From assembly GCF_030378065.1 (NCBI RefSeq), contig NZ_JAUCGJ010000030.1, forward strand, positions 1 to 57,230: a stretch of DNA of 57,230 nt, in the 5' to 3' direction. This DNA comes from Candidatus Venteria ishoeyi (lineage in GTDB: Bacteria; Pseudomonadota; Gammaproteobacteria; Beggiatoales; Beggiatoaceae). Position numbers and translations under genes: made by a program. The notes under the pieces are model-generated. The model did no database searches, was not told the DNA's origin, and saw only the letters and a list, made by a program, of their open reading frames with translations. How positions within the stretch are numbered: the first letter of the stretch is position 1; every line of letters begins with the position of its first letter. Of the stretch, positions 1 to 57,230 are shown one piece after another.

Positions 1-65
1 GGTCAGATTTCTCCCTTATTTTCGTTAAATATACCCAATATTCGCCTCAAATAATGAAAAAATCT

Positions 66-119
66 GCCTCAAACCAGCCTTCCCTCGCTACGGCCTCTGT
101 TCTCGGATAGCCTCCTAGG
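66..119. repeat. Dispersed repeat, copy 1
   Basis: About 53 bp beginning GCCTCAAACCAGCCTTCCC and running into CTCTGTTCTCGGATAGCCTCCT. A second, clearly related copy lies at 13959-14011, just upstream of the cytochrome/Rieske/molybdopterin operon. The end of this copy abuts the inverted-repeat element at 115-230 and carries the same kind of terminal sequence, so it may be the end of a longer related element. Confidence 0.6.
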
Positions 120-132
120 AGGCTGTCCGAGA
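101..132. repeat. Near-perfect 32-bp palindrome
   Basis: Two arms of TCTCGGA/TCCGAGA surround the 14-bp palindrome GCCTCCTAGGAGGC, with one mismatched position. It is formed where the terminal repeat of the preceding dispersed repeat meets the terminal repeat of the element at 115-230. It looks like a junction of two elements rather than an operator. Confidence 0.7.
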
Positions 133-230
133 ATAGCAAAATCAATGATTTTGCTAAAATTAACTCATTAATTATCAATGAGTTAAAAATCTAATTTTTA
201 AAAAAACCAATTTCTCAGACAGCCTCCTAG
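115..230. mobile_element. 116-bp MITE-like element, family 2
   Basis: The left end CTAGGAGGCTGTCCGAGAA (115-133) is repeated inverted at the right end (211-230, reading AGACAGCCTCCTAG) with one or two mismatches, giving terminal inverted repeats of about 19 bp. Internally there are two further hairpins: AGCAAAATCA/TGATTTTGCT (135-155) and AACTCATT/AATGAGTT (162-184). There is no coding capacity, so it would have to be mobilised in trans. The terminal CTAG provides the TAG stop codon of the minus-strand gene at 227-526. A related end sequence, TCTCGGACAGACTCCT, occurs at 42871-42886. The MITE label is inferred from structure; no transposase or target duplication was identified. Confidence 0.65.
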
Positions 231-526
231 CCCAGCGCGTCTTTAATTTTCTGAAATAAATCGAGGAGTTCTTTTATTACGTATTCTAAAAATGCAACGG
301 CCTGATTGGAGCGCTCTTTCATGGAACCATCATCCATAACCACTTCCAGTTCCGTTCCGTAGACAATCCAGATGAACGTAAAAATCAATGCACCCACGCC
401 CAGTGCCAATAATAAAAATACGATAAGCTTCAGCAGTTTTGACACAATACCTTGCTTGCCTTTGGCATAATAACCCAGCACCAAGCCAAGCAATGCAGAG
501 GCCAGGCAGTATAAAATACATTCCAT
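227..526 (-). CDS. Small membrane protein of unknown function
   Basis: A 99-residue protein that I do not recognise. Residues about 1-20 form a short hydrophobic segment (ECILYCLASALLGLVLGYY). A short basic stretch follows, then a second, longer hydrophobic segment at about 30-58, and an acidic, probably amphipathic C-terminus ending KIKDALG. This suggests a two-helix inner-membrane protein with a cytoplasmic or periplasmic helical tail. The ATG at 526 is preceded by a weak CAGG-type ribosome site. The TAG stop lies in the terminal CTAG of the inverted-repeat element at 115-230, so the original C-terminus may have been altered by insertion of that element. It stands alone on its strand. Confidence 0.6.
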   Translation of the reverse strand: MECILYCLASALLGLVLGYYAKGKQGIVSKLLKLIVFLLLALGVGALIFTFIWIVYGTELEVVMDDGSMKERSNQAVAFLEYVIKELLDLFQKIKDALG

Positions 527-574
527 TACTTGACCTGTTTATAAAAAAGTAGGATTTGCCAGTTATATTGGGAA

Positions 575-606
575 TGATGGGCATGCGCTGCTTTGCCCAT
601 CCTACG
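575..606. repeat. Hairpin repeat (GATGGGC..GCCCATC)
   Basis: GATGGGC at 576-582 pairs with GCCCATC at 595-601. A partly matching GTAGG/CCTAC pair (549-553 and 601-605) can extend the structure. Sequences of the form GTAGGATGGGCAAAGC are, from memory, common dispersed hairpins in proteobacterial genomes. It sits upstream of the small membrane protein's start and could be a transcript end for a gene read leftward, but no T-run confirms this. Confidence 0.4.
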
Positions 607-607
607 C

Positions 608-757
608 TTTATTATTATAACTTGAAGCTAAGGAACGGTCAGTAAATAACTAATGCATTTAATTTGTCTTTTTATCCGTGTTCTGTGTTATGAAAATAGT
701 TATATAGCCCACTATGCGCCTGTTTTCGTGCCTTTTTGAAATAAAAATAATTCAATC
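608..757 (-). repeat. Degenerate copy of the 164-bp MITE-like element
   Basis: On the minus strand this stretch keeps recognisable pieces of the 164-bp element in the right order: ATTATAACTTGAAGC, GTCTTTTTATCCGTGTTCTGTG, GTTATATAGCCCACTATGCGCCTG and TTTTCGTGCC. It is strongly diverged and lacks clear terminal repeats. It occupies most of the gap before bepA. Confidence 0.45.
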
Positions 758-813
758 CACTAATATGCCAATTGCAATCAGGTATAATGTATTTTTATTT
801 TTCAGTCTATTGA

Positions 814-2319
814 ATGCTTATGCCTCATTTCTCCAGCTTACTACTGAGCCTGTTGCTGACTTTAGTCACCGCGCCATCCTTATTGGCTGAAAGTACCCTG
901 CCCGATATTGGCAATCCTGCTGATCAAAGTCTGTCACCTGCTGAAGAAATGGAGCAGGGGCAGGCTTTTTTTCGGGAAATCCGCCAGCAGGCATATCTGC
1001 TGGAAGACCCGGAAGTGGAAAATTATATCAACAGTCTGGGGTATAATCTGGGTTCTCACAGCCAGCAATCGCAACAGTCTTTTCGCTTTTTTGTGGTCAA
1101 AGATGACAGCATTAATGCCTTCGCTGCACCTGGTGGTTTTATCGGGGTTAATACCGGCTTGATTTTAAAAACCCATAATGAAGGCGAACTGGCAGCGGTA
1201 ATGGCACATGAGGTGGCGCATGTAACGCAGCGGCATATTGCCCGTCGTGATAATGAAAGCACACCGTGGTCTATGGCATCAATGGCAATGCTGGCAGCGG
1301 CAATTTTAATTGGTACGCAAAACCCGGAACTGGGGCAGGCGGGCATTATGACCGCACTGGCAGCAAATATGCAGGTACAGATCGATTTTACCCGCGCCCA
1401 TGAAGCCGAGGCGGATCGCGTGGGCATCGATACTCTGGCAGGCGCGGGGTTTGATCCTTTGAGTATGCCGGATTTTTTTCAGCGTTTGCAGGATGCGTAT
1501 AAATATACCAGTGGCGAAGAACCTTTGCCGGAGTTTCTACGCACCCATCCGGTGACGCTGGATCGGATTGCGGAAGCCAGGGATCGCGCTGATGACTACC
1601 CACATCAGTTGCAGGAAAGCTCTGTGGCTTACCAACTGGCACGGGCAAAAATTCTGGTCTTGTCCTCAGATGATGCTGGAAAACTGTTAAAACAATTAAA
1701 AAAATCCCTGGCTCAGAAAAAATACCGCAGTGAACGCGCTGTGCGTTATGGCATTGCCTTGGCAGGCTTAAAAACAGAAAATACAAAATACAGCACAGAA
1801 ATACAACAGCAGTTGGATTGGCTCAGGCAAAAAGATAATGATCGGGAAAATTATCGGATTCTTGCTGCGCAGCTTGCCATGCTCAATCAGCAGCCAGAAA
1901 CCGCAGCGTCTATTTGCCGGCAAACCCTGGATTTATATCCCGGTGATCGGATGGTGACATTAGCCTGCGCGCAGATATTTCTGGACAGCCAGCAGTCACA
2001 AACCACAGAAACCATCCTCAGCCAACTGCCCGATCAGAAAAATTTTAATTACAATCCTGCTTATTATCGCCTGCTGGCAAAAGCCCAGCATGACAGGGGA
2101 AAAACCGCAGCATCACGTTTATCAATGGCTGAGGCTTATTATCAGAATGGACAGACAGGGCAGGCGGTGACGCAATTAAAATTGGCGCGCAAAGCGAAAA
2201 TGGATTTTTATCTGGCTTCGCAAATTGATGCGCGCCTGGAAGAACTGGAAGCATTGTTACTGGCGCAAAATAAACGTCCGGATAAAAAACAGCGCAAAAA
2301 AGAAGATGAGGAACCTTAA
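814..2319 (+). CDS. bepA: BepA-type periplasmic metalloprotease/chaperone (M48, TPR)
   Basis: A 501-residue M48-family protease, the BepA/YfgC type. In E. coli this family acts in the periplasm on outer-membrane proteins: it promotes LptD assembly and degrades stalled forms. A Sec signal peptide is visible (hydrophobic core at about 8-22, cleavage near LLAES). The zinc site HEVAH is at 132-136 and a downstream glutamate in HEAEADRVG provides the third ligand. The second half (about 270-480) is helical with TPR-like repeats, as in the family, and the C-terminus is a lysine-rich tail. Length matches the family (about 490). The ATG at 814 is followed by another in-frame ATG at 820, either of which could be used. 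A small gene starts one base after its stop. Confidence 0.9.
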   Translation: MLMPHFSSLLLSLLLTLVTAPSLLAESTLPDIGNPADQSLSPAEEMEQGQAFFREIRQQAYLLEDPEVENYINSLGYNLGSHSQQSQQSFRFFVVKDDSINAFAAPGGFIGVNTGLILKTHNEGELAAVMAHEVAHVTQRHIARRDNESTPWSMASMAMLAAAILIGTQNPELGQAGIMTALAANMQVQIDFTRAHEAEADRVGIDTLAGAGFDPLSMPDFFQRLQDAYKYTSGEEPLPEFLRTHPVTLDRIAEARDRADDYPHQLQESSVAYQLARAKILVLSSDDAGKLLKQLKKSLAQKKYRSERAVRYGIALAGLKTENTKYSTEIQQQLDWLRQKDNDRENYRILAAQLAMLNQQPETAASICRQTLDLYPGDRMVTLACAQIFLDSQQSQTTETILSQLPDQKNFNYNPAYYRLLAKAQHDRGKTAASRLSMAEAYYQNGQTGQAVTQLKLARKAKMDFYLASQIDARLEELEALLLAQNKRPDKKQRKKEDEEP

Positions 2320-2559
2320 ATGCCCAGTATTCAGCAGTTATTACAAGATCCAAATATGCAGACACAGTTTGCGTTGGTCTACGCGCCGCGCCGCCAGCGC
2401 AACCGTTTCCCGGAAAACTGCGTGGAATGCGTAGCAACTCAGGAAATTGCGCTGGAACGCGCAGATCCTGATAAAAAACGCTATCCTGCGCAGGTTTCCG
2501 GGCCGTCCCGCTCTTCTGAAGGGGTTAATTTGTATTATCTGGTGCAGTGGTTAGGATGA
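2320..2559 (+). CDS. Conserved-looking small protein, unknown
   Basis: A 79-residue soluble protein with no family I recognise. Its ATG follows the bepA stop codon directly, so it is probably translationally coupled to bepA and in the same transcript. The composition is arginine- and proline-rich. Two cysteines (NCVECVA) form a CxxC motif at about 34-37 that could bind metal or be redox-active. No signal peptide or membrane segment is visible. A role linked to BepA is only suggested by position. Confidence 0.55.
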   Translation: MPSIQQLLQDPNMQTQFALVYAPRRQRNRFPENCVECVATQEIALERADPDKKRYPAQVSGPSRSSEGVNLYYLVQWLG

Positions 2560-2568
2560 TGAGATCAC

Positions 2569-5268
2569 TTAAGTTTTTATTTTATTCCCATTTCTTAACC
2601 GCTTTACCGTTTTGACAATGTGTTTCGCGCGTTGCTCAAAGCTATGATATTTTTTTATAAAGTCTCGCGTTAAACCATGCTGCTGTGGATTTTCCTGCAT
2701 TGCAGTATATCGCTGTTTTAATCCCGCTGGCGTGTCATCATAAACGCTGACCGCGCCCTGAAAAAACACGTTCAAATCCACACCTGCCACAGCGTCAGAA
2801 ATAACCCTTGCATTGCAGGCGCAGGCATCAAATAAACGATTGGAAATAAACCCCGCTTGGCGCATGGCATCCCAATGATCATTAAGTAATACCTTGCAAC
2901 GGCTGTAATATTGGCGTAGTTGTTGGTTCTGAATATGTTGTTCAGCAATATAGTGTTCCGGAATGCGTTTGTGCCAGTGGTTGCCGTATACGGTTAAGGG
3001 TAAGTCGGCCTGGATGGCATTAAACACTATCGGGCGGTTTTGCAAACGGGAGTTACCGATAAATAATAATTCATGTTCAGCTATATCGGGGTTTGATTCA
3101 GGATAAAAAATATCCGGGTCGGTGCATTGCAATAACACTTCAAGCGGTACATCCAGGCGTTGTTTTAATTTTTCTGCCCAGAATTCAGAGGCAATAAATA
3201 CCAAATCATAGGTTTCATATTCTTCATCTGAAATTTTATCTGGATGGCTGATATTCCATAATAGATTGATCTGATCAGGGCGCGGCAGGTATTGGCTCAA
3301 ACCACGTAAAACCAGCGTAACATTATCGTCATCGCAATGTTCGCCATACCACTGATCCAACATATCAATCCGCGCTGCGTGACCTTGCTGTTCCAACGCT
3401 TTTTTCACACCACAGGCAAAATGATAATCGCCCCATTCCTGGCAAACTTGTTGATTGGGTGCGGCAATTTTTAAGGCAAATATCAGCTTATCAGCGCAAG
3501 ATTTACTGATTGAAGCTTGAATGATTTGTTTAAGCGTGACAGCGCGATGCGCATAAGTGTGTTGCGCCAGCACCTGCTGGCGTAATTGTTGAACTTTTTG
3601 CTGGCGTTGTTGTGGGTTTTCCAAATAAAAACCTAATAAGTCTGCCAGTTGTTGTGGGGTTTCCCAGACTGGTAATGCTCCGGCAAAAACCTCCTCGGCA
3701 CCGGCCTTGCCATTGCTTAATACCAACACACCTGCCGCCAGGGCATCAAACACCCGACTGTTGACTGAAGCCCAGGGCTTGGTCACATGGTTGGCATCAT
3801 CAAGCAGAATTTTACTGTTTTGATAAACTTCAGCCAGTTGTGTATACGGCAAAAAACCTTTTAAGTAAGGCTTAAATTGTGGTGTGTTGTCCCAGCCCTT
3901 ACCATAAAGGGCAAATTGATAGTTTAATGCTGCCGGATTAAACTGTTCAATCTCTCTGGGGCTGTCCCAGCGACTGCCGGTAAAACAATAATCAATGGAT
4001 ATTTTGCTATTTTCCGGTGCGGGTTGAAAGCACTTTGCATTGGTTGCAATGCGTAATACTGAAACCGGTAACTGATATACATCCGTTAAAAAATCTGCGG
4101 CTTTTTGCGAAGATGCCAGACGTATATCGTAATGGGTATAACTGGCTTGTTCCGCCCAACGGGTAAACCAGTTGCGCATCCAGGCAATGGTTAAGGGTGG
4201 TTTTTTCTGCTGACTAATTTTATCCAGTTCATAATCATCCAACATGACAATTAATACATCAATACCAGTGAAATGATACCAATCTGCCCGCGCCAGATAA
4301 GAAATTTCCCAGCCATAGGCCTGATTTAAGGCCTGCCCCAATTCTGAGGCCGTAAAATAATCTCCTGCCGTTGTTTTTGGGTGGTTGTCTGTTACCGCAA
4401 AGGCCAGACGGAGGGTGTTATCTAAAGCTAATTTTTTAGCAGGTTTAATGTTTGCTGAAGCGGATGTGACAGGCTGCTTAAACCGGTGTATCTGACCTAG
4501 AATCTGTTGCAGATGATCGGCTGCTAATTGTACTTTAGGACGGCGCAATACAATTTCAATCAAGCGAATCAGGCGATCCCCTAATTTCCAGCGCCAGGAA
4601 GCCAGCAAGGCTTGAATGTCAAATTCAAGTTGATCCAGCCAGAGTTGCATACGCTGTTGTTGCTGTTTTTCTTGTTTGAGTTGTTGTTGCCAGTCTTGAT
4701 GCATGGCTAACAGGTCTTGACTGCCTGCGGATATAGAGAGTATAGGTAATGGGGTATTTGTTTTTTGCAACCATTGTTCAATGGTTTTATCCAGTTGTGC
4801 CTGGGCAAGTGATAAATAAGCAGCAGGTACAGTTTCCGCTAAGTTGATTATGTATTTTTCAGCTTGAAATGCTTGCTTTTGCTTAAAATCTGGCAAGTAT
4901 GTGTTAAGCGCAGCAAGTAAGTTATCTGCTGCTTGCTGAGGTTGTTGCAGCCATTGTCGACCATCACAGCAAATACTGTTTAATGGAGTTATTACAGATA
5001 AAACCGAAACTACATAGTCTTCCCATTGCGCTAAAGCCAAGAGCAATGCATGGGTATTCAAATACTGGACAGCCAGCAAGGGCGGTGTATATACAAATAC
5101 AAACAGATTATTTTTATGTTCCAGCGAAGTCAGTTGCTGTTGCAGCTTATCTCCTACATTCTGTGCTGGAAAAATCCAGTTATCCATGACTGTCAGTGAC
5201 TGTTGCTCGAGCCAATATTTAACCGGCTCAGTCAGCGGTGGGCAACCTAACAGGATGATTTTTGCCAT
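2569..5268 (-). CDS. Double-domain CgeB-family glycosyltransferase
   Basis: An 899-residue cytoplasmic protein with two similar glycosyltransferase regions of the CgeB/DUF3880 plus glycosyl-transferase 1_2 type. The first (about 280-600) contains KPWASVNSRVFDALAAGVLVLSN in sense; the second (about 615-890) contains AGFISNRLFDACACNARVIS. Both match the family's donor-binding helix (S/N-R-x-F-D-A). The N-terminal ~270 residues are not recognisable beyond a glutamine-rich, probably coiled-coil stretch near 195-215. It is the last gene of the minus-strand polysaccharide block; the upstream gene ends 4 bp before its start. A role in adding sugars to a surface glycan or glycoprotein is inferred; the substrate is unknown. 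Confidence 0.75.
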   Translation of the reverse strand: MAKIILLGCPPLTEPVKYWLEQQSLTVMDNWIFPAQNVGDKLQQQLTSLEHKNNLFVFVYTPPLLAVQYLNTHALLLALAQWEDYVVSVLSVITPLNSICCDGRQWLQQPQQAADNLLAALNTYLPDFKQKQAFQAEKYIINLAETVPAAYLSLAQAQLDKTIEQWLQKTNTPLPILSISAGSQDLLAMHQDWQQQLKQEKQQQQRMQLWLDQLEFDIQALLASWRWKLGDRLIRLIEIVLRRPKVQLAADHLQQILGQIHRFKQPVTSASANIKPAKKLALDNTLRLAFAVTDNHPKTTAGDYFTASELGQALNQAYGWEISYLARADWYHFTGIDVLIVMLDDYELDKISQQKKPPLTIAWMRNWFTRWAEQASYTHYDIRLASSQKAADFLTDVYQLPVSVLRIATNAKCFQPAPENSKISIDYCFTGSRWDSPREIEQFNPAALNYQFALYGKGWDNTPQFKPYLKGFLPYTQLAEVYQNSKILLDDANHVTKPWASVNSRVFDALAAGVLVLSNGKAGAEEVFAGALPVWETPQQLADLLGFYLENPQQRQQKVQQLRQQVLAQHTYAHRAVTLKQIIQASISKSCADKLIFALKIAAPNQQVCQEWGDYHFACGVKKALEQQGHAARIDMLDQWYGEHCDDDNVTLVLRGLSQYLPRPDQINLLWNISHPDKISDEEYETYDLVFIASEFWAEKLKQRLDVPLEVLLQCTDPDIFYPESNPDIAEHELLFIGNSRLQNRPIVFNAIQADLPLTVYGNHWHKRIPEHYIAEQHIQNQQLRQYYSRCKVLLNDHWDAMRQAGFISNRLFDACACNARVISDAVAGVDLNVFFQGAVSVYDDTPAGLKQRYTAMQENPQQHGLTRDFIKKYHSFEQRAKHIVKTVKRLRNGNKIKT

Positions 5269-5272
5269 GATA

Positions 5273-5626
5273 TTAAGCGGGCTTGACTAAAAATATTCCG
5301 GCAACGATTAAAAGAATACCTATGACCTGGGATAGATTAATGGGTTCTTTAAACAGGAATGTACCAATTAATAAGACAAATACCAGGGAAAGACCCGTAT
5401 AGGAAGCATAAAAACTACCAATATTAACAAATTTCAATACATGAAGATAATAAAGGAAAATAAGCACATAAACACTAATCGCTAGTCCAATATAAAACCA
5501 GTAGTTTAAGACTGTAGACATGTAATCAACATTGATATTTTTGTTGGCTACCCATTTCATTAGACCATGGGAAAAGGCCAACATGCCGGCCAAGATAATG
5601 GCATTCAGTATAGAATACAAATACAT
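5273..5626 (-). CDS. EamA/SMR-like four-helix transporter (ArnE-type)
   Basis: A 117-residue integral membrane protein with four predicted helices (about 3-22, 38-60, 68-88, 95-114). It ends in the motif FLFKEPINLSQVIGILLIVAGIFLV, typical of EamA and small multidrug resistance proteins (the segment after KEP is the family signature). Members beside GtrB/ArnC-like transferases usually flip polyprenyl-phosphate sugars across the inner membrane. The neighbouring upstream gene at 5629-6588 is exactly such a transferase and ends 2 bp before this start, so a flippase role for its lipid-linked sugar is a good inference. A generic drug exporter is less likely in this context. Confidence 0.7.
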   Translation of the reverse strand: MYLYSILNAIILAGMLAFSHGLMKWVANKNINVDYMSTVLNYWFYIGLAISVYVLIFLYYLHVLKFVNIGSFYASYTGLSLVFVLLIGTFLFKEPINLSQVIGILLIVAGIFLVKPA

Positions 5627-5628
5627 CT

Positions 5629-6588
5629 CTAAGTTTTACCTTTTTTTTCTTTTAAAATAGTGTCTTTTTTATTTAATAAATAATGTGGACGTTGTTTGAC
5701 TTCATTATAAATATGGGCAACATAAACACCCAGCATACCTAATCCCAACATCAGAAACCCGCCTATCAGTAATAACAATAATATCACTGTAGTAAAGCCA
5801 CTCAATGCAATCCCCATAAACTTATCATATAAGGCAATCCCTCCCGTAATGACACTGAGTATAATAAAGGTAATGCCCAAACCGGTGATAATATGTAGAG
5901 GAGCGGTGGAAAAACTGGTAATGGCAGTAATAGATAGTTTTATGAGTCCTGTAATTGACCAACTGGAAGTGCCATGCAAACGTGGTTCAACTGTAAATGG
6001 AATTTTTGCGCTGCTAAAACCCATCCAGCTAATCAAACCACGAAAAAATCGCTCCCTTTCAGGTAGATTAAGATAAGCATGAACAACTTTTATATCTAAA
6101 AGTTTAAAATCAGAATGATTTTGCAACTCAATTTTAGATAAAAAGTGAAACAAACTATAAAAGCTATTTGCAAAAATATGTGATAATTTCCCCTCATCGC
6201 CACGCGTCGTTTTATACGCCTCTACAACATCAATACCTTGTTTCCATAAGTTAAGCATTTTGGGAATTAAACTGGGGGGGTGCTGCAAGTCACTATCCAT
6301 CACAATCACAGCATCGGGTGTGTTGCTAACGGCCTGTTGTAAACCGGCAAACATGGCAGCCTCTTTACCAAAATTACGGGTTAAACAGAGCAATTCAATC
6401 TGATCGTATGTCTTAATAAGCCGCTTTGCTTCTATTACTGTCGTATCTTTAGAGCCATCATCAACCAATAAAATATCTATTTTCCAATCTGAGATTTCAT
6501 CAATATATTGAACAAGCTTGGAAATATGAGGGTAAATACCTTCAGCTTCATTGAATATGGGAATAACAATAGATAATTTATTTTTCAT
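5629..6588 (-). CDS. GtrB/ArnC-type polyprenyl-phosphate glycosyltransferase
   Basis: A 319-residue family 2 glycosyltransferase. The N-terminus SIVIPIFNEAEGI and the motifs LLVDDGSKDTT and VMDSDLQHPP (nucleotide-sugar and metal binding) are those of dolichol/undecaprenyl-phosphate sugar synthases. Two C-terminal membrane helices (about 230-255 and 265-290) anchor it in the inner membrane, as in GtrB, YfdH and ArnC. It would transfer a sugar from a nucleotide donor to undecaprenyl phosphate on the cytoplasmic face. The downstream ArnE-like protein could flip the product. A GT-C-like membrane protein lies further upstream, although a MITE-like element separates the two genes. The specific sugar cannot be told from sequence. 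Confidence 0.85.
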   Translation of the reverse strand: MKNKLSIVIPIFNEAEGIYPHISKLVQYIDEISDWKIDILLVDDGSKDTTVIEAKRLIKTYDQIELLCLTRNFGKEAAMFAGLQQAVSNTPDAVIVMDSDLQHPPSLIPKMLNLWKQGIDVVEAYKTTRGDEGKLSHIFANSFYSLFHFLSKIELQNHSDFKLLDIKVVHAYLNLPERERFFRGLISWMGFSSAKIPFTVEPRLHGTSSWSITGLIKLSITAITSFSTAPLHIITGLGITFIILSVITGGIALYDKFMGIALSGFTTVILLLLLIGGFLMLGLGMLGVYVAHIYNEVKQRPHYLLNKKDTILKEKKGKT

Positions 6589-6608
6589 ATCATACTGATA
6601 AATTGTAC

Positions 6609-6772
6609 TAAGGAGTGAGGATGAAATAAGTGCAGGAACTGGGCACAGGATTTTTATTCATTTTCAAGGCGTGAAAACAGGCGCATAGCAAGCTATGTAA
6701 CTGTTTTTACAACGCAGAAAATGGAGAAAAAGACCAGCCAGGTTGCTGAAGTTATAAAATTCTCACTCCTAA
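6609..6772. mobile_element. 164-bp MITE-like element, copy 1
   Basis: A complete copy: left end TAAGGAGTGAGGAT, right end ATTCTCACTCCTAA, i.e. imperfect terminal inverted repeats of about 14-20 bp. Internal landmarks are TTTTCAAGGCGTGAAAACAG and a CATAGC-AA-GCTATG palindrome. Near-identical full copies of the same length lie at 20331-20494 and 33383-33546. This one separates the GtrB-like gene from the upstream membrane protein. No coding capacity for a transposase; no clear target-site duplication. Confidence 0.8.
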
Positions 6773-6799
6773 ATAAAGTGAAAAGAAAATTAATAGATA

Positions 6800-8539
6800 T
6801 TAATAAGAATATCTAGTAAATATATTTTTTGAAAATAGCATGATACGCATGGCTTTGATTTGAATCATAAAACTTTGCTCTGTTTTTGATACTAATTTAA
6901 GATTCAACTTTTTAACTTGGTGATATTGATATTCTCTTTTTTGCCAGTTTTTGATAGTGAATGGCATTTTAAGTGAACGCCGTTTAAATATACCTTGTTT
7001 ATTAATATAGGGTGTAAGCACTGCTTCATGAACTACCTTATCCATTTTATCAATTAATTGTAGTTTAACATGGCAATTTTTAATTTTTTCACTTTGGAAC
7101 TGTATCCAAAAATAAAAATCAACTGGTAACCCAGGAATAGAAATTGATTTTTCAGTACCTGCCGGAGTACATGTAAAATTTTCTGGAAATACTTTGTTCA
7201 AAATATGTCTTGTTTTATTAAATAGCTCAGGATTATTTAAGTACATTTTCCAGCGTGGAGCAGGCCATACTGTAATCAGCTTATCAGGATTGTTTGTCCA
7301 GGCATGAATTTCATTTCCCCATAAAGGGGTTGTTTTTTGATATGCCAGATAGTTGCCCTCCTTATAATGGGTAAGCATATTAATTATGATAAATAAAATT
7401 ATCATATTCAACCACAAAGGGCGAATAGATAAAAAATATACTGTTTGATTAGAAGATATGGATTGAACACTTAATAAAGAAATGATGAACCATAATATAA
7501 ATAACCCAGGTAATACCATATAACGTCCTCCTGGTACATGGCGCATTGCACCGTAAGTAACCAAAAGGCTTAAAAGCGGGAATAATATTAATAGCAGCCA
7601 AAAATAAGGGGATAAACTCCGACGTTGCTGAAATAACCAAATACTCAGGATAAAAATTAGAATACCTGCCAAACACAGCCCCAATATAAAATGCTGGTTT
7701 AACCAAGCAGTAAGGCTAAGCATATTTTTATATCCCACTAATGGAGATAATACATGATATTTTAAAAGGGAAAGTAAGGCAGTCCAGAGATCAAATTCTG
7801 TTGTTTTAGCTAATGATAATAAATTGTGGGTTTTGAGATAAATAAAAATACTGACTTGTATCAGTGCTGTGAAACTGACTAATAAAAAATGAATAACTGA
7901 TTCTCTACTGCGTTCCAGCCACATTTTTATAAAAAAGCCAGGCCCTAAAAAAGTGGTATAGACCCCGGATAAACCACAAAAAATCAATAATCCACGGTAT
8001 AACCAGCGAGCTTTTAGGGATAATCCTTGTAAACGTTCAAATAAGATAACTGCACTGATTACACCACAAAATACTTGTGAGTTTGTTACATTAAGCCAAA
8101 CTTCATGAGGTGCTGAAATATTTGCTGAAATTAAAATCACCATAGAAGCTGCTAGCAGTTTTTGCCAGGCACTGTCCCATAAATATGAGCTTCCCCAGAG
8201 TAATAAAGCAACTGGAATAAGGGTAAATAATAGTGCAAAATAGGTATTTACAAATGGTGCATATTCTAGTGGAACCAGGGTTGCTAGGCTGCTAGCCAGA
8301 TTTGCCAACAAGCTGATATAACCTGCGGTATAGACTGGAATATTAAACAAGCCAGCCCAAAAACCCTGTTCAAATGCAGTGGCAAAAAATAAACTGGCTT
8401 CTTCTGCCCAAAAGCGAGGCATCCATAATAATTCTGGAGCACGATAGACCAGAAGAAAAAAGAAAAACAGAAAAGCAAAATATTTTTCTTGTTGCGTAAA
8501 TTGTTGTGATTGATTAGACATTATAATAATAAAGTTCAC
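6800..8539 (-). CDS. Polytopic membrane protein, possible GT-C glycosyltransferase
   Basis: A 579-residue protein with about ten hydrophobic helices in the first 385 residues and a soluble C-terminal part of about 170 residues. After the first helix an extracytoplasmic loop reads MPRFWAEEASLFF, an acidic pair in the position where GT-C transferases carry catalytic acids. Together with its GtrB-like and ArnE-like neighbours this suggests a lipid-sugar-dependent transferase acting on the periplasmic side; this is inference, no named family is certain. The longest frame starts with GTG at 8539; ATG at 8521 (MSNQSQQ) is equally plausible, and neither has a clear ribosome site. It is separated from the next gene downstream by the element at 6609-6772. 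Confidence 0.6.
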   Translation of the reverse strand: MNFIIIMSNQSQQFTQQEKYFAFLFFFFLLVYRAPELLWMPRFWAEEASLFFATAFEQGFWAGLFNIPVYTAGYISLLANLASSLATLVPLEYAPFVNTYFALLFTLIPVALLLWGSSYLWDSAWQKLLAASMVILISANISAPHEVWLNVTNSQVFCGVISAVILFERLQGLSLKARWLYRGLLIFCGLSGVYTTFLGPGFFIKMWLERSRESVIHFLLVSFTALIQVSIFIYLKTHNLLSLAKTTEFDLWTALLSLLKYHVLSPLVGYKNMLSLTAWLNQHFILGLCLAGILIFILSIWLFQQRRSLSPYFWLLLILFPLLSLLVTYGAMRHVPGGRYMVLPGLFILWFIISLLSVQSISSNQTVYFLSIRPLWLNMIILFIIINMLTHYKEGNYLAYQKTTPLWGNEIHAWTNNPDKLITVWPAPRWKMYLNNPELFNKTRHILNKVFPENFTCTPAGTEKSISIPGLPVDFYFWIQFQSEKIKNCHVKLQLIDKMDKVVHEAVLTPYINKQGIFKRRSLKMPFTIKNWQKREYQYHQVKKLNLKLVSKTEQSFMIQIKAMRIMLFSKNIFTRYSY

Positions 8540-8557
8540 TAAAAATTACAGTAATAT

Positions 8558-8600
8558 TTTAGATGGTTTTCAGTGCTATAAGCAATGAAAACCATCTAAA
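8558..8600 (-). terminator. 15-bp hairpin downstream of the 1740-residue gene
   Basis: TTTAGATGGTTTTCA (8558-8572) pairs perfectly with TGAAAACCATCTAAA (8586-8600) around a 13-base loop. It lies just past the stop of the large minus-strand gene and before the next gene on the same strand. The stem ends in A/T pairs but no long T-run follows, so termination may be partial. Confidence 0.5.
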
Positions 8601-8616
8601 TAAAACTTAGGTTAAA

Positions 8617-11600
8617 TTAAATTTTTTGTAAAACAGCCGTAATATTCAATCCGTTTCTATCCATAGTATTGACCTTAAAGGAGATTTGGGTTGACAACCA
8701 ATTTAAAAATATTTGAAAACTCTCATCAGTCCAGGTATGTACATGGATATTCTGTTGATTTTCAAATGCTATTTGAATATGCGCTGAATCAGTAATATTT
8801 TTTACATTTTTAAAATAGTCAGCATAATTGTTCAAAGATACCTGTGTGGTTTTTTGTGAGTATTTTTCCTTTAGCTCGGATAAGGGGGTTACGGCACGTT
8901 CTCTATCAAAACATTCGCGTTTATCCGGCACCATCATATAGACAATACCACCGGGTTTAACCACGCGTAACCATTCTTCAATTGCCCGTCCAGGGTTTGC
9001 CAAATGCTCAATCAAGTGACTGTTACAGACAAAATCAACGCTGTTATCTTCCAGGGCAGAAAGATCATCGCCATTACTGATAATACTGACATTGACAATT
9101 TTTTCGAGCGGCACATTCTGATGGCTTGCATATTGTTTTTGCAGGGAGGGTGTATCCATGCGATCAACATACAGCATTTGGGTCTGATCATTGATTGGAA
9201 ATGGTGCGTGTAATGCACCAATTTCTACACCAGTACCTGATAAGTATTGTTTAACAAAGGCCTTCACGTCACTGGGAATCACCAGTGTTTGATTAAAAGA
9301 AAAAGGTGCGCCAAGTGTTTGCATTGCTTGGTTTTGTAAGCCCTGATAAGCAGCAACAAAATCACTGGCACAATGTTTTAGAATGTGTTTTTCCTCCAGT
9401 GTAGCAAAAGCATTTTGAGCTAATTTTTCACGTAAAGCCTCATCTTCAATCAATGATTTCATCGCCTGATACCAGGCTTTTGTGGTATTTTTAACCAAAA
9501 AGCCATTATCTCCATCGCGCACAACCGCACGGTAAGGAGTAATATCACTACAAATTGCGGGTATACCCAGTGCGGCATAATCCAGATACTTGATATAACT
9601 TTTACTGCGGTTAAACGGTGTTTGCTCCAATGGAATAATACCAAAATCCCAGCGGTTGTTGCGGCGAAACCATTGTACAAATTTTAAATAGGCATCATCC
9701 TTGCTGCTGATGCCTTCAATTTTAAGAATATTGGCAAATTTCTGGAAGCTTTGATTGGTATCGCTAATACCGCCGATAATGTCGAGTTCAATATTTGTTT
9801 GGGAACTGGCATAGTCTTTTTTTAATTGCTGCCAGGCTTTGGTGATTTCCTTAAGATCACGTTCATGCGTCTTGGTACCCATATATAAAATACGGATGGG
9901 ATCACTGGCATTACGCGTGGGTTGTGGGCGACTGAAGCTGTTTCCTGCTGCCTGCAACCAGATTTTTTCATCATGTGCATTCGGCACCGATACCACGTCC
10001 TGATTATAAGCTGACATGGTTTGTTTGAGTTGTTCAGAGCTGACGACAATGCGATCTGCGGCTTTGGCAAGTGCTTCCAAGGCATTAATATTATCTGCAC
10101 GATAGGTCACATCTTTGGCTTTTTTATGGTGCAGATTGAGCAGATCATCATCCATTTCCAACACCAGTTTCAAGCCTTTTTGCTGGCAATGTCCAACCAG
10201 TTTTTTAACAAAATCTGGATGCGGCAAGGTGGCGCGTTGTATGACGATAATACCAGTATCCACACTCAACAGATCTTTGGGATCGGTGAACACCTGCAAG
10301 CAAAGTTGATCTTTGACTGATTTATGTAATAAGGGCTGTAATAAGCGGATGCTGGCAGATCCCGTAGGCATACCACCACGTTGCACAGCTACCAACAATG
10401 ACAGGTGTAATTTATGTGGCGCGTTATTCCAGTCCGGACTATTGTATGCGGCAAGTTTATCGTTACAGACAACGGGCTTGGCTTGCCTTGCTTGTTTCGC
10501 CAGCATCAGATGGAATATTGCCAGTTCCGATAAGGCGGCGCGTGGCACGCTGTAGTTTTTAGCGGTATTTAATGCCTGCTCACGCAACTGTTGGAACAGG
10601 GATTTATTATCAATCAGGCTTGTTAACGCCGTTTGCAATACTTTCTGATTGCGGGTATCAACAATTAGCGCATTGCTCTTATCTTTGGCATATTCATGCA
10701 CCCCGCCTTTTTCTGGCAGAATCGGTACGCAGCCGCAGGCCATGGATTCCAGGCCGGTGCGCCCAAACGCCTGATAATCTGAAAAATCGATAAAAATGTG
10801 TGCCTGGTGATATAAAGCCGCGACTTCTTCACGGGTGAGAATACCGTGGTTGCGATAAGCAAAATCATGCTCCAGTTCTTGCAGGGCTTTATCCTGGCAG
10901 CCGAATAAATCAATACCGATTTTATTACCATAAATCTGGCTGATGTATTTCAATACTGACATAGTTTTTCCCGCACCACGCCTTGGTGTTGCCGGTCGAA
11001 TCATCGCCACAATACGGATCTGCTCAGTACCGGGCAAACTTGCAGGAGGATGAAAAATGATACGATCCAAACCTGGCGATACCTTATGCATCTTAACCTG
11101 ATGTAACTCATCAACGGTTTGACACAACCAGTCGGTTTTGGCGAATAAGCACATATTGGGAATCAAGGTATAAGATTCCAATGCAATTTTTAGCTTATCT
11201 GGGCGGATATTGGTGAAAAACCACGGCTCATAATCCTGCACATAATATGCGGCAACAATATCCGGGTATTTTTTGAATACGGGTGCAAGCAGGCGTGGCG
11301 AGGACCAGACCGTTGCTACCAGCACATGCACTTGGGCCGCTTCCTGGTATAAATGATTCTGGTTTCTATAAAAGAAAAATAAATCCTCTTTATAAAGCTC
11401 AGGATAATAACGTGCGTATTCCCCGGCATTTTCCGCCATGGTTGCTATCCGTGCATCCACTCCCAGGCTGCGCATTCCTGCGCATTCCTGCACAATGGAA
11501 TGGATGCCACCCGCCACACCGCCCACGGGTAATACAAACAAAATACGCCAGGCATTTTGTGCCTGTGGCAACGCTTTTCCGCTTAACCAACTATTTAAAC

Positions 11601-13839
11601 GTTCTCGCATCCCAGATAACACCGGATTCTGGCGCAGATTCTGGGTCAAGGACTTAACCTTGTCCTCGCCGTGTTTGTTTTTCAGCGCGCTATCGCCGGC
11701 TTTGGCTAAAACGGCGCGGCGCTCATGGCTGTAGCTTTTAGACTTGGCATGATATACATAGAGTTGATCGGCAATCGCCAGCTTAAAACCCGCATCCCCG
11801 GCGCGCAGGCAATAATCATTTTCTTCGCCATAGCCTTTAGGAAAGTTTTCTTCATCCAGATAGCCAATTTTATCAATCAATGCCCGCTTCACAGCAAAAC
11901 AAAAGCCGTTAACGATAGGCACAATCGGAAACTGAAAGGCTGATGCCTGATACACCAGTTCCGCCATATCATTAACTGTAAAACCTTCCGGTAATTCATT
12001 AACCGCCCAATCCCCATTTTCAGCAAAACGCTCGGGTACGGATTGCCAGCTTGCGGCATTGGATAAAGCGCCGATAATACCGATTTCTTGTCGGCTTTGA
12101 CCACAGGCCACTAAATGGCTGAGCCATAAACGCGGCACGATGGTGTCGCTGTTGAGTAATACCACATAATCTGCTTTAGATGCACGCAGACCTTTGTTGG
12201 CAGCTTTGGTATAGCCTTGCGCGCTTGCGTTTTCCAGTAATACTGTGCTGGGATGCTGTTGGCAGAAGGTTTTCAGGAATTCTGTGGTAGGGGCTTCCGA
12301 GCCATCGTTAACCAGATATAAGGCATAAGGCTCAATGGTATTTTCGATAATTGAAGCCAGACAGTTTTTGACGTCCTCCAGCGCATTATGAATACACACG
12401 ACAACATCAATACTGGGTAATTGTTGCAGGTTTTGCAGGCCCGCCAGGGGTTTTTTAGTACCAGACAGTGTTTGTTCCAGGCCATAGTGAACTTTTTCCC
12501 GGCTTAAGTTACGAAATTCTTCGGCAATTTCTGTGATGTGCTGCTGGGCACCTAATGAAGGTTGGCGTAATAATAAACGTTCAGCCAGATTGACTAAACC
12601 GCGTCCAGCTTTCCAACTGACCGAGTTAAATACGGCTTCGGTATCACTGATGAGATGGCGCATTAAACGCCGGGTATGATTTAAATGCCGATCATGAATA
12701 CGCAAAGCGTCTAATTGCTGCTGGTTTTCCTGCTGTAATTTTTGACCCGTATTTTGCAATTGTGTTTGTGTCTGTTGCAACTGTTTAAGTGTTTGATCTT
12801 TTTGTACCAATAACTGATTTTTTTCCGTCAATTGCTGTGACTGCTTAATATTAACCGCTTCCAGTGCCTGCTGTTTTTCTTCCTGGGCTTGACGATAGGC
12901 CTGCTGTTTTTCTTCCTGGGCTTGGCGATAGGCCTGCTGTTTTTCTTCCTGGGCTTGACGATAGGCCTGCTGTTTTTCTTCCTGGGCCTGGCGATAAGCT
13001 TCAAATTCCGCGCTCAAGTCCCAGATTTTTTCCTGACTTTGTAAAATCTCTATAGCACCCGCAGACAATTCAAATTCTGGAAGATTTTCCAGGCTGTTGG
13101 CTTCTATTGCCGTAAGCAGTGCCTGATCCAGGCGTTGCTGTGCAGTAGAAATTATATCCTGCTGTAAATCTTCTGCACCGTGTTGATGAAATAATGAAGG
13201 GTCAATAAATGCTAAAATTTCACGTTCACTGGGGAGGTGTAAGGCATTAACGCCTAAAGCCTGCAATTGTGCATATAAAGTTTTTGTCGTGGCTATGGGA
13301 TCGGCCAGCATAGCTTCATGTTTAACCAATATCCCTGGTAAATTACGCATGGCGCGCAGTGTTTCTACGGTATATTTCTCCCACAAGGCCAGACTAAAAG
13401 ACAGTGGGAAGCCATTGCGTTTTTGCAAAGACTGGGCAATCTGGATAGGGCTGCGGTACACATAAACATAAACAGGCACTTCCAGTAAATGCTGCCACAT
13501 GGGAAATAACAGGCAAAAACGTGGCTCTTTTATGACCCAGGGGCGGTGAGCATCCATTTCCAGCAAAACTTTTCCCGCTTCACTGAAAAAACGTTTTTTG
13601 GCATCTTCAGGAATTTGATCAAAATGAAAATCAGCAACCCGGTTCCAATCGGCTTTGGCGGAAAATAATAAGGCATCATTCAGATCACGAATATCCCGCC
13701 GCTCCCAGAAACCTTTGGGATTTTCTTCATTTGCACCGGTTGATTTACCTTCAGCACCAAAATATAGGCCCATCAAATTTAACATGCGGGTGACCACAGA
13801 GGTTCCTGAACGGTGCATTCCCAGTACAAACACTTGCAT
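8617..13839 (-). CDS. 1740-residue glycan-assembly fusion: sulfotransferase, coiled coil, GT2, two GT4-like, methyltransferase
   Basis: Domains in order: P-loop sulfotransferase (about 1-260; GMHRSGTS at 7-14, the PAPS-binding loop, and a YRSPIQIAQSL motif); a glutamine/glutamate-rich coiled coil (about 275-400) containing four 11-residue repeats YRQAQEEKQQA; a family 2 glycosyltransferase (about 470-720; VVVCIHNALEDV, LVNDGSEAP, LLNSDTIVP); a first GT4/GT1-like module (about 760-1130; FVLPVGGVAGGIHS and FGRTGLESMACGCVPILPEKGG); a second such module (about 1145-1490; YLDYAALGIPAICSD); and a SAM-dependent methyltransferase (about 1525-1740; GVEIGALHAPFP, NSHLIEHLANPGRAI, VKPGGIVYM). It is soluble and without a signal peptide. 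It could assemble, methylate and sulfate one surface glycan. The leading gene of its strand, divergent from the idr-like operon. Confidence 0.8.
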   Translation of the reverse strand: MQVFVLGMHRSGTSVVTRMLNLMGLYFGAEGKSTGANEENPKGFWERRDIRDLNDALLFSAKADWNRVADFHFDQIPEDAKKRFFSEAGKVLLEMDAHRPWVIKEPRFCLLFPMWQHLLEVPVYVYVYRSPIQIAQSLQKRNGFPLSFSLALWEKYTVETLRAMRNLPGILVKHEAMLADPIATTKTLYAQLQALGVNALHLPSEREILAFIDPSLFHQHGAEDLQQDIISTAQQRLDQALLTAIEANSLENLPEFELSAGAIEILQSQEKIWDLSAEFEAYRQAQEEKQQAYRQAQEEKQQAYRQAQEEKQQAYRQAQEEKQQALEAVNIKQSQQLTEKNQLLVQKDQTLKQLQQTQTQLQNTGQKLQQENQQQLDALRIHDRHLNHTRRLMRHLISDTEAVFNSVSWKAGRGLVNLAERLLLRQPSLGAQQHITEIAEEFRNLSREKVHYGLEQTLSGTKKPLAGLQNLQQLPSIDVVVCIHNALEDVKNCLASIIENTIEPYALYLVNDGSEAPTTEFLKTFCQQHPSTVLLENASAQGYTKAANKGLRASKADYVVLLNSDTIVPRLWLSHLVACGQSRQEIGIIGALSNAASWQSVPERFAENGDWAVNELPEGFTVNDMAELVYQASAFQFPIVPIVNGFCFAVKRALIDKIGYLDEENFPKGYGEENDYCLRAGDAGFKLAIADQLYVYHAKSKSYSHERRAVLAKAGDSALKNKHGEDKVKSLTQNLRQNPVLSGMRERLNSWLSGKALPQAQNAWRILFVLPVGGVAGGIHSIVQECAGMRSLGVDARIATMAENAGEYARYYPELYKEDLFFFYRNQNHLYQEAAQVHVLVATVWSSPRLLAPVFKKYPDIVAAYYVQDYEPWFFTNIRPDKLKIALESYTLIPNMCLFAKTDWLCQTVDELHQVKMHKVSPGLDRIIFHPPASLPGTEQIRIVAMIRPATPRRGAGKTMSVLKYISQIYGNKIGIDLFGCQDKALQELEHDFAYRNHGILTREEVAALYHQAHIFIDFSDYQAFGRTGLESMACGCVPILPEKGGVHEYAKDKSNALIVDTRNQKVLQTALTSLIDNKSLFQQLREQALNTAKNYSVPRAALSELAIFHLMLAKQARQAKPVVCNDKLAAYNSPDWNNAPHKLHLSLLVAVQRGGMPTGSASIRLLQPLLHKSVKDQLCLQVFTDPKDLLSVDTGIIVIQRATLPHPDFVKKLVGHCQQKGLKLVLEMDDDLLNLHHKKAKDVTYRADNINALEALAKAADRIVVSSEQLKQTMSAYNQDVVSVPNAHDEKIWLQAAGNSFSRPQPTRNASDPIRILYMGTKTHERDLKEITKAWQQLKKDYASSQTNIELDIIGGISDTNQSFQKFANILKIEGISSKDDAYLKFVQWFRRNNRWDFGIIPLEQTPFNRSKSYIKYLDYAALGIPAICSDITPYRAVVRDGDNGFLVKNTTKAWYQAMKSLIEDEALREKLAQNAFATLEEKHILKHCASDFVAAYQGLQNQAMQTLGAPFSFNQTLVIPSDVKAFVKQYLSGTGVEIGALHAPFPINDQTQMLYVDRMDTPSLQKQYASHQNVPLEKIVNVSIISNGDDLSALEDNSVDFVCNSHLIEHLANPGRAIEEWLRVVKPGGIVYMMVPDKRECFDRERAVTPLSELKEKYSQKTTQVSLNNYADYFKNVKNITDSAHIQIAFENQQNIHVHTWTDESFQIFLNWLSTQISFKVNTMDRNGLNITAVLQKI
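12868..12999 (-). repeat. Four in-frame 33-bp tandem repeats
   Basis: Units begin at 12868, 12901, 12934 and 12967 and are almost identical. Each encodes YRQAQEEKQQA on the minus strand. They lengthen the coiled coil between the sulfotransferase and the first glycosyltransferase of the large fusion protein. As 33 is a multiple of three, copy-number change would alter linker length without breaking the frame. Confidence 0.85.
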
Positions 13840-13958
13840 AAATCACTCCTTAGTGTAAATTTCTTAGTGATGATTTTATAAAAAAGCGGATAGTATACCA
13901 ATAACTTGTTATTTTCGATCACAATGAAATTGTGCATGAAGTAATGGTGGTTCTTTAT

Positions 13959-14011
13959 GCCTCAAATCAGCTTTCCCTCACTACGATCTCTGTTCTCAGA
14001 CAGTATCCTGG
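13959..14011. repeat. Dispersed repeat, copy 2
   Basis: Begins GCCTCAAATCAGCTTTCCC and continues to TGTTCTCAGACAGTATCCTGG, matching the copy at 66-119 over about 53 bp with scattered differences. It lies immediately upstream of the idr-like operon's regulatory region. Confidence 0.6.
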
Positions 14012-14137
14012 TCAGTATTGTACATTTTGTACCTATGTTATCCCACTATCTGAAAAATGAAGAGAACGAAACGTTCTATATTTTTTATCACAGCCCCTGC
14101 AAAGCTTAATTAAAGCCTGAAATTTTGCTGAATTAAT

Positions 14138-14152
14138 ACTTGAAAATCAAGT
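14138..14152. promoter_or_regulatory. Candidate operator ACTTGA-AAA-TCAAGT
   Basis: A perfect 6+6 palindrome with a 3-base spacer, about 113 bp upstream of the first gene of the peroxidase/Rieske/molybdopterin operon. The TTGA/TCAA half-sites recall FNR/CRP sites, but the spacing (3 instead of 6) does not fit FNR, so the cognate regulator is unknown. A second, weaker hairpin follows at 14171-14191. Chance occurrence is possible in this A/T-rich region. Confidence 0.3.
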
Positions 14153-14264
14153 GATAACCGTAAAGAACGTGTGCCTTATCAGTATCGGCACGTAATATGC
14201 GTTTGGGGTTCTGGTTTGTTGTTTACAACCTATTCAGACACACATTATTAAGGAGGCCATCTGG

Positions 14265-15368
14265 ATGAATATCAAACTCACCAGCCGACGGACACTTCTG
14301 GCGACAAGTTTAGCTGTCGTTTTAGGCTCGTTTTCTGTTGCCAGTGTCGCGGAGTCTTTGCCAGCATTGAAAATCAATGAGGCAAAAGCAGCATTAGGTA
14401 AGCGTTTATTTTTTGATAAGCGTTTATCGGGCGATGCGGCAATCTCTTGCGCAACTTGTCATCAGCCTGAGCACGGTTTTGCCCATCCCGACGCATTATC
14501 ACCCGGTTATCCCGGTAACAAGCATTTTCGTAACAGTCCTACCGTCATTAATTCCGCACATAAAAAAGTCTGGTTCCATGATGGTCGTTTAGGTACCAAC
14601 TTAAACGATGTCACCCGTGAAATGTTGACTGAAGATTATTTAATGAATATGGACATGCGCATTATGCAGGAACGGGTCAAACAAGATCCGGTCTATGTCA
14701 AAATGTTCAAAGACGCAGGTTATGGTGAACCTTCTAACGGTTCCGTGCGTAAAGCCATTCCTGAGTACTTAAAAACCTTAACCTCTAAGAACGCACCTTA
14801 CGATACCGGAAAAATGTCCACAGCCGCGAAGCGTGGACAAAAAATCTTTAACGGTAAGGGCGGTTGTTCTTCCTGTCATAGCGGTGCAAACTTCACCGAC
14901 AATAAACCCCATAACACAGGCGTTGCTGAAAACTTTGATGTTTTCTTAGATCCTATGCGCCATCAGGCATTTATTGCTTATGCGATGTTCATGGGTGTTG
15001 AAAACTACATGAACTTAAAGCGTGATCCTGGTGCTTATGTACAGTGGAAAAAAGCTGATTTCTCCAACATGGGTACGTTTATCACCCCAAGCCTGCGTGA
15101 GTTAAAACAAACTGCACCTTATATGCATAATGGCATGATCAGCACGCTGGATGAAGTGGTTGAGTTTTATAACCAGGGTGGCGGTCAGGACAGCCATAAA
15201 GATGCTGCTTTAAAACCTTTGAAACTCTCTGCTAAAGAGAAAAAGGATTTGGTGGCTTTTCTGGAATCGCTGTCGGGTGATCAATTAACGGGGCCAGAAC
15301 ATGTCTGGACGGAAAAATATCCTGATGAATATCCCGTTATCGCTGATTGGAACAACGTCAAGAATTAA
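14265..15368 (+). CDS. idrP: Di-haem cytochrome c peroxidase-family protein, IdrP-type
   Basis: A 367-residue periplasmic protein of the CCP/MauG family. The N-terminus has a signal peptide with a twin-arginine-like SRRTLLATS start and a probable cleavage at SVASVAES. Two c-type haem sites are visible: CATCH at 62-66 and CSSCH at 201-205. Family signatures LGKRLFFDKRLS and TAPYMHNGMISTLDEVVEFYN are intact. The ATG at 14265 has a strong AAGGAGG 8 bp upstream. It is the first gene of a tight four-gene operon with a second peroxidase, a Rieske subunit and a molybdopterin subunit, the content of iodate reductase clusters, where IdrP1/IdrP2 are proposed to remove H2O2 or reactive by-products. I cannot say which of the two is P1. 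A general CCP or a MauG-like function are alternatives. Confidence 0.85.
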   Translation: MNIKLTSRRTLLATSLAVVLGSFSVASVAESLPALKINEAKAALGKRLFFDKRLSGDAAISCATCHQPEHGFAHPDALSPGYPGNKHFRNSPTVINSAHKKVWFHDGRLGTNLNDVTREMLTEDYLMNMDMRIMQERVKQDPVYVKMFKDAGYGEPSNGSVRKAIPEYLKTLTSKNAPYDTGKMSTAAKRGQKIFNGKGGCSSCHSGANFTDNKPHNTGVAENFDVFLDPMRHQAFIAYAMFMGVENYMNLKRDPGAYVQWKKADFSNMGTFITPSLRELKQTAPYMHNGMISTLDEVVEFYNQGGGQDSHKDAALKPLKLSAKEKKDLVAFLESLSGDQLTGPEHVWTEKYPDEYPVIADWNNVKN

Positions 15369-15382
15369 TGAGGAGCAAGGTT

Positions 15383-16594
15383 ATGATTAAATTTAGACCA
15401 CTGTCATCAGGGCTTGTGACTCTTGCTGTAGCGGGCATCATTACCGGATGCACGATGGCAACGGCTGAAACAGAGTCTGCCAAATCGGCTGCAAGCACTG
15501 CGGGTGGCCCGACTTTGGCCCCCTTAGATAGTATTAAAATGCCAATTCCACCAGATAATAAACAAACCGACGCAAAAATTGCTTTAGGCAAGTTATTATT
15601 TTTTGATCCACGTTTAGGTGGTGATGCTTCAATTTCCTGTAGCAGTTGCCATGATCCCGAACAGGGCTGGGCCTGGGCGGAAGATTTCTCCCGTGGTTAT
15701 CCCGGTACCGTGCATTGGCGTAACTCCCAGTCCATTATCAACTCGCAATACTATGGCAGACAATTCTGGGCAGGTGCCGCCGCTTCCGGTGAGAAACAAG
15801 CACCTTCTGCGGCTAAAGGTGGCGTTGCCGGTAATGGTGAAAACGACATCATGGAAGCGCGTTTAGCGTTAATTCCTGAATATCGTAAAGCCTTCAAAGA
15901 AGTGTTTGGTGATGAATGGCCATTAATTGGTAACGCCTGGCGTGCAATTGCTTCATTTGAACGTACTTTAGCGCAAACCGATACACCTTTGGATAATTAC
16001 CTGAAAGGGGATAAAACCGCGCTGTCTGAAGAGCAAATCCGTGGTAAAGCGGTATTTGAAGGCAAGGGTGGTTGTGTCCAATGTCATAATGGCGCATTAA
16101 GCTCTAACGAAGACTATGTCAACGTTGGCGTACCACCAGCAACACGCTGGCAGGAAGATGGTTTAGCACAAATCACCTTCCGCTTTGAGCAATATGCCAA
16201 AGGCCAGACTGAAGAAGGTTATCGCAAGGCAAAAAGTGATTGGGGTTTGTATTACCGCACTAAAAATAAATGGGATAAGGGCAAATTCCGCGTACCCAGC
16301 TTAAGATACACCAAATACACCGCACCTTATATGCACAACGGTGCATTCTACACCTTTGAAGAAGTGGTGGATTTTTATAACAGTGGTGGCTTTGATGAGG
16401 AAGGTCGTACGACTTTATTCCCGGAAAATAAAGACAAACGGATGAAACCTTTAGGTTTGACAGAAGCTGAGAAAAGTGACTTAGTGGCTTTCCTTGACGC
16501 ATTCTCCGGTGAAGAAATCATGATGGATAAACCTACCTTGCCAGAATATGCACCTTTGTTTACCAAAGCTGAGTTGGAGGCGGTGAAAAAATGA
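15383..16594 (+). CDS. idrP: Di-haem cytochrome c peroxidase-family lipoprotein, IdrP-type
   Basis: A 403-residue CCP/MauG-family protein from the ATG at 15383, which has AGGAG seven bases upstream; a longer frame from 15347 would overlap the previous gene and bury the signal sequence. The N-terminus is a lipoprotein signal with lipobox around C23 (GIITGC, then T), predicting lipid anchoring, probably to the outer membrane. Haem sites are CSSCH at 86-90 and CVQCH at 231-235. The family segments LGKLLFFDPRLGGD and TAPYMHNGAFYTFEEVVDFYN are present. It is related to but distinct from the preceding protein and ends overlapping the Rieske gene by 4 bp (ATGA), showing tight coupling. Role by analogy with IdrP1/IdrP2. 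Confidence 0.85.
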   Translation: MIKFRPLSSGLVTLAVAGIITGCTMATAETESAKSAASTAGGPTLAPLDSIKMPIPPDNKQTDAKIALGKLLFFDPRLGGDASISCSSCHDPEQGWAWAEDFSRGYPGTVHWRNSQSIINSQYYGRQFWAGAAASGEKQAPSAAKGGVAGNGENDIMEARLALIPEYRKAFKEVFGDEWPLIGNAWRAIASFERTLAQTDTPLDNYLKGDKTALSEEQIRGKAVFEGKGGCVQCHNGALSSNEDYVNVGVPPATRWQEDGLAQITFRFEQYAKGQTEEGYRKAKSDWGLYYRTKNKWDKGKFRVPSLRYTKYTAPYMHNGAFYTFEEVVDFYNSGGFDEEGRTTLFPENKDKRMKPLGLTEAEKSDLVAFLDAFSGEEIMMDKPTLPEYAPLFTKAELEAVKK

Positions 16595-17166
16595 GCGAAC
16601 AAAAAAAGCGTTGTGATACGCCAAAATCACATAATGCTTGTATGATGAATCGACGCGACTTTATATTGTTCAGTTCAGCGGCGATTGTAACAACAAGTAC
16701 TATCAGTTTAACCTTATTACCCGGCACCGCACATGCAGCCGAGCAAAAAGCACAAATTGCCGGTTATCCACGCAAGAAAATTGGCAAGCTCAGCGAATTA
16801 AAAGACAATCAACCGGTTGATTTTAATTACCCTGATGATAAAGGCAGTTGCACCCTGGTGAAAATGGGTGTTGAAGCGGGCGGCGGTATTGGCAATCAAA
16901 AAGATGTGGTGGCTTTTAATTATCTTTGCACTCATCAAGGTGGGCCTTTACAAGGTACTTATCAAGCCACTGATGAACACCGCACCTTAGGGCCTTGTCC
17001 TTTGCATCTGTCCCTGTATGATTTGCGCAGACACGGCATTATCGTTTCCGGTCAGGCCTATCAAAGCGTACCGCAGGTATTGCTGGAGGTTGACGGTGAT
17101 GATATTTACGCAGTGGGCATGATGGGACTTATCTTTGGTCGTAATAAAAACATAATGGATGCTTAA
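16591..17166 (+). CDS. idrB: Rieske iron-sulfur subunit, IdrB/AioB type
   Basis: A 191-residue small subunit carrying a [2Fe-2S] Rieske cluster that passes electrons between the periplasmic electron pool and the molybdopterin subunit. A twin-arginine signal is clear: NRRDFILFSS at 20-29, a hydrophobic stretch, and AHA before the mature part. Cluster ligands are C113-T-H115 and C136-P-L-H139. The two extra cysteines that form the disulfide in bc1 Rieske proteins are absent (glycine follows in CTHQGG). In the AioAB/IdrAB family this Tat signal exports the whole heterodimer. ATG at 16591 overlaps the previous stop; a start at MMNRRDF (16645) would shorten the leader and is also possible. Confidence 0.88.
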   Translation: MSEQKKRCDTPKSHNACMMNRRDFILFSSAAIVTTSTISLTLLPGTAHAAEQKAQIAGYPRKKIGKLSELKDNQPVDFNYPDDKGSCTLVKMGVEAGGGIGNQKDVVAFNYLCTHQGGPLQGTYQATDEHRTLGPCPLHLSLYDLRRHGIIVSGQAYQSVPQVLLEVDGDDIYAVGMMGLIFGRNKNIMDA

Positions 17167-17176
17167 GGAGGCTAAT

Positions 17177-19876
17177 ATGTCAAATGATATTTACACGCCA
17201 CAAGACCATGTGCCTTTACCCCCTAAAGATGCGGAAGTCTTAACCACTGCTTGTGATTATTGTATTGTTGCCTGTGGTTATAAAGCTTATCGTTGGCCGA
17301 TTGGCAGCGAAGGTGGGCCTAAAGCCGCAGATAATGCTTTTGGGATCGATTTTCCTTCTAATGTCTTGCAGGCATGGGTCGCGCCCACACAACACAATGT
17401 GGTCATGCACAAAGGCAAAAAACACAATCTGATTGTGGTGCCTGATAAAGATGCCACCGTTGTCAACAAAAACGGGGACTCTTCTATCCGTGGTGGTTTG
17501 CTGGCACAAAAGTGCTTCAATCCAGATACCCCGACCAAGGATCGTTTGCAAAAACCTTTGGTACGTATTAATGGTGAATTACAGCCCACTTCCTGGGATG
17601 ACGCCTTAGATATCGCCGCAGCACTGGCAAAACACGTCATTGCCAAACACGGTGCCAACGCTTATTCGGTTAAGACCTACTCTTACCAGTTTGTGGAAAA
17701 CACCTACGCGATTACCAAATTTGCGCGCCGTCATGTGAATACCGCAGCATTCACCTTCCACGATACGCCATCGGATGTCACCTCAACGCCTGGGTTTAGA
17801 GATGCAGGTTATGACAACTTTGGGCCGTCTTATGATGACTGGGGCAACGCGGAAACCTTAATGGTTTGCGGTACCGACCCTTACGAAACCAAAACCATTT
17901 TATATACCCAATACCTCATGCCTGCATTGGCTAGAGGGCAGAAAGTGGTTATGCTCAATCCACGAGAAACCGCTGGCGTGGCACATGCGAAAAAACATGG
18001 TGGCTTGCATTTGCAGCTCTATCCTGGCACCGACACTTTAGTGGTTGGCGCAATCACCCGCGTGATTCTGGAAAATGGCTGGGAAGATAAGGAATGGGTT
18101 AAGAAATGGGTGAACAATAAATGGGAATCCAATTCCGGCTTTGGTCAGGGCACCCGTAACACGCCTTGGCAGTGGCGCTCAACCTGGGGTAAATTCCAGA
18201 CCAAAGGTTTTGAAGACTACAAAAAATGGTTGTTATCGCAAGACGAATATAAGGCAGAAAATGCCGCGAAAGTGGCTGGCGTCAGTGCTGATGACATCCG
18301 TACCGCAGCAAAATGGATGGCCAAACCCAAAGCCGATGGCAGTCGTCCAAAAACCTCTATCGGGATTGAAAAAGGCTTTTACTGGTCAAACAATACCGGT
18401 AACACCAATGCTATTTCTTCACTGGCAACCACCGTAGGCGCTGGCGGCAGACCTGGGCAAATGGTCGGGCGTTTTGGTGGACACCAACGCGGCGGTACTG
18501 GCGGCGGTAAATACCCACGTGCGAAATCACCAGAAAAAGTACCGGGTCGGCGTAAACGCTCCTTAGATACTGACCGCTGGTTGGTTTCTGGTCATACCCG
18601 TATGGCGCATGTGGTGGGTACCACCTGGGTACAATCCATGACCGGTTCCGAGGGTTTGGCGGCGAAATTCCACGAACTCGTGGTAGCTAACCCCAATCAG
18701 CCCAAAACCAATAACAAAGCAGATATTATTGCCGCGTTAAAGGCACGCGCTGATTCTGGTGGCATGGTCGTCATTGACCATGATATTTACCTGCGTGATC
18801 CGATTGGTGCTAAATTTGCTGATATTATCTTCCCCGCCGCAACCTGGGGCGAAGAAGACTTTATCCGCGCCAATGGTGAACGCCGCCTGCGTCTGTATCA
18901 GAAACTGGCTGATGCGCCGGGTGAAGCCAAACCGGATTGGTGGATTATTGCGCAACTGGGACAGCGTATGGGCTTTGATGGCTTTGATTGGCAAAATGCC
19001 AATGATGTTGCCGAGGAGTCTTCCCGTTTCAGTCGCGGTAACCGCAAAGCCTATCACATGATCAAAGTGGCGGCTCATGCAGAAGGCAAAACCCTGCATC
19101 AAAAAATGCGTGAACTGGGTACTACCGGTATTCAAGGGCCAACCTTCTACAACTATAAAACGGGCAAACTCTCTGGCTCCAAGCGTTTGCACGATACCAC
19201 GCTGACTCCGGAACAATGTGCGGAACGCGGTGCACCGATTGGCGCGAATATGGTCAACAAGAAAATGACCCATTTCAACAGCCAAACCGGTAAAATCAAC
19301 ATCCAGAAACATCCCTGGGGTTTATATTCTGATATCTGGGAATTTGTTCAGCCTAAAGATGATGAGGAATTATGGCATACCAATGGTCGTATCAATGAAA
19401 TCTGGCAAACAGGTTTTGATGATCGCGAGCGTCGACCTTACATCAAACAACGCTGGAGCCATCAGTTTGTTGAGATTCATCCCGCAGATGCAAAAAAACG
19501 CGGCATAGAATCTGGTGACAAGGTATTGGTATATTCTGATCGCGTACCAGCTTTTGAAGACACGCTAGTCGGTGTGGGGGGAGATGACTTCCAATTCTCA
19601 GAATTGATGAAAAATGGTCATATCAAACTCCTTAAAGGCGCATATGAAGCCGTTGCTTTGGTTTCTGACGTGATTAAACAAGGTGTATTGTATGCCGATG
19701 CCTTAAACACTGATCAGCCTTCCAACTCAGTGCAAGTGCGCGTGGTGGATAACATCAGCGGTAACTATAACTACAAACTCGGCTCCGCCAAAATCAAGAA
19801 AATTGGCGAATCCGAGTTTAAGAAAGAGTTTAAGCGGATGTCATTTGTGCCACGTAATATTGTGACCAAGGCGTAA
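17177..19876 (+). CDS. idrA: Molybdopterin oxidoreductase large subunit, candidate iodate reductase IdrA (AioA-like)
   Basis: An 899-residue DMSO-reductase-superfamily enzyme, from the ATG at 17177 with AAGGAGG five bases upstream. CDYCIVAC (C26, C29, C33) followed by serines at 102-103 in SSIRGG fits the [3Fe-4S] arrangement of AioA, where a serine replaces the fourth cysteine. Overall layout is AioA-like and automatic annotation would probably say arsenite oxidase. By my recalled alignment, the arsenite-pocket Arg/His are kept (R432, H436 in GRFGGHQ), but the His and Glu of AioA are T202 (SDVTST) and N214. That, with two peroxidase genes in the operon, points to IdrA, reducing iodate in the periplasm with bis-MGD molybdenum. 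It has no signal peptide and should be co-exported with the Rieske subunit. Followed by a strong terminator. Confidence 0.82.
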   Translation: MSNDIYTPQDHVPLPPKDAEVLTTACDYCIVACGYKAYRWPIGSEGGPKAADNAFGIDFPSNVLQAWVAPTQHNVVMHKGKKHNLIVVPDKDATVVNKNGDSSIRGGLLAQKCFNPDTPTKDRLQKPLVRINGELQPTSWDDALDIAAALAKHVIAKHGANAYSVKTYSYQFVENTYAITKFARRHVNTAAFTFHDTPSDVTSTPGFRDAGYDNFGPSYDDWGNAETLMVCGTDPYETKTILYTQYLMPALARGQKVVMLNPRETAGVAHAKKHGGLHLQLYPGTDTLVVGAITRVILENGWEDKEWVKKWVNNKWESNSGFGQGTRNTPWQWRSTWGKFQTKGFEDYKKWLLSQDEYKAENAAKVAGVSADDIRTAAKWMAKPKADGSRPKTSIGIEKGFYWSNNTGNTNAISSLATTVGAGGRPGQMVGRFGGHQRGGTGGGKYPRAKSPEKVPGRRKRSLDTDRWLVSGHTRMAHVVGTTWVQSMTGSEGLAAKFHELVVANPNQPKTNNKADIIAALKARADSGGMVVIDHDIYLRDPIGAKFADIIFPAATWGEEDFIRANGERRLRLYQKLADAPGEAKPDWWIIAQLGQRMGFDGFDWQNANDVAEESSRFSRGNRKAYHMIKVAAHAEGKTLHQKMRELGTTGIQGPTFYNYKTGKLSGSKRLHDTTLTPEQCAERGAPIGANMVNKKMTHFNSQTGKINIQKHPWGLYSDIWEFVQPKDDEELWHTNGRINEIWQTGFDDRERRPYIKQRWSHQFVEIHPADAKKRGIESGDKVLVYSDRVPAFEDTLVGVGGDDFQFSELMKNGHIKLLKGAYEAVALVSDVIKQGVLYADALNTDQPSNSVQVRVVDNISGNYNYKLGSAKIKKIGESEFKKEFKRMSFVPRNIVTKA

Positions 19877-19890
19877 GTGTTGTGAGTTTT

Positions 19891-19922
19891 CCCGATCAGT
19901 GTTGCATACACTGATCGGGTTT
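19891..19922 (+). terminator. Rho-independent terminator of the idr-like operon
   Basis: A perfect 11-bp stem CCCGATCAGTG/CACTGATCGGG (19891-19901 with 19909-19919), seven-base loop, then TTTAT. It begins 14 bp after the stop codon of the molybdopterin subunit. Confidence 0.8.
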
Positions 19923-20048
19923 ATAGGAGCAAGAATTTTATAACTTCAGCAACTTGGCTGGTCTTTTTCTCCATTTTCTGCGTTCCAAAAACAGTTACAT
20001 AGCTTGTGCCTGACCGAAAACCCTGAGAAATGAAATTTTCACTCATAA
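19923..20048 (-). mobile_element. Partial, rearranged copy of the 164-bp MITE-like element
   Basis: On the minus strand relative to the full copies. From ATAGGAGCAAGAATTTTATAAC through GTTACATAGCTTG it follows the element closely, then diverges; the other end keeps only ATTTTCACTCATAA (about 20035-20048). The left end starts directly at the tail of the idr-operon terminator. Confidence 0.65.
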
Positions 20049-20330
20049 TTTAAGTTCTCAGAGGCTAAATACCATCATCTTTTGCACTCATTTCCAGAAA
20101 AAATACCAAACAGAGCGTCGTAAATAAGAATATTCCTCTATTCAGTATTTACACAACGTATAATCTCACGGAGGAATAATCTACTGAACACTGTTTTTTT
20201 ACTAACCGATTGATTAATAGGGTAAATTAATCTTTTATCACTTTTATATAGCGAATGGGAAGTTCTTCAACTCCTTTTCAATCCAATCAGGCATCTCTTG
20301 CGCTGTGTTGCCGGTTAGCGGTAGCGGCGA

Positions 20331-20494
20331 TAAGGAGTGAGGATGAAATAAATGCAGAAACTGGGCGCAGGATTTTTATTCATTTTCAAGGCGTGAAAAC
20401 AGGCGCATAGCAAGCTATGTAACTGTTTTCACAACGCAGAAAATGGAGGAAAAGACCAGCCAGGTTGCTGAAGTTATAAAATTCTCACTCCTAA
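20331..20494. mobile_element. 164-bp MITE-like element, copy 2
   Basis: Full-length copy with ends TAAGGAGTGAGGAT and ATTCTCACTCCTAA, nearly identical to copies 1 and 3. It lies between the idr-like operon and mtaD, just past the 3' end of mtaD. Confidence 0.8.
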
Positions 20495-20516
20495 GTTATA
20501 AGTAAAAGCTGAAAAG

Positions 20517-21836
20517 CTATGAATCATCACCAATTTTCTGTCGCCAGAACAAAATACGGGTTTGCAGTTCTCGCATATCCATGGTGCTGAGTATACGAGA
20601 TTTCAGTAAATGCTGACCAGCCACCCAAACATCAGTCACCTGATGGCGACTGGCGGCATACACAATTTGTGACAAGACATTATAAACCGGTTGGGTGGAC
20701 AAGGCGCTCATATCAATGGCGACCACATCAGCGGCTTTGCCCGGTTTCAAGGAGCCGGTAATATCATCAATCCCCAATGCCTGCGCACCACCTAAAGTTG
20801 CCATGTGCAGCGCTTTTGCGGCAGGCACGGCAGCGGCATTGCCACTGATGCCCTTCGCCAGCAGTGCCGCCGTGCGCATCTCTCCGAGGATATCCAGATC
20901 ATCATTGCTGGCAGCGCCATCAGTGCCTAAAGCCACGTTGATACCATTTTCCAGCAAACGCGGCACCGGGCAAAAACCACTGGCTAATTTTAGATTTGAT
21001 TCCGGGCAATGCACCACATGACATTGGTGTAATTGCAAGTATTCAATATCATTGTCATTGAGTTGAGTGGCATGAACTGCGAGAAAACGCTCCGATAACA
21101 GACCTAAGTTTTCCAGCCTTTCTATCGGGCGTAATTGATATTGCTTTTGCGATTGCACCACTTCATCGGTGGTTTCATGCAAATGCATATGAATGGGTAT
21201 ATCCCAGCTTTCTGATAAGGCCGCAATAGATTTCAGCGGATCATCAGAAACGCTGTAAGGCGCGTGTGGTGCCAGCGCGGTTCGGATCAGCGAATGCTGG
21301 CGATAGTGTTTATACAGCCCTTCAGCTTTGCCCAGATATTCACCGGGGTTTTTTGCCCAAATCGTTGGAAAATCCACCACGATCAAGCCAATACAGGCGC
21401 GTATACCAAGTTCTTCCACCACGCTGGCAGTGGTTTCCGGGAAAAAGTACATATCATTAAAGCAGGTGATGCCCGCTGTCAGCATTTCCGCAACTGCCAG
21501 CCGCGTCCCATCCGCCACAAAACTATCACTCATCCAGGCCTGTTCTGCGGGCCAGATATGCTCATGCAACCATTCCATCATCGGCAAATCTGAACCATAA
21601 CCCCGTAATAAGGTCATGGCGGCATGTGTGTGCGTATTAATTAAACCTGGAATCAAAGCATGTTGCGGCAATCGGTGCGTTACCCGGGCAGAAAATTCCC
21701 GCACTGCTTCTTCTATGGGTAAAATTGTAACAATTTTGCCTTCATGGATCGCCAGTGCGTGCTTTTCCAAAATGCGATCTTCAGGTTCCCCAGGAATAAC
21801 CCAACCTGCAAAAATTAAGCTGTCAATATGGCGCAT
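20517..21836 (-). CDS. mtaD: MtaD-type amidohydrolase (5'-methylthioadenosine/SAH deaminase family)
   Basis: About 439 residues from the ATG at 21836 (MRHIDSLIFAG); a longer frame to 21905 adds 23 residues of unlikely sequence. It belongs to the TRZ/ATZ branch of metal-dependent hydrolases: LIPGLINTHTHAAMTLLRG (first metal histidines), HMHLHETTDEV, HATQLN and ALGTDGAASNDDLDILGEM (catalytic Asp). Members deaminate S-adenosylhomocysteine, methylthioadenosine or related purines to inosyl products in the cytosol, part of methyl-cycle salvage. Exact substrate (SAH, MTA, adenosine or other) cannot be fixed from sequence. It is a single gene flanked by repeats on its 3' side. Confidence 0.82.
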   Translation of the reverse strand: MRHIDSLIFAGWVIPGEPEDRILEKHALAIHEGKIVTILPIEEAVREFSARVTHRLPQHALIPGLINTHTHAAMTLLRGYGSDLPMMEWLHEHIWPAEQAWMSDSFVADGTRLAVAEMLTAGITCFNDMYFFPETTASVVEELGIRACIGLIVVDFPTIWAKNPGEYLGKAEGLYKHYRQHSLIRTALAPHAPYSVSDDPLKSIAALSESWDIPIHMHLHETTDEVVQSQKQYQLRPIERLENLGLLSERFLAVHATQLNDNDIEYLQLHQCHVVHCPESNLKLASGFCPVPRLLENGINVALGTDGAASNDDLDILGEMRTAALLAKGISGNAAAVPAAKALHMATLGGAQALGIDDITGSLKPGKAADVVAIDMSALSTQPVYNVLSQIVYAASRHQVTDVWVAGQHLLKSRILSTMDMRELQTRILFWRQKIGDDS

Positions 21837-22042
21837 ACGTATTAAACATCGGTAAGTGAATTGAACTGAGAAGCTGTTGCTAAAGCGCCATTGTAATCTA
21901 AGCACTGACTAGTGTGTGCCAGATTTTGCTATTTTTTCTTAAAAAACCTTACCTCATATTCAATTGAGAAGCTGTTAAACATATAACAAATCATGATATT
22001 GTGTACCTGCCTGAATATGACACCTCACAAAGGAGTCCCATC

Positions 22043-24652
22043 ATGTTTTTAAAAAATATTGTATTAAGTTTTTTATTACTGCTGTTACATAGTCTGGCTA
22101 CTACCCAAGCATTTGCCCAGACACCTACTCAGACACCTACTCAGACACCTGCTCAGACACTGGAAAATTTCAGTTATCGTTTGACTGAATCCACCCAGCA
22201 GCAATTGTTATGGACAACACCGCCCAGTGAACGTGTTTTCAAAGACAGCGTGGTACCGGAAACAACAGCCAGTGGTATCCGCTTATATGCTGCAAAAAAT
22301 GAATTTGAGCCATTTTTATTAGTAATACAAGTACCACAAGACAGCACCCTAAATATACAGCTTCCTGATTTTGGTCATGGCATCCTGACCACGCTGCATC
22401 AGGTGCATTATGTCAATATCCAACAAGCCACTGATAATCTGGGGCGCATTGGCCCTTATCCTGATCCCTTACTGCCTTTAAGCAATCCCGCGCAACTCAG
22501 CTTAAAAGCCGGTGAAAATATGCCCTTGTGGTTTACGCTGCAAGTGCCGCCGACAACGCCAGCCGGTGATTATTCAGCCACAGTGACACTGGGTAATATC
22601 ACTGTCCCTGTGTCCTTACATGTGTTTAATTTTGCTATCCCTGAAACCTTGCATGTGCACTCGCAGATGAATTTTTCCCATCAGGCGGTGCTGGAAAAAT
22701 ACGGTGTGCCGGGTACGGGTGATGAATATTGGCGCTATGTGTTAGCCATGAAACAGTTTTTTCTGGCGCATCGGCTGACACCAAAATCCACGCTGTGGCC
22801 CGGCGGCGTAACGGGTAGTGGTGCAGCGCCTTTTATTGATTATGATTGCGTGACGCAAAGCTTTAGCGATCCGCATGGCATCTGGGGTTTTGAGATTCCC
22901 GCCAGCGTTTTTCTGCAAGGCGTGGATTGGTTTAACAGCGGCACAGGGTTTCCCGAATTCATGGCGGCAACTTTTCGCAATAATGACGCATCCCAGGATC
23001 AACGCCCGGATGAATTTTGTGGTCACAGCCGTAGTGCAAACGACTGGTATACGGCGAACAATCCCAACACAGCTTATAACCAGGCCTGGTTTGCATACAT
23101 CCGCGCTTTGCAGAACTACCTGAGTGGGCTTGGGCTGCTGGATAAGGCGCATTATTATTTTGCCAATGAACCACAGGATCAGGCTGATCACGATGCGGTC
23201 GCCTGGTATGCACGCCTGCTCAAACAGGCTGCGCCGGATTTAAAAATCATGGTCTCGGAAGAAGCCAGAGCAGAAATTTACGCTAATCCCACTTACGGTG
23301 CTGCCAATATCGACATCTGGCTGCCCGTACTGAACAACTATGATCCCGATATTGCCCGCCAACGTGCGCTGGAACACCAGGAAGAAAGCTGGATTTATTT
23401 TTTACATGGTACCCGCCCGCCTTATTTTAATCCGATTACGCTGGATCATCCCGGCATAGAAAGCAAACTCACGGGTTGGTTTTTATGGAAGTATCGCATT
23501 CGCGGCATTGCTTATTATGCGCTGAATCAGTGGAGCCGCAACCCGTGGACCGATCCCATGACCGATGGTCATAACGGTGATACGTTTATGCTGTATCCGC
23601 CCTCAGCGGATAATCAAGCCATCAGCTATGGCGCAACGGAACATCGTTTTGCCAGCTCTATCCGCTTTGAACTCATGCGCGACAGTCTGGAGGATTACGA
23701 ATATCTGTACGTGCTTAATGGTCATAGTCAACCGGAACACAATCAGGCTACGCCAGCAGATACCCAGGCTGATAAGATTATTCAGGGCTTAACCAGTTAT
23801 AACCGCGATAGTGAGTTTATTTATAATCTGCGCCGGGTGATTGGCCTTAAAAATGGTGGAGAAATCAGTGAAATTCCTGATTTAACGCCTGTTGCTGGTC
23901 ATCCTCGCGCACAAGGTGCACCCGGTAATTATTATCTTAATTTCCAGGATCCCGCTGCTGAACCACTGGCAGAACCCTTGGTGGTGGATAATAAAACCTA
24001 CCTGAAAATTGGCTGGAATGCTTATGATGAGCAACTGGGGTATGGTTGGTTTGGCGATTTGGCACATGTCATGTCCCGCTATGTGGACAGCGCACCAAAC
24101 CCACTGCAAGCCAGTATTTTATTTGATGACTGGGGACGCCAGAAAAGCTTTGAATTCGATTTGCCCAACGGCAACTACAATGTGACGGTTTCCACCGGCT
24201 GGCAGGGGCGAACCTATAAGCGTAATTATATTAATATCGAAGGTGTTGATTTTATTAATGACGAAGCCACTGATCCTTATTTGCTGAGAACCCGGGAAGT
24301 CAGTGTGCAAGATGGCAAGCTCAGCATGGTGATGGGTATTTTTGATGAATACACCATGCTGAACTACATGGATATTGAAACGCTTGCACCGGTGAACAGC
24401 AAGCCAGTATTAAACATACAAACCCAGGATGAGGCGGTTAGTTTAAGCTGGAATGCAATCCCCGGTGCCTTGAGTTATACCTTATATTATGCGCCTTTAA
24501 CACAAACACCTATCGAGACTTGGAATATGGGTGTACAAACACAGCTCAGCATCAATTTATGGTCAGGGGCAGCCTTTTATGTGGCGGTTCAGGCAAACCT
24601 GAGCCACGGCCCAGGGGAGTTTTCAGACATTGGTTTGCTGCAAATACCTTGA
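22043..24652 (+). CDS. Secreted DUF4091 protein, glycoside-hydrolase-like
   Basis: 869 residues from the ATG at 22043, chosen because AAGGAG stands 7 bp upstream and it exposes a clean Sec signal (FLKNIVLSFLLLLLHS; cleavage near AFAQ). After a short TPTQ linker encoded by 12-bp repeats there is an N-terminal beta domain (ETTASGIRLYAAKNEFEPF, typical opening of DUF4091 proteins). A TIM-barrel-like part follows (about 210-560; HYYFANEPQDQADHDAV with a potential acid/base Glu, WFLWKYRIRGIAYYALNQW), ending in DSLEDYEYLYVL. A fibronectin-III-like domain closes the chain (about 780-869, VSLSWNAIPGALSYTLYY). Polysaccharide cleavage or binding outside the cell is inferred; no substrate is known. Confidence 0.75.
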   Translation: MFLKNIVLSFLLLLLHSLATTQAFAQTPTQTPTQTPAQTLENFSYRLTESTQQQLLWTTPPSERVFKDSVVPETTASGIRLYAAKNEFEPFLLVIQVPQDSTLNIQLPDFGHGILTTLHQVHYVNIQQATDNLGRIGPYPDPLLPLSNPAQLSLKAGENMPLWFTLQVPPTTPAGDYSATVTLGNITVPVSLHVFNFAIPETLHVHSQMNFSHQAVLEKYGVPGTGDEYWRYVLAMKQFFLAHRLTPKSTLWPGGVTGSGAAPFIDYDCVTQSFSDPHGIWGFEIPASVFLQGVDWFNSGTGFPEFMAATFRNNDASQDQRPDEFCGHSRSANDWYTANNPNTAYNQAWFAYIRALQNYLSGLGLLDKAHYYFANEPQDQADHDAVAWYARLLKQAAPDLKIMVSEEARAEIYANPTYGAANIDIWLPVLNNYDPDIARQRALEHQEESWIYFLHGTRPPYFNPITLDHPGIESKLTGWFLWKYRIRGIAYYALNQWSRNPWTDPMTDGHNGDTFMLYPPSADNQAISYGATEHRFASSIRFELMRDSLEDYEYLYVLNGHSQPEHNQATPADTQADKIIQGLTSYNRDSEFIYNLRRVIGLKNGGEISEIPDLTPVAGHPRAQGAPGNYYLNFQDPAAEPLAEPLVVDNKTYLKIGWNAYDEQLGYGWFGDLAHVMSRYVDSAPNPLQASILFDDWGRQKSFEFDLPNGNYNVTVSTGWQGRTYKRNYINIEGVDFINDEATDPYLLRTREVSVQDGKLSMVMGIFDEYTMLNYMDIETLAPVNSKPVLNIQTQDEAVSLSWNAIPGALSYTLYYAPLTQTPIETWNMGVQTQLSINLWSGAAFYVAVQANLSHGPGEFSDIGLLQIP

Positions 24653-24698
24653 TTAGGAGGCAAGAACCAGCGCTTGTTTTATAGCTGATTCGTGGTCT

Positions 24699-25523
24699 CT
24701 ATTGCCCAGGAGCCAGCATAAAACCTTCACCAACATTAATTTCTTCAGTACGTTCCATATCCAGGTTGCTGCTTATCGTTTTCGCATAACGTCCGTGCAC
24801 ATAAGGATGAACCTCAACCCGGCGGTTGTTCGGGTTTTTGGTTTCATCTGCGCCACTGGCTTCACCAACGGCAATGGTGACAACGGTATTGGTGGGTAAT
24901 CCGCGTTTTTGCAACATTTTCAACACCGCCTGATTGCGTTTTTCTGCGAGTTTGTAGTTATAGGCTTTATCGCCAACGGTGTCGGCATAACCAATTAACT
25001 CCAATGCAAACACGGGGTATTTTTTGAGAAAGTCCACCGTACCCTGGATTTTCTTTTTCTGACCACTTTGAATACGGCTGTTGGCAAAACCAAAATAGAG
25101 ATTATGCTCAGGGATTGCAACGCCTTCAGGGATATGCAGAGCTTCAATATAAGACAAGCGATCATCCATCTGCTCAATGGTCAGGGTATTGCCTTCACTG
25201 ATAATGGTGAGCGGAGCCATAATTTTTTCTACGGTTTGCTCTGCGTTTTTACGATGCTGCAAAGCACTTTTTGCCGCTTGGGTACCCTTAGCCGCCATTG
25301 CTGAACTGCCATGACCCCGTTGAAATTTATGATAAATATTTTCCGCCGTGTCCAGATTGTCTTCCGCTTTGTGCATATGTACCAGAAAATCACCAAAATA
25401 ACCTGCTTTGGTTGCAGCCATCGCTGTTTCCATTTCACTGAGATCAATTTGTTTTGATGACGTGCTGCTACAGGCATTCAGCACAATGCTGAAAATCAGC
25501 AGTAACAGAATGTTTTTGTTCAT
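24699..25523 (-). CDS. OmpA-family outer-membrane lipoprotein
   Basis: 274 residues from the ATG at 25523, preceded by AGGAG eight bases upstream; the longer frame to 25541 only adds six residues. Lipoprotein signal with lipobox LNAC (NKNILLLLIFSIVLNAC), then serine, predicting the outer membrane. Residues about 30-110 are helical, and the OmpA-like domain (about 140-255) reads LYFGFANSRI, LIGYADTVGDKAYNYKLAEKRNQAV and NPNNRRVEV, keeping the Asp and Arg that bind diaminopimelate of peptidoglycan. A Pal-like tether is the likely role. Convergent with the DUF4091 gene (46 bp apart). Confidence 0.82.
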   Translation of the reverse strand: MNKNILLLLIFSIVLNACSSTSSKQIDLSEMETAMAATKAGYFGDFLVHMHKAEDNLDTAENIYHKFQRGHGSSAMAAKGTQAAKSALQHRKNAEQTVEKIMAPLTIISEGNTLTIEQMDDRLSYIEALHIPEGVAIPEHNLYFGFANSRIQSGQKKKIQGTVDFLKKYPVFALELIGYADTVGDKAYNYKLAEKRNQAVLKMLQKRGLPTNTVVTIAVGEASGADETKNPNNRRVEVHPYVHGRYAKTISSNLDMERTEEINVGEGFMLAPGQ

Positions 25524-25625
25524 GATTTTGACTCCTGCCAATTAAAAACTTGTTAGCAGTAAAAAAGCATGAATCATGCCTAAACAAAATATGGTTTGTA
25601 GTTTAATGACAATTTGTGCTAAAAA

Positions 25626-26654
25626 ATGCTTTTGCATAACAGTAAAATCCAATATAAAACAGGGGTGGTTATTATCAAGAATACGATTATCAAATCTATT
25701 TTCCGCATTAGCTTATTATTTACTGTCATCCTGACAAGCATTTGGATCATAATCGCACGTCCTGTTTATACGCCGCAGACGCTACATGATGTTGAGGCAT
25801 TGGTTAATACAGCGGCATTGCAACAACATGTCATTTTTTTAACTGAAACCACAGTCCCCAGAAACAGTGAAAACCCTGAAAATTTAGCACTTGCCGCTGA
25901 CTATATTAAACAACAATTTGAGCAATCCACAGCCAGGGTTAATTTCCAAACTTACCTGGATCAGGGGCGTGAATATAAAAATATTATTGCTCACTATGGC
26001 CCGGAAACGGATGAGCGCATTGTTATTGGCGCGCATTATGATGCTTATGCGAATCTCCCCGGCGCAGATGATAACGCCAGCGGCGTGGCAGGTTTGCTTG
26101 AACTGGGTAAACTGTTAAGCGCTTTGCCATTAAAAAACCAAGTGACATTGGTAGCTTATACCCTGGAAGAACCGCCTTATTTTGCCAGCGATAAAATGGG
26201 CAGTTATGTACACGCCGCCATGCTGCAACAGCAAAATGTTAAAATAAAAATTATGATTGCGCTGGAAATGATTGGCTATTTCAGTGATGAACCTGGCAGT
26301 CAGGTTTATCCTATTCCAATGCTGAATCTGTTTTATCCTGATGCGGGTAATTTCATTGCGGTGATTGATCGCTTGCAATCCAACAAGGCGGCAGCCATCA
26401 AAGCCGCCATTAATACCTATACTGATTTGTCCGCTTACTCCATCAATGCACCGGATTACGTGCCGGGCATTGCGCTTTCCGATCACAGCAACTACTGGCT
26501 GTTTGATTATCCGGCGGTGATGGTGACAGATACCGCGCTGTATCGAAATCAGGCCTACCATACCCCCCAGGATACGCATGACAGACTGAATTATAAAAAT
26601 ATGGCAAAAGTGATTTATGGCATTTTTCAATATATCAAAACCATAGCCTCCTGA
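25626..26654 (+). CDS. Membrane-anchored or secreted M28-family aminopeptidase-like protein
   Basis: A 342-residue zinc peptidase of the M28 type. An N-terminal hydrophobic segment (about 22-45, SLLFTVILTSIWIIIA) serves as a membrane anchor or uncleaved signal. The metal-binding motifs are VIGAHYDAY (His, and Asp two residues on), GADDNASGVAGLLELGKLL (bridging Asp), EEPPYF (catalytic Glu pair) and a late LSDHSNYW (last His). These match the family's order. The first 20 residues may not be translated, as no good ribosome site precedes 25626 and a GTG at 25665 is in frame. It ends one base before jetA begins, but function suggests coincidence rather than membership of the defence operon. Confidence 0.78.
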   Translation: MLLHNSKIQYKTGVVIIKNTIIKSIFRISLLFTVILTSIWIIIARPVYTPQTLHDVEALVNTAALQQHVIFLTETTVPRNSENPENLALAADYIKQQFEQSTARVNFQTYLDQGREYKNIIAHYGPETDERIVIGAHYDAYANLPGADDNASGVAGLLELGKLLSALPLKNQVTLVAYTLEEPPYFASDKMGSYVHAAMLQQQNVKIKIMIALEMIGYFSDEPGSQVYPIPMLNLFYPDAGNFIAVIDRLQSNKAAAIKAAINTYTDLSAYSINAPDYVPGIALSDHSNYWLFDYPAVMVTDTALYRNQAYHTPQDTHDRLNYKNMAKVIYGIFQYIKTIAS

Positions 26655-26655
26655 T

Positions 26656-28125
26656 ATGCAAACCGCTAAAACCAATCTTGACTACACCAGCCTTGAGTTA
26701 TTACGCCAAACGCATCCTGCCTGGCGTTTATTATGCTCGCCTCATGCCGCACTGGTGGCAAGTTTTTTGAACCGTATTTTTATTGTGCCTAACGTGCGCA
26801 CGATGGCACAAAGTAATCTGGTGGAGTCTCTGGAAGATGAGTTATTTGCCCTGCGCGAATATCTGGGCGCGGAAGCCTTCCCCAAACTCGCCCGTGATTA
26901 TTTAAATGACTGGGCGCAACCTGAGCGGGGTTGGTTGCGCAAATTTTATAGGCAGGATTCTGATGAGCCATATTTTGACCTGACCCCAGCCACGGAAAAA
27001 GCGATTAGCTGGCTGGAAAGCCTCAGTGCACGCAGTTTTGTGGGCACGGAATCGCGTTTGCTCACCTTGTTTGAATTGCTCAAGCAAATGAGTCAAGGTA
27101 GTGAAACCGACCCGCAACTGCGAATTGCAGAATTACGCAAACGCCGTGATGAGATTGATACAGAAATCGCGCGTGTGTTAAGTGGGGATATACCGCTGCT
27201 GAATGCAACCGCCTTAAAAGATCGCTTCCAACAGTTTACCCAGCTTGCGCGTGACTTGTTAACCGATTTCCGTGAAGTGGAGCAGAATTTTCGGGTGCTG
27301 GATCGGCGGGTGCGCGAGCGCATTGCGCAATGGGATAGCGGCAAGGGCAGTTTGTTGGAACAGATTATGGGGGAGCGTGATGCAATTACCGATTCAGACC
27401 AGGGCTTGAGCTTTCGCGCGTTTTGGGATTTCCTGATGTCCAGCCAGCGCCAGGAAGAATTGTCCACGCTGTTGGAACGAGTATTGGCTTTGCCACCAGT
27501 CGCGGCACTACACCCAGATGCGCGGCTGTACCGGGTGCATTATGACTGGCTGGAAGCCGGTGAGCATACGCAACGCACGGTAGCGAATCTCAGCAAGCAA
27601 CTCAGGCGTTTTCTGGATGATCAAGCCTGGCTGGAAAACCGCCGCATTATGGATATTCTGCACGACATTGAAAAAAAAGCCCTGGCACTGCGGGATTCAG
27701 CGCCAGAAACTGAAATCATGTATATTGCAGATACCAGCGCCAGTATTAATTTACCGCTGGAGCGCCCGTTGCATACGCCCACCGCCAAACCCCGCATTGA
27801 AAATATTGCTTTAACGGCGGGAGACAGTGAAGTAGATACCAATGCCTTATTTTCCCAGGTGGTTATTGATAAAAGCCAATTAATTCATCACATTCAGCAT
27901 ATTTTGCAAGATCGCGTGCAAGTGACTTTACGCGAAACCTGCGAATTACGACCTTTGCAGCACGGGCTGGCAGAACTGGTGACTTATTTACAGCTTGGTG
28001 ATGTCGGTTTCAAAACCATGATTGATGAAACGATAACGGACACCATCATCTGGCAAAGCAGTGATAAAACTGGGCAAGCATGGGCGAAGCAAGCACAATT
28101 ACCGCGTGTCATTTTTGTAAGATGA
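26656..28125 (+). CDS. jetA: Wadjet component JetA (DUF3375)
   Basis: A 489-residue cytoplasmic protein of the DUF3375 family, the kleisin/MukF-like subunit of Wadjet type I. N-terminus YTSLELLRQTHPAWRLLCSPHAALVASFLNR is, in pieces, typical of the family; the middle is helical with long charged stretches (RIAELRKRRDEIDTEIARVL), fitting a MukF-like core that bridges the JetC ATPase heads. First of four consecutive genes on the plus strand in the order A-B-C-D, which confirms identity. Known function: the complex extrudes DNA loops and cleaves small circular plasmids. The ATG at 26656 lies two bases past the M28 stop; there is no obvious ribosome site. Confidence 0.85.
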   Translation: MQTAKTNLDYTSLELLRQTHPAWRLLCSPHAALVASFLNRIFIVPNVRTMAQSNLVESLEDELFALREYLGAEAFPKLARDYLNDWAQPERGWLRKFYRQDSDEPYFDLTPATEKAISWLESLSARSFVGTESRLLTLFELLKQMSQGSETDPQLRIAELRKRRDEIDTEIARVLSGDIPLLNATALKDRFQQFTQLARDLLTDFREVEQNFRVLDRRVRERIAQWDSGKGSLLEQIMGERDAITDSDQGLSFRAFWDFLMSSQRQEELSTLLERVLALPPVAALHPDARLYRVHYDWLEAGEHTQRTVANLSKQLRRFLDDQAWLENRRIMDILHDIEKKALALRDSAPETEIMYIADTSASINLPLERPLHTPTAKPRIENIALTAGDSEVDTNALFSQVVIDKSQLIHHIQHILQDRVQVTLRETCELRPLQHGLAELVTYLQLGDVGFKTMIDETITDTIIWQSSDKTGQAWAKQAQLPRVIFVR

Positions 28126-28187
28126 GTGCGACTATACCTTATTAATAAACCTTCTGGTGAACCTCAAAACAAAGTTGATAATATGCT

Positions 28188-28805
28188 ATGGTGACACAAG
28201 AACCGATTGCAGATAACAATGATTTTTCCCTGGTCGTCATTGCTTTACTAAAAGGCATTGTGTATCAGGAAAATGATGATAAGTTATGGCATCGCTTGAT
28301 GAATCTGCAAGCGCGGGTGCGTGATTACATCCGTGTATTGGGGCTGGAACTGGTGCTGGATGAAGCCGAAGGTTATGCGTTTTTACGCTCGCGCCCAACA
28401 ACTGAAGATGAACCGGAAAGCAAGCTGCCGCGCCTGATTACTCGGCGCGCCCTATCCTTTCCAGTGAGTTTATTGTTGGCTTTATTACGCAAGAAACTGG
28501 CAGAATTTGATGCCAGTGGTGGTGATACCCGACTGGTGCTCAGCCGCGATGATATTGCGGAATTAATACGTGTATTCCTGCCTGACAGTAGTAACGAAGC
28601 CAAATTAATTGATAAGGTCGATACCCATATCAATAAAATCATTGACCTGGGATTTTTGCGCCGCTTAAAACCCGCGACAGGCAGTACCAGCAAACAAACA
28701 AATTTTGAAGTACGGCGCATTATCAAGGCTTTTGTGGATGCACAATGGCTGGCGGAATTTGATGCGCGGCTGGAAACTTACCGGCTGCATCTTCAGGAAA
28801 AATAA
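28188..28805 (+). CDS. jetB: Wadjet component JetB (DUF4194)
   Basis: A 205-residue DUF4194 protein, the MukE/KITE-like subunit of Wadjet. It shows the usual tandem winged-helix composition: FSLVVIALLKGIVYQENDDKLWHRL in pieces near the start, RALSFPVSLLLALLRKKLAEFD in the middle, and a C-terminal helix-rich end (FEVRRIIKAFVDAQWLAEF). It lies 62 bp after jetA and 42 bp before jetC, and partners JetA at the ATPase heads in solved complexes of the family. Length is normal for the family and no defect is visible. Confidence 0.85.
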   Translation: MVTQEPIADNNDFSLVVIALLKGIVYQENDDKLWHRLMNLQARVRDYIRVLGLELVLDEAEGYAFLRSRPTTEDEPESKLPRLITRRALSFPVSLLLALLRKKLAEFDASGGDTRLVLSRDDIAELIRVFLPDSSNEAKLIDKVDTHINKIIDLGFLRRLKPATGSTSKQTNFEVRRIIKAFVDAQWLAEFDARLETYRLHLQEK

Positions 28806-28847
28806 TATTTAGAATTTTACACCCCGCAGGAGAACATTAGGCTGTTG

Positions 28848-31800
28848 ATGAATAACGCAGAAAACCTGGATTTTATAAGCAATGATGTCACTGATGACAC
28901 CCTGGCAGGCTTTCGTCTGCAACGCCTGGAAGTATTCAACTGGGGCACTTTTGATCAACAAGTCTGGACGCTGAACTTAAAGGGTAAAAACACCCTGTTG
29001 ACCGGTGATATTGGTTCCGGCAAATCCACTTTGGTGGATGCCGTCACCACCCTGTTGGTGCCAGCCCACCGCGTGGCTTATAACAAAGCCGCAGGCGCGG
29101 ATAATAAAGAACGCTCCTTGCGCTCTTATGTGCTGGGCTATTATAAATCTGAGCGCAATGAGGTCAGTGGCAGCGCCAAACCCGTACCGTTGCGTGATAA
29201 TAATGCCTATTCCGTGATTCTGGGCGTGTTCCATAATGCCGCTTACGCGCAAAACATTACTTTAGCCCAGGTTTTCTGGTTTAAAAGTGGGCAGGGGCAG
29301 CCGGAGCGTTTTTTTGTTGGCGCGGAGCAGGATTTAAGCATTGCAACGGATTTTTCCCAGTTTGGTGCTGATATCACGGGTTTGCGCAAAAAATTACGTC
29401 AGCGCAAGGCCACCATCTTTAACAGCTTTCCCCCGTATGGAGCCTGGTTTCGCCGCCGTTTTGGCATTAACAACGAACAGGCGCTGGAATTATTTCATCA
29501 AACCGTGTCCATGAAATCAGTGGGCAATCTGACGGACTTCGTGCGCAAACATATGTTGGAGCCGTTTGATGTTGCCCAGCGTATTGCCGACTTAATCACG
29601 CATTACGAAGACTTAAACCGGGCACATGAGGCGATTCAAAAAGCCAGTAGACAAATTGAACTGCTCACCCCACTGGTGGATGATTGCCAGCGTCATGAGG
29701 CACTGACGGCGCAGGTGGCGGTATTACGTAATTGCCGGGAAGCGTTGCGGGTTTATTTCGGGCAGTTAAAACAGGATCTGCTGGACAAAAAACTTACCTC
29801 AATTAATACGGAATGGCAGCGCCATAACCGCAAGGTTGAGCGTTTGCAAAGCCACTTGCATGAGCTTGAAAACCAGATGCGGGCATTGCAGCAAAATATT
29901 GCCGATAATGGCGGTGATCGTCTGGCGCAGCTTGATGAAGCAATACGCCAGAAAACCGCTACGGGCAAAAAATGTAAAGAAAAGGCTGAGCGTTATGCAA
30001 GCTTATCCAAGCTTATCGGCGAAAAACCTGCTGTGGATGAGCATGGTTTTTTGCAACAAAAGCAGTATTTTTCCGGGTTGGCAGAAACGGCGCGGGAACA
30101 GGAAGCCGATTTGCAAAATCAGCTCACGGAATACAGCATGGATTTACGCCAAGGTCGTGAAAAATATCAGGAAATTGCCAATGAAATTAAAAGCCTTAAA
30201 TCACGGCGCAGCAATATTGATACACAGCAAATCCGCTTACGCACGGCCTTATGTCAGGCACTGAATATTGCAGAAACGGATATGCCATTTGTTGGCGAGT
30301 TATTACAAGTGCATGAACAGGAACGTGACTGGGAAGGCGCGGCGGAACGCCTGTTACGGCATTTTGGCTTGTCGCTGCTGGTACCTGACAAGCTTTATCC
30401 CAAAGTGGCGCAATGGGTGGATAAAACCCACCTTAAAGGACGCCTGGTCTATTTTCGGGTGCGTCAAAGTGTTAATAATAAAATGCCGGACTTGCACCCG
30501 GACTCATTAGCGCGGAAACTTTCCATCAAGCCCGATTCACCATTTTATGACTGGCTGGCACAAAATCTGGCAGGCAGGTTTAATATCGCCTGTTGTATGA
30601 CGCAGGCGCAGTTTCGCCGCGAAGCCCGCGCCGTTACCCGCGCCGGTCAAATCAAAATGCCCGGTGGACAGCATGAAAAAGATGATCGCTATCATCTGGA
30701 TGACCGCAGTCGGTATGTGCTGGGCTGGAGCAATCAAGAAAAAATTGCTGCACTGGAAACCCGCACCAGCCTGCTGGAAGAAAAAGTAGTCAAGCTGGGT
30801 GCGTTGGTTGCAGAGATTCAAGCTCAGCAACAAACCTTAACTGAACGCCTGCATAGTCTCTCTAAATTGGAAGAATATATTGATTATCAGGAGCTGGACT
30901 GGCGAGCTATGGCGGCGGATGTCGCCCGCCTGGAAGATGAAAAGCGCGCGCTGGAAAATGCTTCCGACAGGCTGCAAAAATTGACTGAGCAATTAAAGGC
31001 AGCGGAAGCGGAAGCCGATGACACCAAGCAACAGTTAGACAAGCATAAAGACCTGCGTTCTAAAAGCGAGCAAAAGAAAATTGAGGCGCAAGACTTACGC
31101 GCGCAAATCCAGGCTTTATTGGCAGAAGCTGAGTATGAAGTTCATGCCGGATATTTTAAGCAACTGGAAAAGATGCGCGCAGAAGCCCTGCCGCAACAGT
31201 CATTGCGCGTGGAATCCTGCGATAACCGGGAACGTGACATGCGCGACTGGTTACAGCGCAAAATTGATGCAGAAGATAAAAAAACCAAAAATCTCAGTGA
31301 AAAAATTATCAAAGCAATGGTTTCTTTCAAGGCTGAATATTCGTTGGAAACCAATGAAATAGATGCCAGCCTTGCCGCAGCTTCTGAGTATCAGGCCATG
31401 CTCAACAGCTTGCAAGCGGATGATCTGCCGCGTTTTGAAGCACGTTTCAAAGAATTATTAAACGAAAATACTATTCGTGAAGTGGCTAATTTTCAGGCGC
31501 AGTTGGCAAAAGAGCGGGAAACGATTAAAGCGCGTATCAAACTGATTAACGAATCGCTGATTCAAATCGACTATAACCCCGCCCGTTATATCGTCCTGGA
31601 AGCGCAAGCAACGCCGGATGCCGATGTGCGCGATTTCCAGACGGAATTGCGTAGCTGCACCGAAGGCGCGTTGACCGGCTCGGATGACAGCCAGTATTCT
31701 GAAGCCAAATTTTTGCAGGTAAAACAGATTATTGAGCGTTTTCGCGGGCGTGAAGGTACTTCCGAGCAAGACCGCCGCTGGACCAACAAAGTCACCGACG

Positions 31801-32246
31801 TGCGCAACTGGTTTGTGTTTGCTGCCAGCGAGCGTTGGCGGGAAGATGACAGCGAGCAGGAACATTATTCCGACTCTGGCGGCAAATCCGGTGGGCAAAA
31901 GGAAAAACTGGCTTACACCATTCTGGCGGCAAGTCTGGCCTATCAATTCGGCCTGGAATGGGGCGCAGTACGCTCCCGCTCTTTCCGTTTTGTGGTGATT
32001 GACGAAGCATTTGGACGCGGCTCCGATGAGTCCGCGCAATATGGACTGACATTGTTTGAAAAGCTGAATCTGCAACTGTTAATCATCACCCCCCTGCAAA
32101 AAATTCATATTATCGAACCCTTTGTCGCCAATGTCGGTTTTGTGCATAATGAGGATGGACGCACATCCCGGTTGCGTAATATTTCAATTGAGGAATACCG
32201 TGCAGAAAAACAAAAACAAGAGGCCGCGCTGGACGCATCCATCTGA
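28848..32246 (+). CDS. jetC: Wadjet component JetC (SMC/MukB-like ATPase)
   Basis: A 1132-residue SMC-like ATPase, the motor of Wadjet. Walker A GDIGSGKST at 53-61; ABC signature region SGGKSGGQKEKLAY and Walker B FVVIDEAFGRGSDES near the C-terminus; both halves of the head are intact. Between them are two long coiled-coil arms (about 270-470 and 640-960) around a hinge-like region. The frame opens with TTG at 28845 but ATG at 28848 is the likely start, with an AGG and an upstream GCAGGAG. It ends inside the jetD coding sequence (47-bp overlap), a common arrangement that couples their translation. ATP-driven DNA loop extrusion is known for the family. Confidence 0.92.
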   Translation: MNNAENLDFISNDVTDDTLAGFRLQRLEVFNWGTFDQQVWTLNLKGKNTLLTGDIGSGKSTLVDAVTTLLVPAHRVAYNKAAGADNKERSLRSYVLGYYKSERNEVSGSAKPVPLRDNNAYSVILGVFHNAAYAQNITLAQVFWFKSGQGQPERFFVGAEQDLSIATDFSQFGADITGLRKKLRQRKATIFNSFPPYGAWFRRRFGINNEQALELFHQTVSMKSVGNLTDFVRKHMLEPFDVAQRIADLITHYEDLNRAHEAIQKASRQIELLTPLVDDCQRHEALTAQVAVLRNCREALRVYFGQLKQDLLDKKLTSINTEWQRHNRKVERLQSHLHELENQMRALQQNIADNGGDRLAQLDEAIRQKTATGKKCKEKAERYASLSKLIGEKPAVDEHGFLQQKQYFSGLAETAREQEADLQNQLTEYSMDLRQGREKYQEIANEIKSLKSRRSNIDTQQIRLRTALCQALNIAETDMPFVGELLQVHEQERDWEGAAERLLRHFGLSLLVPDKLYPKVAQWVDKTHLKGRLVYFRVRQSVNNKMPDLHPDSLARKLSIKPDSPFYDWLAQNLAGRFNIACCMTQAQFRREARAVTRAGQIKMPGGQHEKDDRYHLDDRSRYVLGWSNQEKIAALETRTSLLEEKVVKLGALVAEIQAQQQTLTERLHSLSKLEEYIDYQELDWRAMAADVARLEDEKRALENASDRLQKLTEQLKAAEAEADDTKQQLDKHKDLRSKSEQKKIEAQDLRAQIQALLAEAEYEVHAGYFKQLEKMRAEALPQQSLRVESCDNRERDMRDWLQRKIDAEDKKTKNLSEKIIKAMVSFKAEYSLETNEIDASLAAASEYQAMLNSLQADDLPRFEARFKELLNENTIREVANFQAQLAKERETIKARIKLINESLIQIDYNPARYIVLEAQATPDADVRDFQTELRSCTEGALTGSDDSQYSEAKFLQVKQIIERFRGREGTSEQDRRWTNKVTDVRNWFVFAASERWREDDSEQEHYSDSGGKSGGQKEKLAYTILAASLAYQFGLEWGAVRSRSFRFVVIDEAFGRGSDESAQYGLTLFEKLNLQLLIITPLQKIHIIEPFVANVGFVHNEDGRTSRLRNISIEEYRAEKQKQEAALDASI

Positions 32247-33462
32247 TATACGCACCCAATTGCAAAAGCAATGGCAGCGCGGGGGAATACTAAGTGCCTT
32301 GGTGATGGGTAAAAATTTATTTCCCAAACGCCTCGCCATCAAAACACCCAGCGCAACTGAAATGCTTGAGCAATTTGAACCCGTTCGCGCCTGGATTGAA
32401 GCACTGCGCACCATGCCGCATTGCCGGGTGGAAATGCGCGAGTTTAAGCACAAAAATCTGGGGAAAAATACCGTGCCCCAGGCTATTTGGTTTGATGGTC
32501 TTGAAGACCTGCTGGCATTTATCGGCAAACATGCTGAAGTTAAACGCTTTATGGCAGTCATCGAAATCACGGAAAAACAACAACCGGCCCTGCTGGCATG
32601 GCTGGCAAAAAAACCACTACGGGCGCTGGCCTTATTGGCTGACTGGTCAAAGCTCATGCAGGTATTATCCTGGATGCAAACTCACCCGCGCCCTGGCCTT
32701 TATTTAAGGCAAATCAGCATCCCTGGCATTCACACAAAATTTATTGAAATCCATCGCGGGGTGCTGGCGGAATGGCTGGATCTCACCCTGCCTGCAAACG
32801 CCATTGATTTTAATGTCTCCGGTGTCAGCCAGTTTACCCAGCGTTACGGCTTTCGTGACAAACCGCTGTTGGTACGCTTTCGCCTGCTCGATCCAAAAAT
32901 CAAGCTGCTGCCGGGAAATACCATGCAGGATATCAGCCTGGATGCCGATAGCTTTGCCGCTTTAAATCCGGCTGTGTCACAGGTTTTTATCACCGAAAAT
33001 GAAATTAATTTTCTGGCATTTCCAGCGATGAAAAGCAGCTTAATCATTTTTGGCAAAGGTTATGGTTTTGAGATGCTGCACAAAGCCCACTGGCTCAGGC
33101 AGTGCCGGATTTATTATTGGGGGGATATCGACACGCATGGCTTTGCCATTCTCAGCCAGCTTCGCAGCCATTTTCCTGAGGTAAAATCATTGCTAATGGA
33201 GCGTAAAACACTGCTGGCATTTAAGCACCACTGGGGAAAGGAAGATGACCCCACCAAACGTGAGCTATCCGGCTTAAGCGCAGCAGAACAGGGTTTATAT
33301 GATGATTTGCGCAATCATTGTTTACAAGAAAACCTGCGCCTTGAGCAGGAAAAAATTGCTTATGATTGGATAAGGGCGGTGCTTAGGAGTGAGGATAAAA
33401 TAAATACAGAAACTGGGCGCAGGATTTTTATTCATTTTCAAGGCGTGAAAACAGGCGCATAG
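32200..33462 (+). CDS. jetD: Wadjet nuclease component JetD (DUF3322/DUF2220), 3' end from a MITE
   Basis: 420 residues from a GTG at 32200 that has AGGA five bases upstream; the longer frame from 32122 lies entirely in jetC sequence. The N-terminal DUF3322 domain begins TPRW-like (RPRWTHPSDIRTQLQKQW), and the C-terminal DUF2220 domain has the Toprim-type acidic residues of topoisomerase VI-like nucleases: FITENEINFLAF (Glu) and YYWGDIDTHGFAIL (DxD). These should cleave plasmid DNA recognised by the complex. From base 33383 the frame runs into a full copy of the 164-bp element, so the last 26 residues or so (RSEDKINTETGRRIF onward) are element-derived and replace the native tail. The acidic catalytic residues are upstream and intact, so activity may persist. 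Confidence 0.87.
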   Translation: MQKNKNKRPRWTHPSDIRTQLQKQWQRGGILSALVMGKNLFPKRLAIKTPSATEMLEQFEPVRAWIEALRTMPHCRVEMREFKHKNLGKNTVPQAIWFDGLEDLLAFIGKHAEVKRFMAVIEITEKQQPALLAWLAKKPLRALALLADWSKLMQVLSWMQTHPRPGLYLRQISIPGIHTKFIEIHRGVLAEWLDLTLPANAIDFNVSGVSQFTQRYGFRDKPLLVRFRLLDPKIKLLPGNTMQDISLDADSFAALNPAVSQVFITENEINFLAFPAMKSSLIIFGKGYGFEMLHKAHWLRQCRIYYWGDIDTHGFAILSQLRSHFPEVKSLLMERKTLLAFKHHWGKEDDPTKRELSGLSAAEQGLYDDLRNHCLQENLRLEQEKIAYDWIRAVLRSEDKINTETGRRIFIHFQGVKTGA

Positions 33463-33546
33463 CAAGCTATGTAACTGTTTTCGGAACGCAGAAAATGGAG
33501 AAAAAGACCAGCCAAGTTGCTGAAGTTATAAAATTCTCACTCCTTA
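33383..33546. mobile_element. 164-bp MITE-like element, copy 3, in the 3' end of jetD
   Basis: Ends TTAGGAGTGAGGAT and ATTCTCACTCCTTA. It is the same length as copies 1 and 2 and differs by few substitutions. It interrupts jetD close to its natural end and supplies the new TAG stop at 33460-33462. Confidence 0.82.
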
Positions 33547-33600
33547 TGACGCTGTAGACTTTCAGCTATAGTTTTTCAGATAATTAATTTCTCACGGAAA

Positions 33601-33632
33601 CCTGACAGGTCTTCAAGACCTGTCAGGTTTTT
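33601..33632 (+). terminator. Terminator between jetD and the next convergent gene
   Basis: CCTGACAGGTC pairs with GACCTGTCAGG (33601-33611 and 33617-33627) across a 5-base loop, followed by TTTTT. It ends plus-strand transcription of the jet operon. For the minus-strand gene at 33649 the opposite side has only TTTCC, so it may work in one direction only. Confidence 0.8.
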
Positions 33633-33648
33633 GAAAACCTATAGTTTA

Positions 33649-34215
33649 CTATTTTGCAATGGTTTGTCTGGCTGCAACGATAAAGTGCTGGCGTTCAACT
33701 TCTCCATCAATTTCTGTGGCAACACTGAGGATCATTTTTTCAACTTCATTGAGTGTTTTGGGTTCACCTGAATCTTCCAGATAATCATTACAGGTAAATT
33801 TGGCAAAAGGGCCAATAAAGTTAGCCAATTCAGCTTCAACTGCTTTTATACATAGCGCCATGCTTCCTGTTGCAGCAGGTTTTGCAGGGGTCTTCCCCTG
33901 TTTTAGTGATTTTATTGAATCACAAAGACGTTGCAGTACTTTCTGGGTATCTGGCAGGGGTGTTTCATGGGCATTTTCAAAAATATTCTCAGCAAATTGA
34001 ACCCGTCCCCCAGTGATGTTTTCCAATTCCTGCATGGCTTCAATACTGGAATGACCCGCATCAAACTCTATTGAATGAATATTACCCTGCTGCATGGCAA
34101 CACGCACCAGGTGACCGCCATCGGCAGTAATAAATAAAGTACCAGAGCGATGTTGCTGACAGATTTCGCACAACTCTACCATGATTTCATCACGACTTAG
34201 ATGTGGATTATTCAT
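33649..34215 (-). CDS. DUF4388-like regulatory-partner protein
   Basis: A 188-residue soluble protein. The N-terminal ~85 residues (SGTLFITADGGHLVRVAMQQGNI, GHSSIEAMQEL) resemble DUF4388/PATAN-type domains found in two-component and gliding/chemotaxis-associated proteins: a beta-rich module describing how much a signal is expressed. The C-terminal half (about 120-188; FIGPFAKFTCNDYLEDSG) is an alpha-helical domain often found at the end of such proteins. It starts 6 bp after the stop of the Cache-HAMP gene upstream, so the two are co-transcribed and probably act together. The family assignment is by general resemblance; no enzymatic motif is seen. Confidence 0.55.
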   Translation of the reverse strand: MNNPHLSRDEIMVELCEICQQHRSGTLFITADGGHLVRVAMQQGNIHSIEFDAGHSSIEAMQELENITGGRVQFAENIFENAHETPLPDTQKVLQRLCDSIKSLKQGKTPAKPAATGSMALCIKAVEAELANFIGPFAKFTCNDYLEDSGEPKTLNEVEKMILSVATEIDGEVERQHFIVAARQTIAK

Positions 34216-34221
34216 GACTGA

Positions 34222-35394
34222 TTAACCTCGCTGTAAGCGCTCCATGGCTTTGATCATACTTACGCGCAAGCGTTCAAAAGCTTTTGCAAGCTGACCAATT
34301 TCCCCTTTGTTGTCAACTTCAACAATGTCTGTATCCAGTTTGCCTTTACTGATAGCGTCAGCAACTTCAGTCAAGTGCTCAATAGGACGGGTAATCCGAC
34401 CACTAATAAGCAATGCAATCAGTAATGCAATCACCAGCGTTATCACTAAAATAAGGGTGAATGTAGTTAAAAACAGATACACGCCGGCAAGGACTTTAGC
34501 GGCATCTTCTTTTAAGATTAAATGCCATGACATACTGGAACCAGGCACATCAACCTGAATGCTACTCAGTGTTAATCGGCGGGTATTAATTGAACCATCC
34601 TGACGCAGCAAACGCTTGTTGAGCGTTGGAAGCTCGGTTTCCAGGTTATACCCCGTATCTAAATCACGCTGACTGCCCCATTCATTATTATCATTGGGAT
34701 GATGCATGAAAAAGCCCTTGGCATCCACTAATCTTGCACTGCCTAGCGTATCTAAAAATTGTCCGGCATCAATATTGGTAATCAGTATGCCAACTGTTTT
34801 ATGTTTGCTGTTATAAACTTTTACGCCATAACGAATAACCGGTTTATAAGGTGTTTCAACTTTGCCCTGCTCACGATTTAAGTCCAGTGGTGAGACAAAT
34901 ACCTGTTGCCCACGTTGTTTCATGGTATCGGTGAAATAATAGCGACTGCCTTTATTTTGTAAACGCTCTGCGGCAATGATTTTAACCTTTCCACCTTTGG
35001 TATCAATTCGTACTATTTCTTGACCTGTTTCATCAAGGTAGCGTATCTGGTAATACACTTTTCGGTAATTTGATAAGGCGGCAAATTCCTGTTCTACATT
35101 TTTTCGTGCTTTTTCCAGTGCTTCAACGGAAAGTTGTTTTTCTCTTGCCCCAATATATTGCTTAAAAGGAACTGACTGGGTCAAAAATAACAAGTCACTA
35201 CGTGCGGTAGCAAGAAAGCGCTCAATACTGTCTTTTAACGTCATCACTTGCTGTTGCTGCATGGATAGTGCTTGTGTTTTCAGTGCTTTTGCAGAACTTT
35301 GAATTGCAAAAAAACCCGTCACTAAAATTGGCAATAAAGTGATCAGTGTAAAAACGAGCATAAGTTTAGTACGTAATCGGTGATAAAATTTCAT
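34222..35394 (-). CDS. Cache-HAMP membrane sensor without output domain
   Basis: A 390-residue membrane protein. TM1 at about 10-32 (LMLVFTLITLLPILVTGFF), a double-Cache-like periplasmic sensor region at about 35-295 (RKVYYQIRYLDETGQEIVRIDTKG, GVKVYNSKHKTVGILITNIDA, MSWHLILKEDA), TM2 at about 300-330 and a HAMP linker at about 330-385 (ISGRITRPIEHLTEVADAISKG). It ends directly after the HAMP, lacking the methyl-accepting, kinase or cyclase domain that normally follows. It precedes the DUF4388-like gene by 6 bp, which may provide output. Function as a small-molecule sensor is inferred. Confidence 0.78.
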   Translation of the reverse strand: MKFYHRLRTKLMLVFTLITLLPILVTGFFAIQSSAKALKTQALSMQQQQVMTLKDSIERFLATARSDLLFLTQSVPFKQYIGAREKQLSVEALEKARKNVEQEFAALSNYRKVYYQIRYLDETGQEIVRIDTKGGKVKIIAAERLQNKGSRYYFTDTMKQRGQQVFVSPLDLNREQGKVETPYKPVIRYGVKVYNSKHKTVGILITNIDAGQFLDTLGSARLVDAKGFFMHHPNDNNEWGSQRDLDTGYNLETELPTLNKRLLRQDGSINTRRLTLSSIQVDVPGSSMSWHLILKEDAAKVLAGVYLFLTTFTLILVITLVIALLIALLISGRITRPIEHLTEVADAISKGKLDTDIVEVDNKGEIGQLAKAFERLRVSMIKAMERLQRG

Positions 35395-35539
35395 GAGTTA
35401 TTATAATCCTTATTCTTTTGTAATAAGTTATTACTATTATATGATACTTCCAAATCCCGATGAGTACGCAAAATTAATGCCTGTTTTTTTCTTTAAATAA
35501 TTATCCGGTAAGTCCAGCAGTACCCAAAGTGTGTTTTCT

Positions 35540-35587
35540 ATTGCTTGTGCAGCCAGAATATGTTGCTGCTATTCTGGCTTTAAGCAA
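35540..35587 (-). terminator. Composite hairpin downstream of the OmpA/coiled-coil gene
   Basis: AGCCAGAATA (35551-35560) pairs with TATTCTGGCT (35570-35579), and outer arms ATTGCTT/AAGCAAT extend the stem with a bulge. It follows the stop of the 735-residue minus-strand gene by about 50 bp. No strong T-run follows, so termination strength is uncertain. Confidence 0.45.
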
Positions 35588-35638
35588 TGAAAACGCCCTT
35601 TTGCTGTTAATACAATTAATAGAGGCTTCCGGGTGGCT

Positions 35639-37846
35639 CTATTTTACAACCAGGCGAATGCGGCGGTTTTTTTGTCGTCCTATTGCGGTGGCATTATCTG
35701 CAATGGGGTTGGCTTCACCTTTGCCTTCAACCTGAATTTTATTGGCATCCAGGGTTGTGTGTTGAATTAACCATTCTTTTACAAAAGCTGCGCGTTTTGT
35801 GGACAAACGCAGATTGTTTATTGCCGCACCATGGCTATCGGTATAACCTTGTAAAGTAATCAAATGATTTTTTAATGTGCTATGCGTCAAAGCGATGGCT
35901 AATTGTTCTAATAATTTTTGATCAGAGACTGACTGACTGGAACCGGGGGCAAAAGCAATTGTTAAATCCAGATATCTGCGACCATCTGCCAGTTTGTTTA
36001 TCTCCGTTGCCAATAATGCCTGTGTAATTTCATTATCAGGCTGTGCTATTTGCTTTTCAGTATCAGCCTGTTTCTTGCTATCAGTTTTCTCAGTATCAGC
36101 AAGCTGAGTAAGCATTTTGTCTGTAGCGACTGCTTCTAGCGTAGCCTGCGTGACTGATTCGGGTTTTGAGGTGATTGCTTGCACTGCGTCCATGTTAGCC
36201 TGGGGTGCTTTCAGGCGGGTTAATGCTTCACGAATCTCTGTCATTGCAGCCAGTAAAGCAGGTTCTGTTTTACTGCTGCTGTCTTGCAATGCAGTTAACT
36301 GTGTCTGCATCATTTCCCTGCTGAGCGATGTTTGTTTATTTTGTTCTATCTGTGCCTGCATCGCCTGTTGTAACTGCTGTAAATCATTTTGCATGGTTTT
36401 TAGTAGTGCCTGCTGCTGCATACTGTGGTTTTGTGTTGTACTTATTTCCTGCTGATAATTGCCTAGCATTTGCTGAAGCTGTTGTGTGTTTTGCTGCCAG
36501 TGAGACAAGGACTGTTGTAATTGCGTATTATTTTTTTGCACGCTTTGCCCCATCGTCTCTAAAGCCGTCTGTAATTGTTGGGTTTGCGATGCTAAACCTG
36601 TCAATTGCGTTGTGTGCTGTTGTGCTGCATTGCTTGTTTGCAAAGCATTTAAGCCGGTAGCAATACTATCCTGTGTTTGCTTGAGGGTCTGTAATCCCGC
36701 TTGTATCTGTGCAATTTGTTCCTGATTTTGATTTTCTGACAGTTGTTTTTCCACATTTTGCAGGCTGTGGCTTAAAGTCTCCACCGTTTGCTGAAGTTCA
36801 GTTTGATCTTGCTGGATTTGCGCTTGAGTTTGCTGCTGTTGATTTTGGCTATGCTGTTGCCATTGTTCAAAAAGCTGCTGAACCTGTTGCCTGGTTTCCG
36901 GCATAAGCGTCTGCAATTGCGTTTCCAGACTTACCTGACTTTTTGCTAAACCAGTAATGGCTTCCTGGGATGCAAGTTTTTGTTGCTGATTGGCAAGCTG
37001 TGTTACGCTTTGTTGCAAGGTGTTTTGTTGTTGTTGATTTTGTTGCTGCCAGTTTTGGTTTTGGCTTTTAATGGCTGAAAATGCAGCCTTAATATCAGTT
37101 TCCAATGCTGCTTGCTCTGAACCTAAAGCTTGCGCCTGTTTATCCAAATGTATTTTCAAGCTGTTTAAGTTATCGTTTAACCCCGTTTGCTGCTGTTGCC
37201 AATGACTATCCATCTGCCCCAGATGCTGTGTCAGGTGTTGTGTTACCTGCTCAGTTTGCTGCGCTTGTAGCTGATTAATATTTTTTTCCAGTTGCGCTAT
37301 GCTGGCAACCTGTGTCTGCAAAGTTGCCAAACTTTGTGTAAAATCTTGTCCTGTTGTCTCAACTTTTTGGGCAATCGAAGTCAAGGCATTATGAATGCGG
37401 TGTTCTTGCGTTTTTGCCAGCGATTGATTCATATTATCAATATCCAGCGGTGCGGCTAACCAGGCCAGGCTGCCCCAGATAATAGAAGAAGCCATCACTA
37501 ATGACCCGGTCACCTTTAATGCCTGACGATTATTTTCATCCAGCTTAATCACCCGCACCAGCGTACCCCGTGATACCCACATATCCTTATCCAGACGGGT
37601 AAAACGCTCACCTTCCCGGGATTTGATCATGCTGCCGCGTGGCATCCAGGTGTCTTTATGCAAACGCTTGCTGGCAAATTCGCCGGTTTCCTCCTCCGCA
37701 GAGCTTGCCTGCTGATCCAATGCTTGTTGATATAAGCGGCTGCCCACATATAAAGCGACAATGCCTGCAAAAACCAGCAGAATGGAAAGCATACTTTTAG
37801 CAACGACAGCATAAAGCAAGGCGTCAGTATTGATGAAGGTATCCAT
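35639..37846 (-). CDS. Long coiled-coil inner-membrane protein with C-terminal OmpA domain
   Basis: A 735-residue protein with two N-terminal membrane helices (about 15-38 and 108-130) separated by a charged loop. Then comes an extremely glutamine-rich coiled coil (about 145-540), and a C-terminal OmpA-like domain (about 625-735; LITLQGYTDSHGAAINNLRLSTKRAAFVKEW, then GRQKNRRIRLVV) that should bind peptidoglycan. It therefore spans the periplasm from inner membrane to cell wall. MotB/ZorB-like stator proteins are built from a similar plan but have one helix with an essential Asp, which I do not see. The start ATG at 37846 lies 32 bp from the divergent VWA gene. Confidence 0.72.
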   Translation of the reverse strand: MDTFINTDALLYAVVAKSMLSILLVFAGIVALYVGSRLYQQALDQQASSAEEETGEFASKRLHKDTWMPRGSMIKSREGERFTRLDKDMWVSRGTLVRVIKLDENNRQALKVTGSLVMASSIIWGSLAWLAAPLDIDNMNQSLAKTQEHRIHNALTSIAQKVETTGQDFTQSLATLQTQVASIAQLEKNINQLQAQQTEQVTQHLTQHLGQMDSHWQQQQTGLNDNLNSLKIHLDKQAQALGSEQAALETDIKAAFSAIKSQNQNWQQQNQQQQNTLQQSVTQLANQQQKLASQEAITGLAKSQVSLETQLQTLMPETRQQVQQLFEQWQQHSQNQQQQTQAQIQQDQTELQQTVETLSHSLQNVEKQLSENQNQEQIAQIQAGLQTLKQTQDSIATGLNALQTSNAAQQHTTQLTGLASQTQQLQTALETMGQSVQKNNTQLQQSLSHWQQNTQQLQQMLGNYQQEISTTQNHSMQQQALLKTMQNDLQQLQQAMQAQIEQNKQTSLSREMMQTQLTALQDSSSKTEPALLAAMTEIREALTRLKAPQANMDAVQAITSKPESVTQATLEAVATDKMLTQLADTEKTDSKKQADTEKQIAQPDNEITQALLATEINKLADGRRYLDLTIAFAPGSSQSVSDQKLLEQLAIALTHSTLKNHLITLQGYTDSHGAAINNLRLSTKRAAFVKEWLIQHTTLDANKIQVEGKGEANPIADNATAIGRQKNRRIRLVVK

Positions 37847-37878
37847 GTTTTTTTCCTGAAAAATAGAATATTGTATTT

Positions 37879-39111
37879 ATGAATGATATAGAAACCAAGC
37901 TCGCAGCAGCGCGAACCAAATTAATTCTGGACAAGCCTTTTTTAGGTGCGTTGGTCTTACGCCTGCCGATGAAAGCCGCCGCTCCTAAATGGTGCCCAAC
38001 TACTGCCACCGATGCCAAACATTTTTTTTACAGCGAAGATTATATTCACGCCTTAAGCCTGGATCAGGTGCAGTTTGTTCTGGCACACGAAGCACTGCAC
38101 TGTGCCTTATCCCATTTTGCCCGCCGCCAGCACCGGGTGAAATTTCGCTGGGATCTGGCCTGTGATTATGCCATTAATCCATTGTTATTGGTTGAAGGAT
38201 TAACACCACCACCGGATGTCAATATTATGCCTGATTTTAAAGACATGACGGCAGAAGAAATTTATCCCATGCTCGATGAAAATAACAGCGATGAACCGAT
38301 GGATAAGCATGTGTATGATGAACCAGATAAAAATGATAACAGCAATCAACAGTCGCAGCGGGATAAAAATGAGAATGAGCCGGAGCAAGGTGATGTTGGC
38401 GACGCTGATAATCAACCACCGGAAGCCGAACTGGATAAAAATAAAGGGGGAGCCAAACAACCCCCACCTTTAAGCCAAGATGAGCAGGAAAACCTTTCCG
38501 TACAATGGCAACAGCGTCTGGCAGGTGCAGCACAACAGGCGCAACAAGCAGGCAAGATGGGCGCTGCGATGGCGCGTCTGGTGGATCACTTATTACAACC
38601 GCAACGCCCCTGGCGCAGCCTGCTGGCACATTATATGACCCTCAATGCCCGTGATGATTACAGCTATATGCGTCCCTCGCGGCGTGAAGGTGATGCCATT
38701 TTACCCAGTTTGCGCAGCCATCAACTGGAAATTGCCGTGGCCTTGGATAGCAGTGGTTCCATCACGGATAAAGAAATTCAGGCATGTTTGTCAGAAGTGG
38801 ACGGCATTAAAGGTCAAATCCGGGCGCGGGTCACTTTATTGGCCTGTGATGCTGAAATTGATGAAGATGCGCCCTGGGTGTATGAACCCTGGGATACCTT
38901 CAGTCCGCCCAAACAGTTTAATGGTGGTGGCGGCACACGTTTTACGCCGGTATTTGAATGGCTGCAAGGTGCGGATAAACAACCGGATTTATTAGTCTAC
39001 TTTACTGATGCCGAAGGGGAGTTTCCGGCACAGCCGCCTGATTTTCCGGTATTGTGGCTGGTGAAGGGGAAGCGTAAAGTACCTTGGGGCCAGCGTATTC
39101 AGTTGAATTAA
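37879..39111 (+). CDS. VWA-like domain protein with HExxH metallopeptidase-like region (DUF2201 type)
   Basis: A 410-residue cytoplasmic protein. The N-terminal domain has HEALH at 70-74 within FVLAHEALHCALSHFARR, the putative metallopeptidase motif of COG3864/DUF2201 proteins. A low-complexity Asn/Asp/Gln/Lys-rich segment (about 130-200) follows, then a VWA-like domain (about 280-410) with a DSSGS metal-ion-dependent adhesion site (VALDSSGSI). Such proteins normally act with a MoxR-type AAA ATPase, which is not next to this gene. Divergent from the OmpA coiled-coil gene with a 32-bp gap, so promoters must overlap the coding ends. Confidence 0.78.
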   Translation: MNDIETKLAAARTKLILDKPFLGALVLRLPMKAAAPKWCPTTATDAKHFFYSEDYIHALSLDQVQFVLAHEALHCALSHFARRQHRVKFRWDLACDYAINPLLLVEGLTPPPDVNIMPDFKDMTAEEIYPMLDENNSDEPMDKHVYDEPDKNDNSNQQSQRDKNENEPEQGDVGDADNQPPEAELDKNKGGAKQPPPLSQDEQENLSVQWQQRLAGAAQQAQQAGKMGAAMARLVDHLLQPQRPWRSLLAHYMTLNARDDYSYMRPSRREGDAILPSLRSHQLEIAVALDSSGSITDKEIQACLSEVDGIKGQIRARVTLLACDAEIDEDAPWVYEPWDTFSPPKQFNGGGGTRFTPVFEWLQGADKQPDLLVYFTDAEGEFPAQPPDFPVLWLVKGKRKVPWGQRIQLN

Positions 39112-39228
39112 GTTGCTTTCCTATCGACTTTCAGGCATATAATTTCCCATTGACAGCACGCCATTTAGACATTTAATATCTGAAAATCTATATTTCAATA
39201 TTTATAATTCATCATTGATTAATCGGCT

Positions 39229-40392
39229 ATGCTCTCCTTAAAAAAACACTTAGAACAACAACTACAACAACGTCAGCAAGCGAATTTATACCGCCATCGA
39301 GCCTCTCATCTGGAGCCACAGGCTGTTATCCGCCATATTCAGGGGCGCTCTTTTATTTCCTTTTGCAGTAATGATTATCTGGGATTGGCAAATCATCCGG
39401 CACTGGTCAAAACCTGCCAGAGTGGGTTGGAAGATTATGGGCTGGGCGCGGGCGCGGCACATTTGCTGCACGGGCATAGTCAGGCCCATGAACAATTGGA
39501 AACCGCGCTGGCGGATTTTACTGGACGGGAGCGGGCATTATTGTTCTCCACCGGCTATATGGCAAATCTTGGGATTATCAGTGCTTTGCTGGACAGACAG
39601 GATGCGGTTATTCTGGATAAACTCGATCATGCGTCTTTAATTGATGGCGCGATCCTATCCCGCGCCCAAATCTATCGTTATCCACATGGCAACCTGGAAA
39701 TACTCGAACGTCAACTGAAAACCGCCGCTGAGCGGTCACGCTTTTGCTTGCTGGTCACTGATGGCGTATTCAGTATGGATGGCACCTTAGCGCCGCTGCC
39801 GGAAATGGTTGCTCTGGCGGCAAAGTATCAAGCCTGGCTGATGGTGGATGATGCGCATGGTTTTGGGGTGTTGGGTGATTCGGGTGGGGGTTGCCTGGAA
39901 CATTTTGCGCTGGATACAGAACAAGTGCCGATATTGATGGCAACCCTGGGCAAGGCTGCCGGGGTGTTCGGCGCTTTTGTCGCAGGCAGCGAAGTGCTGA
40001 TTGAAAGCCTGATTCAGAGCGCGCGCAGTTATATTTACACCACCGCCCTGCCACCTGCGCTGGCTCTGGCGACCCGGCAAAGCCTGCAATTAATCCAGGA
40101 TGAAACTTGGCGGCGACAGCATTTACAGCAACATATCCAGCATTTTCGGGCGGGTGCGAAAAAACTGGGTCTGCCTTTAGTGGATAGCCTCACACCGATA
40201 CAACCGGTGATTTTAGGCAGCAGTGAGCAGGCTTTGGCTGCAAGTAAGCTATTATATGAGGCAGGTTTATTGATTAGTGCAATTCGCCCACCGACAGTAC
40301 CGAAAAACAGCGCGCGTTTAAGGATTACTTTTTCAGCTTCACATGAGGCGCAGCAAATTGATTATTTATTGTCACAATTAGCGAGATTATAA
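39229..40392 (+). CDS. bioF: 8-amino-7-oxononanoate synthase
   Basis: A 387-residue PLP enzyme joining pimeloyl-ACP (or -CoA) and alanine to 8-amino-7-oxononanoate, the first step of biotin ring assembly in the cytosol. Features: FISFCSNDYLGLANHP, GLGAGAAHLLHGHSQAHEQLE, VDDAHGFGVLG (aspartate pairing with the PLP pyridine nitrogen) and TLGKAAG (PLP lysine). Length and order are those of BioF rather than of the related Kbl or ALAS. bioB lies about 15 kb away on the opposite strand, so biotin genes are dispersed. The next gene starts one base after its stop. Confidence 0.93.
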   Translation: MLSLKKHLEQQLQQRQQANLYRHRASHLEPQAVIRHIQGRSFISFCSNDYLGLANHPALVKTCQSGLEDYGLGAGAAHLLHGHSQAHEQLETALADFTGRERALLFSTGYMANLGIISALLDRQDAVILDKLDHASLIDGAILSRAQIYRYPHGNLEILERQLKTAAERSRFCLLVTDGVFSMDGTLAPLPEMVALAAKYQAWLMVDDAHGFGVLGDSGGGCLEHFALDTEQVPILMATLGKAAGVFGAFVAGSEVLIESLIQSARSYIYTTALPPALALATRQSLQLIQDETWRRQHLQQHIQHFRAGAKKLGLPLVDSLTPIQPVILGSSEQALAASKLLYEAGLLISAIRPPTVPKNSARLRITFSASHEAQQIDYLLSQLARL

Positions 40393-40393
40393 A

Positions 40394-42817
40394 ATGCTGT
40401 TGGCAAAATCCGGGGTTGTTTGTGGCTTATGCGGGTTGATTTTCAGCCAAAGTGTTGGCGCGATACTCATGCCTGCGGGTTTAACGCGCTTATGGCAGGA
40501 TTTGCCCACAGCAACAACGCGCCGTAGTCTGCAAAATCTTAAGCAAGCGCGTCATATCCACCTGGATATTCAGGCGCTGCGCCAGCAATTGCAGGCAGCG
40601 CATTTGCGCCGTAGCGCACAATCTGTATTCCTGCCGATGCCTGATGGCAGTGATGCCGCGTTTCAAATTCGCCCGCAAAACACCTTATCCCCTGCTTTAG
40701 CCAAACATTACCCGGAAATTCTGAGTTTTTCCGGTTATGCGATAACAGATCCCGCGACTATTGTGCAACTGGATATCAGCGAGCATGGTTTTTCCGCACA
40801 AATATTAGACAGCAAGGGGCAAACGATTTATATCCGACCTGAGCATGATGCGCAGTCACATTATCTCAGCTATTTTAAGCATCAGATAACACAGGCGCGC
40901 AGCCTGACTGTTGATGACCGTTTATGGCTGCCAGCATCTGCCTTGCCTCCTAAAACCAGCTTACGCCGCTCTGCCACAACCGATAATCTGAATATAAAAA
41001 TCACTTATCGCCTTGCAGTGGCGGCAACGGGGGAATTCAGCCAGTTTTATAACGCGGACAAGGCACAGGTGTTATCGGCGATTGTCAGCCAGGTTAATCA
41101 ACTGAATCAGATTTATGAACGTGATCTGGGCGTGCGCCTTGAACTGGTGGAAAATACGGAACAACTGATTTATCTTAATCCCGAAACCGATCCTTATACA
41201 GCAGGGGATTTGCCATTATTACTGGAACAGAACCAATTACAAATGGATCAGGTGATTGGCAGTGAAAATTATGATATTGGTCATGTTTTCACCACGGAGC
41301 AAGGTGGGCTGGCAGGTGTTGGCACCTTATGCTCATATTATTACAAAGCTTATGGGCTTTCTGGATGCGCCTCACCCACAGACGTGCATTTTGCAGTGGA
41401 TGTATTGGCTCATGAAATTGGTCATCAGTTTGGCGCAACACATACTTATAATGGTAGTCGTGGTGCTTGCAGCCAGCGTTATGCCGACACCGCTTATGAA
41501 CCGGGCAGTGGCTCCACGATTATGAGTTACCCTGGTTTATGTGCACAGGATAATTTACAAAATCACGCACAAAGCAATTTTCACAGCGCCAGTTTAGCGC
41601 AAATACGCCAATATATTTTACAAACACCAGAAAACTGCGGCAGATACAGCATAGCAGCGTTACCCTTAGCTAACCCTGTTGCCAGCCCGGTTTATGTGAT
41701 TCCCAGGCAAACCCCGTTTATGTTAAGTGGCAATAGTGAGGTTTCACAGCAGGCCAATTACAGTTATAGTTGGGAACAATGGGATTTAGGCAGCACGGGA
41801 CAGTCACTGTTACAAGATATTGGCAGCGGCCCCTTATTCAGGGCATTTCCTCCCACGCAGTCAGCAAAGCGCAGCTTTCCACAAATGAATGATGTTTTGT
41901 ATCAGACAACAACAACGGGGGAAATTCTGCCCAGCACCCGGCGCAGCCTGAATTTTCGTTTAATTGCGCGGGATAATCAGGGCAGCGCTGCCACAACAAT
42001 ACAAACCCAAACCATTGAAGTCAGCGATCAAGCCGGGCCATTTCGTTTTAGCTGGCCCAATCGTGCCGTACAATGGCAGGGTGGCAGTATCCACCGTATC
42101 CGCTGGGATGTGGCAAATACCAATCAGGCACCGGTCTCCTGTGAGGCATTATCATTAATGCACTCAGAGGATGGTGGCTTGAATTTTAATACGCTGCTGG
42201 CGGATTACCTGGAAAATGAGGGCAGCACTTTGATTCGCTTACCAACAGATTGGAATTATCAACATAATCGCTTGCGTTTATCCTGTGTTAATAATCTGTT
42301 TTTTGCAGTCAACCCTGTAGATTTTCATATTTCACCACAGCAATGGGTGGATGGCTTGCCTCGCAGTCAGGCGATGGTGCTTAATGCTGACCCGCAATCC
42401 ACATCCAGTCTTACAGAATTTGTTTTGCAACTGGAAAGCAATCAGGGGCAACGGGGTAATGATTTATTGCTTGATAGTCAGGATCAGGTGCAAATTGCCA
42501 TGAAAATAGATGCCGATCTGGAGGATATTAATCAAGCGGCAGATACTTTTATTCTGATGTTTTATGCTAATACTGCCTATCAGTTTACCCCACAGGGCTT
42601 GTTAATGTGGGATGCCAAGCTGGAAAATTTAATACCTATAGCGCATTATCCAGCATTACAGGCCAGCACTTTATTGGATATTTACCAGGGTTCTTTATCC
42701 GGCGTGGCAGGGCATTTTTTATTTTTTACCGCCTATCGTCTCACTGAGGGCTTGCAGGCGGGTAAACTGGTTTACAACCAACTCCCCTTGTCCTTACAGG
42801 TGCAGAACAATGATTAA
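40394..42817 (+). CDS. Secreted reprolysin-like zinc metalloprotease (M12B type)
   Basis: An 807-residue protein. A signal-like N-terminus (SGVVCGLCGLIFSQSVGA) precedes a pro-domain. The catalytic domain (about 195-415) contains HEIGHQFGATH at 340-350, the HExxHxxGxxH zinc motif of metzincins, with a later Met-turn (STIMSYPG). Downstream beta-rich domains (about 425-800) resemble those of large secreted metalloproteases, and no C-terminal sorting tag is recognisable. It begins one base after bioF, which suggests co-transcription without an evident link of function. The stop TAA lies at the edge of a 29-bp repeat that also follows mnhE. Confidence 0.78.
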   Translation: MLLAKSGVVCGLCGLIFSQSVGAILMPAGLTRLWQDLPTATTRRSLQNLKQARHIHLDIQALRQQLQAAHLRRSAQSVFLPMPDGSDAAFQIRPQNTLSPALAKHYPEILSFSGYAITDPATIVQLDISEHGFSAQILDSKGQTIYIRPEHDAQSHYLSYFKHQITQARSLTVDDRLWLPASALPPKTSLRRSATTDNLNIKITYRLAVAATGEFSQFYNADKAQVLSAIVSQVNQLNQIYERDLGVRLELVENTEQLIYLNPETDPYTAGDLPLLLEQNQLQMDQVIGSENYDIGHVFTTEQGGLAGVGTLCSYYYKAYGLSGCASPTDVHFAVDVLAHEIGHQFGATHTYNGSRGACSQRYADTAYEPGSGSTIMSYPGLCAQDNLQNHAQSNFHSASLAQIRQYILQTPENCGRYSIAALPLANPVASPVYVIPRQTPFMLSGNSEVSQQANYSYSWEQWDLGSTGQSLLQDIGSGPLFRAFPPTQSAKRSFPQMNDVLYQTTTTGEILPSTRRSLNFRLIARDNQGSAATTIQTQTIEVSDQAGPFRFSWPNRAVQWQGGSIHRIRWDVANTNQAPVSCEALSLMHSEDGGLNFNTLLADYLENEGSTLIRLPTDWNYQHNRLRLSCVNNLFFAVNPVDFHISPQQWVDGLPRSQAMVLNADPQSTSSLTEFVLQLESNQGQRGNDLLLDSQDQVQIAMKIDADLEDINQAADTFILMFYANTAYQFTPQGLLMWDAKLENLIPIAHYPALQASTLLDIYQGSLSGVAGHFLFFTAYRLTEGLQAGKLVYNQLPLSLQVQNND

Positions 42818-42841
42818 TCTGAGTTCGACATAAGCTTCTTT
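42813..42841 (-). repeat. 29-bp repeat directly after the metalloprotease gene
   Basis: The reverse complement reads AAAGAAGCTTATGTCGAACT and onward to CAGATTAAT, and matches 27 of 29 bases at 50184-50212, which is in the opposite orientation. In both places the repeat starts within the TAA stop of the preceding gene (the protease here, the MnhE-like gene there). Confidence 0.7.
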
Positions 42842-42870
42842 CAGCGCTTGCAGCCAGTGCTTAAAACCGC

Positions 42871-42964
42871 TCTCGGACAGACTCCTATTCCGCATTGTAA
42901 AAACCGTTACATAGCTTACTATGTGCCAGTTTTCACGCCTTGAAAACGGATAAAAATCCTGCGC
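42871..42964 (-). repeat. Mixed remnant of both MITE-like families
   Basis: TCTCGGACAGACTCCT (42871-42886) matches the end of family 2. Directly after it, 42891-42964 is an inverted, diverged internal piece of the 164-bp family (GTTACATAGCTTACTATG, TTTTCACGCCTTGAAAA, ATAAAAATCCTG). It occupies most of the gap between the metalloprotease and the thioredoxin-like gene. Confidence 0.6.
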
Positions 42965-43022
42965 GCTATGGGGGCGTTATTTATTGCGAGTTACCTTGGT
43001 TTATCAGAAACTGGATCACAGA

Positions 43023-43580
43023 TTAAAACCCTGCTAACCACAAACGGGCACGCAGTCCCCAACTACTGGTTAAACCCGGCTCAATAAAACGCACCTGCCC
43101 CTGGCTGTCGAGAATAAAGCTGTTCGGTATACCCTGTACGCCATAAGCGGAACCCAGTTTACCGGCATCGTCCACCAGCACGGGCATTTGCAGTCCTTCT
43201 TTTTGTAAATGCGCACGAATCGCAGCATTATCACCACCTTGATAAGCCACCGTAATTACCGGATAGTCTTTTGCCAGGTTTTCAATAGTGCCATCCATCA
43301 GCCCACAAATCGGACACCAGGGTGCCCAGAAATACACCAATACCGGTTTACCCCGATAGTCCCGTAGATTCATACTCGGGCCATCCAGAAACTGCCCTGA
43401 AAATACGGGGGCTTCACCGCTGATGGCATCTTTGAGCATATAACTACGAATGCCGATAATGATCACCAGCAAAATAAGAATTTCAATAGCCCAGCCTAAA
43501 ATACGGCGCTTCAGGGGCTTTTTAGTTATTTTTTTGGATTCTTGGGCAGACGATGCTGCTGTTTCTGTTTGCTCGGACAT
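43023..43580 (-). CDS. Membrane-anchored TlpA/thioredoxin-like protein
   Basis: 185 residues from the ATG at 43580 (MSEQTETA); a longer frame to 43637 adds an implausible 19 residues. One N-terminal membrane helix (about 35-52, ILGWAIEILILLVIIIGI) anchors a periplasmic thioredoxin fold (about 65-185). The active site is CPIC in YFWAPWCPICGLM, and the cis-proline loop is GIPNSFILDSQGQVRF. The family (TlpA/ScsD-like) reduces or oxidises periplasmic disulfides. It sits 13 bp-scale downstream of the NuoH-like gene in the same direction and may be the last gene of the Mrp/Mbh-like operon. Weak ribosome site. Confidence 0.78.
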   Translation of the reverse strand: MSEQTETAASSAQESKKITKKPLKRRILGWAIEILILLVIIIGIRSYMLKDAISGEAPVFSGQFLDGPSMNLRDYRGKPVLVYFWAPWCPICGLMDGTIENLAKDYPVITVAYQGGDNAAIRAHLQKEGLQMPVLVDDAGKLGSAYGVQGIPNSFILDSQGQVRFIEPGLTSSWGLRARLWLAGF

Positions 43581-43649
43581 GAGTCTGACTGTTCCAGATT
43601 TTAATGTGATGGCAATTTTAATTAAAAACAGCCCCATAAAAGGCTATTT

Positions 43650-44555
43650 TTATACGTTACTCATGACTAGAGCCAATCCTGCCAAGGCAATCATCACCGG
43701 CCATTTCCACAACCAGCGCACGGCATCTTCAGTACGGTAACGCCCATAAACATTGGTAATGGAAACAGCGATCAATACCACAGCAAACACCTTGGGCAGG
43801 AATGTCAGCCAGTTTAAGCCACCGCCAAGAAATAAAGTGGTATATAACACGCCCACGGTATAGAGCTGGAAGCACTGCATCACAAACAAAGTGCCCATGT
43901 ATTTACCACTCATTTCCACCATCGGCCCGGTTGCAATTTCAGCGGGGGCGACATACAGCTCAAACGGCTCTTTGCCCAGCATGGCGTGCATGGTCATTAA
44001 ACCGGCAAGCGCGAGCAGTGGCATGGTTGTTAAGCCCCAGCTCTGCAAACCCTGTTGCTGCTGAATTTCAATAATCGTGGGCAGACTGGTAGTGCCGTAA
44101 TGGATGGCAGCACCCGCAACCACGATAACAAAAGGAATGTCATAAGCCAGCATGGAGGTCAGGGCACGGGAAATCCCAATAGAACCATTGGGATTGGCGG
44201 TTTGTCCAACTCCCATTGCCATGCCCAGCATGGGCACCATCAGCAGATACATCAGGGTGAGTAAATCGGCCTGATGGGCAACACCGTCCATACCGGGAAC
44301 GGGTAAAAAAATCTCGCTGGCAATATAACCGCCGAGCAGCATCATCATTGCCACATCATGCATATAACCATGTGAAATTTGCGTTTTTTTGGCGTAGAGC
44401 TTAACGATGTCATACACCGGCTGGAAAAATGGCGGGCCGACGCGGCGCTCAATTTTTGCCCGCACCTTGCGCATCATTAACACCAGCAGCAAACCCACCA
44501 GAAAAGCAACCAGCGGCATCAAGACCAGTTCCAGTAACAGTTCACCTGTATTCAT
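43650..44555 (-). CDS. NuoH/HyfC-like membrane subunit
   Basis: A 301-residue inner-membrane protein of the respiratory complex I subunit 1 family, eight or so helices. The characteristic loop VRAKIERRVGPPFFQPVYDIVKL and the acidic motif KEPFELYVAPAEIATGPMVEMSG are present; the latter matches HyfC/MbhM-type rather than NuoH itself. In complex I and membrane-bound hydrogenases this subunit links the peripheral redox arm to the ion pumps. Here no NuoB, NuoC/D or NuoI homologue is adjacent. It begins 3 bp after the NuoL-like gene, at the 3' end of the Mrp-like cluster. Confidence 0.85.
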   Translation of the reverse strand: MNTGELLLELVLMPLVAFLVGLLLVLMMRKVRAKIERRVGPPFFQPVYDIVKLYAKKTQISHGYMHDVAMMMLLGGYIASEIFLPVPGMDGVAHQADLLTLMYLLMVPMLGMAMGVGQTANPNGSIGISRALTSMLAYDIPFVIVVAGAAIHYGTTSLPTIIEIQQQQGLQSWGLTTMPLLALAGLMTMHAMLGKEPFELYVAPAEIATGPMVEMSGKYMGTLFVMQCFQLYTVGVLYTTLFLGGGLNWLTFLPKVFAVVLIAVSITNVYGRYRTEDAVRWLWKWPVMIALAGLALVMSNV

Positions 44556-44558
44556 AGC

Positions 44559-46427
44559 TCATCCTTTAACAATCAATGCCAGCGTGACGACAAGCGCGGC
44601 AACGAGATATAAACTGGCGTAAACCACCTGGTAACTGTCATAAAAAACTTCTGACAATAACTTGGCAAAGTGGCGCAGTCCCATTTCAATGTTTAATACC
44701 TGCTGCCCGAACCAGCCACCAATAATACGCATGAGGCCGGGATAAAAATTATGACTGTATTGATACGGGGTTTTGGCGGATAAAAAATGCCCCCCCGCAT
44801 AGTTATCCCACTGATGGGTGACATGACGCTTATTACCCAGAAACAGGAAAATAACTGCGCCAATACCAATGCCGTAAAACAAAATACCGGTGACCCATAG
44901 CATATTCAGACTGCCACTGGGCCAGGTGATACCGCCCAAGTGGTGCGGTAATAAGTCATAACCCAGCGCAGCTTGCGCGGCATCAACGATGGTTAAGGCC
45001 AGCCCCGGCATCGCACCGGTGACAAAGGCAATCAATACCAGAATTAACATCGGCGCAATCATGGATAAAGGGGCTTCTTTTAAGGTGAAATGAGCTTTGC
45101 GCAGTTGTCCGAGGAAAATATTATGTATTAATTTATAAACGCTTAATATCGTACCCAGGGTGCTGATACTGGCAGCAACCAGCAGCATGGGCATATTGGC
45201 GTCCATCAGTGATTTGTAAATCAGCCATTTTGAGACAAAACCATTCATGGGGGGTAGTCCGGCAAGGCCAATAATGCCCATCAGTAATACGATGAATGTC
45301 CAGGGCATACGGGTAATCAAACCGCCCAGCCTGTCCAAATCCGCAGTGCCAGCGCGATAAATCACTGCCGTAACCGCTAAAAATAAAGCCGCCTGATAGG
45401 AGGCGTAATTCAGAATATGCAGCAAACCACCGGCGATACCCATTGGCGTGCCAACCGCCAAGCCCAGCAGCATAAAACCACCTTGCCCGATGCCATGCCA
45501 GGTTAGTAATAAGCGCGCATCGGTTTGTTGCAGGGCAATAAAGGTGGGAATGATGGCGGTTAAGGCCGCCAGCCATAATAACAGGCTTTGCGCGTCAATA
45601 AAGGCAAACAAGGGCATGGCAAGTATTTGCAAACGCTCCATGCCAATGGGTTTAAGCAAGACGATTAACAAGGCAAATAAACCCATGCGCGCAGCAATGG
45701 CATTGAGAAACGCAGCGCCAGCACCGGGGGTTTCGGAATAAGCCGTTGCCTGCCATAAATGAAAGGGTAATAAGGCCATTTTAATACCAAATGCGCCCAC
45801 GAATAGCAGAGAAATTGTCCACAATAAGGCACTGGGCAAAACCGGCAGCGCATCCCAGAAAGCTTCAAACTGGAAGGAATGGATACGTACATTAATCAGC
45901 ACAATCGCCGTCAGCAGCATCATGGCTCCAGCCATGGCATACAATAAGTAGCGAAATGCCGCGTCTGCCGCCTTGCCACCGCGCTGGGTCATCATCAGAT
46001 AAGCAGCCCAACTCACCAGTTCCCAGCCGATAAACAGGCTGAGGAAATCCATGCTGGATAATAACAGCAGCATGGCAAACACATTCACCGCCATAGCCAC
46101 ATGTTGCAGATGCATATTTTTTTGCTGCTGTCCCCATTCTCCGGCGCTGAATGCACTGGTGAGCATCGCCGCAATAATGGTAATCAGGGCAAAAAACCAG
46201 CCCAGTCCATTCATGCCCCAATGCAGTTGGTGGCCTTGTATCATAAAATGAAAACTGGAAGGGACTGAAATGTCGCCACTAAAACCTTTCCAAATCGCCA
46301 GCAGCATAATCAATTGCATAGCATAAGCGGCGACGGCAAACCAACCCGCCATGGGACGTCGCCCGAATAATAACAATATTAATACGGTTGAGAGCGATAA
46401 TAAGAATAAAAAATCCAGTGTCGTCAT
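44559..46427 (-). CDS. NuoL/HyfB-like proton-pumping antiporter subunit
   Basis: A 622-residue polytopic protein of the proton-conducting membrane transporter family (NuoL/NuoM/MrpA/MrpD), with about 14-16 helices. Key family segments are seen: FIGWELVSWAAYLMM (conserved Glu in TM5), FHLWQATAYSETPGAGAAFLNAIAARMGLF, LLTWHGIGQGGFMLLGLAVG and LLHILNYASYQAALFLAV. After the core, an extra C-terminal part ends in a hydrophobic helix (LYLVAALVVTLALIV), which is like HyfB/NuoL rather than MrpD. Located between MnhD-like and HyfC-like genes, as in Mbh/Mbx-like complexes. Confidence 0.85.
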   Translation of the reverse strand: MTTLDFLFLLSLSTVLILLLFGRRPMAGWFAVAAYAMQLIMLLAIWKGFSGDISVPSSFHFMIQGHQLHWGMNGLGWFFALITIIAAMLTSAFSAGEWGQQQKNMHLQHVAMAVNVFAMLLLLSSMDFLSLFIGWELVSWAAYLMMTQRGGKAADAAFRYLLYAMAGAMMLLTAIVLINVRIHSFQFEAFWDALPVLPSALLWTISLLFVGAFGIKMALLPFHLWQATAYSETPGAGAAFLNAIAARMGLFALLIVLLKPIGMERLQILAMPLFAFIDAQSLLLWLAALTAIIPTFIALQQTDARLLLTWHGIGQGGFMLLGLAVGTPMGIAGGLLHILNYASYQAALFLAVTAVIYRAGTADLDRLGGLITRMPWTFIVLLMGIIGLAGLPPMNGFVSKWLIYKSLMDANMPMLLVAASISTLGTILSVYKLIHNIFLGQLRKAHFTLKEAPLSMIAPMLILVLIAFVTGAMPGLALTIVDAAQAALGYDLLPHHLGGITWPSGSLNMLWVTGILFYGIGIGAVIFLFLGNKRHVTHQWDNYAGGHFLSAKTPYQYSHNFYPGLMRIIGGWFGQQVLNIEMGLRHFAKLLSEVFYDSYQVVYASLYLVAALVVTLALIVKG

Positions 46428-46433
46428 CAGCCA

Positions 46434-47894
46434 TTACTCTCCAGTTTGCCACATTGGCAGGGTATGCTTGATATAAGTCTCGGTATCATTGGCATGGTAG
46501 GCCATTTGGGTCAATTCATCACTGATAGTACCAATATTCAGGCTGATAAGCAGTAATAAAACCAACAGCAGGGCGGCAGGCCAAAGTTCTCGGTCAGGGG
46601 GAATGTTTACCGGCGGTTGATTGTTTTCGCTTTGGAATAACTGGCGGTTAATGCGCAACCAATAGGCGGTTTCGATCAGTGTTGTCAACACAATCAGCAC
46701 AATAGCCCAGTTAAAAATACCACCCGCAGTCAGCCCCGCCTGGAACAGCAGCAGTTTTGCCCAGAAACCGGGTAAGGGCGGTACGCCGATTAATGAGAGC
46801 GTCATGATGAGAAAAATGACGCTTGCCAGTGGCGCAACCTTGACTGCGCCAGATAATTTCTGCCAGTGTCCACCCCAGTTTTCGATGAGTAAAAACAGCG
46901 CGGGTTTAGCTACCGCATGATGCGCAGCCAAGGCAACACCGGCAATTAACCCCGCCTCACCAGGAATTGAGAAGGCGATAGCGATTAAACCCAATTGCCC
47001 CATTGAAGAATACGCCAGTATCCGGCGCAGGTCGGTTGCGTGCAGCGCGGCAAACTCTGCGGTCAGTAAGCCCAGCGCCCCAAAACCCAGTAATATCAGG
47101 TAAGCATCACTGCCTGCATATAACAGTAACAATAAACGTACAATAATTAACATGGCGAGTTTGGAAACAAAGCCACCGAGCAAAGCAATCACCCGAATCG
47201 GTGCATGTGCATAAACTTCAGGTACCCAGGTATTGACTGCAAATAGTTCTGCCTTGACCCCTAAACCTATCAACATAAAAGCAAATGCCGCCAAACCGGT
47301 GGTGCCGTGCAATAACTCCGGCGCAAGCACCGCCAGATGCGATAAGTTCAAAGTGCCAGTCAGTGCGTAAATCAAAGCAATGCCCAGCAATAACATGCTG
47401 GAGCCTAAAGCGCCAACAATCAGAAAACGTAAACTGGCAGCAAATGATTGACCACAGTGCCTGCGACTGGCGGTTAAACCATAAGAGGCCACTGCCATGA
47501 TCTCAAAAAATACATAAATATTAAATAAGTCACCAGACAGCGCCATACCCGTGCCGCTGCCTATCAGTAACAAGGTCAGCATTTCTTCCTGTAAGCGACG
47601 ATGCCATGCGCCCAGCCATAACGACAAGGAGCCTGCTAATAGCAGAATAATAAACAGCAAGGCAAGGTGATCGATATAATAGGTAATGCCTAAAGGCGCG
47701 GCAAAGCCCCCCATCAACAAACTTTGCGGCCCGACCATACTGACGCCGAACCATAAAGCCAGTGCAATAATCAGATTGGTAATTACCACCATAGGCGCGG
47801 CCCAGTAAGCGGCGCGCAGATAATGCTGGTATACCAGGGGCAAGAGAAATGCGCCAAGAAAGGGTAAGGCAATAAGGAGAACTGGCCCGATCAT
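46434..47894 (-). CDS. mnhD: MnhD/NuoN-like antiporter subunit
   Basis: A 486-residue inner-membrane protein of the MrpD/NuoN family. Signature segments are SGDLFNIYVFFEIMAVASYGL (conserved Glu), VNTWVPEVYAHAPIRVIALLGGFVSKLAML, ILAYSSMGQLGLIAIAF and AAHHAVAKPALFLLIENWGG. It translocates protons or sodium ions as part of the Mrp-like membrane arm. Its ATG overlaps the end of the MnhC-like gene by 4 bp (ATGA). The downstream NuoL-like gene starts 6 bp after its stop. Confidence 0.85.
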   Translation of the reverse strand: MIGPVLLIALPFLGAFLLPLVYQHYLRAAYWAAPMVVITNLIIALALWFGVSMVGPQSLLMGGFAAPLGITYYIDHLALLFIILLLAGSLSLWLGAWHRRLQEEMLTLLLIGSGTGMALSGDLFNIYVFFEIMAVASYGLTASRRHCGQSFAASLRFLIVGALGSSMLLLGIALIYALTGTLNLSHLAVLAPELLHGTTGLAAFAFMLIGLGVKAELFAVNTWVPEVYAHAPIRVIALLGGFVSKLAMLIIVRLLLLLYAGSDAYLILLGFGALGLLTAEFAALHATDLRRILAYSSMGQLGLIAIAFSIPGEAGLIAGVALAAHHAVAKPALFLLIENWGGHWQKLSGAVKVAPLASVIFLIMTLSLIGVPPLPGFWAKLLLFQAGLTAGGIFNWAIVLIVLTTLIETAYWLRINRQLFQSENNQPPVNIPPDRELWPAALLLVLLLLISLNIGTISDELTQMAYHANDTETYIKHTLPMWQTGE

Positions 47895-48364
47895 GTGTCA
47901 GAACCTCCACGGGTCAACGTATTTGGAACAGTGGCAGCCTGTCTGGAGCAGTTTGAGCGGGTAAAATCATGGTGGCTTAATTGCTGGGATTGTTGCTGGG
48001 TAATGTTGGCAATTTCCTGTATATCCAGGGTGCCATAAAAACGATAGACTTTAATCACCAGAGACAAGGCCAGTGCCTGTACGCCAACGCCAATCACAAT
48101 CGCAGTCAATACCAGCGCTTGTGGTATGGGGTCAACCGCCAAAGTAGTCAGTGCAGTTTGCCCACTTTCTAAAATTGGTGCAATGCCACCGGGGTGAAAA
48201 CCAATGGTCACCAGTAACAGGTTAATGGCAGATTCCACCAATACCAAACCCAAAAGGATGCGAATCACATTACGGTAAATCAACATTGTCAGCAATCCCA
48301 GCAACAGCAATCCGATTACGCCCAGATACGCAAAAATATAAATCCAGCCTGCATCATCTGTCAT
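47891..48364 (-). CDS. mnhC: MnhC/NuoK-like subunit
   Basis: A 157-residue protein with three membrane helices (about 8-30, 35-55, 75-100), matching MrpC/NuoK: NVIRILLGLVLVESAINLLLV and DPIPQALVLTAIVIGVGVQALALSL, with the family's DPLPQALVLTAIVI-type motif nearly intact. The C-terminal ~50 residues are polar and longer than usual. Separated from the MnhB-like gene by 103 bp, the largest gap within the cluster after the MnhE-MnhF gap. Confidence 0.85.
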   Translation of the reverse strand: MTDDAGWIYIFAYLGVIGLLLLGLLTMLIYRNVIRILLGLVLVESAINLLLVTIGFHPGGIAPILESGQTALTTLAVDPIPQALVLTAIVIGVGVQALALSLVIKVYRFYGTLDIQEIANITQQQSQQLSHHDFTRSNCSRQAATVPNTLTRGGSDT

Positions 48365-48467
48365 TATTTTTTCTCTTATTAATTGGTGTTACGCAAAAGC
48401 TTCTTTTTCTTCACGCCGGTTTTCATTTGTGCCTTGCCAATCCCTGTTTTGTATTTTCAACAAAAAG

Positions 48468-49169
48468 TCAGGCATCACGCAAACGTGCCAGTAAGTTAGC
48501 CAGTTCGGCACCGACTTTAATCCCGGTTGCCAGATATAGCAAAGGCAGGCTACCCGCAGACAGCAAGGCACCCGGCACGCCCGGTTCACCTAAAGGCGCG
48601 AGAAACTGCCCCTTCCAGAACAAGGCAATCAGGCCGATGCTGATAAAACTGATACCCGCCAAAGCCTCCAACAGGCTACCTAGTTGATAATCCATGCGCT
48701 TGCCCGGCAAGGTGAGCAGTGGAATAAAAAAAGCAGCAGCCAGAATCGCCCCACCTTGAAAACCACCGCCTGGAGTGATATGCCCATGTAATATAATATA
48801 CATGCCGGTAATGAGCAGAAAAGGCATCAGCAAATCTGCGGCTGTTTGCAAAATAAAACCAGCGGGTTGTTGCTGTTGTTTTCCCAAAACACTATCTGTC
48901 AATTCATCTGGATTATAGGCCAGCACCATACCCGCAGCGATAGACGCGGTAAATAAAATTAATAATTCACCTAAGGTATCCAGGCCACGATAAGCCAGAA
49001 TCACTGAGGTTACAATATTGGCGGTACCGACTTGCTGGGGTGCTTGCGCATTGATATTGGCACCAATCCCCGTCAGATTGTTGCTGTAAGGCAGGTTTTG
49101 AAAAATACTGATTAATAACAGACCTAAGCCCAGTAAAAATAACAAGCTACTGATATGACGTGCTTTCAT
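48468..49169 (-). CDS. mnhB: MnhB-like antiporter subunit
   Basis: A 233-residue membrane protein with the MrpB (MnhB) domain at about 110-230: GMYIILHGHITPGGGFQGGAILAAAFFIPLLTL is the family motif. The N-terminal ~100 residues resemble the extra MbhE/MrpA-tail helices, with YRGLDTLGELLILFTASIAAGMVL. So it corresponds to the fused MrpA-tail/MrpB region. GGAG stands before its ATG within the end of the previous gene; the stop of that gene (DUF4040) is 4 bp upstream. Confidence 0.82.
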   Translation of the reverse strand: MKARHISSLLFLLGLGLLLISIFQNLPYSNNLTGIGANINAQAPQQVGTANIVTSVILAYRGLDTLGELLILFTASIAAGMVLAYNPDELTDSVLGKQQQQPAGFILQTAADLLMPFLLITGMYIILHGHITPGGGFQGGAILAAAFFIPLLTLPGKRMDYQLGSLLEALAGISFISIGLIALFWKGQFLAPLGEPGVPGALLSAGSLPLLYLATGIKVGAELANLLARLRDA

Positions 49170-49173
49170 AACT

Positions 49174-49488
49174 TCACTCCGTTGATTGCTTGTTCCGGAT
49201 GGGGGCTTGGGACGAAGGGGAGGAAGCGGCGTGTTTTATCTCGGCAGAGACATCCCAAAGCCCGACACGGCGTAAAGCCAGGGCAAAAATAACACCACTC
49301 AAACCCGCGCCGACAATGGCCTCTGCCATTGCCACATCCGGTGCGCGTAAAATCACAAACATCACCGATAAAGCCAGAGATACAATGCCTGAAGCAACCA
49401 CGGCTGACAGGGGGTTACGTAATAAAACCACACCCGCAGCCGCTACCAGCAAAATACTAATCGTCAATAAAGCAAGCCAAAATATCAT
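49174..49488 (-). CDS. DUF4040 subunit (MbhD-like)
   Basis: A 104-residue protein with three helices, equivalent to the MrpA C-terminal/MbhD domain (DUF4040): AGVVLLRNPLSAVVASGIVSLALSVMFVILRAPDVAMAEAIVGAGLSGVIFALALRR in outline. The APDVAMAEA motif is diagnostic. The C-terminus is a polar tail. It overlaps the MnhG-like gene by 4 bp (ATGA). Confidence 0.83.
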   Translation of the reverse strand: MIFWLALLTISILLVAAAGVVLLRNPLSAVVASGIVSLALSVMFVILRAPDVAMAEAIVGAGLSGVIFALALRRVGLWDVSAEIKHAASSPSSQAPIRNKQSTE

Positions 49489-49823
49489 TTGATGTGCTCT
49501 CCAGCACCCGTGTTCTTTGCTGCACTATCCGCTTCAACATCTCGCTGATAAGGGCGAAAACCGATTAACCAGGCTGAACGCGCCAAAGTTGAAGAGGCCA
49601 CGGGTGAAGTAATTAAAATAAATACAGCGATTAACAGCAGTTTGAGCCACCAGCCAGGGTGATGCAGCACCATCCCCAGCAATACCGTTAATGCGCCTAA
49701 TGTCGTTGCTTTAGTGCCCGCTTGAATACGGTTATACACATCCGGCATACGTACCAAACCCAAAGCACCAAGAAATAAAAAAATACTGCCAATCAATAAT
49801 AGTATATTTGCCAAAAGTTGCAT
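49485..49823 (-). CDS. mnhG: MnhG-like subunit
   Basis: A 112-residue protein with three helices typical of MrpG: LGLVRMPDVYNRIQAGTKATTLGALTVLLG is the family signature (RMPD-x-Y-x-R-x-H/Q-A), followed by ILITSPVASSTLARSAW. Its ATG is 2 bp after the MnhF stop and its stop overlaps the DUF4040 gene. Confidence 0.87.
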   Translation of the reverse strand: MQLLANILLLIGSIFLFLGALGLVRMPDVYNRIQAGTKATTLGALTVLLGMVLHHPGWWLKLLLIAVFILITSPVASSTLARSAWLIGFRPYQRDVEADSAAKNTGAGEHIK

Positions 49824-49825
49824 TA

Positions 49826-50119
49826 TTAAGACACCTCTGAATTTTTTTCAGTCTCAGATTTATGCAACGGCGTTTCAATCATGCGGGCAATGGTGACAAC
49901 CCCCACAAAAGCCAGCGCCGCGTAAACCAAAGCAATATCCAGATATAAACTACGCTCAAGTTTATCGGCAACCCAAACTAGAACTACGGTGATAATCACG
50001 GTTAAAGTGTCAGCAGCCACCACGCGATCAGGGGTGGTGGGGCCTTGCAGCATACGCCAGGTGCCTAACACTAAAGCCAAACCCGTTAATGTCATTGCGA
50101 TGATTTCAATATTATCCAT
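49826..50119 (-). CDS. mnhF: MnhF-like subunit
   Basis: A 97-residue protein with three helices of the MrpF family: LGTWRMLQGPTTPDRVVAADTLTVIITVVLV contains the conserved GP(T)xPDRVVAxD motif, and VYAALAFVGVVTIARMIE follows. Starts 92 bp after the MnhE stop; the gap holds a 29-bp repeat and an A/T-rich hairpin. Confidence 0.87.
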   Translation of the reverse strand: MDNIEIIAMTLTGLALVLGTWRMLQGPTTPDRVVAADTLTVIITVVLVWVADKLERSLYLDIALVYAALAFVGVVTIARMIETPLHKSETEKNSEVS

Positions 50120-50162
50120 GACAAACCTTCTATCAAAAACTTAGCATGAGACGGAAGCAGTT

Positions 50163-50212
50163 TTTTTGTATCATTTAGTACAAAAAGAAGCTTACATCGA
50201 ACTCAGATTAAT
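50163..50212. repeat. 29-bp repeat and hairpin between mnhE and mnhF
   Basis: Bases 50184-50212 (AAAGAAGCTTACATCGAACT onward) repeat the sequence that follows the metalloprotease gene at 42813-42841 in inverse orientation, 27 of 29 identical. On the minus strand it starts in the TAA stop of the MnhE-like gene. TTTTTGTA/TACAAAAA (50163-50170, 50179-50186) forms an adjacent A/T-rich hairpin that could attenuate transcription between mnhE and mnhF. Confidence 0.65.
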
Positions 50213-50784
50213 TAGTAAAACAATGCCGCCAGTGAATGCTCAAAACGCCTTGCAATAATCGCGGTGGCATGGGGCAAATCAGTACCGGAAGAGCTGTCCA
50301 CCCAATGCACCAGCAGATGCTGTGCTTCAATATCTACAGTCAGGGTGCCCGGTGTCAAGGTGATACTGTTTGCCAGCATCAATTTACCCAATGGCGATTG
50401 CAAACGGGTTTCTACTTCAACCAGCGCGGGATTAATCGGTAAGGAGGGGGATAAAATACGACGCGCCATGTCCAGGTTTGCCAATAGCAGCGCAAAACAG
50501 AACTGCGCCAGAAACTGCGCCAGATAAAAAGGCATGGATACAGACCAGCGTATATCATCTAAAATCATTAAGTGTTTTTGCGCAATCCAGGCGGTTAACA
50601 TAGACGCAAACAGTCCTGCCAGTAATTCATCCCAGGCAAGGCTGCCAGTTAATAATAGCCAAATCATAAATAACAGCAAAGTGGCAATCAGAAAACGCTG
50701 CCCATTTTTAGCGCCGCGACGATGTGCCAAGGCAGGTGTCTCCACGGTATGCGCCGAGGTATCCCGTTGTGCAATATGGCTCAT
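50212..50784 (-). CDS. mnhE: MnhE-like subunit
   Basis: A 190-residue protein of the MrpE family. Two close hydrophobic segments at about 30-65 (FLIATLLLFMIWLLLTGSLAWDELLAGLFASMLTAWI in outline) and one at about 80-105 precede the cytoplasmic domain with the signature LMLANSITLTPGTLTVDIEAQHLLVHWVD (SITLTPGT-x). First gene of the Mrp/Mbh-like cluster; the divergent upstream region should contain its promoter. The N-terminal ~30 residues are polar and longer than in canonical MrpE. Confidence 0.85.
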   Translation of the reverse strand: MSHIAQRDTSAHTVETPALAHRRGAKNGQRFLIATLLLFMIWLLLTGSLAWDELLAGLFASMLTAWIAQKHLMILDDIRWSVSMPFYLAQFLAQFCFALLLANLDMARRILSPSLPINPALVEVETRLQSPLGKLMLANSITLTPGTLTVDIEAQHLLVHWVDSSSGTDLPHATAIIARRFEHSLAALFY

Positions 50785-50984
50785 TAGATAGAATATTCCT
50801 GTTGTGAATGACAGAAGACATCAGTCGCAGGTGATTCTACACAGATTTGAAAAAAAAATCGCTGCAAACCTTCAAACTTACGAAAGGGATGCCCAGAAAA
50901 ACAAGCCAATCATACGAAAAAAACCAAAAATCAGCCATACCTTACCTATAAGCAATTAATTTTAGTTCATAAATATTGCTTTAT

Positions 50985-51036
50985 ATAAATTGGAAGCATC
51001 CCCTTTGATTATAAATTGGAAGTGTCCCCTTTAATT
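50985..51036. repeat. Two tandem 26-bp units (ATAAATTGGAAGYRTCCCCTTT)
   Basis: Units at 50985-51010 and 51011-51036 differ at few positions (GCATC versus GTGTC, TTTG versus TTTA). A third, diverged unit with GGTAGCGTCCCCTTTAT lies at 51620-51646. Together they bracket the DUF4160/DUF2442 pair. Similar GTCCCC-type repeats are, from memory, seen beside small mobile genes in proteobacteria. Confidence 0.6.
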
Positions 51037-51040
51037 ATAA

Positions 51041-51349
51041 TTATGCTGCTAAATTTTCTGAAGATGAATAAGATCGTGCCCTGTCTCCAATGCCCATTAA
51101 CAGGTATTCAACACTGATATCCTCATCAAGTTCATCCCAATGCAAACCACTACCACCGCCACTGATTTCATAGTGTTGACATTGTTCCAGTTGAGCATTG
51201 AGTAAACGTGGAAAATAAGCCAGTGGCACTCCTAATTTTCGACCATCAACCAGCTCAAGCCACATCATATCGGTATCAAATTTAACATTTTTTGCTAATG
51301 GTTTATTGGCTGAAATAGACATTCCATTTCTCCTTGATGAAAGCTTCAT
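51041..51349 (-). CDS. DUF2442 protein
   Basis: A 102-residue protein with the DUF2442 core: VKFDTDMMWLELVDGRKLGVPLAYFPRLLNAQLEQ, then the conserved GLHWDELDEDISVEYLLMG near the end. DUF2442 proteins are small, often DNA-binding-like, and usually encoded beside DUF4160 proteins. It overlaps the upstream DUF4160 gene by 47 bp; the start could be later at MSISANKP (51322), which would still overlap. A toxin-antitoxin or stress-module role has been suggested for such pairs but is not demonstrated. Confidence 0.82.
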   Translation of the reverse strand: MKLSSRRNGMSISANKPLAKNVKFDTDMMWLELVDGRKLGVPLAYFPRLLNAQLEQCQHYEISGGGSGLHWDELDEDISVEYLLMGIGDRARSYSSSENLAA

Positions 51350-51548
51350 GTTGTTTAATCAGTTGTGATAATTTTCGCAACTCTGATGAGGCCATCTCAT
51401 AAGACTCAGCCAGTTTCACCTCTGGTTCCAACCAGAATTTAGCAACCGCACCGCCTTTTCTGACATGAATATGACAAGGTTCGAGTGGGTTTTCTTCATT
51501 TGAAAAAAAGAAAAAACGGTAACCCTGGTATCTGAATACAACGGGCAT
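51303..51548 (-). CDS. DUF4160 protein
   Basis: An 81-residue protein of the DUF4160 family: PVVFRYQGYRFFFFSNEENPLEPCHIHVRKGGAVAKFWLEP, in pieces, carries the hallmark N-E-x-x-P-x-H-I-H-V motif. The conserved histidines and acidic residue suggest a small metal-binding or nuclease-like fold, unproven. It precedes and overlaps the DUF2442 gene, with which it forms a two-gene unit between short GTCCCCTTT-type repeats. Confidence 0.85.
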   Translation of the reverse strand: MPVVFRYQGYRFFFFSNEENPLEPCHIHVRKGGAVAKFWLEPEVKLAESYEMASSELRKLSQLIKQHEAFIKEKWNVYFSQ

Positions 51549-51928
51549 ATTGGATGACCTTTGTTTAGTTTGGCGGATTACAAGTTATCACAAAACCACA
51601 TCAAACCATATTACCCAATTAAAATGGTAGCGTCCCCTTTATATTTTATGGGGTGCCTCAAGTATGCTTCTTGTCTGAATAAAAAACCAATATAAGCTAA
51701 AATCGGAACAGAAAAAATCGATAAAAGTACCTAAAAATGCTACTTTAGAGCATTTTTTACTGAGTTAGCTGAGTATCCTCAATAGCTTTGGTTGGAAGAA
51801 ATTTTTTCCTTCTTGAAGAAAATTGGATACTTATTAAAATAGCTTTTTATTCAAAAGGTTAAGTTAGTGAGAACTTTTGACTGTCAAGTTAAGCCATATA
51901 ACCAGCAAGCTGATTTTTCAGGAGAAAT
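51549..51928. other. 380-bp intergenic region
   Basis: Contains the third GTCCCCTTT-type repeat unit (51620-51646). The rest is A/T-rich DNA in which I see no gene or convincing structure. It should hold the divergent promoters of the DUF4160/DUF2442 pair and the TPR protein gene. Confidence 0.5.
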
Positions 51929-53179
51929 ATGATGCGCTTTTTTGTTATTTTAATTTTTGCTTATACACATTGGGCATGGGCAACTGAAAACCTTACTATC
52001 GAGAAGCAGATCCAGGAGAAACAAGCCCAGGAGAAACAATTGCAGGCTTTGCAAGTCGAAGTTGTTAAACATCCCGGAGCCAGTCAACCCAAAATACAGT
52101 TAGCACAATATTATATTCAGCGTGGTCGCCAACAACAAAATCCAGCTTATTTTGCAAATGCCCGGGCATTATTAAAAAAAATCAGACAAAAATCACCTGC
52201 CTTACTTGCATTGTTGATGCTGCGAGGGCAACTTTTACATTATGCACATCAATTTGACAGCGCATTAAAGGATTTGGACATTGTTATTGCCAAGGATAAG
52301 GGCAATAAAGCTCAGGCAGAAATCCTGAAAAGTGTGATTTACCGGCACCAGGGTAAATATGAACAAGCTTATAAAATCTGTGCAAAAATTCTGGAAAGCA
52401 GCAACGTGGTTTTCAGTTCTTTATGTTATGCCAATTTATACAGTCGCACGGGGCAAAGTAAACGCGCTTACCGGGAACTGGAATCCGTACAGGCTAACGC
52501 TTTATTAATGGGGAAGGCGTTTGAGCACTTATTAAATGCTGAAATGGCGGTTATTCATTATCGCCAACATTATTTTCAGGGCGCGGAACAGGCATTTAAC
52601 AAAGCTTTAAAAACAGGAGGGGAGTCTCTGTATTTATTGACCTGGTATGCAGATTATTTATTAGACCGTGGTAAAGTGCAGCAGGTCTTGCAACAATTAC
52701 CTTTTGACCATGCCCATCCCCGAATACAATTACGACGCGCTTTGGCACTGACAAAAACCGGCAAAACCACAGCACAGTTAAAAAATCTAAAACAGATGCT
52801 CAGAGAACGTTTTGCGCAAGCCTTCGCAGCTAAAGATTTCAGCTTGCTTACCGCAGAAGCCCGTTTTTTGCTGGAACTGGAACAACAGGCTGGTGCCGCT
52901 TTATCCCGTGCGCAAACAGCCTGGAAAAACTTTAAAGAGCCAGAGACCGCGCGCATATATCTACAAGCTTTGCTTGAACTGAAAATTCAAAACCAATTAG
53001 AAGCTGATGCACAATCAGCCGCAGAAACGATGATAAGCTGGATAAAACAACAGCGTTGGGAAGATCCCATTTTAAATTTTCTAATCCATGCCTATCGTGA
53101 CAAAGACAACAGTTGTAAGGTTTATACGACAAGCCCCAAAAATTTCAGCTATTTAATAGCAAAATTTTGTCAAAAATAA
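51929..53179 (+). CDS. Periplasmic TPR-repeat protein
   Basis: A 416-residue exported protein. A short signal (RFFVILIFAYTHWAWA, cleaved near WATEN) is followed by a Gln/Lys-rich helix (about 25-45) and then consecutive TPR-like helix pairs across about 45-330 (ASQPKIQLAQYYIQRGRQ, ALKDLDIVIAKDKGNKAQAE, YEQAYKICAKILESS). It has no catalytic motif. Such proteins scaffold envelope complexes; a specific role is not evident. ATG at 51929 has AGGAG seven bases upstream; a second ATG follows at 51932. Convergent with ttcA, 27 bp apart. Confidence 0.72.
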   Translation: MMRFFVILIFAYTHWAWATENLTIEKQIQEKQAQEKQLQALQVEVVKHPGASQPKIQLAQYYIQRGRQQQNPAYFANARALLKKIRQKSPALLALLMLRGQLLHYAHQFDSALKDLDIVIAKDKGNKAQAEILKSVIYRHQGKYEQAYKICAKILESSNVVFSSLCYANLYSRTGQSKRAYRELESVQANALLMGKAFEHLLNAEMAVIHYRQHYFQGAEQAFNKALKTGGESLYLLTWYADYLLDRGKVQQVLQQLPFDHAHPRIQLRRALALTKTGKTTAQLKNLKQMLRERFAQAFAAKDFSLLTAEARFLLELEQQAGAALSRAQTAWKNFKEPETARIYLQALLELKIQNQLEADAQSAAETMISWIKQQRWEDPILNFLIHAYRDKDNSCKVYTTSPKNFSYLIAKFCQK

Positions 53180-53206
53180 AATTGGGGGGCTGATGTTTGA
53201 TAGGAT

Positions 53207-54028
53207 TCAGACATGATGGTTGTTTCCTTCTTTGTTGGCTAAATCCGCAGGATCAAACCCCATCATTAACGGACGCATGGTGTGTAATAAATTTTTAAAT
53301 AAATGCGGGTGGCTTTTTTCCTGGGCTGCCAGCAGTTGTTTCATGGCTTCGCGCTGAGTGGGTGCGGAAAAACAGGCGGGGCAACTGTCCAGGATAATCG
53401 GCAGGGCGGCTTGTTGGGCAAAGTCCCGTAATTGTCGCTCACGCACATAAACCAGTGGACGTATCACCCGCAAATCCCCGGCATCTATGGTGTAATTGGC
53501 TTTCATAGTTTTTAACTGCCCACCAAAAAAGGCTGACATCAAAAAACTTTCCGCCAAATCATCCAGGTGCTGCGCCAACACCAGCACATTGTAACCGGCT
53601 TCACGCGCGGTGGTGTACATAATGCCGCGTTTCATGCGCGCGCAATAAGCACAGAATGAGTCTCCCTTCATATTTTGTTTGGCTGATTCCATAATCGGCT
53701 GCTGCCGATAAAAATATTCAATGCCCTGCTCTGCCATATAGGTTTTCAGGCGCTGCGGGTGAAAACCTTCCACTTCCGGGTCTACGGTAACCACGCCCAA
53801 TTTAAAATCAATCGGGGCATGACGTTGAAAATGTTTTAATATTTGTAATAATGACAGGGAATCTTTGCCCCCGGATACACCAAGTAACAGGCGATCTCCA
53901 GCGTTAATCATGGCATAATCTACCAATGCCCGTCCGGTTTGCCGCAACAATGATTTTGCGGGTTTGACGGTTTTGGGCTGGGCTTTGAGTGAAGTAGCAT
54001 CTAGGCAAGAAGATTGATTTGAATTCAT
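53207..54028 (-). CDS. ttcA: tRNA 2-thiocytidine biosynthesis protein
   Basis: A 273-residue enzyme that thiolates cytidine-32 of certain tRNAs. The PP-loop LGVSGGKDSLSLL (ATP binding) is at about 47-59. Cysteines of the [4Fe-4S] site occur in FCAYCARMKRG (CxxC), and a further CPACF sits near 215-220. Other family segments, LAQHLDDLAESFLMSAFFGG and MKANYTIDAGDLRVIRPLVYV, are intact. It is usually near the length of E. coli TtcA (about 310), slightly shorter here. It is divergent from the qmcA-like gene with a 27-bp gap. Confidence 0.92.
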   Translation of the reverse strand: MNSNQSSCLDATSLKAQPKTVKPAKSLLRQTGRALVDYAMINAGDRLLLGVSGGKDSLSLLQILKHFQRHAPIDFKLGVVTVDPEVEGFHPQRLKTYMAEQGIEYFYRQQPIMESAKQNMKGDSFCAYCARMKRGIMYTTAREAGYNVLVLAQHLDDLAESFLMSAFFGGQLKTMKANYTIDAGDLRVIRPLVYVRERQLRDFAQQAALPIILDSCPACFSAPTQREAMKQLLAAQEKSHPHLFKNLLHTMRPLMMGFDPADLANKEGNNHHV

Positions 54029-54055
54029 ATGATTATTTTTTAGAGAGTATCATCA

Positions 54056-55060
54056 ATGGAAATCGGTTTAGCGATTATTTCCGGCTTGATATTGCTTATC
54101 GCAATGACAGCCATTTTCCTGGGTTTCAAAAAGGTACCACAGGGCTTTAATTATACGGTAGAGCGTTTTGGAAAATATACCCGTTTTTTACATGCAGGAC
54201 CTAATTTCATCATACCGTTTATTGAACAGGTTGGTCAGGAAATGGATATGCGTGAGCGTACCATTGATATTGAAAACCAAAAGGTAATTACTAAAGATAA
54301 TGCCACGGTAATGGTTAACGGGATTATCTTTTATCAAGTCATTGATGCCGCTAAAGCCGCTTATGAAGTCGAAAATTATGTCGAAACCGTCAAGGATTTG
54401 ATCACCACCAACGTGCGCGGCACGGTCGGTTCCATGGAGCTAGATGAACTCTTATCCAAACGTGAGGAAATCAGTGAAAGCATTCTGACGGATGTTGGCA
54501 AGTCAACAACAAGCTGGGGTATTAAAATATTCCGGGTTAAAATCAAGGATATTGCGCCACCGGAAGAACTGGCGGAAGCCATGAACAAACAGTTGACAGC
54601 AGAGCGTCAGAAACGCGCGGTATTACATGAAGCAGAAGGTCGCAGGCAATCTGAAATCATGCGCGCGGAAGGTAGTAAAAAAGCCAAGATTTTAGAGGCG
54701 GAAGGGGAAAAGCAGGCGCAAATCCTCAAAGCGCAGGCACAACAGGAAGCAGAGTTATTGTATTCCAAACAACGTGAGGAAAGCGCGACACATGACGCGC
54801 TGGCTCGGGAGCGTCTGGCACAGGCGGAGGCCAAAGCCACTGCGATGATGTCGCAGGCACTGGCAAATGGCGATGTGCAGGCGGTTAATTATTTTGTGGC
54901 GGAAAAATATATTAAAGCATTTGGTGAGCTTGCCAAGGCCCCGAATGAAAAACTGGTTATGCTGCCGATGGAAGCCACCAGTATGTTAGGCGCGTTGCAG
55001 GGCATTGGCGAGATTGGTAAAGAGGCTTTTCAGCGTAAAAATGAGTCAAATAATACTTAA
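54056..55060 (+). CDS. qmcA: SPFH/stomatin-like protein, QmcA type
   Basis: A 334-residue inner-membrane protein. One N-terminal helix (about 3-22) precedes the SPFH domain (about 25-190; KVPQGFNYTVERFGKYTRFLHAGPNFIIPF and RERTIDIENQKVITKDNA), then an Ala/Glu-rich coiled coil (about 190-275; AEGEKQAQILKAQAQQEAEL) that drives oligomerisation. Members form large rings that organise membrane microdomains and modulate FtsH-type proteolysis. It precedes an NfeD gene by 16 bp, the standard pairing, so the two proteins act together. Confidence 0.9.
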   Translation: MEIGLAIISGLILLIAMTAIFLGFKKVPQGFNYTVERFGKYTRFLHAGPNFIIPFIEQVGQEMDMRERTIDIENQKVITKDNATVMVNGIIFYQVIDAAKAAYEVENYVETVKDLITTNVRGTVGSMELDELLSKREEISESILTDVGKSTTSWGIKIFRVKIKDIAPPEELAEAMNKQLTAERQKRAVLHEAEGRRQSEIMRAEGSKKAKILEAEGEKQAQILKAQAQQEAELLYSKQREESATHDALARERLAQAEAKATAMMSQALANGDVQAVNYFVAEKYIKAFGELAKAPNEKLVMLPMEATSMLGALQGIGEIGKEAFQRKNESNNT

Positions 55061-55076
55061 AAAAGGAACCCAGAAA

Positions 55077-55538
55077 ATGCAGGAATTATTACAAATGGAT
55101 GCGTATTGGTACTGGTGGATGGCTGCCTGTGTCCTTCTTTTACTGGAAATGATTTTGCCGGATATTTTTTTCCTGGCAATGGCGATTGCATCAGGTCTGG
55201 TGGGTTTATTGGTCTTATTGGTACCGGGCTTAAGTTTTTCCTGGCAGTTTTTCAGTTTTTCCACTATTTCTATTTTTGGTCTGGTGTTATCTCGTATTTA
55301 TCTCAATGCGATTCCACCGGAAACTGATCAGCCATTCTTAAACCAGCGGGCAGAACAATTTAATGGTCGCATTTTCACTTTAACCGCACCGATTGAAGAT
55401 GGCGTGGGTGAAATCAAGGCCGATGGCAGTTTCTGGGATGTGTATGGCCCGGATTGTCCCGCAGGCACCCGCATTAAAGTGGTAGGTTCCTCCGGCATTA
55501 TTCTGAACGTAAAACCTGTGGAAACGGTGCAGGGTTGA
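55077..55538 (+). CDS. NfeD-family membrane protein (YbbJ-like)
   Basis: 153 residues from the ATG at 55077, supported by AAAGGAA upstream; a longer frame from 55005 lies inside qmcA. The N-terminal part has membrane helices (about 10-28, 32-52, 55-75; MAACVLLLLEMILPDIFFLAMAIA). The C-terminal OB-fold NfeD domain (about 95-153) reads GRIFTLTAPIEDGVGEIKADGSFWDVYGPDCPAGTRIKV in outline. This is the short, protease-less NfeD1b class that accompanies QmcA/stomatin. Convergent with bioB. Confidence 0.88.
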   Translation: MQELLQMDAYWYWWMAACVLLLLEMILPDIFFLAMAIASGLVGLLVLLVPGLSFSWQFFSFSTISIFGLVLSRIYLNAIPPETDQPFLNQRAEQFNGRIFTLTAPIEDGVGEIKADGSFWDVYGPDCPAGTRIKVVGSSGIILNVKPVETVQG

Positions 55539-55557
55539 TGGTAGGAAAAAAACTAAA

Positions 55558-55590
55558 AGACCTTCCAGGTTTTCAAAACATGGAAGGTCT
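55558..55590 (-). terminator. Terminator of bioB between convergent genes
   Basis: AGACCTTCCA pairs with TGGAAGGTCT (55558-55567 with 55581-55590); the loop itself can pair GTTTT/AAAAC. In the minus direction it is followed by TTTAGTTTTTTTC, so it terminates bioB transcription. In the plus direction there is no T-run, so nfeD readthrough is possible. Confidence 0.75.
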
Positions 55591-55620
55591 GGTATGCATC
55601 AGGTCAAACAGTCATGTTGT

Positions 55621-56580
55621 TTACACTGCGGTCATACCCAAATCCTTAATCAATTGCTGATCCTTGCTGACATCCATATTGGCAGTGGTCAATAAGGTTT
55701 CACCATAAAAAACAGAATTGGCACCGGCCAGAAAGCACAAGCTTTGTAACTCATCAGACATTGCCGAGCGTCCAGCGGAGAGACGAACCCAGGATTTAGG
55801 CATCATAATACGGGCCACAGCAATGGCGCGCACCATATCCAGTGGCGGCAGTTCTTCAGCATCTTCCAATGCCGTGCCGTCAACCTTGACCAACTGATTA
55901 ATCGGCACGCTTTCCGGGTGTTCGGTTAAATTTGCCAGCGTCACCATCAGCGCGGCGCGATCATCAATGGTTTCCCCCATGCCCAAAATACCGCCACAGC
56001 AGACTTTTAAGCCTGCCTGACGCACGTTTTCCAGGGTATCCAGGCGCTCACCATAGCTGCGGGTAGTAACAACCTGTGGATAATATGCCTCGGAAGTATC
56101 CAGATTATGATTATAATAATCCAGCCCTGCCACTTTCAGTGCCTGCGCCTGATCCTGGCTGAGCATACCCAGCGTCATGCAGGTTTCTATGCCTGTTTTA
56201 TGAACTGATTCCACAATATCCAGAATTTTCTCAAAATCACGACTATTAGGACGCTTCCAGGCTGCGCCCATGCAAAAACGGCTGGCTCCCGCAGTTTTAG
56301 CCTTTTCTGCGGCAGTGACAATTTCTGCAACCGGCATCAAAGGTTCAGTTTGCAAACCGGTACTCACCCGCGCACTTTGCGAGCAATAACTGCAATCTTC
56401 CGGGCAGGCACCGGTTTTAATATTCAGCAGACTGCTTAATTGCACCTGCTCTGGCTGGAAGTATTTACGGTGCAGAGTTTGCGCCTGATACACCAGTTCA
56501 TTAAAGGGTAATTGAAACAAGACCAAGGCCTGGTCTGTGGTCCAATCGTGGCGGATGTCCGGGGTTTGCGTGTGTGTCAT
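55621..56580 (-). CDS. bioB: Biotin synthase
   Basis: A 319-residue radical-SAM enzyme that inserts sulfur into dethiobiotin. The radical-SAM cluster motif CPEDCSYC (CxxxCxxC) is at about 53-60 after LLNIKTGA. Other BioB segments are [57 protein letters not shown] and [29 protein letters not shown], the last carrying the [2Fe-2S]-site arginine. ATG at 56580 begins [14 protein letters not shown]. No other biotin gene is adjacent; bioF is at 39229-40392. Confidence 0.95.
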
Positions 56581-56606
56581 AAAGGTTTTCTTTTGCGGTT
56601 GCGGTT

Positions 56607-57230
56607 TTAAGAAGTCGTATCCGTGGCATTGATTTCCGACAAAACCTGTCGAAACTGCCCTGTCAATGCTTTGTAGTCATTATTGTTCGGAAAAGCAAGC
56701 CTTAATTGTTCGGCAATATCCAGCCCTTCCTCAAAGCTTGCCTGCGCCGCCTGTATATCATTCATCGCCTGCCTGATTGAGCCGATATTACTCAGGGACA
56801 CGCTCAGGTCGCGCAAGGCTTCGGGGGTTTCGCCGATACGCGCAAGGATTTGGCGGCGAATGTCCAAACTTTCCTCAAAGGCGGCGCGGGCATCTTCTTC
56901 GCGCCCTTGGCGCTGTGCTGTTTGACCGACGTTATTTAACGAAACGCTCAGGTCGCGCAAGGCTTCGGGGGTTTCGCCGATACGCGCAAGAATTTGGCGG
57001 CGAATGTCCAAACTTTCCTCAAAGGCGGCGCGGGCATCTTCCTCGCGCCCCTGGCGCTGTGCCGTTTGACCGACGTTATTTAACGAAACGCTCAGGTCGC
57101 GCAAGGCTTCGGGGGTTTCGCCGATACGCGCAAGGATTTGGCGGCGAATGTCCAAACTTTCCTCAAAGGCGGCGCGGGCATCTTCCTCGCGCCCCTGGCG
57201 CTGTGCCGTTTTACCGACGTTATTTAACGA
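56607..57230 (-). CDS. TPR protein built from 48-residue repeats (5' end outside window)
   Basis: The visible 207 codons are the C-terminal part of a gene that continues past the right edge. It consists of nearly identical 48-residue repeats ([18 protein letters not shown] followed by [18 protein letters not shown]), each a tetratricopeptide-like helix pair with linker, then a diverged last repeat ([24 protein letters not shown]) and a 30-residue tail ending NATDTTS. Such arrays are common in large effector or NB-ARC/CHAT-type proteins of filamentous bacteria, where the N-terminus holds the output domain; that cannot be checked here. It has 26 bp to bioB, same direction, so bioB may be read from its promoter. 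Confidence 0.8.
56800..57230 (-). repeat. 144-bp tandem repeats in the TPR gene
   Basis: The same sequence, for example TTCCTCAAAGGCGGCG, recurs at 56871, 57015 and 57159, exactly 144 bp apart. Units are almost identical at the DNA level, including silent positions, showing recent duplication or gene conversion. The third unit has one replacement (VGKT for VGQT). The array continues beyond the window. Confidence 0.9.

Follow-up and report, generated by a model that had tools for sequence, protein, structure and literature searches.

The iodate reductases (Idr) of Pseudomonas sp. SCT, Denitromonas IR-12, Azoarcus DN11 and Aromatoleum TC-10 are encoded by four genes in the order P-P-B-A, which specify two di-haem proteins, a Rieske subunit with a Tat signal and an AioA-like large subunit without a signal peptide. 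Loci of this type often have a two-component system, a cytochrome c gene and moaA alongside. In Denitromonas, idrA is required for growth on iodate, and published models give IdrP a peroxidase or detoxifying role (PMC8692401). Moreover, iodate reduction at low oxygen is reported for aerobic marine alphaproteobacteria that carry idr genes (PMC11445184). The arsenite oxidases (AioBA) of NT-26 and Thermus HB8 have the same two-subunit build of a Rieske protein and a molybdenum enzyme.

The window analyzed in this study is a stretch of 57,230 nucleotides from Candidatus Venteria ishoeyi (NZ_JAUCGJ010000030.1), which corresponds to contig C43 in a genome of 4.41 Mb that is 98.8% complete. It contains an operon with the same four genes, order and subunit types as the Idr loci above. 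This operon probably encodes a periplasmic iodate-reductase-type respiratory enzyme, and its features are as follows.

14265..15368, + strand: first di-haem protein (idrP2 by published position), 367 aa; CCP_MauG domain, 2.7e-39; two CxxCH motifs; AAGGAGG 5' of the ATG
15383..16594, + strand: second di-haem protein (idrP1 by published position), 403 aa; CCP_MauG domain, 1.7e-39; two CxxCH motifs; lipobox-like ITGC near the N-terminus
16591..17166, + strand: idrB, Rieske small subunit, 191 aa; Tat motif NRRDFI; TIGR02694, 128.5 bits (cut-off 95.65); Rieske motif
17177..19876, + strand: idrA, catalytic subunit (also placed by tree), 899 aa; no signal peptide seen; TIGR02693, 415 bits (cut-off 359)
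17783..17785, + strand: Ser203 codon of IdrA (AioA Glu203 position, by alignment)
19891..19925, + strand: terminator-like hairpin with a short T tail (RNA fold, z -4.2)

The original prediction of two di-haem peroxidase-family genes, a Tat-signal Rieske gene and an AioA-like gene, overlapping or a few bases apart, held for all four genes, which are spaced by a 14-base gap, a 4-base overlap and a 10-base gap. In Pfam and NCBIfam scans, IdrA had Rieske_3, Molybdopterin and Molydop_binding domains in addition to its TIGR02693 match, and IdrB had a Rieske domain. The ribosome sites that had also been predicted were found upstream of all four starts, including an AAGGAGG before the ATG of idrA at 17177. 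The start of idrP1 is most likely the ATG at 15383 behind an AGGAG, rather than the mechanically called TTG at 15347. The single predicted terminator was recovered in part: a 12-bp stem at 19891-19919 folds with -23.6 kcal/mol, but only a short T tail (TTTATA) follows, and the hairpin was absent from the output of the consensus terminator scan. A promoter scan gave 13 matches against 12.4 expected, and the GC profile showed no island-like step. The lipobox-like motif of the second di-haem protein was present in only 8 of 77 relatives, so that a lipoprotein character was rejected as a trait of the family.

The neighbors of the operon look unconnected to it. The upstream one, on the opposite strand, encodes a 1740-aa protein that by appearance, no domain scan being involved, looks like a glycosyltransferase, and the downstream one encodes an amidohydrolase. 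A high-copy palindromic repeat lies directly behind the operon. This repeat, together with broken relatives elsewhere (e.g., G828), would fit a silent or decaying island. The four intact frames, conserved motifs and ribosome sites argue against decay and make this explanation very improbable.

It was originally proposed that P-P-B-A departs from a published order A-B-P1-P2. As far as the available text of two papers goes, P-P-B-A is instead the published order: idrP2-P1-B-A is reported for Pseudomonas SCT and Denitromonas IR-12 (PMC10989891), and idrP1P2 are described as always 5' of idrAB (PMC8801600). The earlier statement took idrABP1P2, a name, for an order. The accessions of Azoarcus DN11 are numbered A, B, P1, P2, which is consistent with transcription running from P2 to A. 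Our results showed P-P-B-A in 68 of 68 complete loci; 12 of the 80 named loci were interrupted by contig ends. Five AioA loci had B-A only, without di-haem genes alongside, and the same pattern was seen in a related group of two loci, G384 and the second copy in G038.

The careful tree of 49 rows separated the IdrA-type proteins from four AioA rows, including that of NT-26, with support of 100/100, and the window protein was on the IdrA side. A quick tree of 106 rows, 7 of them AioA-side, gave the same split. Thus, the claim of an Idr-type operon whose large subunit lies outside characterized AioA is borne out. In the 49-row tree the window IdrA was inside a marine alpha-/gammaproteobacterial clade (95/97), in its gammaproteobacterial part (100/99). 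Its identities were 63–74% to the other 103 marine rows, 50–53% and 56% to two small groups, 49–51% to 7 rows of a second clade and 29–36% to 14 AioA rows. In addition, dozens of alignment columns were common to both IdrA clades and missing in AioA. The second clade, to which the enzymes of SCT, IR-12, DN11 and TC-10 likely belong, was taken as a stand-in for the proven enzymes by synteny, with no proven IdrA sequence in the trees, because the plasmid locus of its member Azonexus hydrophilus has the accessory set published around proven loci: a kinase, a sigma-54 regulator, P-P-B-A, a cytochrome c and moaA. No paper on iodate reduction by A. hydrophilus NCP973 was found. A horizontal gain of the operon was also considered and is not claimed: the quick tree joined the window IdrA to Thiohalomonas-like rows (96), but the careful tree leaves it unplaced among the gammaproteobacterial rows. 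One clade of the window IdrA and 8 other Beggiatoaceae rows was not rejected (p-AU 0.226).

The tree bears directly on an alternative in which the operon encodes an arsenite oxidase accompanied by two additional di-haem genes. In Thiomargarita nelsonii Bud S10, a member of the same family, a mauG-mauG-aioBA set was published in 2016 as an arsenite oxidoreductase and a potential for arsenite lithotrophy was inferred, whereas we read the same arrangement as Idr, the likeness being one of description (PMC4853749). That genome is reported to have two aioBA sets, one of them after two mauG genes, with extra cytochromes nearby and uspA downstream of one set (PMC4853749). The NCBIfam arsenite-oxidase equivalog models TIGR02693 and TIGR02694 also pass their cut-offs for the window subunits. 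However, these models do not separate IdrA, and the low identity to the AioA rows, the lack of Glu203 and the separate branch all speak against an arsenite oxidase, as does the Pfam scan of 24 window proteins, in which no arsenic gene was found. Even the 2016 paper, in its accessible text, reports no arsenic island (PMC4853749). Taken together, we regard an arsenite oxidase as improbable.

The molybdenum-pocket residues of AioA, His, Arg and His, were kept in 129 of 129 aligned rows. Position 203 varied, and we take its numbering and role to be those of the active-site Glu of AioA; a literature search by residue names returned no topical match. It was Glu in all 14 AioA rows, Asp in all 7 rows of the second clade and in both rows of the G038/G384 group, and Ser in 102 of 104 rows of the marine clade, including the window IdrA, with Ala in two Vibrio. 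Ser was also found in both rows of another family (f111), which grouped with the marine clade in the 106-row tree and with the second clade in the 49-row tree. The Ser203 rows therefore do not clearly form a single clade. The [3Fe-4S] motif of the window IdrA, CX2CX3CX69S, is one residue shorter than the published CX70S, and 100 of the 104 marine rows fit x70. The Rieske [2Fe-2S] motif of IdrB is C-x-H-x20-C-x2-H. This spacing is 18 in 64 and 20 in 38 of the marine rows, and 18 is published for IdrB of Azoarcus DN11, in contrast to the x20 of the window IdrB.

Several of these findings count against the Idr reading: the arsenite-oxidase models are passed, the window IdrA is about 50% identical to the likely proven clade, position 203 differs, the iron-sulfur spacing is CX69S, and the operon has no gene for a sensor, regulator or cytochrome c, and no moaA, next to it within the window. 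Some of them would also suit an enzyme of the same build with another natural oxyanion, such as bromate or chlorate, for which iodate would be a side substrate at best. The change from Asp to Ser at position 203, the different neighbors of the two kinds of loci and the absence of a placed proven member from the marine clade favor such an enzyme; the same four genes, order and remaining pocket residues do not, and in seawater, where total inorganic iodine is 0.4–0.5 uM, the common oxyanion of this sort is iodate (PMC11445184). Another natural oxyanion is therefore judged unlikely, and iodate is likely the substrate, which is the best reading although an extrapolation. The IdrA of Roseovarius azorensis has a reported mass of 99.4 kDa, and its IF-2 one of 89.1 kDa (PMC11445184). 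Two genomes each matched one of these masses: G800 agreed in IdrA (99.41 kDa) and differed in IF-2 (89.7 kDa), and G600 agreed in IF-2 (89.1 kDa) and differed in IdrA (99.17 kDa). In one searched family, the masses of 14 full-length marine-type IdrA rows ranged from 99.68 to 100.45 kDa and those of three Asp203 rows from 99.17 to 99.41 kDa; the marine-type row L077, from a MAG, was an exception at 99.43 kDa. The R. azorensis mass leans weakly to the Asp203 type, which counts against an iodate reading of the marine clade.

Di-haem peroxidases use a peroxidatic Gln and Glu and contain an FWDGR motif. Both di-haem proteins of the window possess a CCP_MauG domain and two haem c sites. When they and their relatives (77 rows per protein) were aligned to the Nitrosomonas peroxidase (PDB 1iqc), Gln was found in 1 of 77 rows of the first protein, in which DGR was retained, and in 74 of 77 rows of the second, in which the D of FWDGR was found in 1 row and the R in none. 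At the aligned column the peroxidatic Glu was present in 0 of 77 and 1 of 77 rows, respectively, counts that depend on the alignment. An acidic residue was conserved three positions before this column in the first protein (76/77) and four after it in the second (77/77). Thus, the Glu may have moved or been misaligned, and a loss of the catalytic Glu from both proteins was not accepted.

The marine idr loci, for instance those of Ruegeria, Pseudovibrio, Moritella and Thiodiazotropha, share clade, Ser203 and gene order with the window operon, and many of them have an accessory module adjoining. Neighbor genes were clustered over 97 stretches of 3–21 kb, three of whose loci were without a residue-203 call. 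Of 81 Ser203 loci, 59 had at least one of two proteins, a HEAT-repeat protein (in 56) and a protein like cytochrome-bd subunit I (in 23). The 81 loci are not independent, since about ten of them are Ruegeria-like and a few are double reads of a single genome. Neither protein was found in 8 Asp203, 2 Ala203 and 3 AioA loci. Other members of the module were two c-type cytochrome proteins, a carboxypeptidase-regulatory-like protein, a NirJ2-like radical SAM protein and a Usp + PCP_red protein. None of the members is in the window, but most are on contig C75 of the same genome. The bd-like protein (66% identical) is encoded there at 78285-80150, together with an 803-aa protein that combines an EB_dh domain with three cytochrome c domains, a cytochrome c protein, and HEAT, carboxypeptidase-regulatory-like and Usp + PCP_red proteins. 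The radical SAM gene was not seen on this contig.

Across the family, idrA was present in 7 of 8 genomes with a bd-like gene, the eighth being 59% complete (Fisher p 0.0004, kinship ignored). The bd-like gene was missing from 6 of 13 idrA genomes, three of which are 98–99% complete. Idr must work without the module elsewhere. We propose that the module may be an electron donor complex of marine Idr; no literature linking it to idr was found.

In the mechanism that these genes suggest, electrons from the quinone pool would reach a periplasmic c-type cytochrome via bc1 and/or the bd-like protein and multihaem cytochrome c encoded on contig C75, and would pass on to the Rieske center of IdrB and the [3Fe-4S] center of IdrA. 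At the Mo-bisPGD site iodate would be reduced to HIO, which would disproportionate to iodide, as described in papers on other Idr. Papers on other Idr also suggest that IdrA would be exported together with IdrB through Tat. The di-haem pair may handle a reactive by-product or carry electrons. The gene set as a whole suggests that iodate or a similar oxyanion can serve the host as electron acceptor. A bolder proposal is that the Ser203 (marine) enzymes form a second class of periplasmic reductases for halogen oxyanions, with a biochemistry of its own, its own quinol-oxidizing complex (bd-like protein and multihaem cytochrome c) and a di-haem pair with an altered peroxidase site. Such an enzyme would allow giant sulfur bacteria that have been described as arsenite oxidizers to respire iodate; we consider this proposal tentative and rather doubtful. 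Ser203 and the bd-like module are two leads beyond the original prediction, and they raise the questions of the effect of Ser203 versus Asp203, the role of a di-haem pair with an altered peroxidase site and the module as electron donor of marine Idr.

The operon is a sound member of the known Idr family, and its host is an interesting one. This organism falls within the Beggiatoaceae, the family of giant sulfur bacteria: the loci of relatives matched, with agreeing coordinates, named contigs of Thiomargarita (G033/L011), Parabeggiatoa (G029/L020) and Thiotrichaceae (G034/L009 and G039/L006), and the family search spans 25 genera, as the Beggiatoaceae of GTDB do (PMC11172852). Within the literature library searched, no paper joined Thiomargarita, Beggiatoa and iodate, or Beggiatoa with 'iodate reductase' or 'idrA'. 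If our reading is true, mat-forming relatives of the giant sulfur bacteria are candidates for conversion of iodate to iodide, and the arsenite lithotrophy that the literature infers for Thiomargarita merits re-examination. IdrA-type genes occurred in 13 of 42 family genomes, counting that of the window with its single match. Across the class, matches occurred in 16 of 369 genomes, again counting that of the window; one of these 16, G151, had an AioA-like match only. Finally, the second aioBA set of T. nelsonii Bud S10, which has a large insert, may, as a guess, match the second copy of G038.

The stretch that surrounds the idr operon carries the following features on both sides of the four idr genes:

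8617–13839, minus strand, a protein of 1740 amino acid residues encoded directly upstream of the idr operon
19924–20006, inverted arm of the repeat behind idrA
20331–20495, palindromic MITE-like repeat of ~165 bp behind idrA
26656–33462, Wadjet-like defence genes (DUF3375, SbcC-type ATPase and JetD)
28188–28805, small gene among the Wadjet-like genes
43650–47894, complex I-like cluster, in which genes for an NADH-dehydrogenase-like protein and two proton-antiporter-like proteins are consecutive

The inverted arms of the MITE-like repeat were 83 bases in length, and its DNA hairpin was strong (z −5.7). At least 40 further copies were found in the genome, whose identities ranged from 96 to 100% (40 of the 336 candidates were scored). 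Judged by eye from its sequence, the 1740-residue protein looks like a glycosyltransferase.

Additional loci were identified on other contigs:

G038, contig C219 (L174), and G384, contig C78 (L175), IdrA/AioA-like genes of a second kind, each accompanied by IdrB
G828, contig C56, 45875–48428 (L182 and L183), an idrA-type gene, of which the match is split into two adjoining pieces
G000, the window's own genome, contig C75, 74969–88341 (L197 and L198), cytochrome-bd-like, multihaem cytochrome c, HEAT and Usp + PCP_red genes

The IdrA/AioA-like genes of L174 and L175 both encode Asp203, the position of AioA Glu203, and no di-haem genes were found in the examined stretches of 13 and 19 kb. The usual idr operon is also present in G038, besides L174. 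The idrA-type gene of G828 is apparently broken. Finally, the kinds of genes found at L197 and L198 adjoin idr in other marine genomes.
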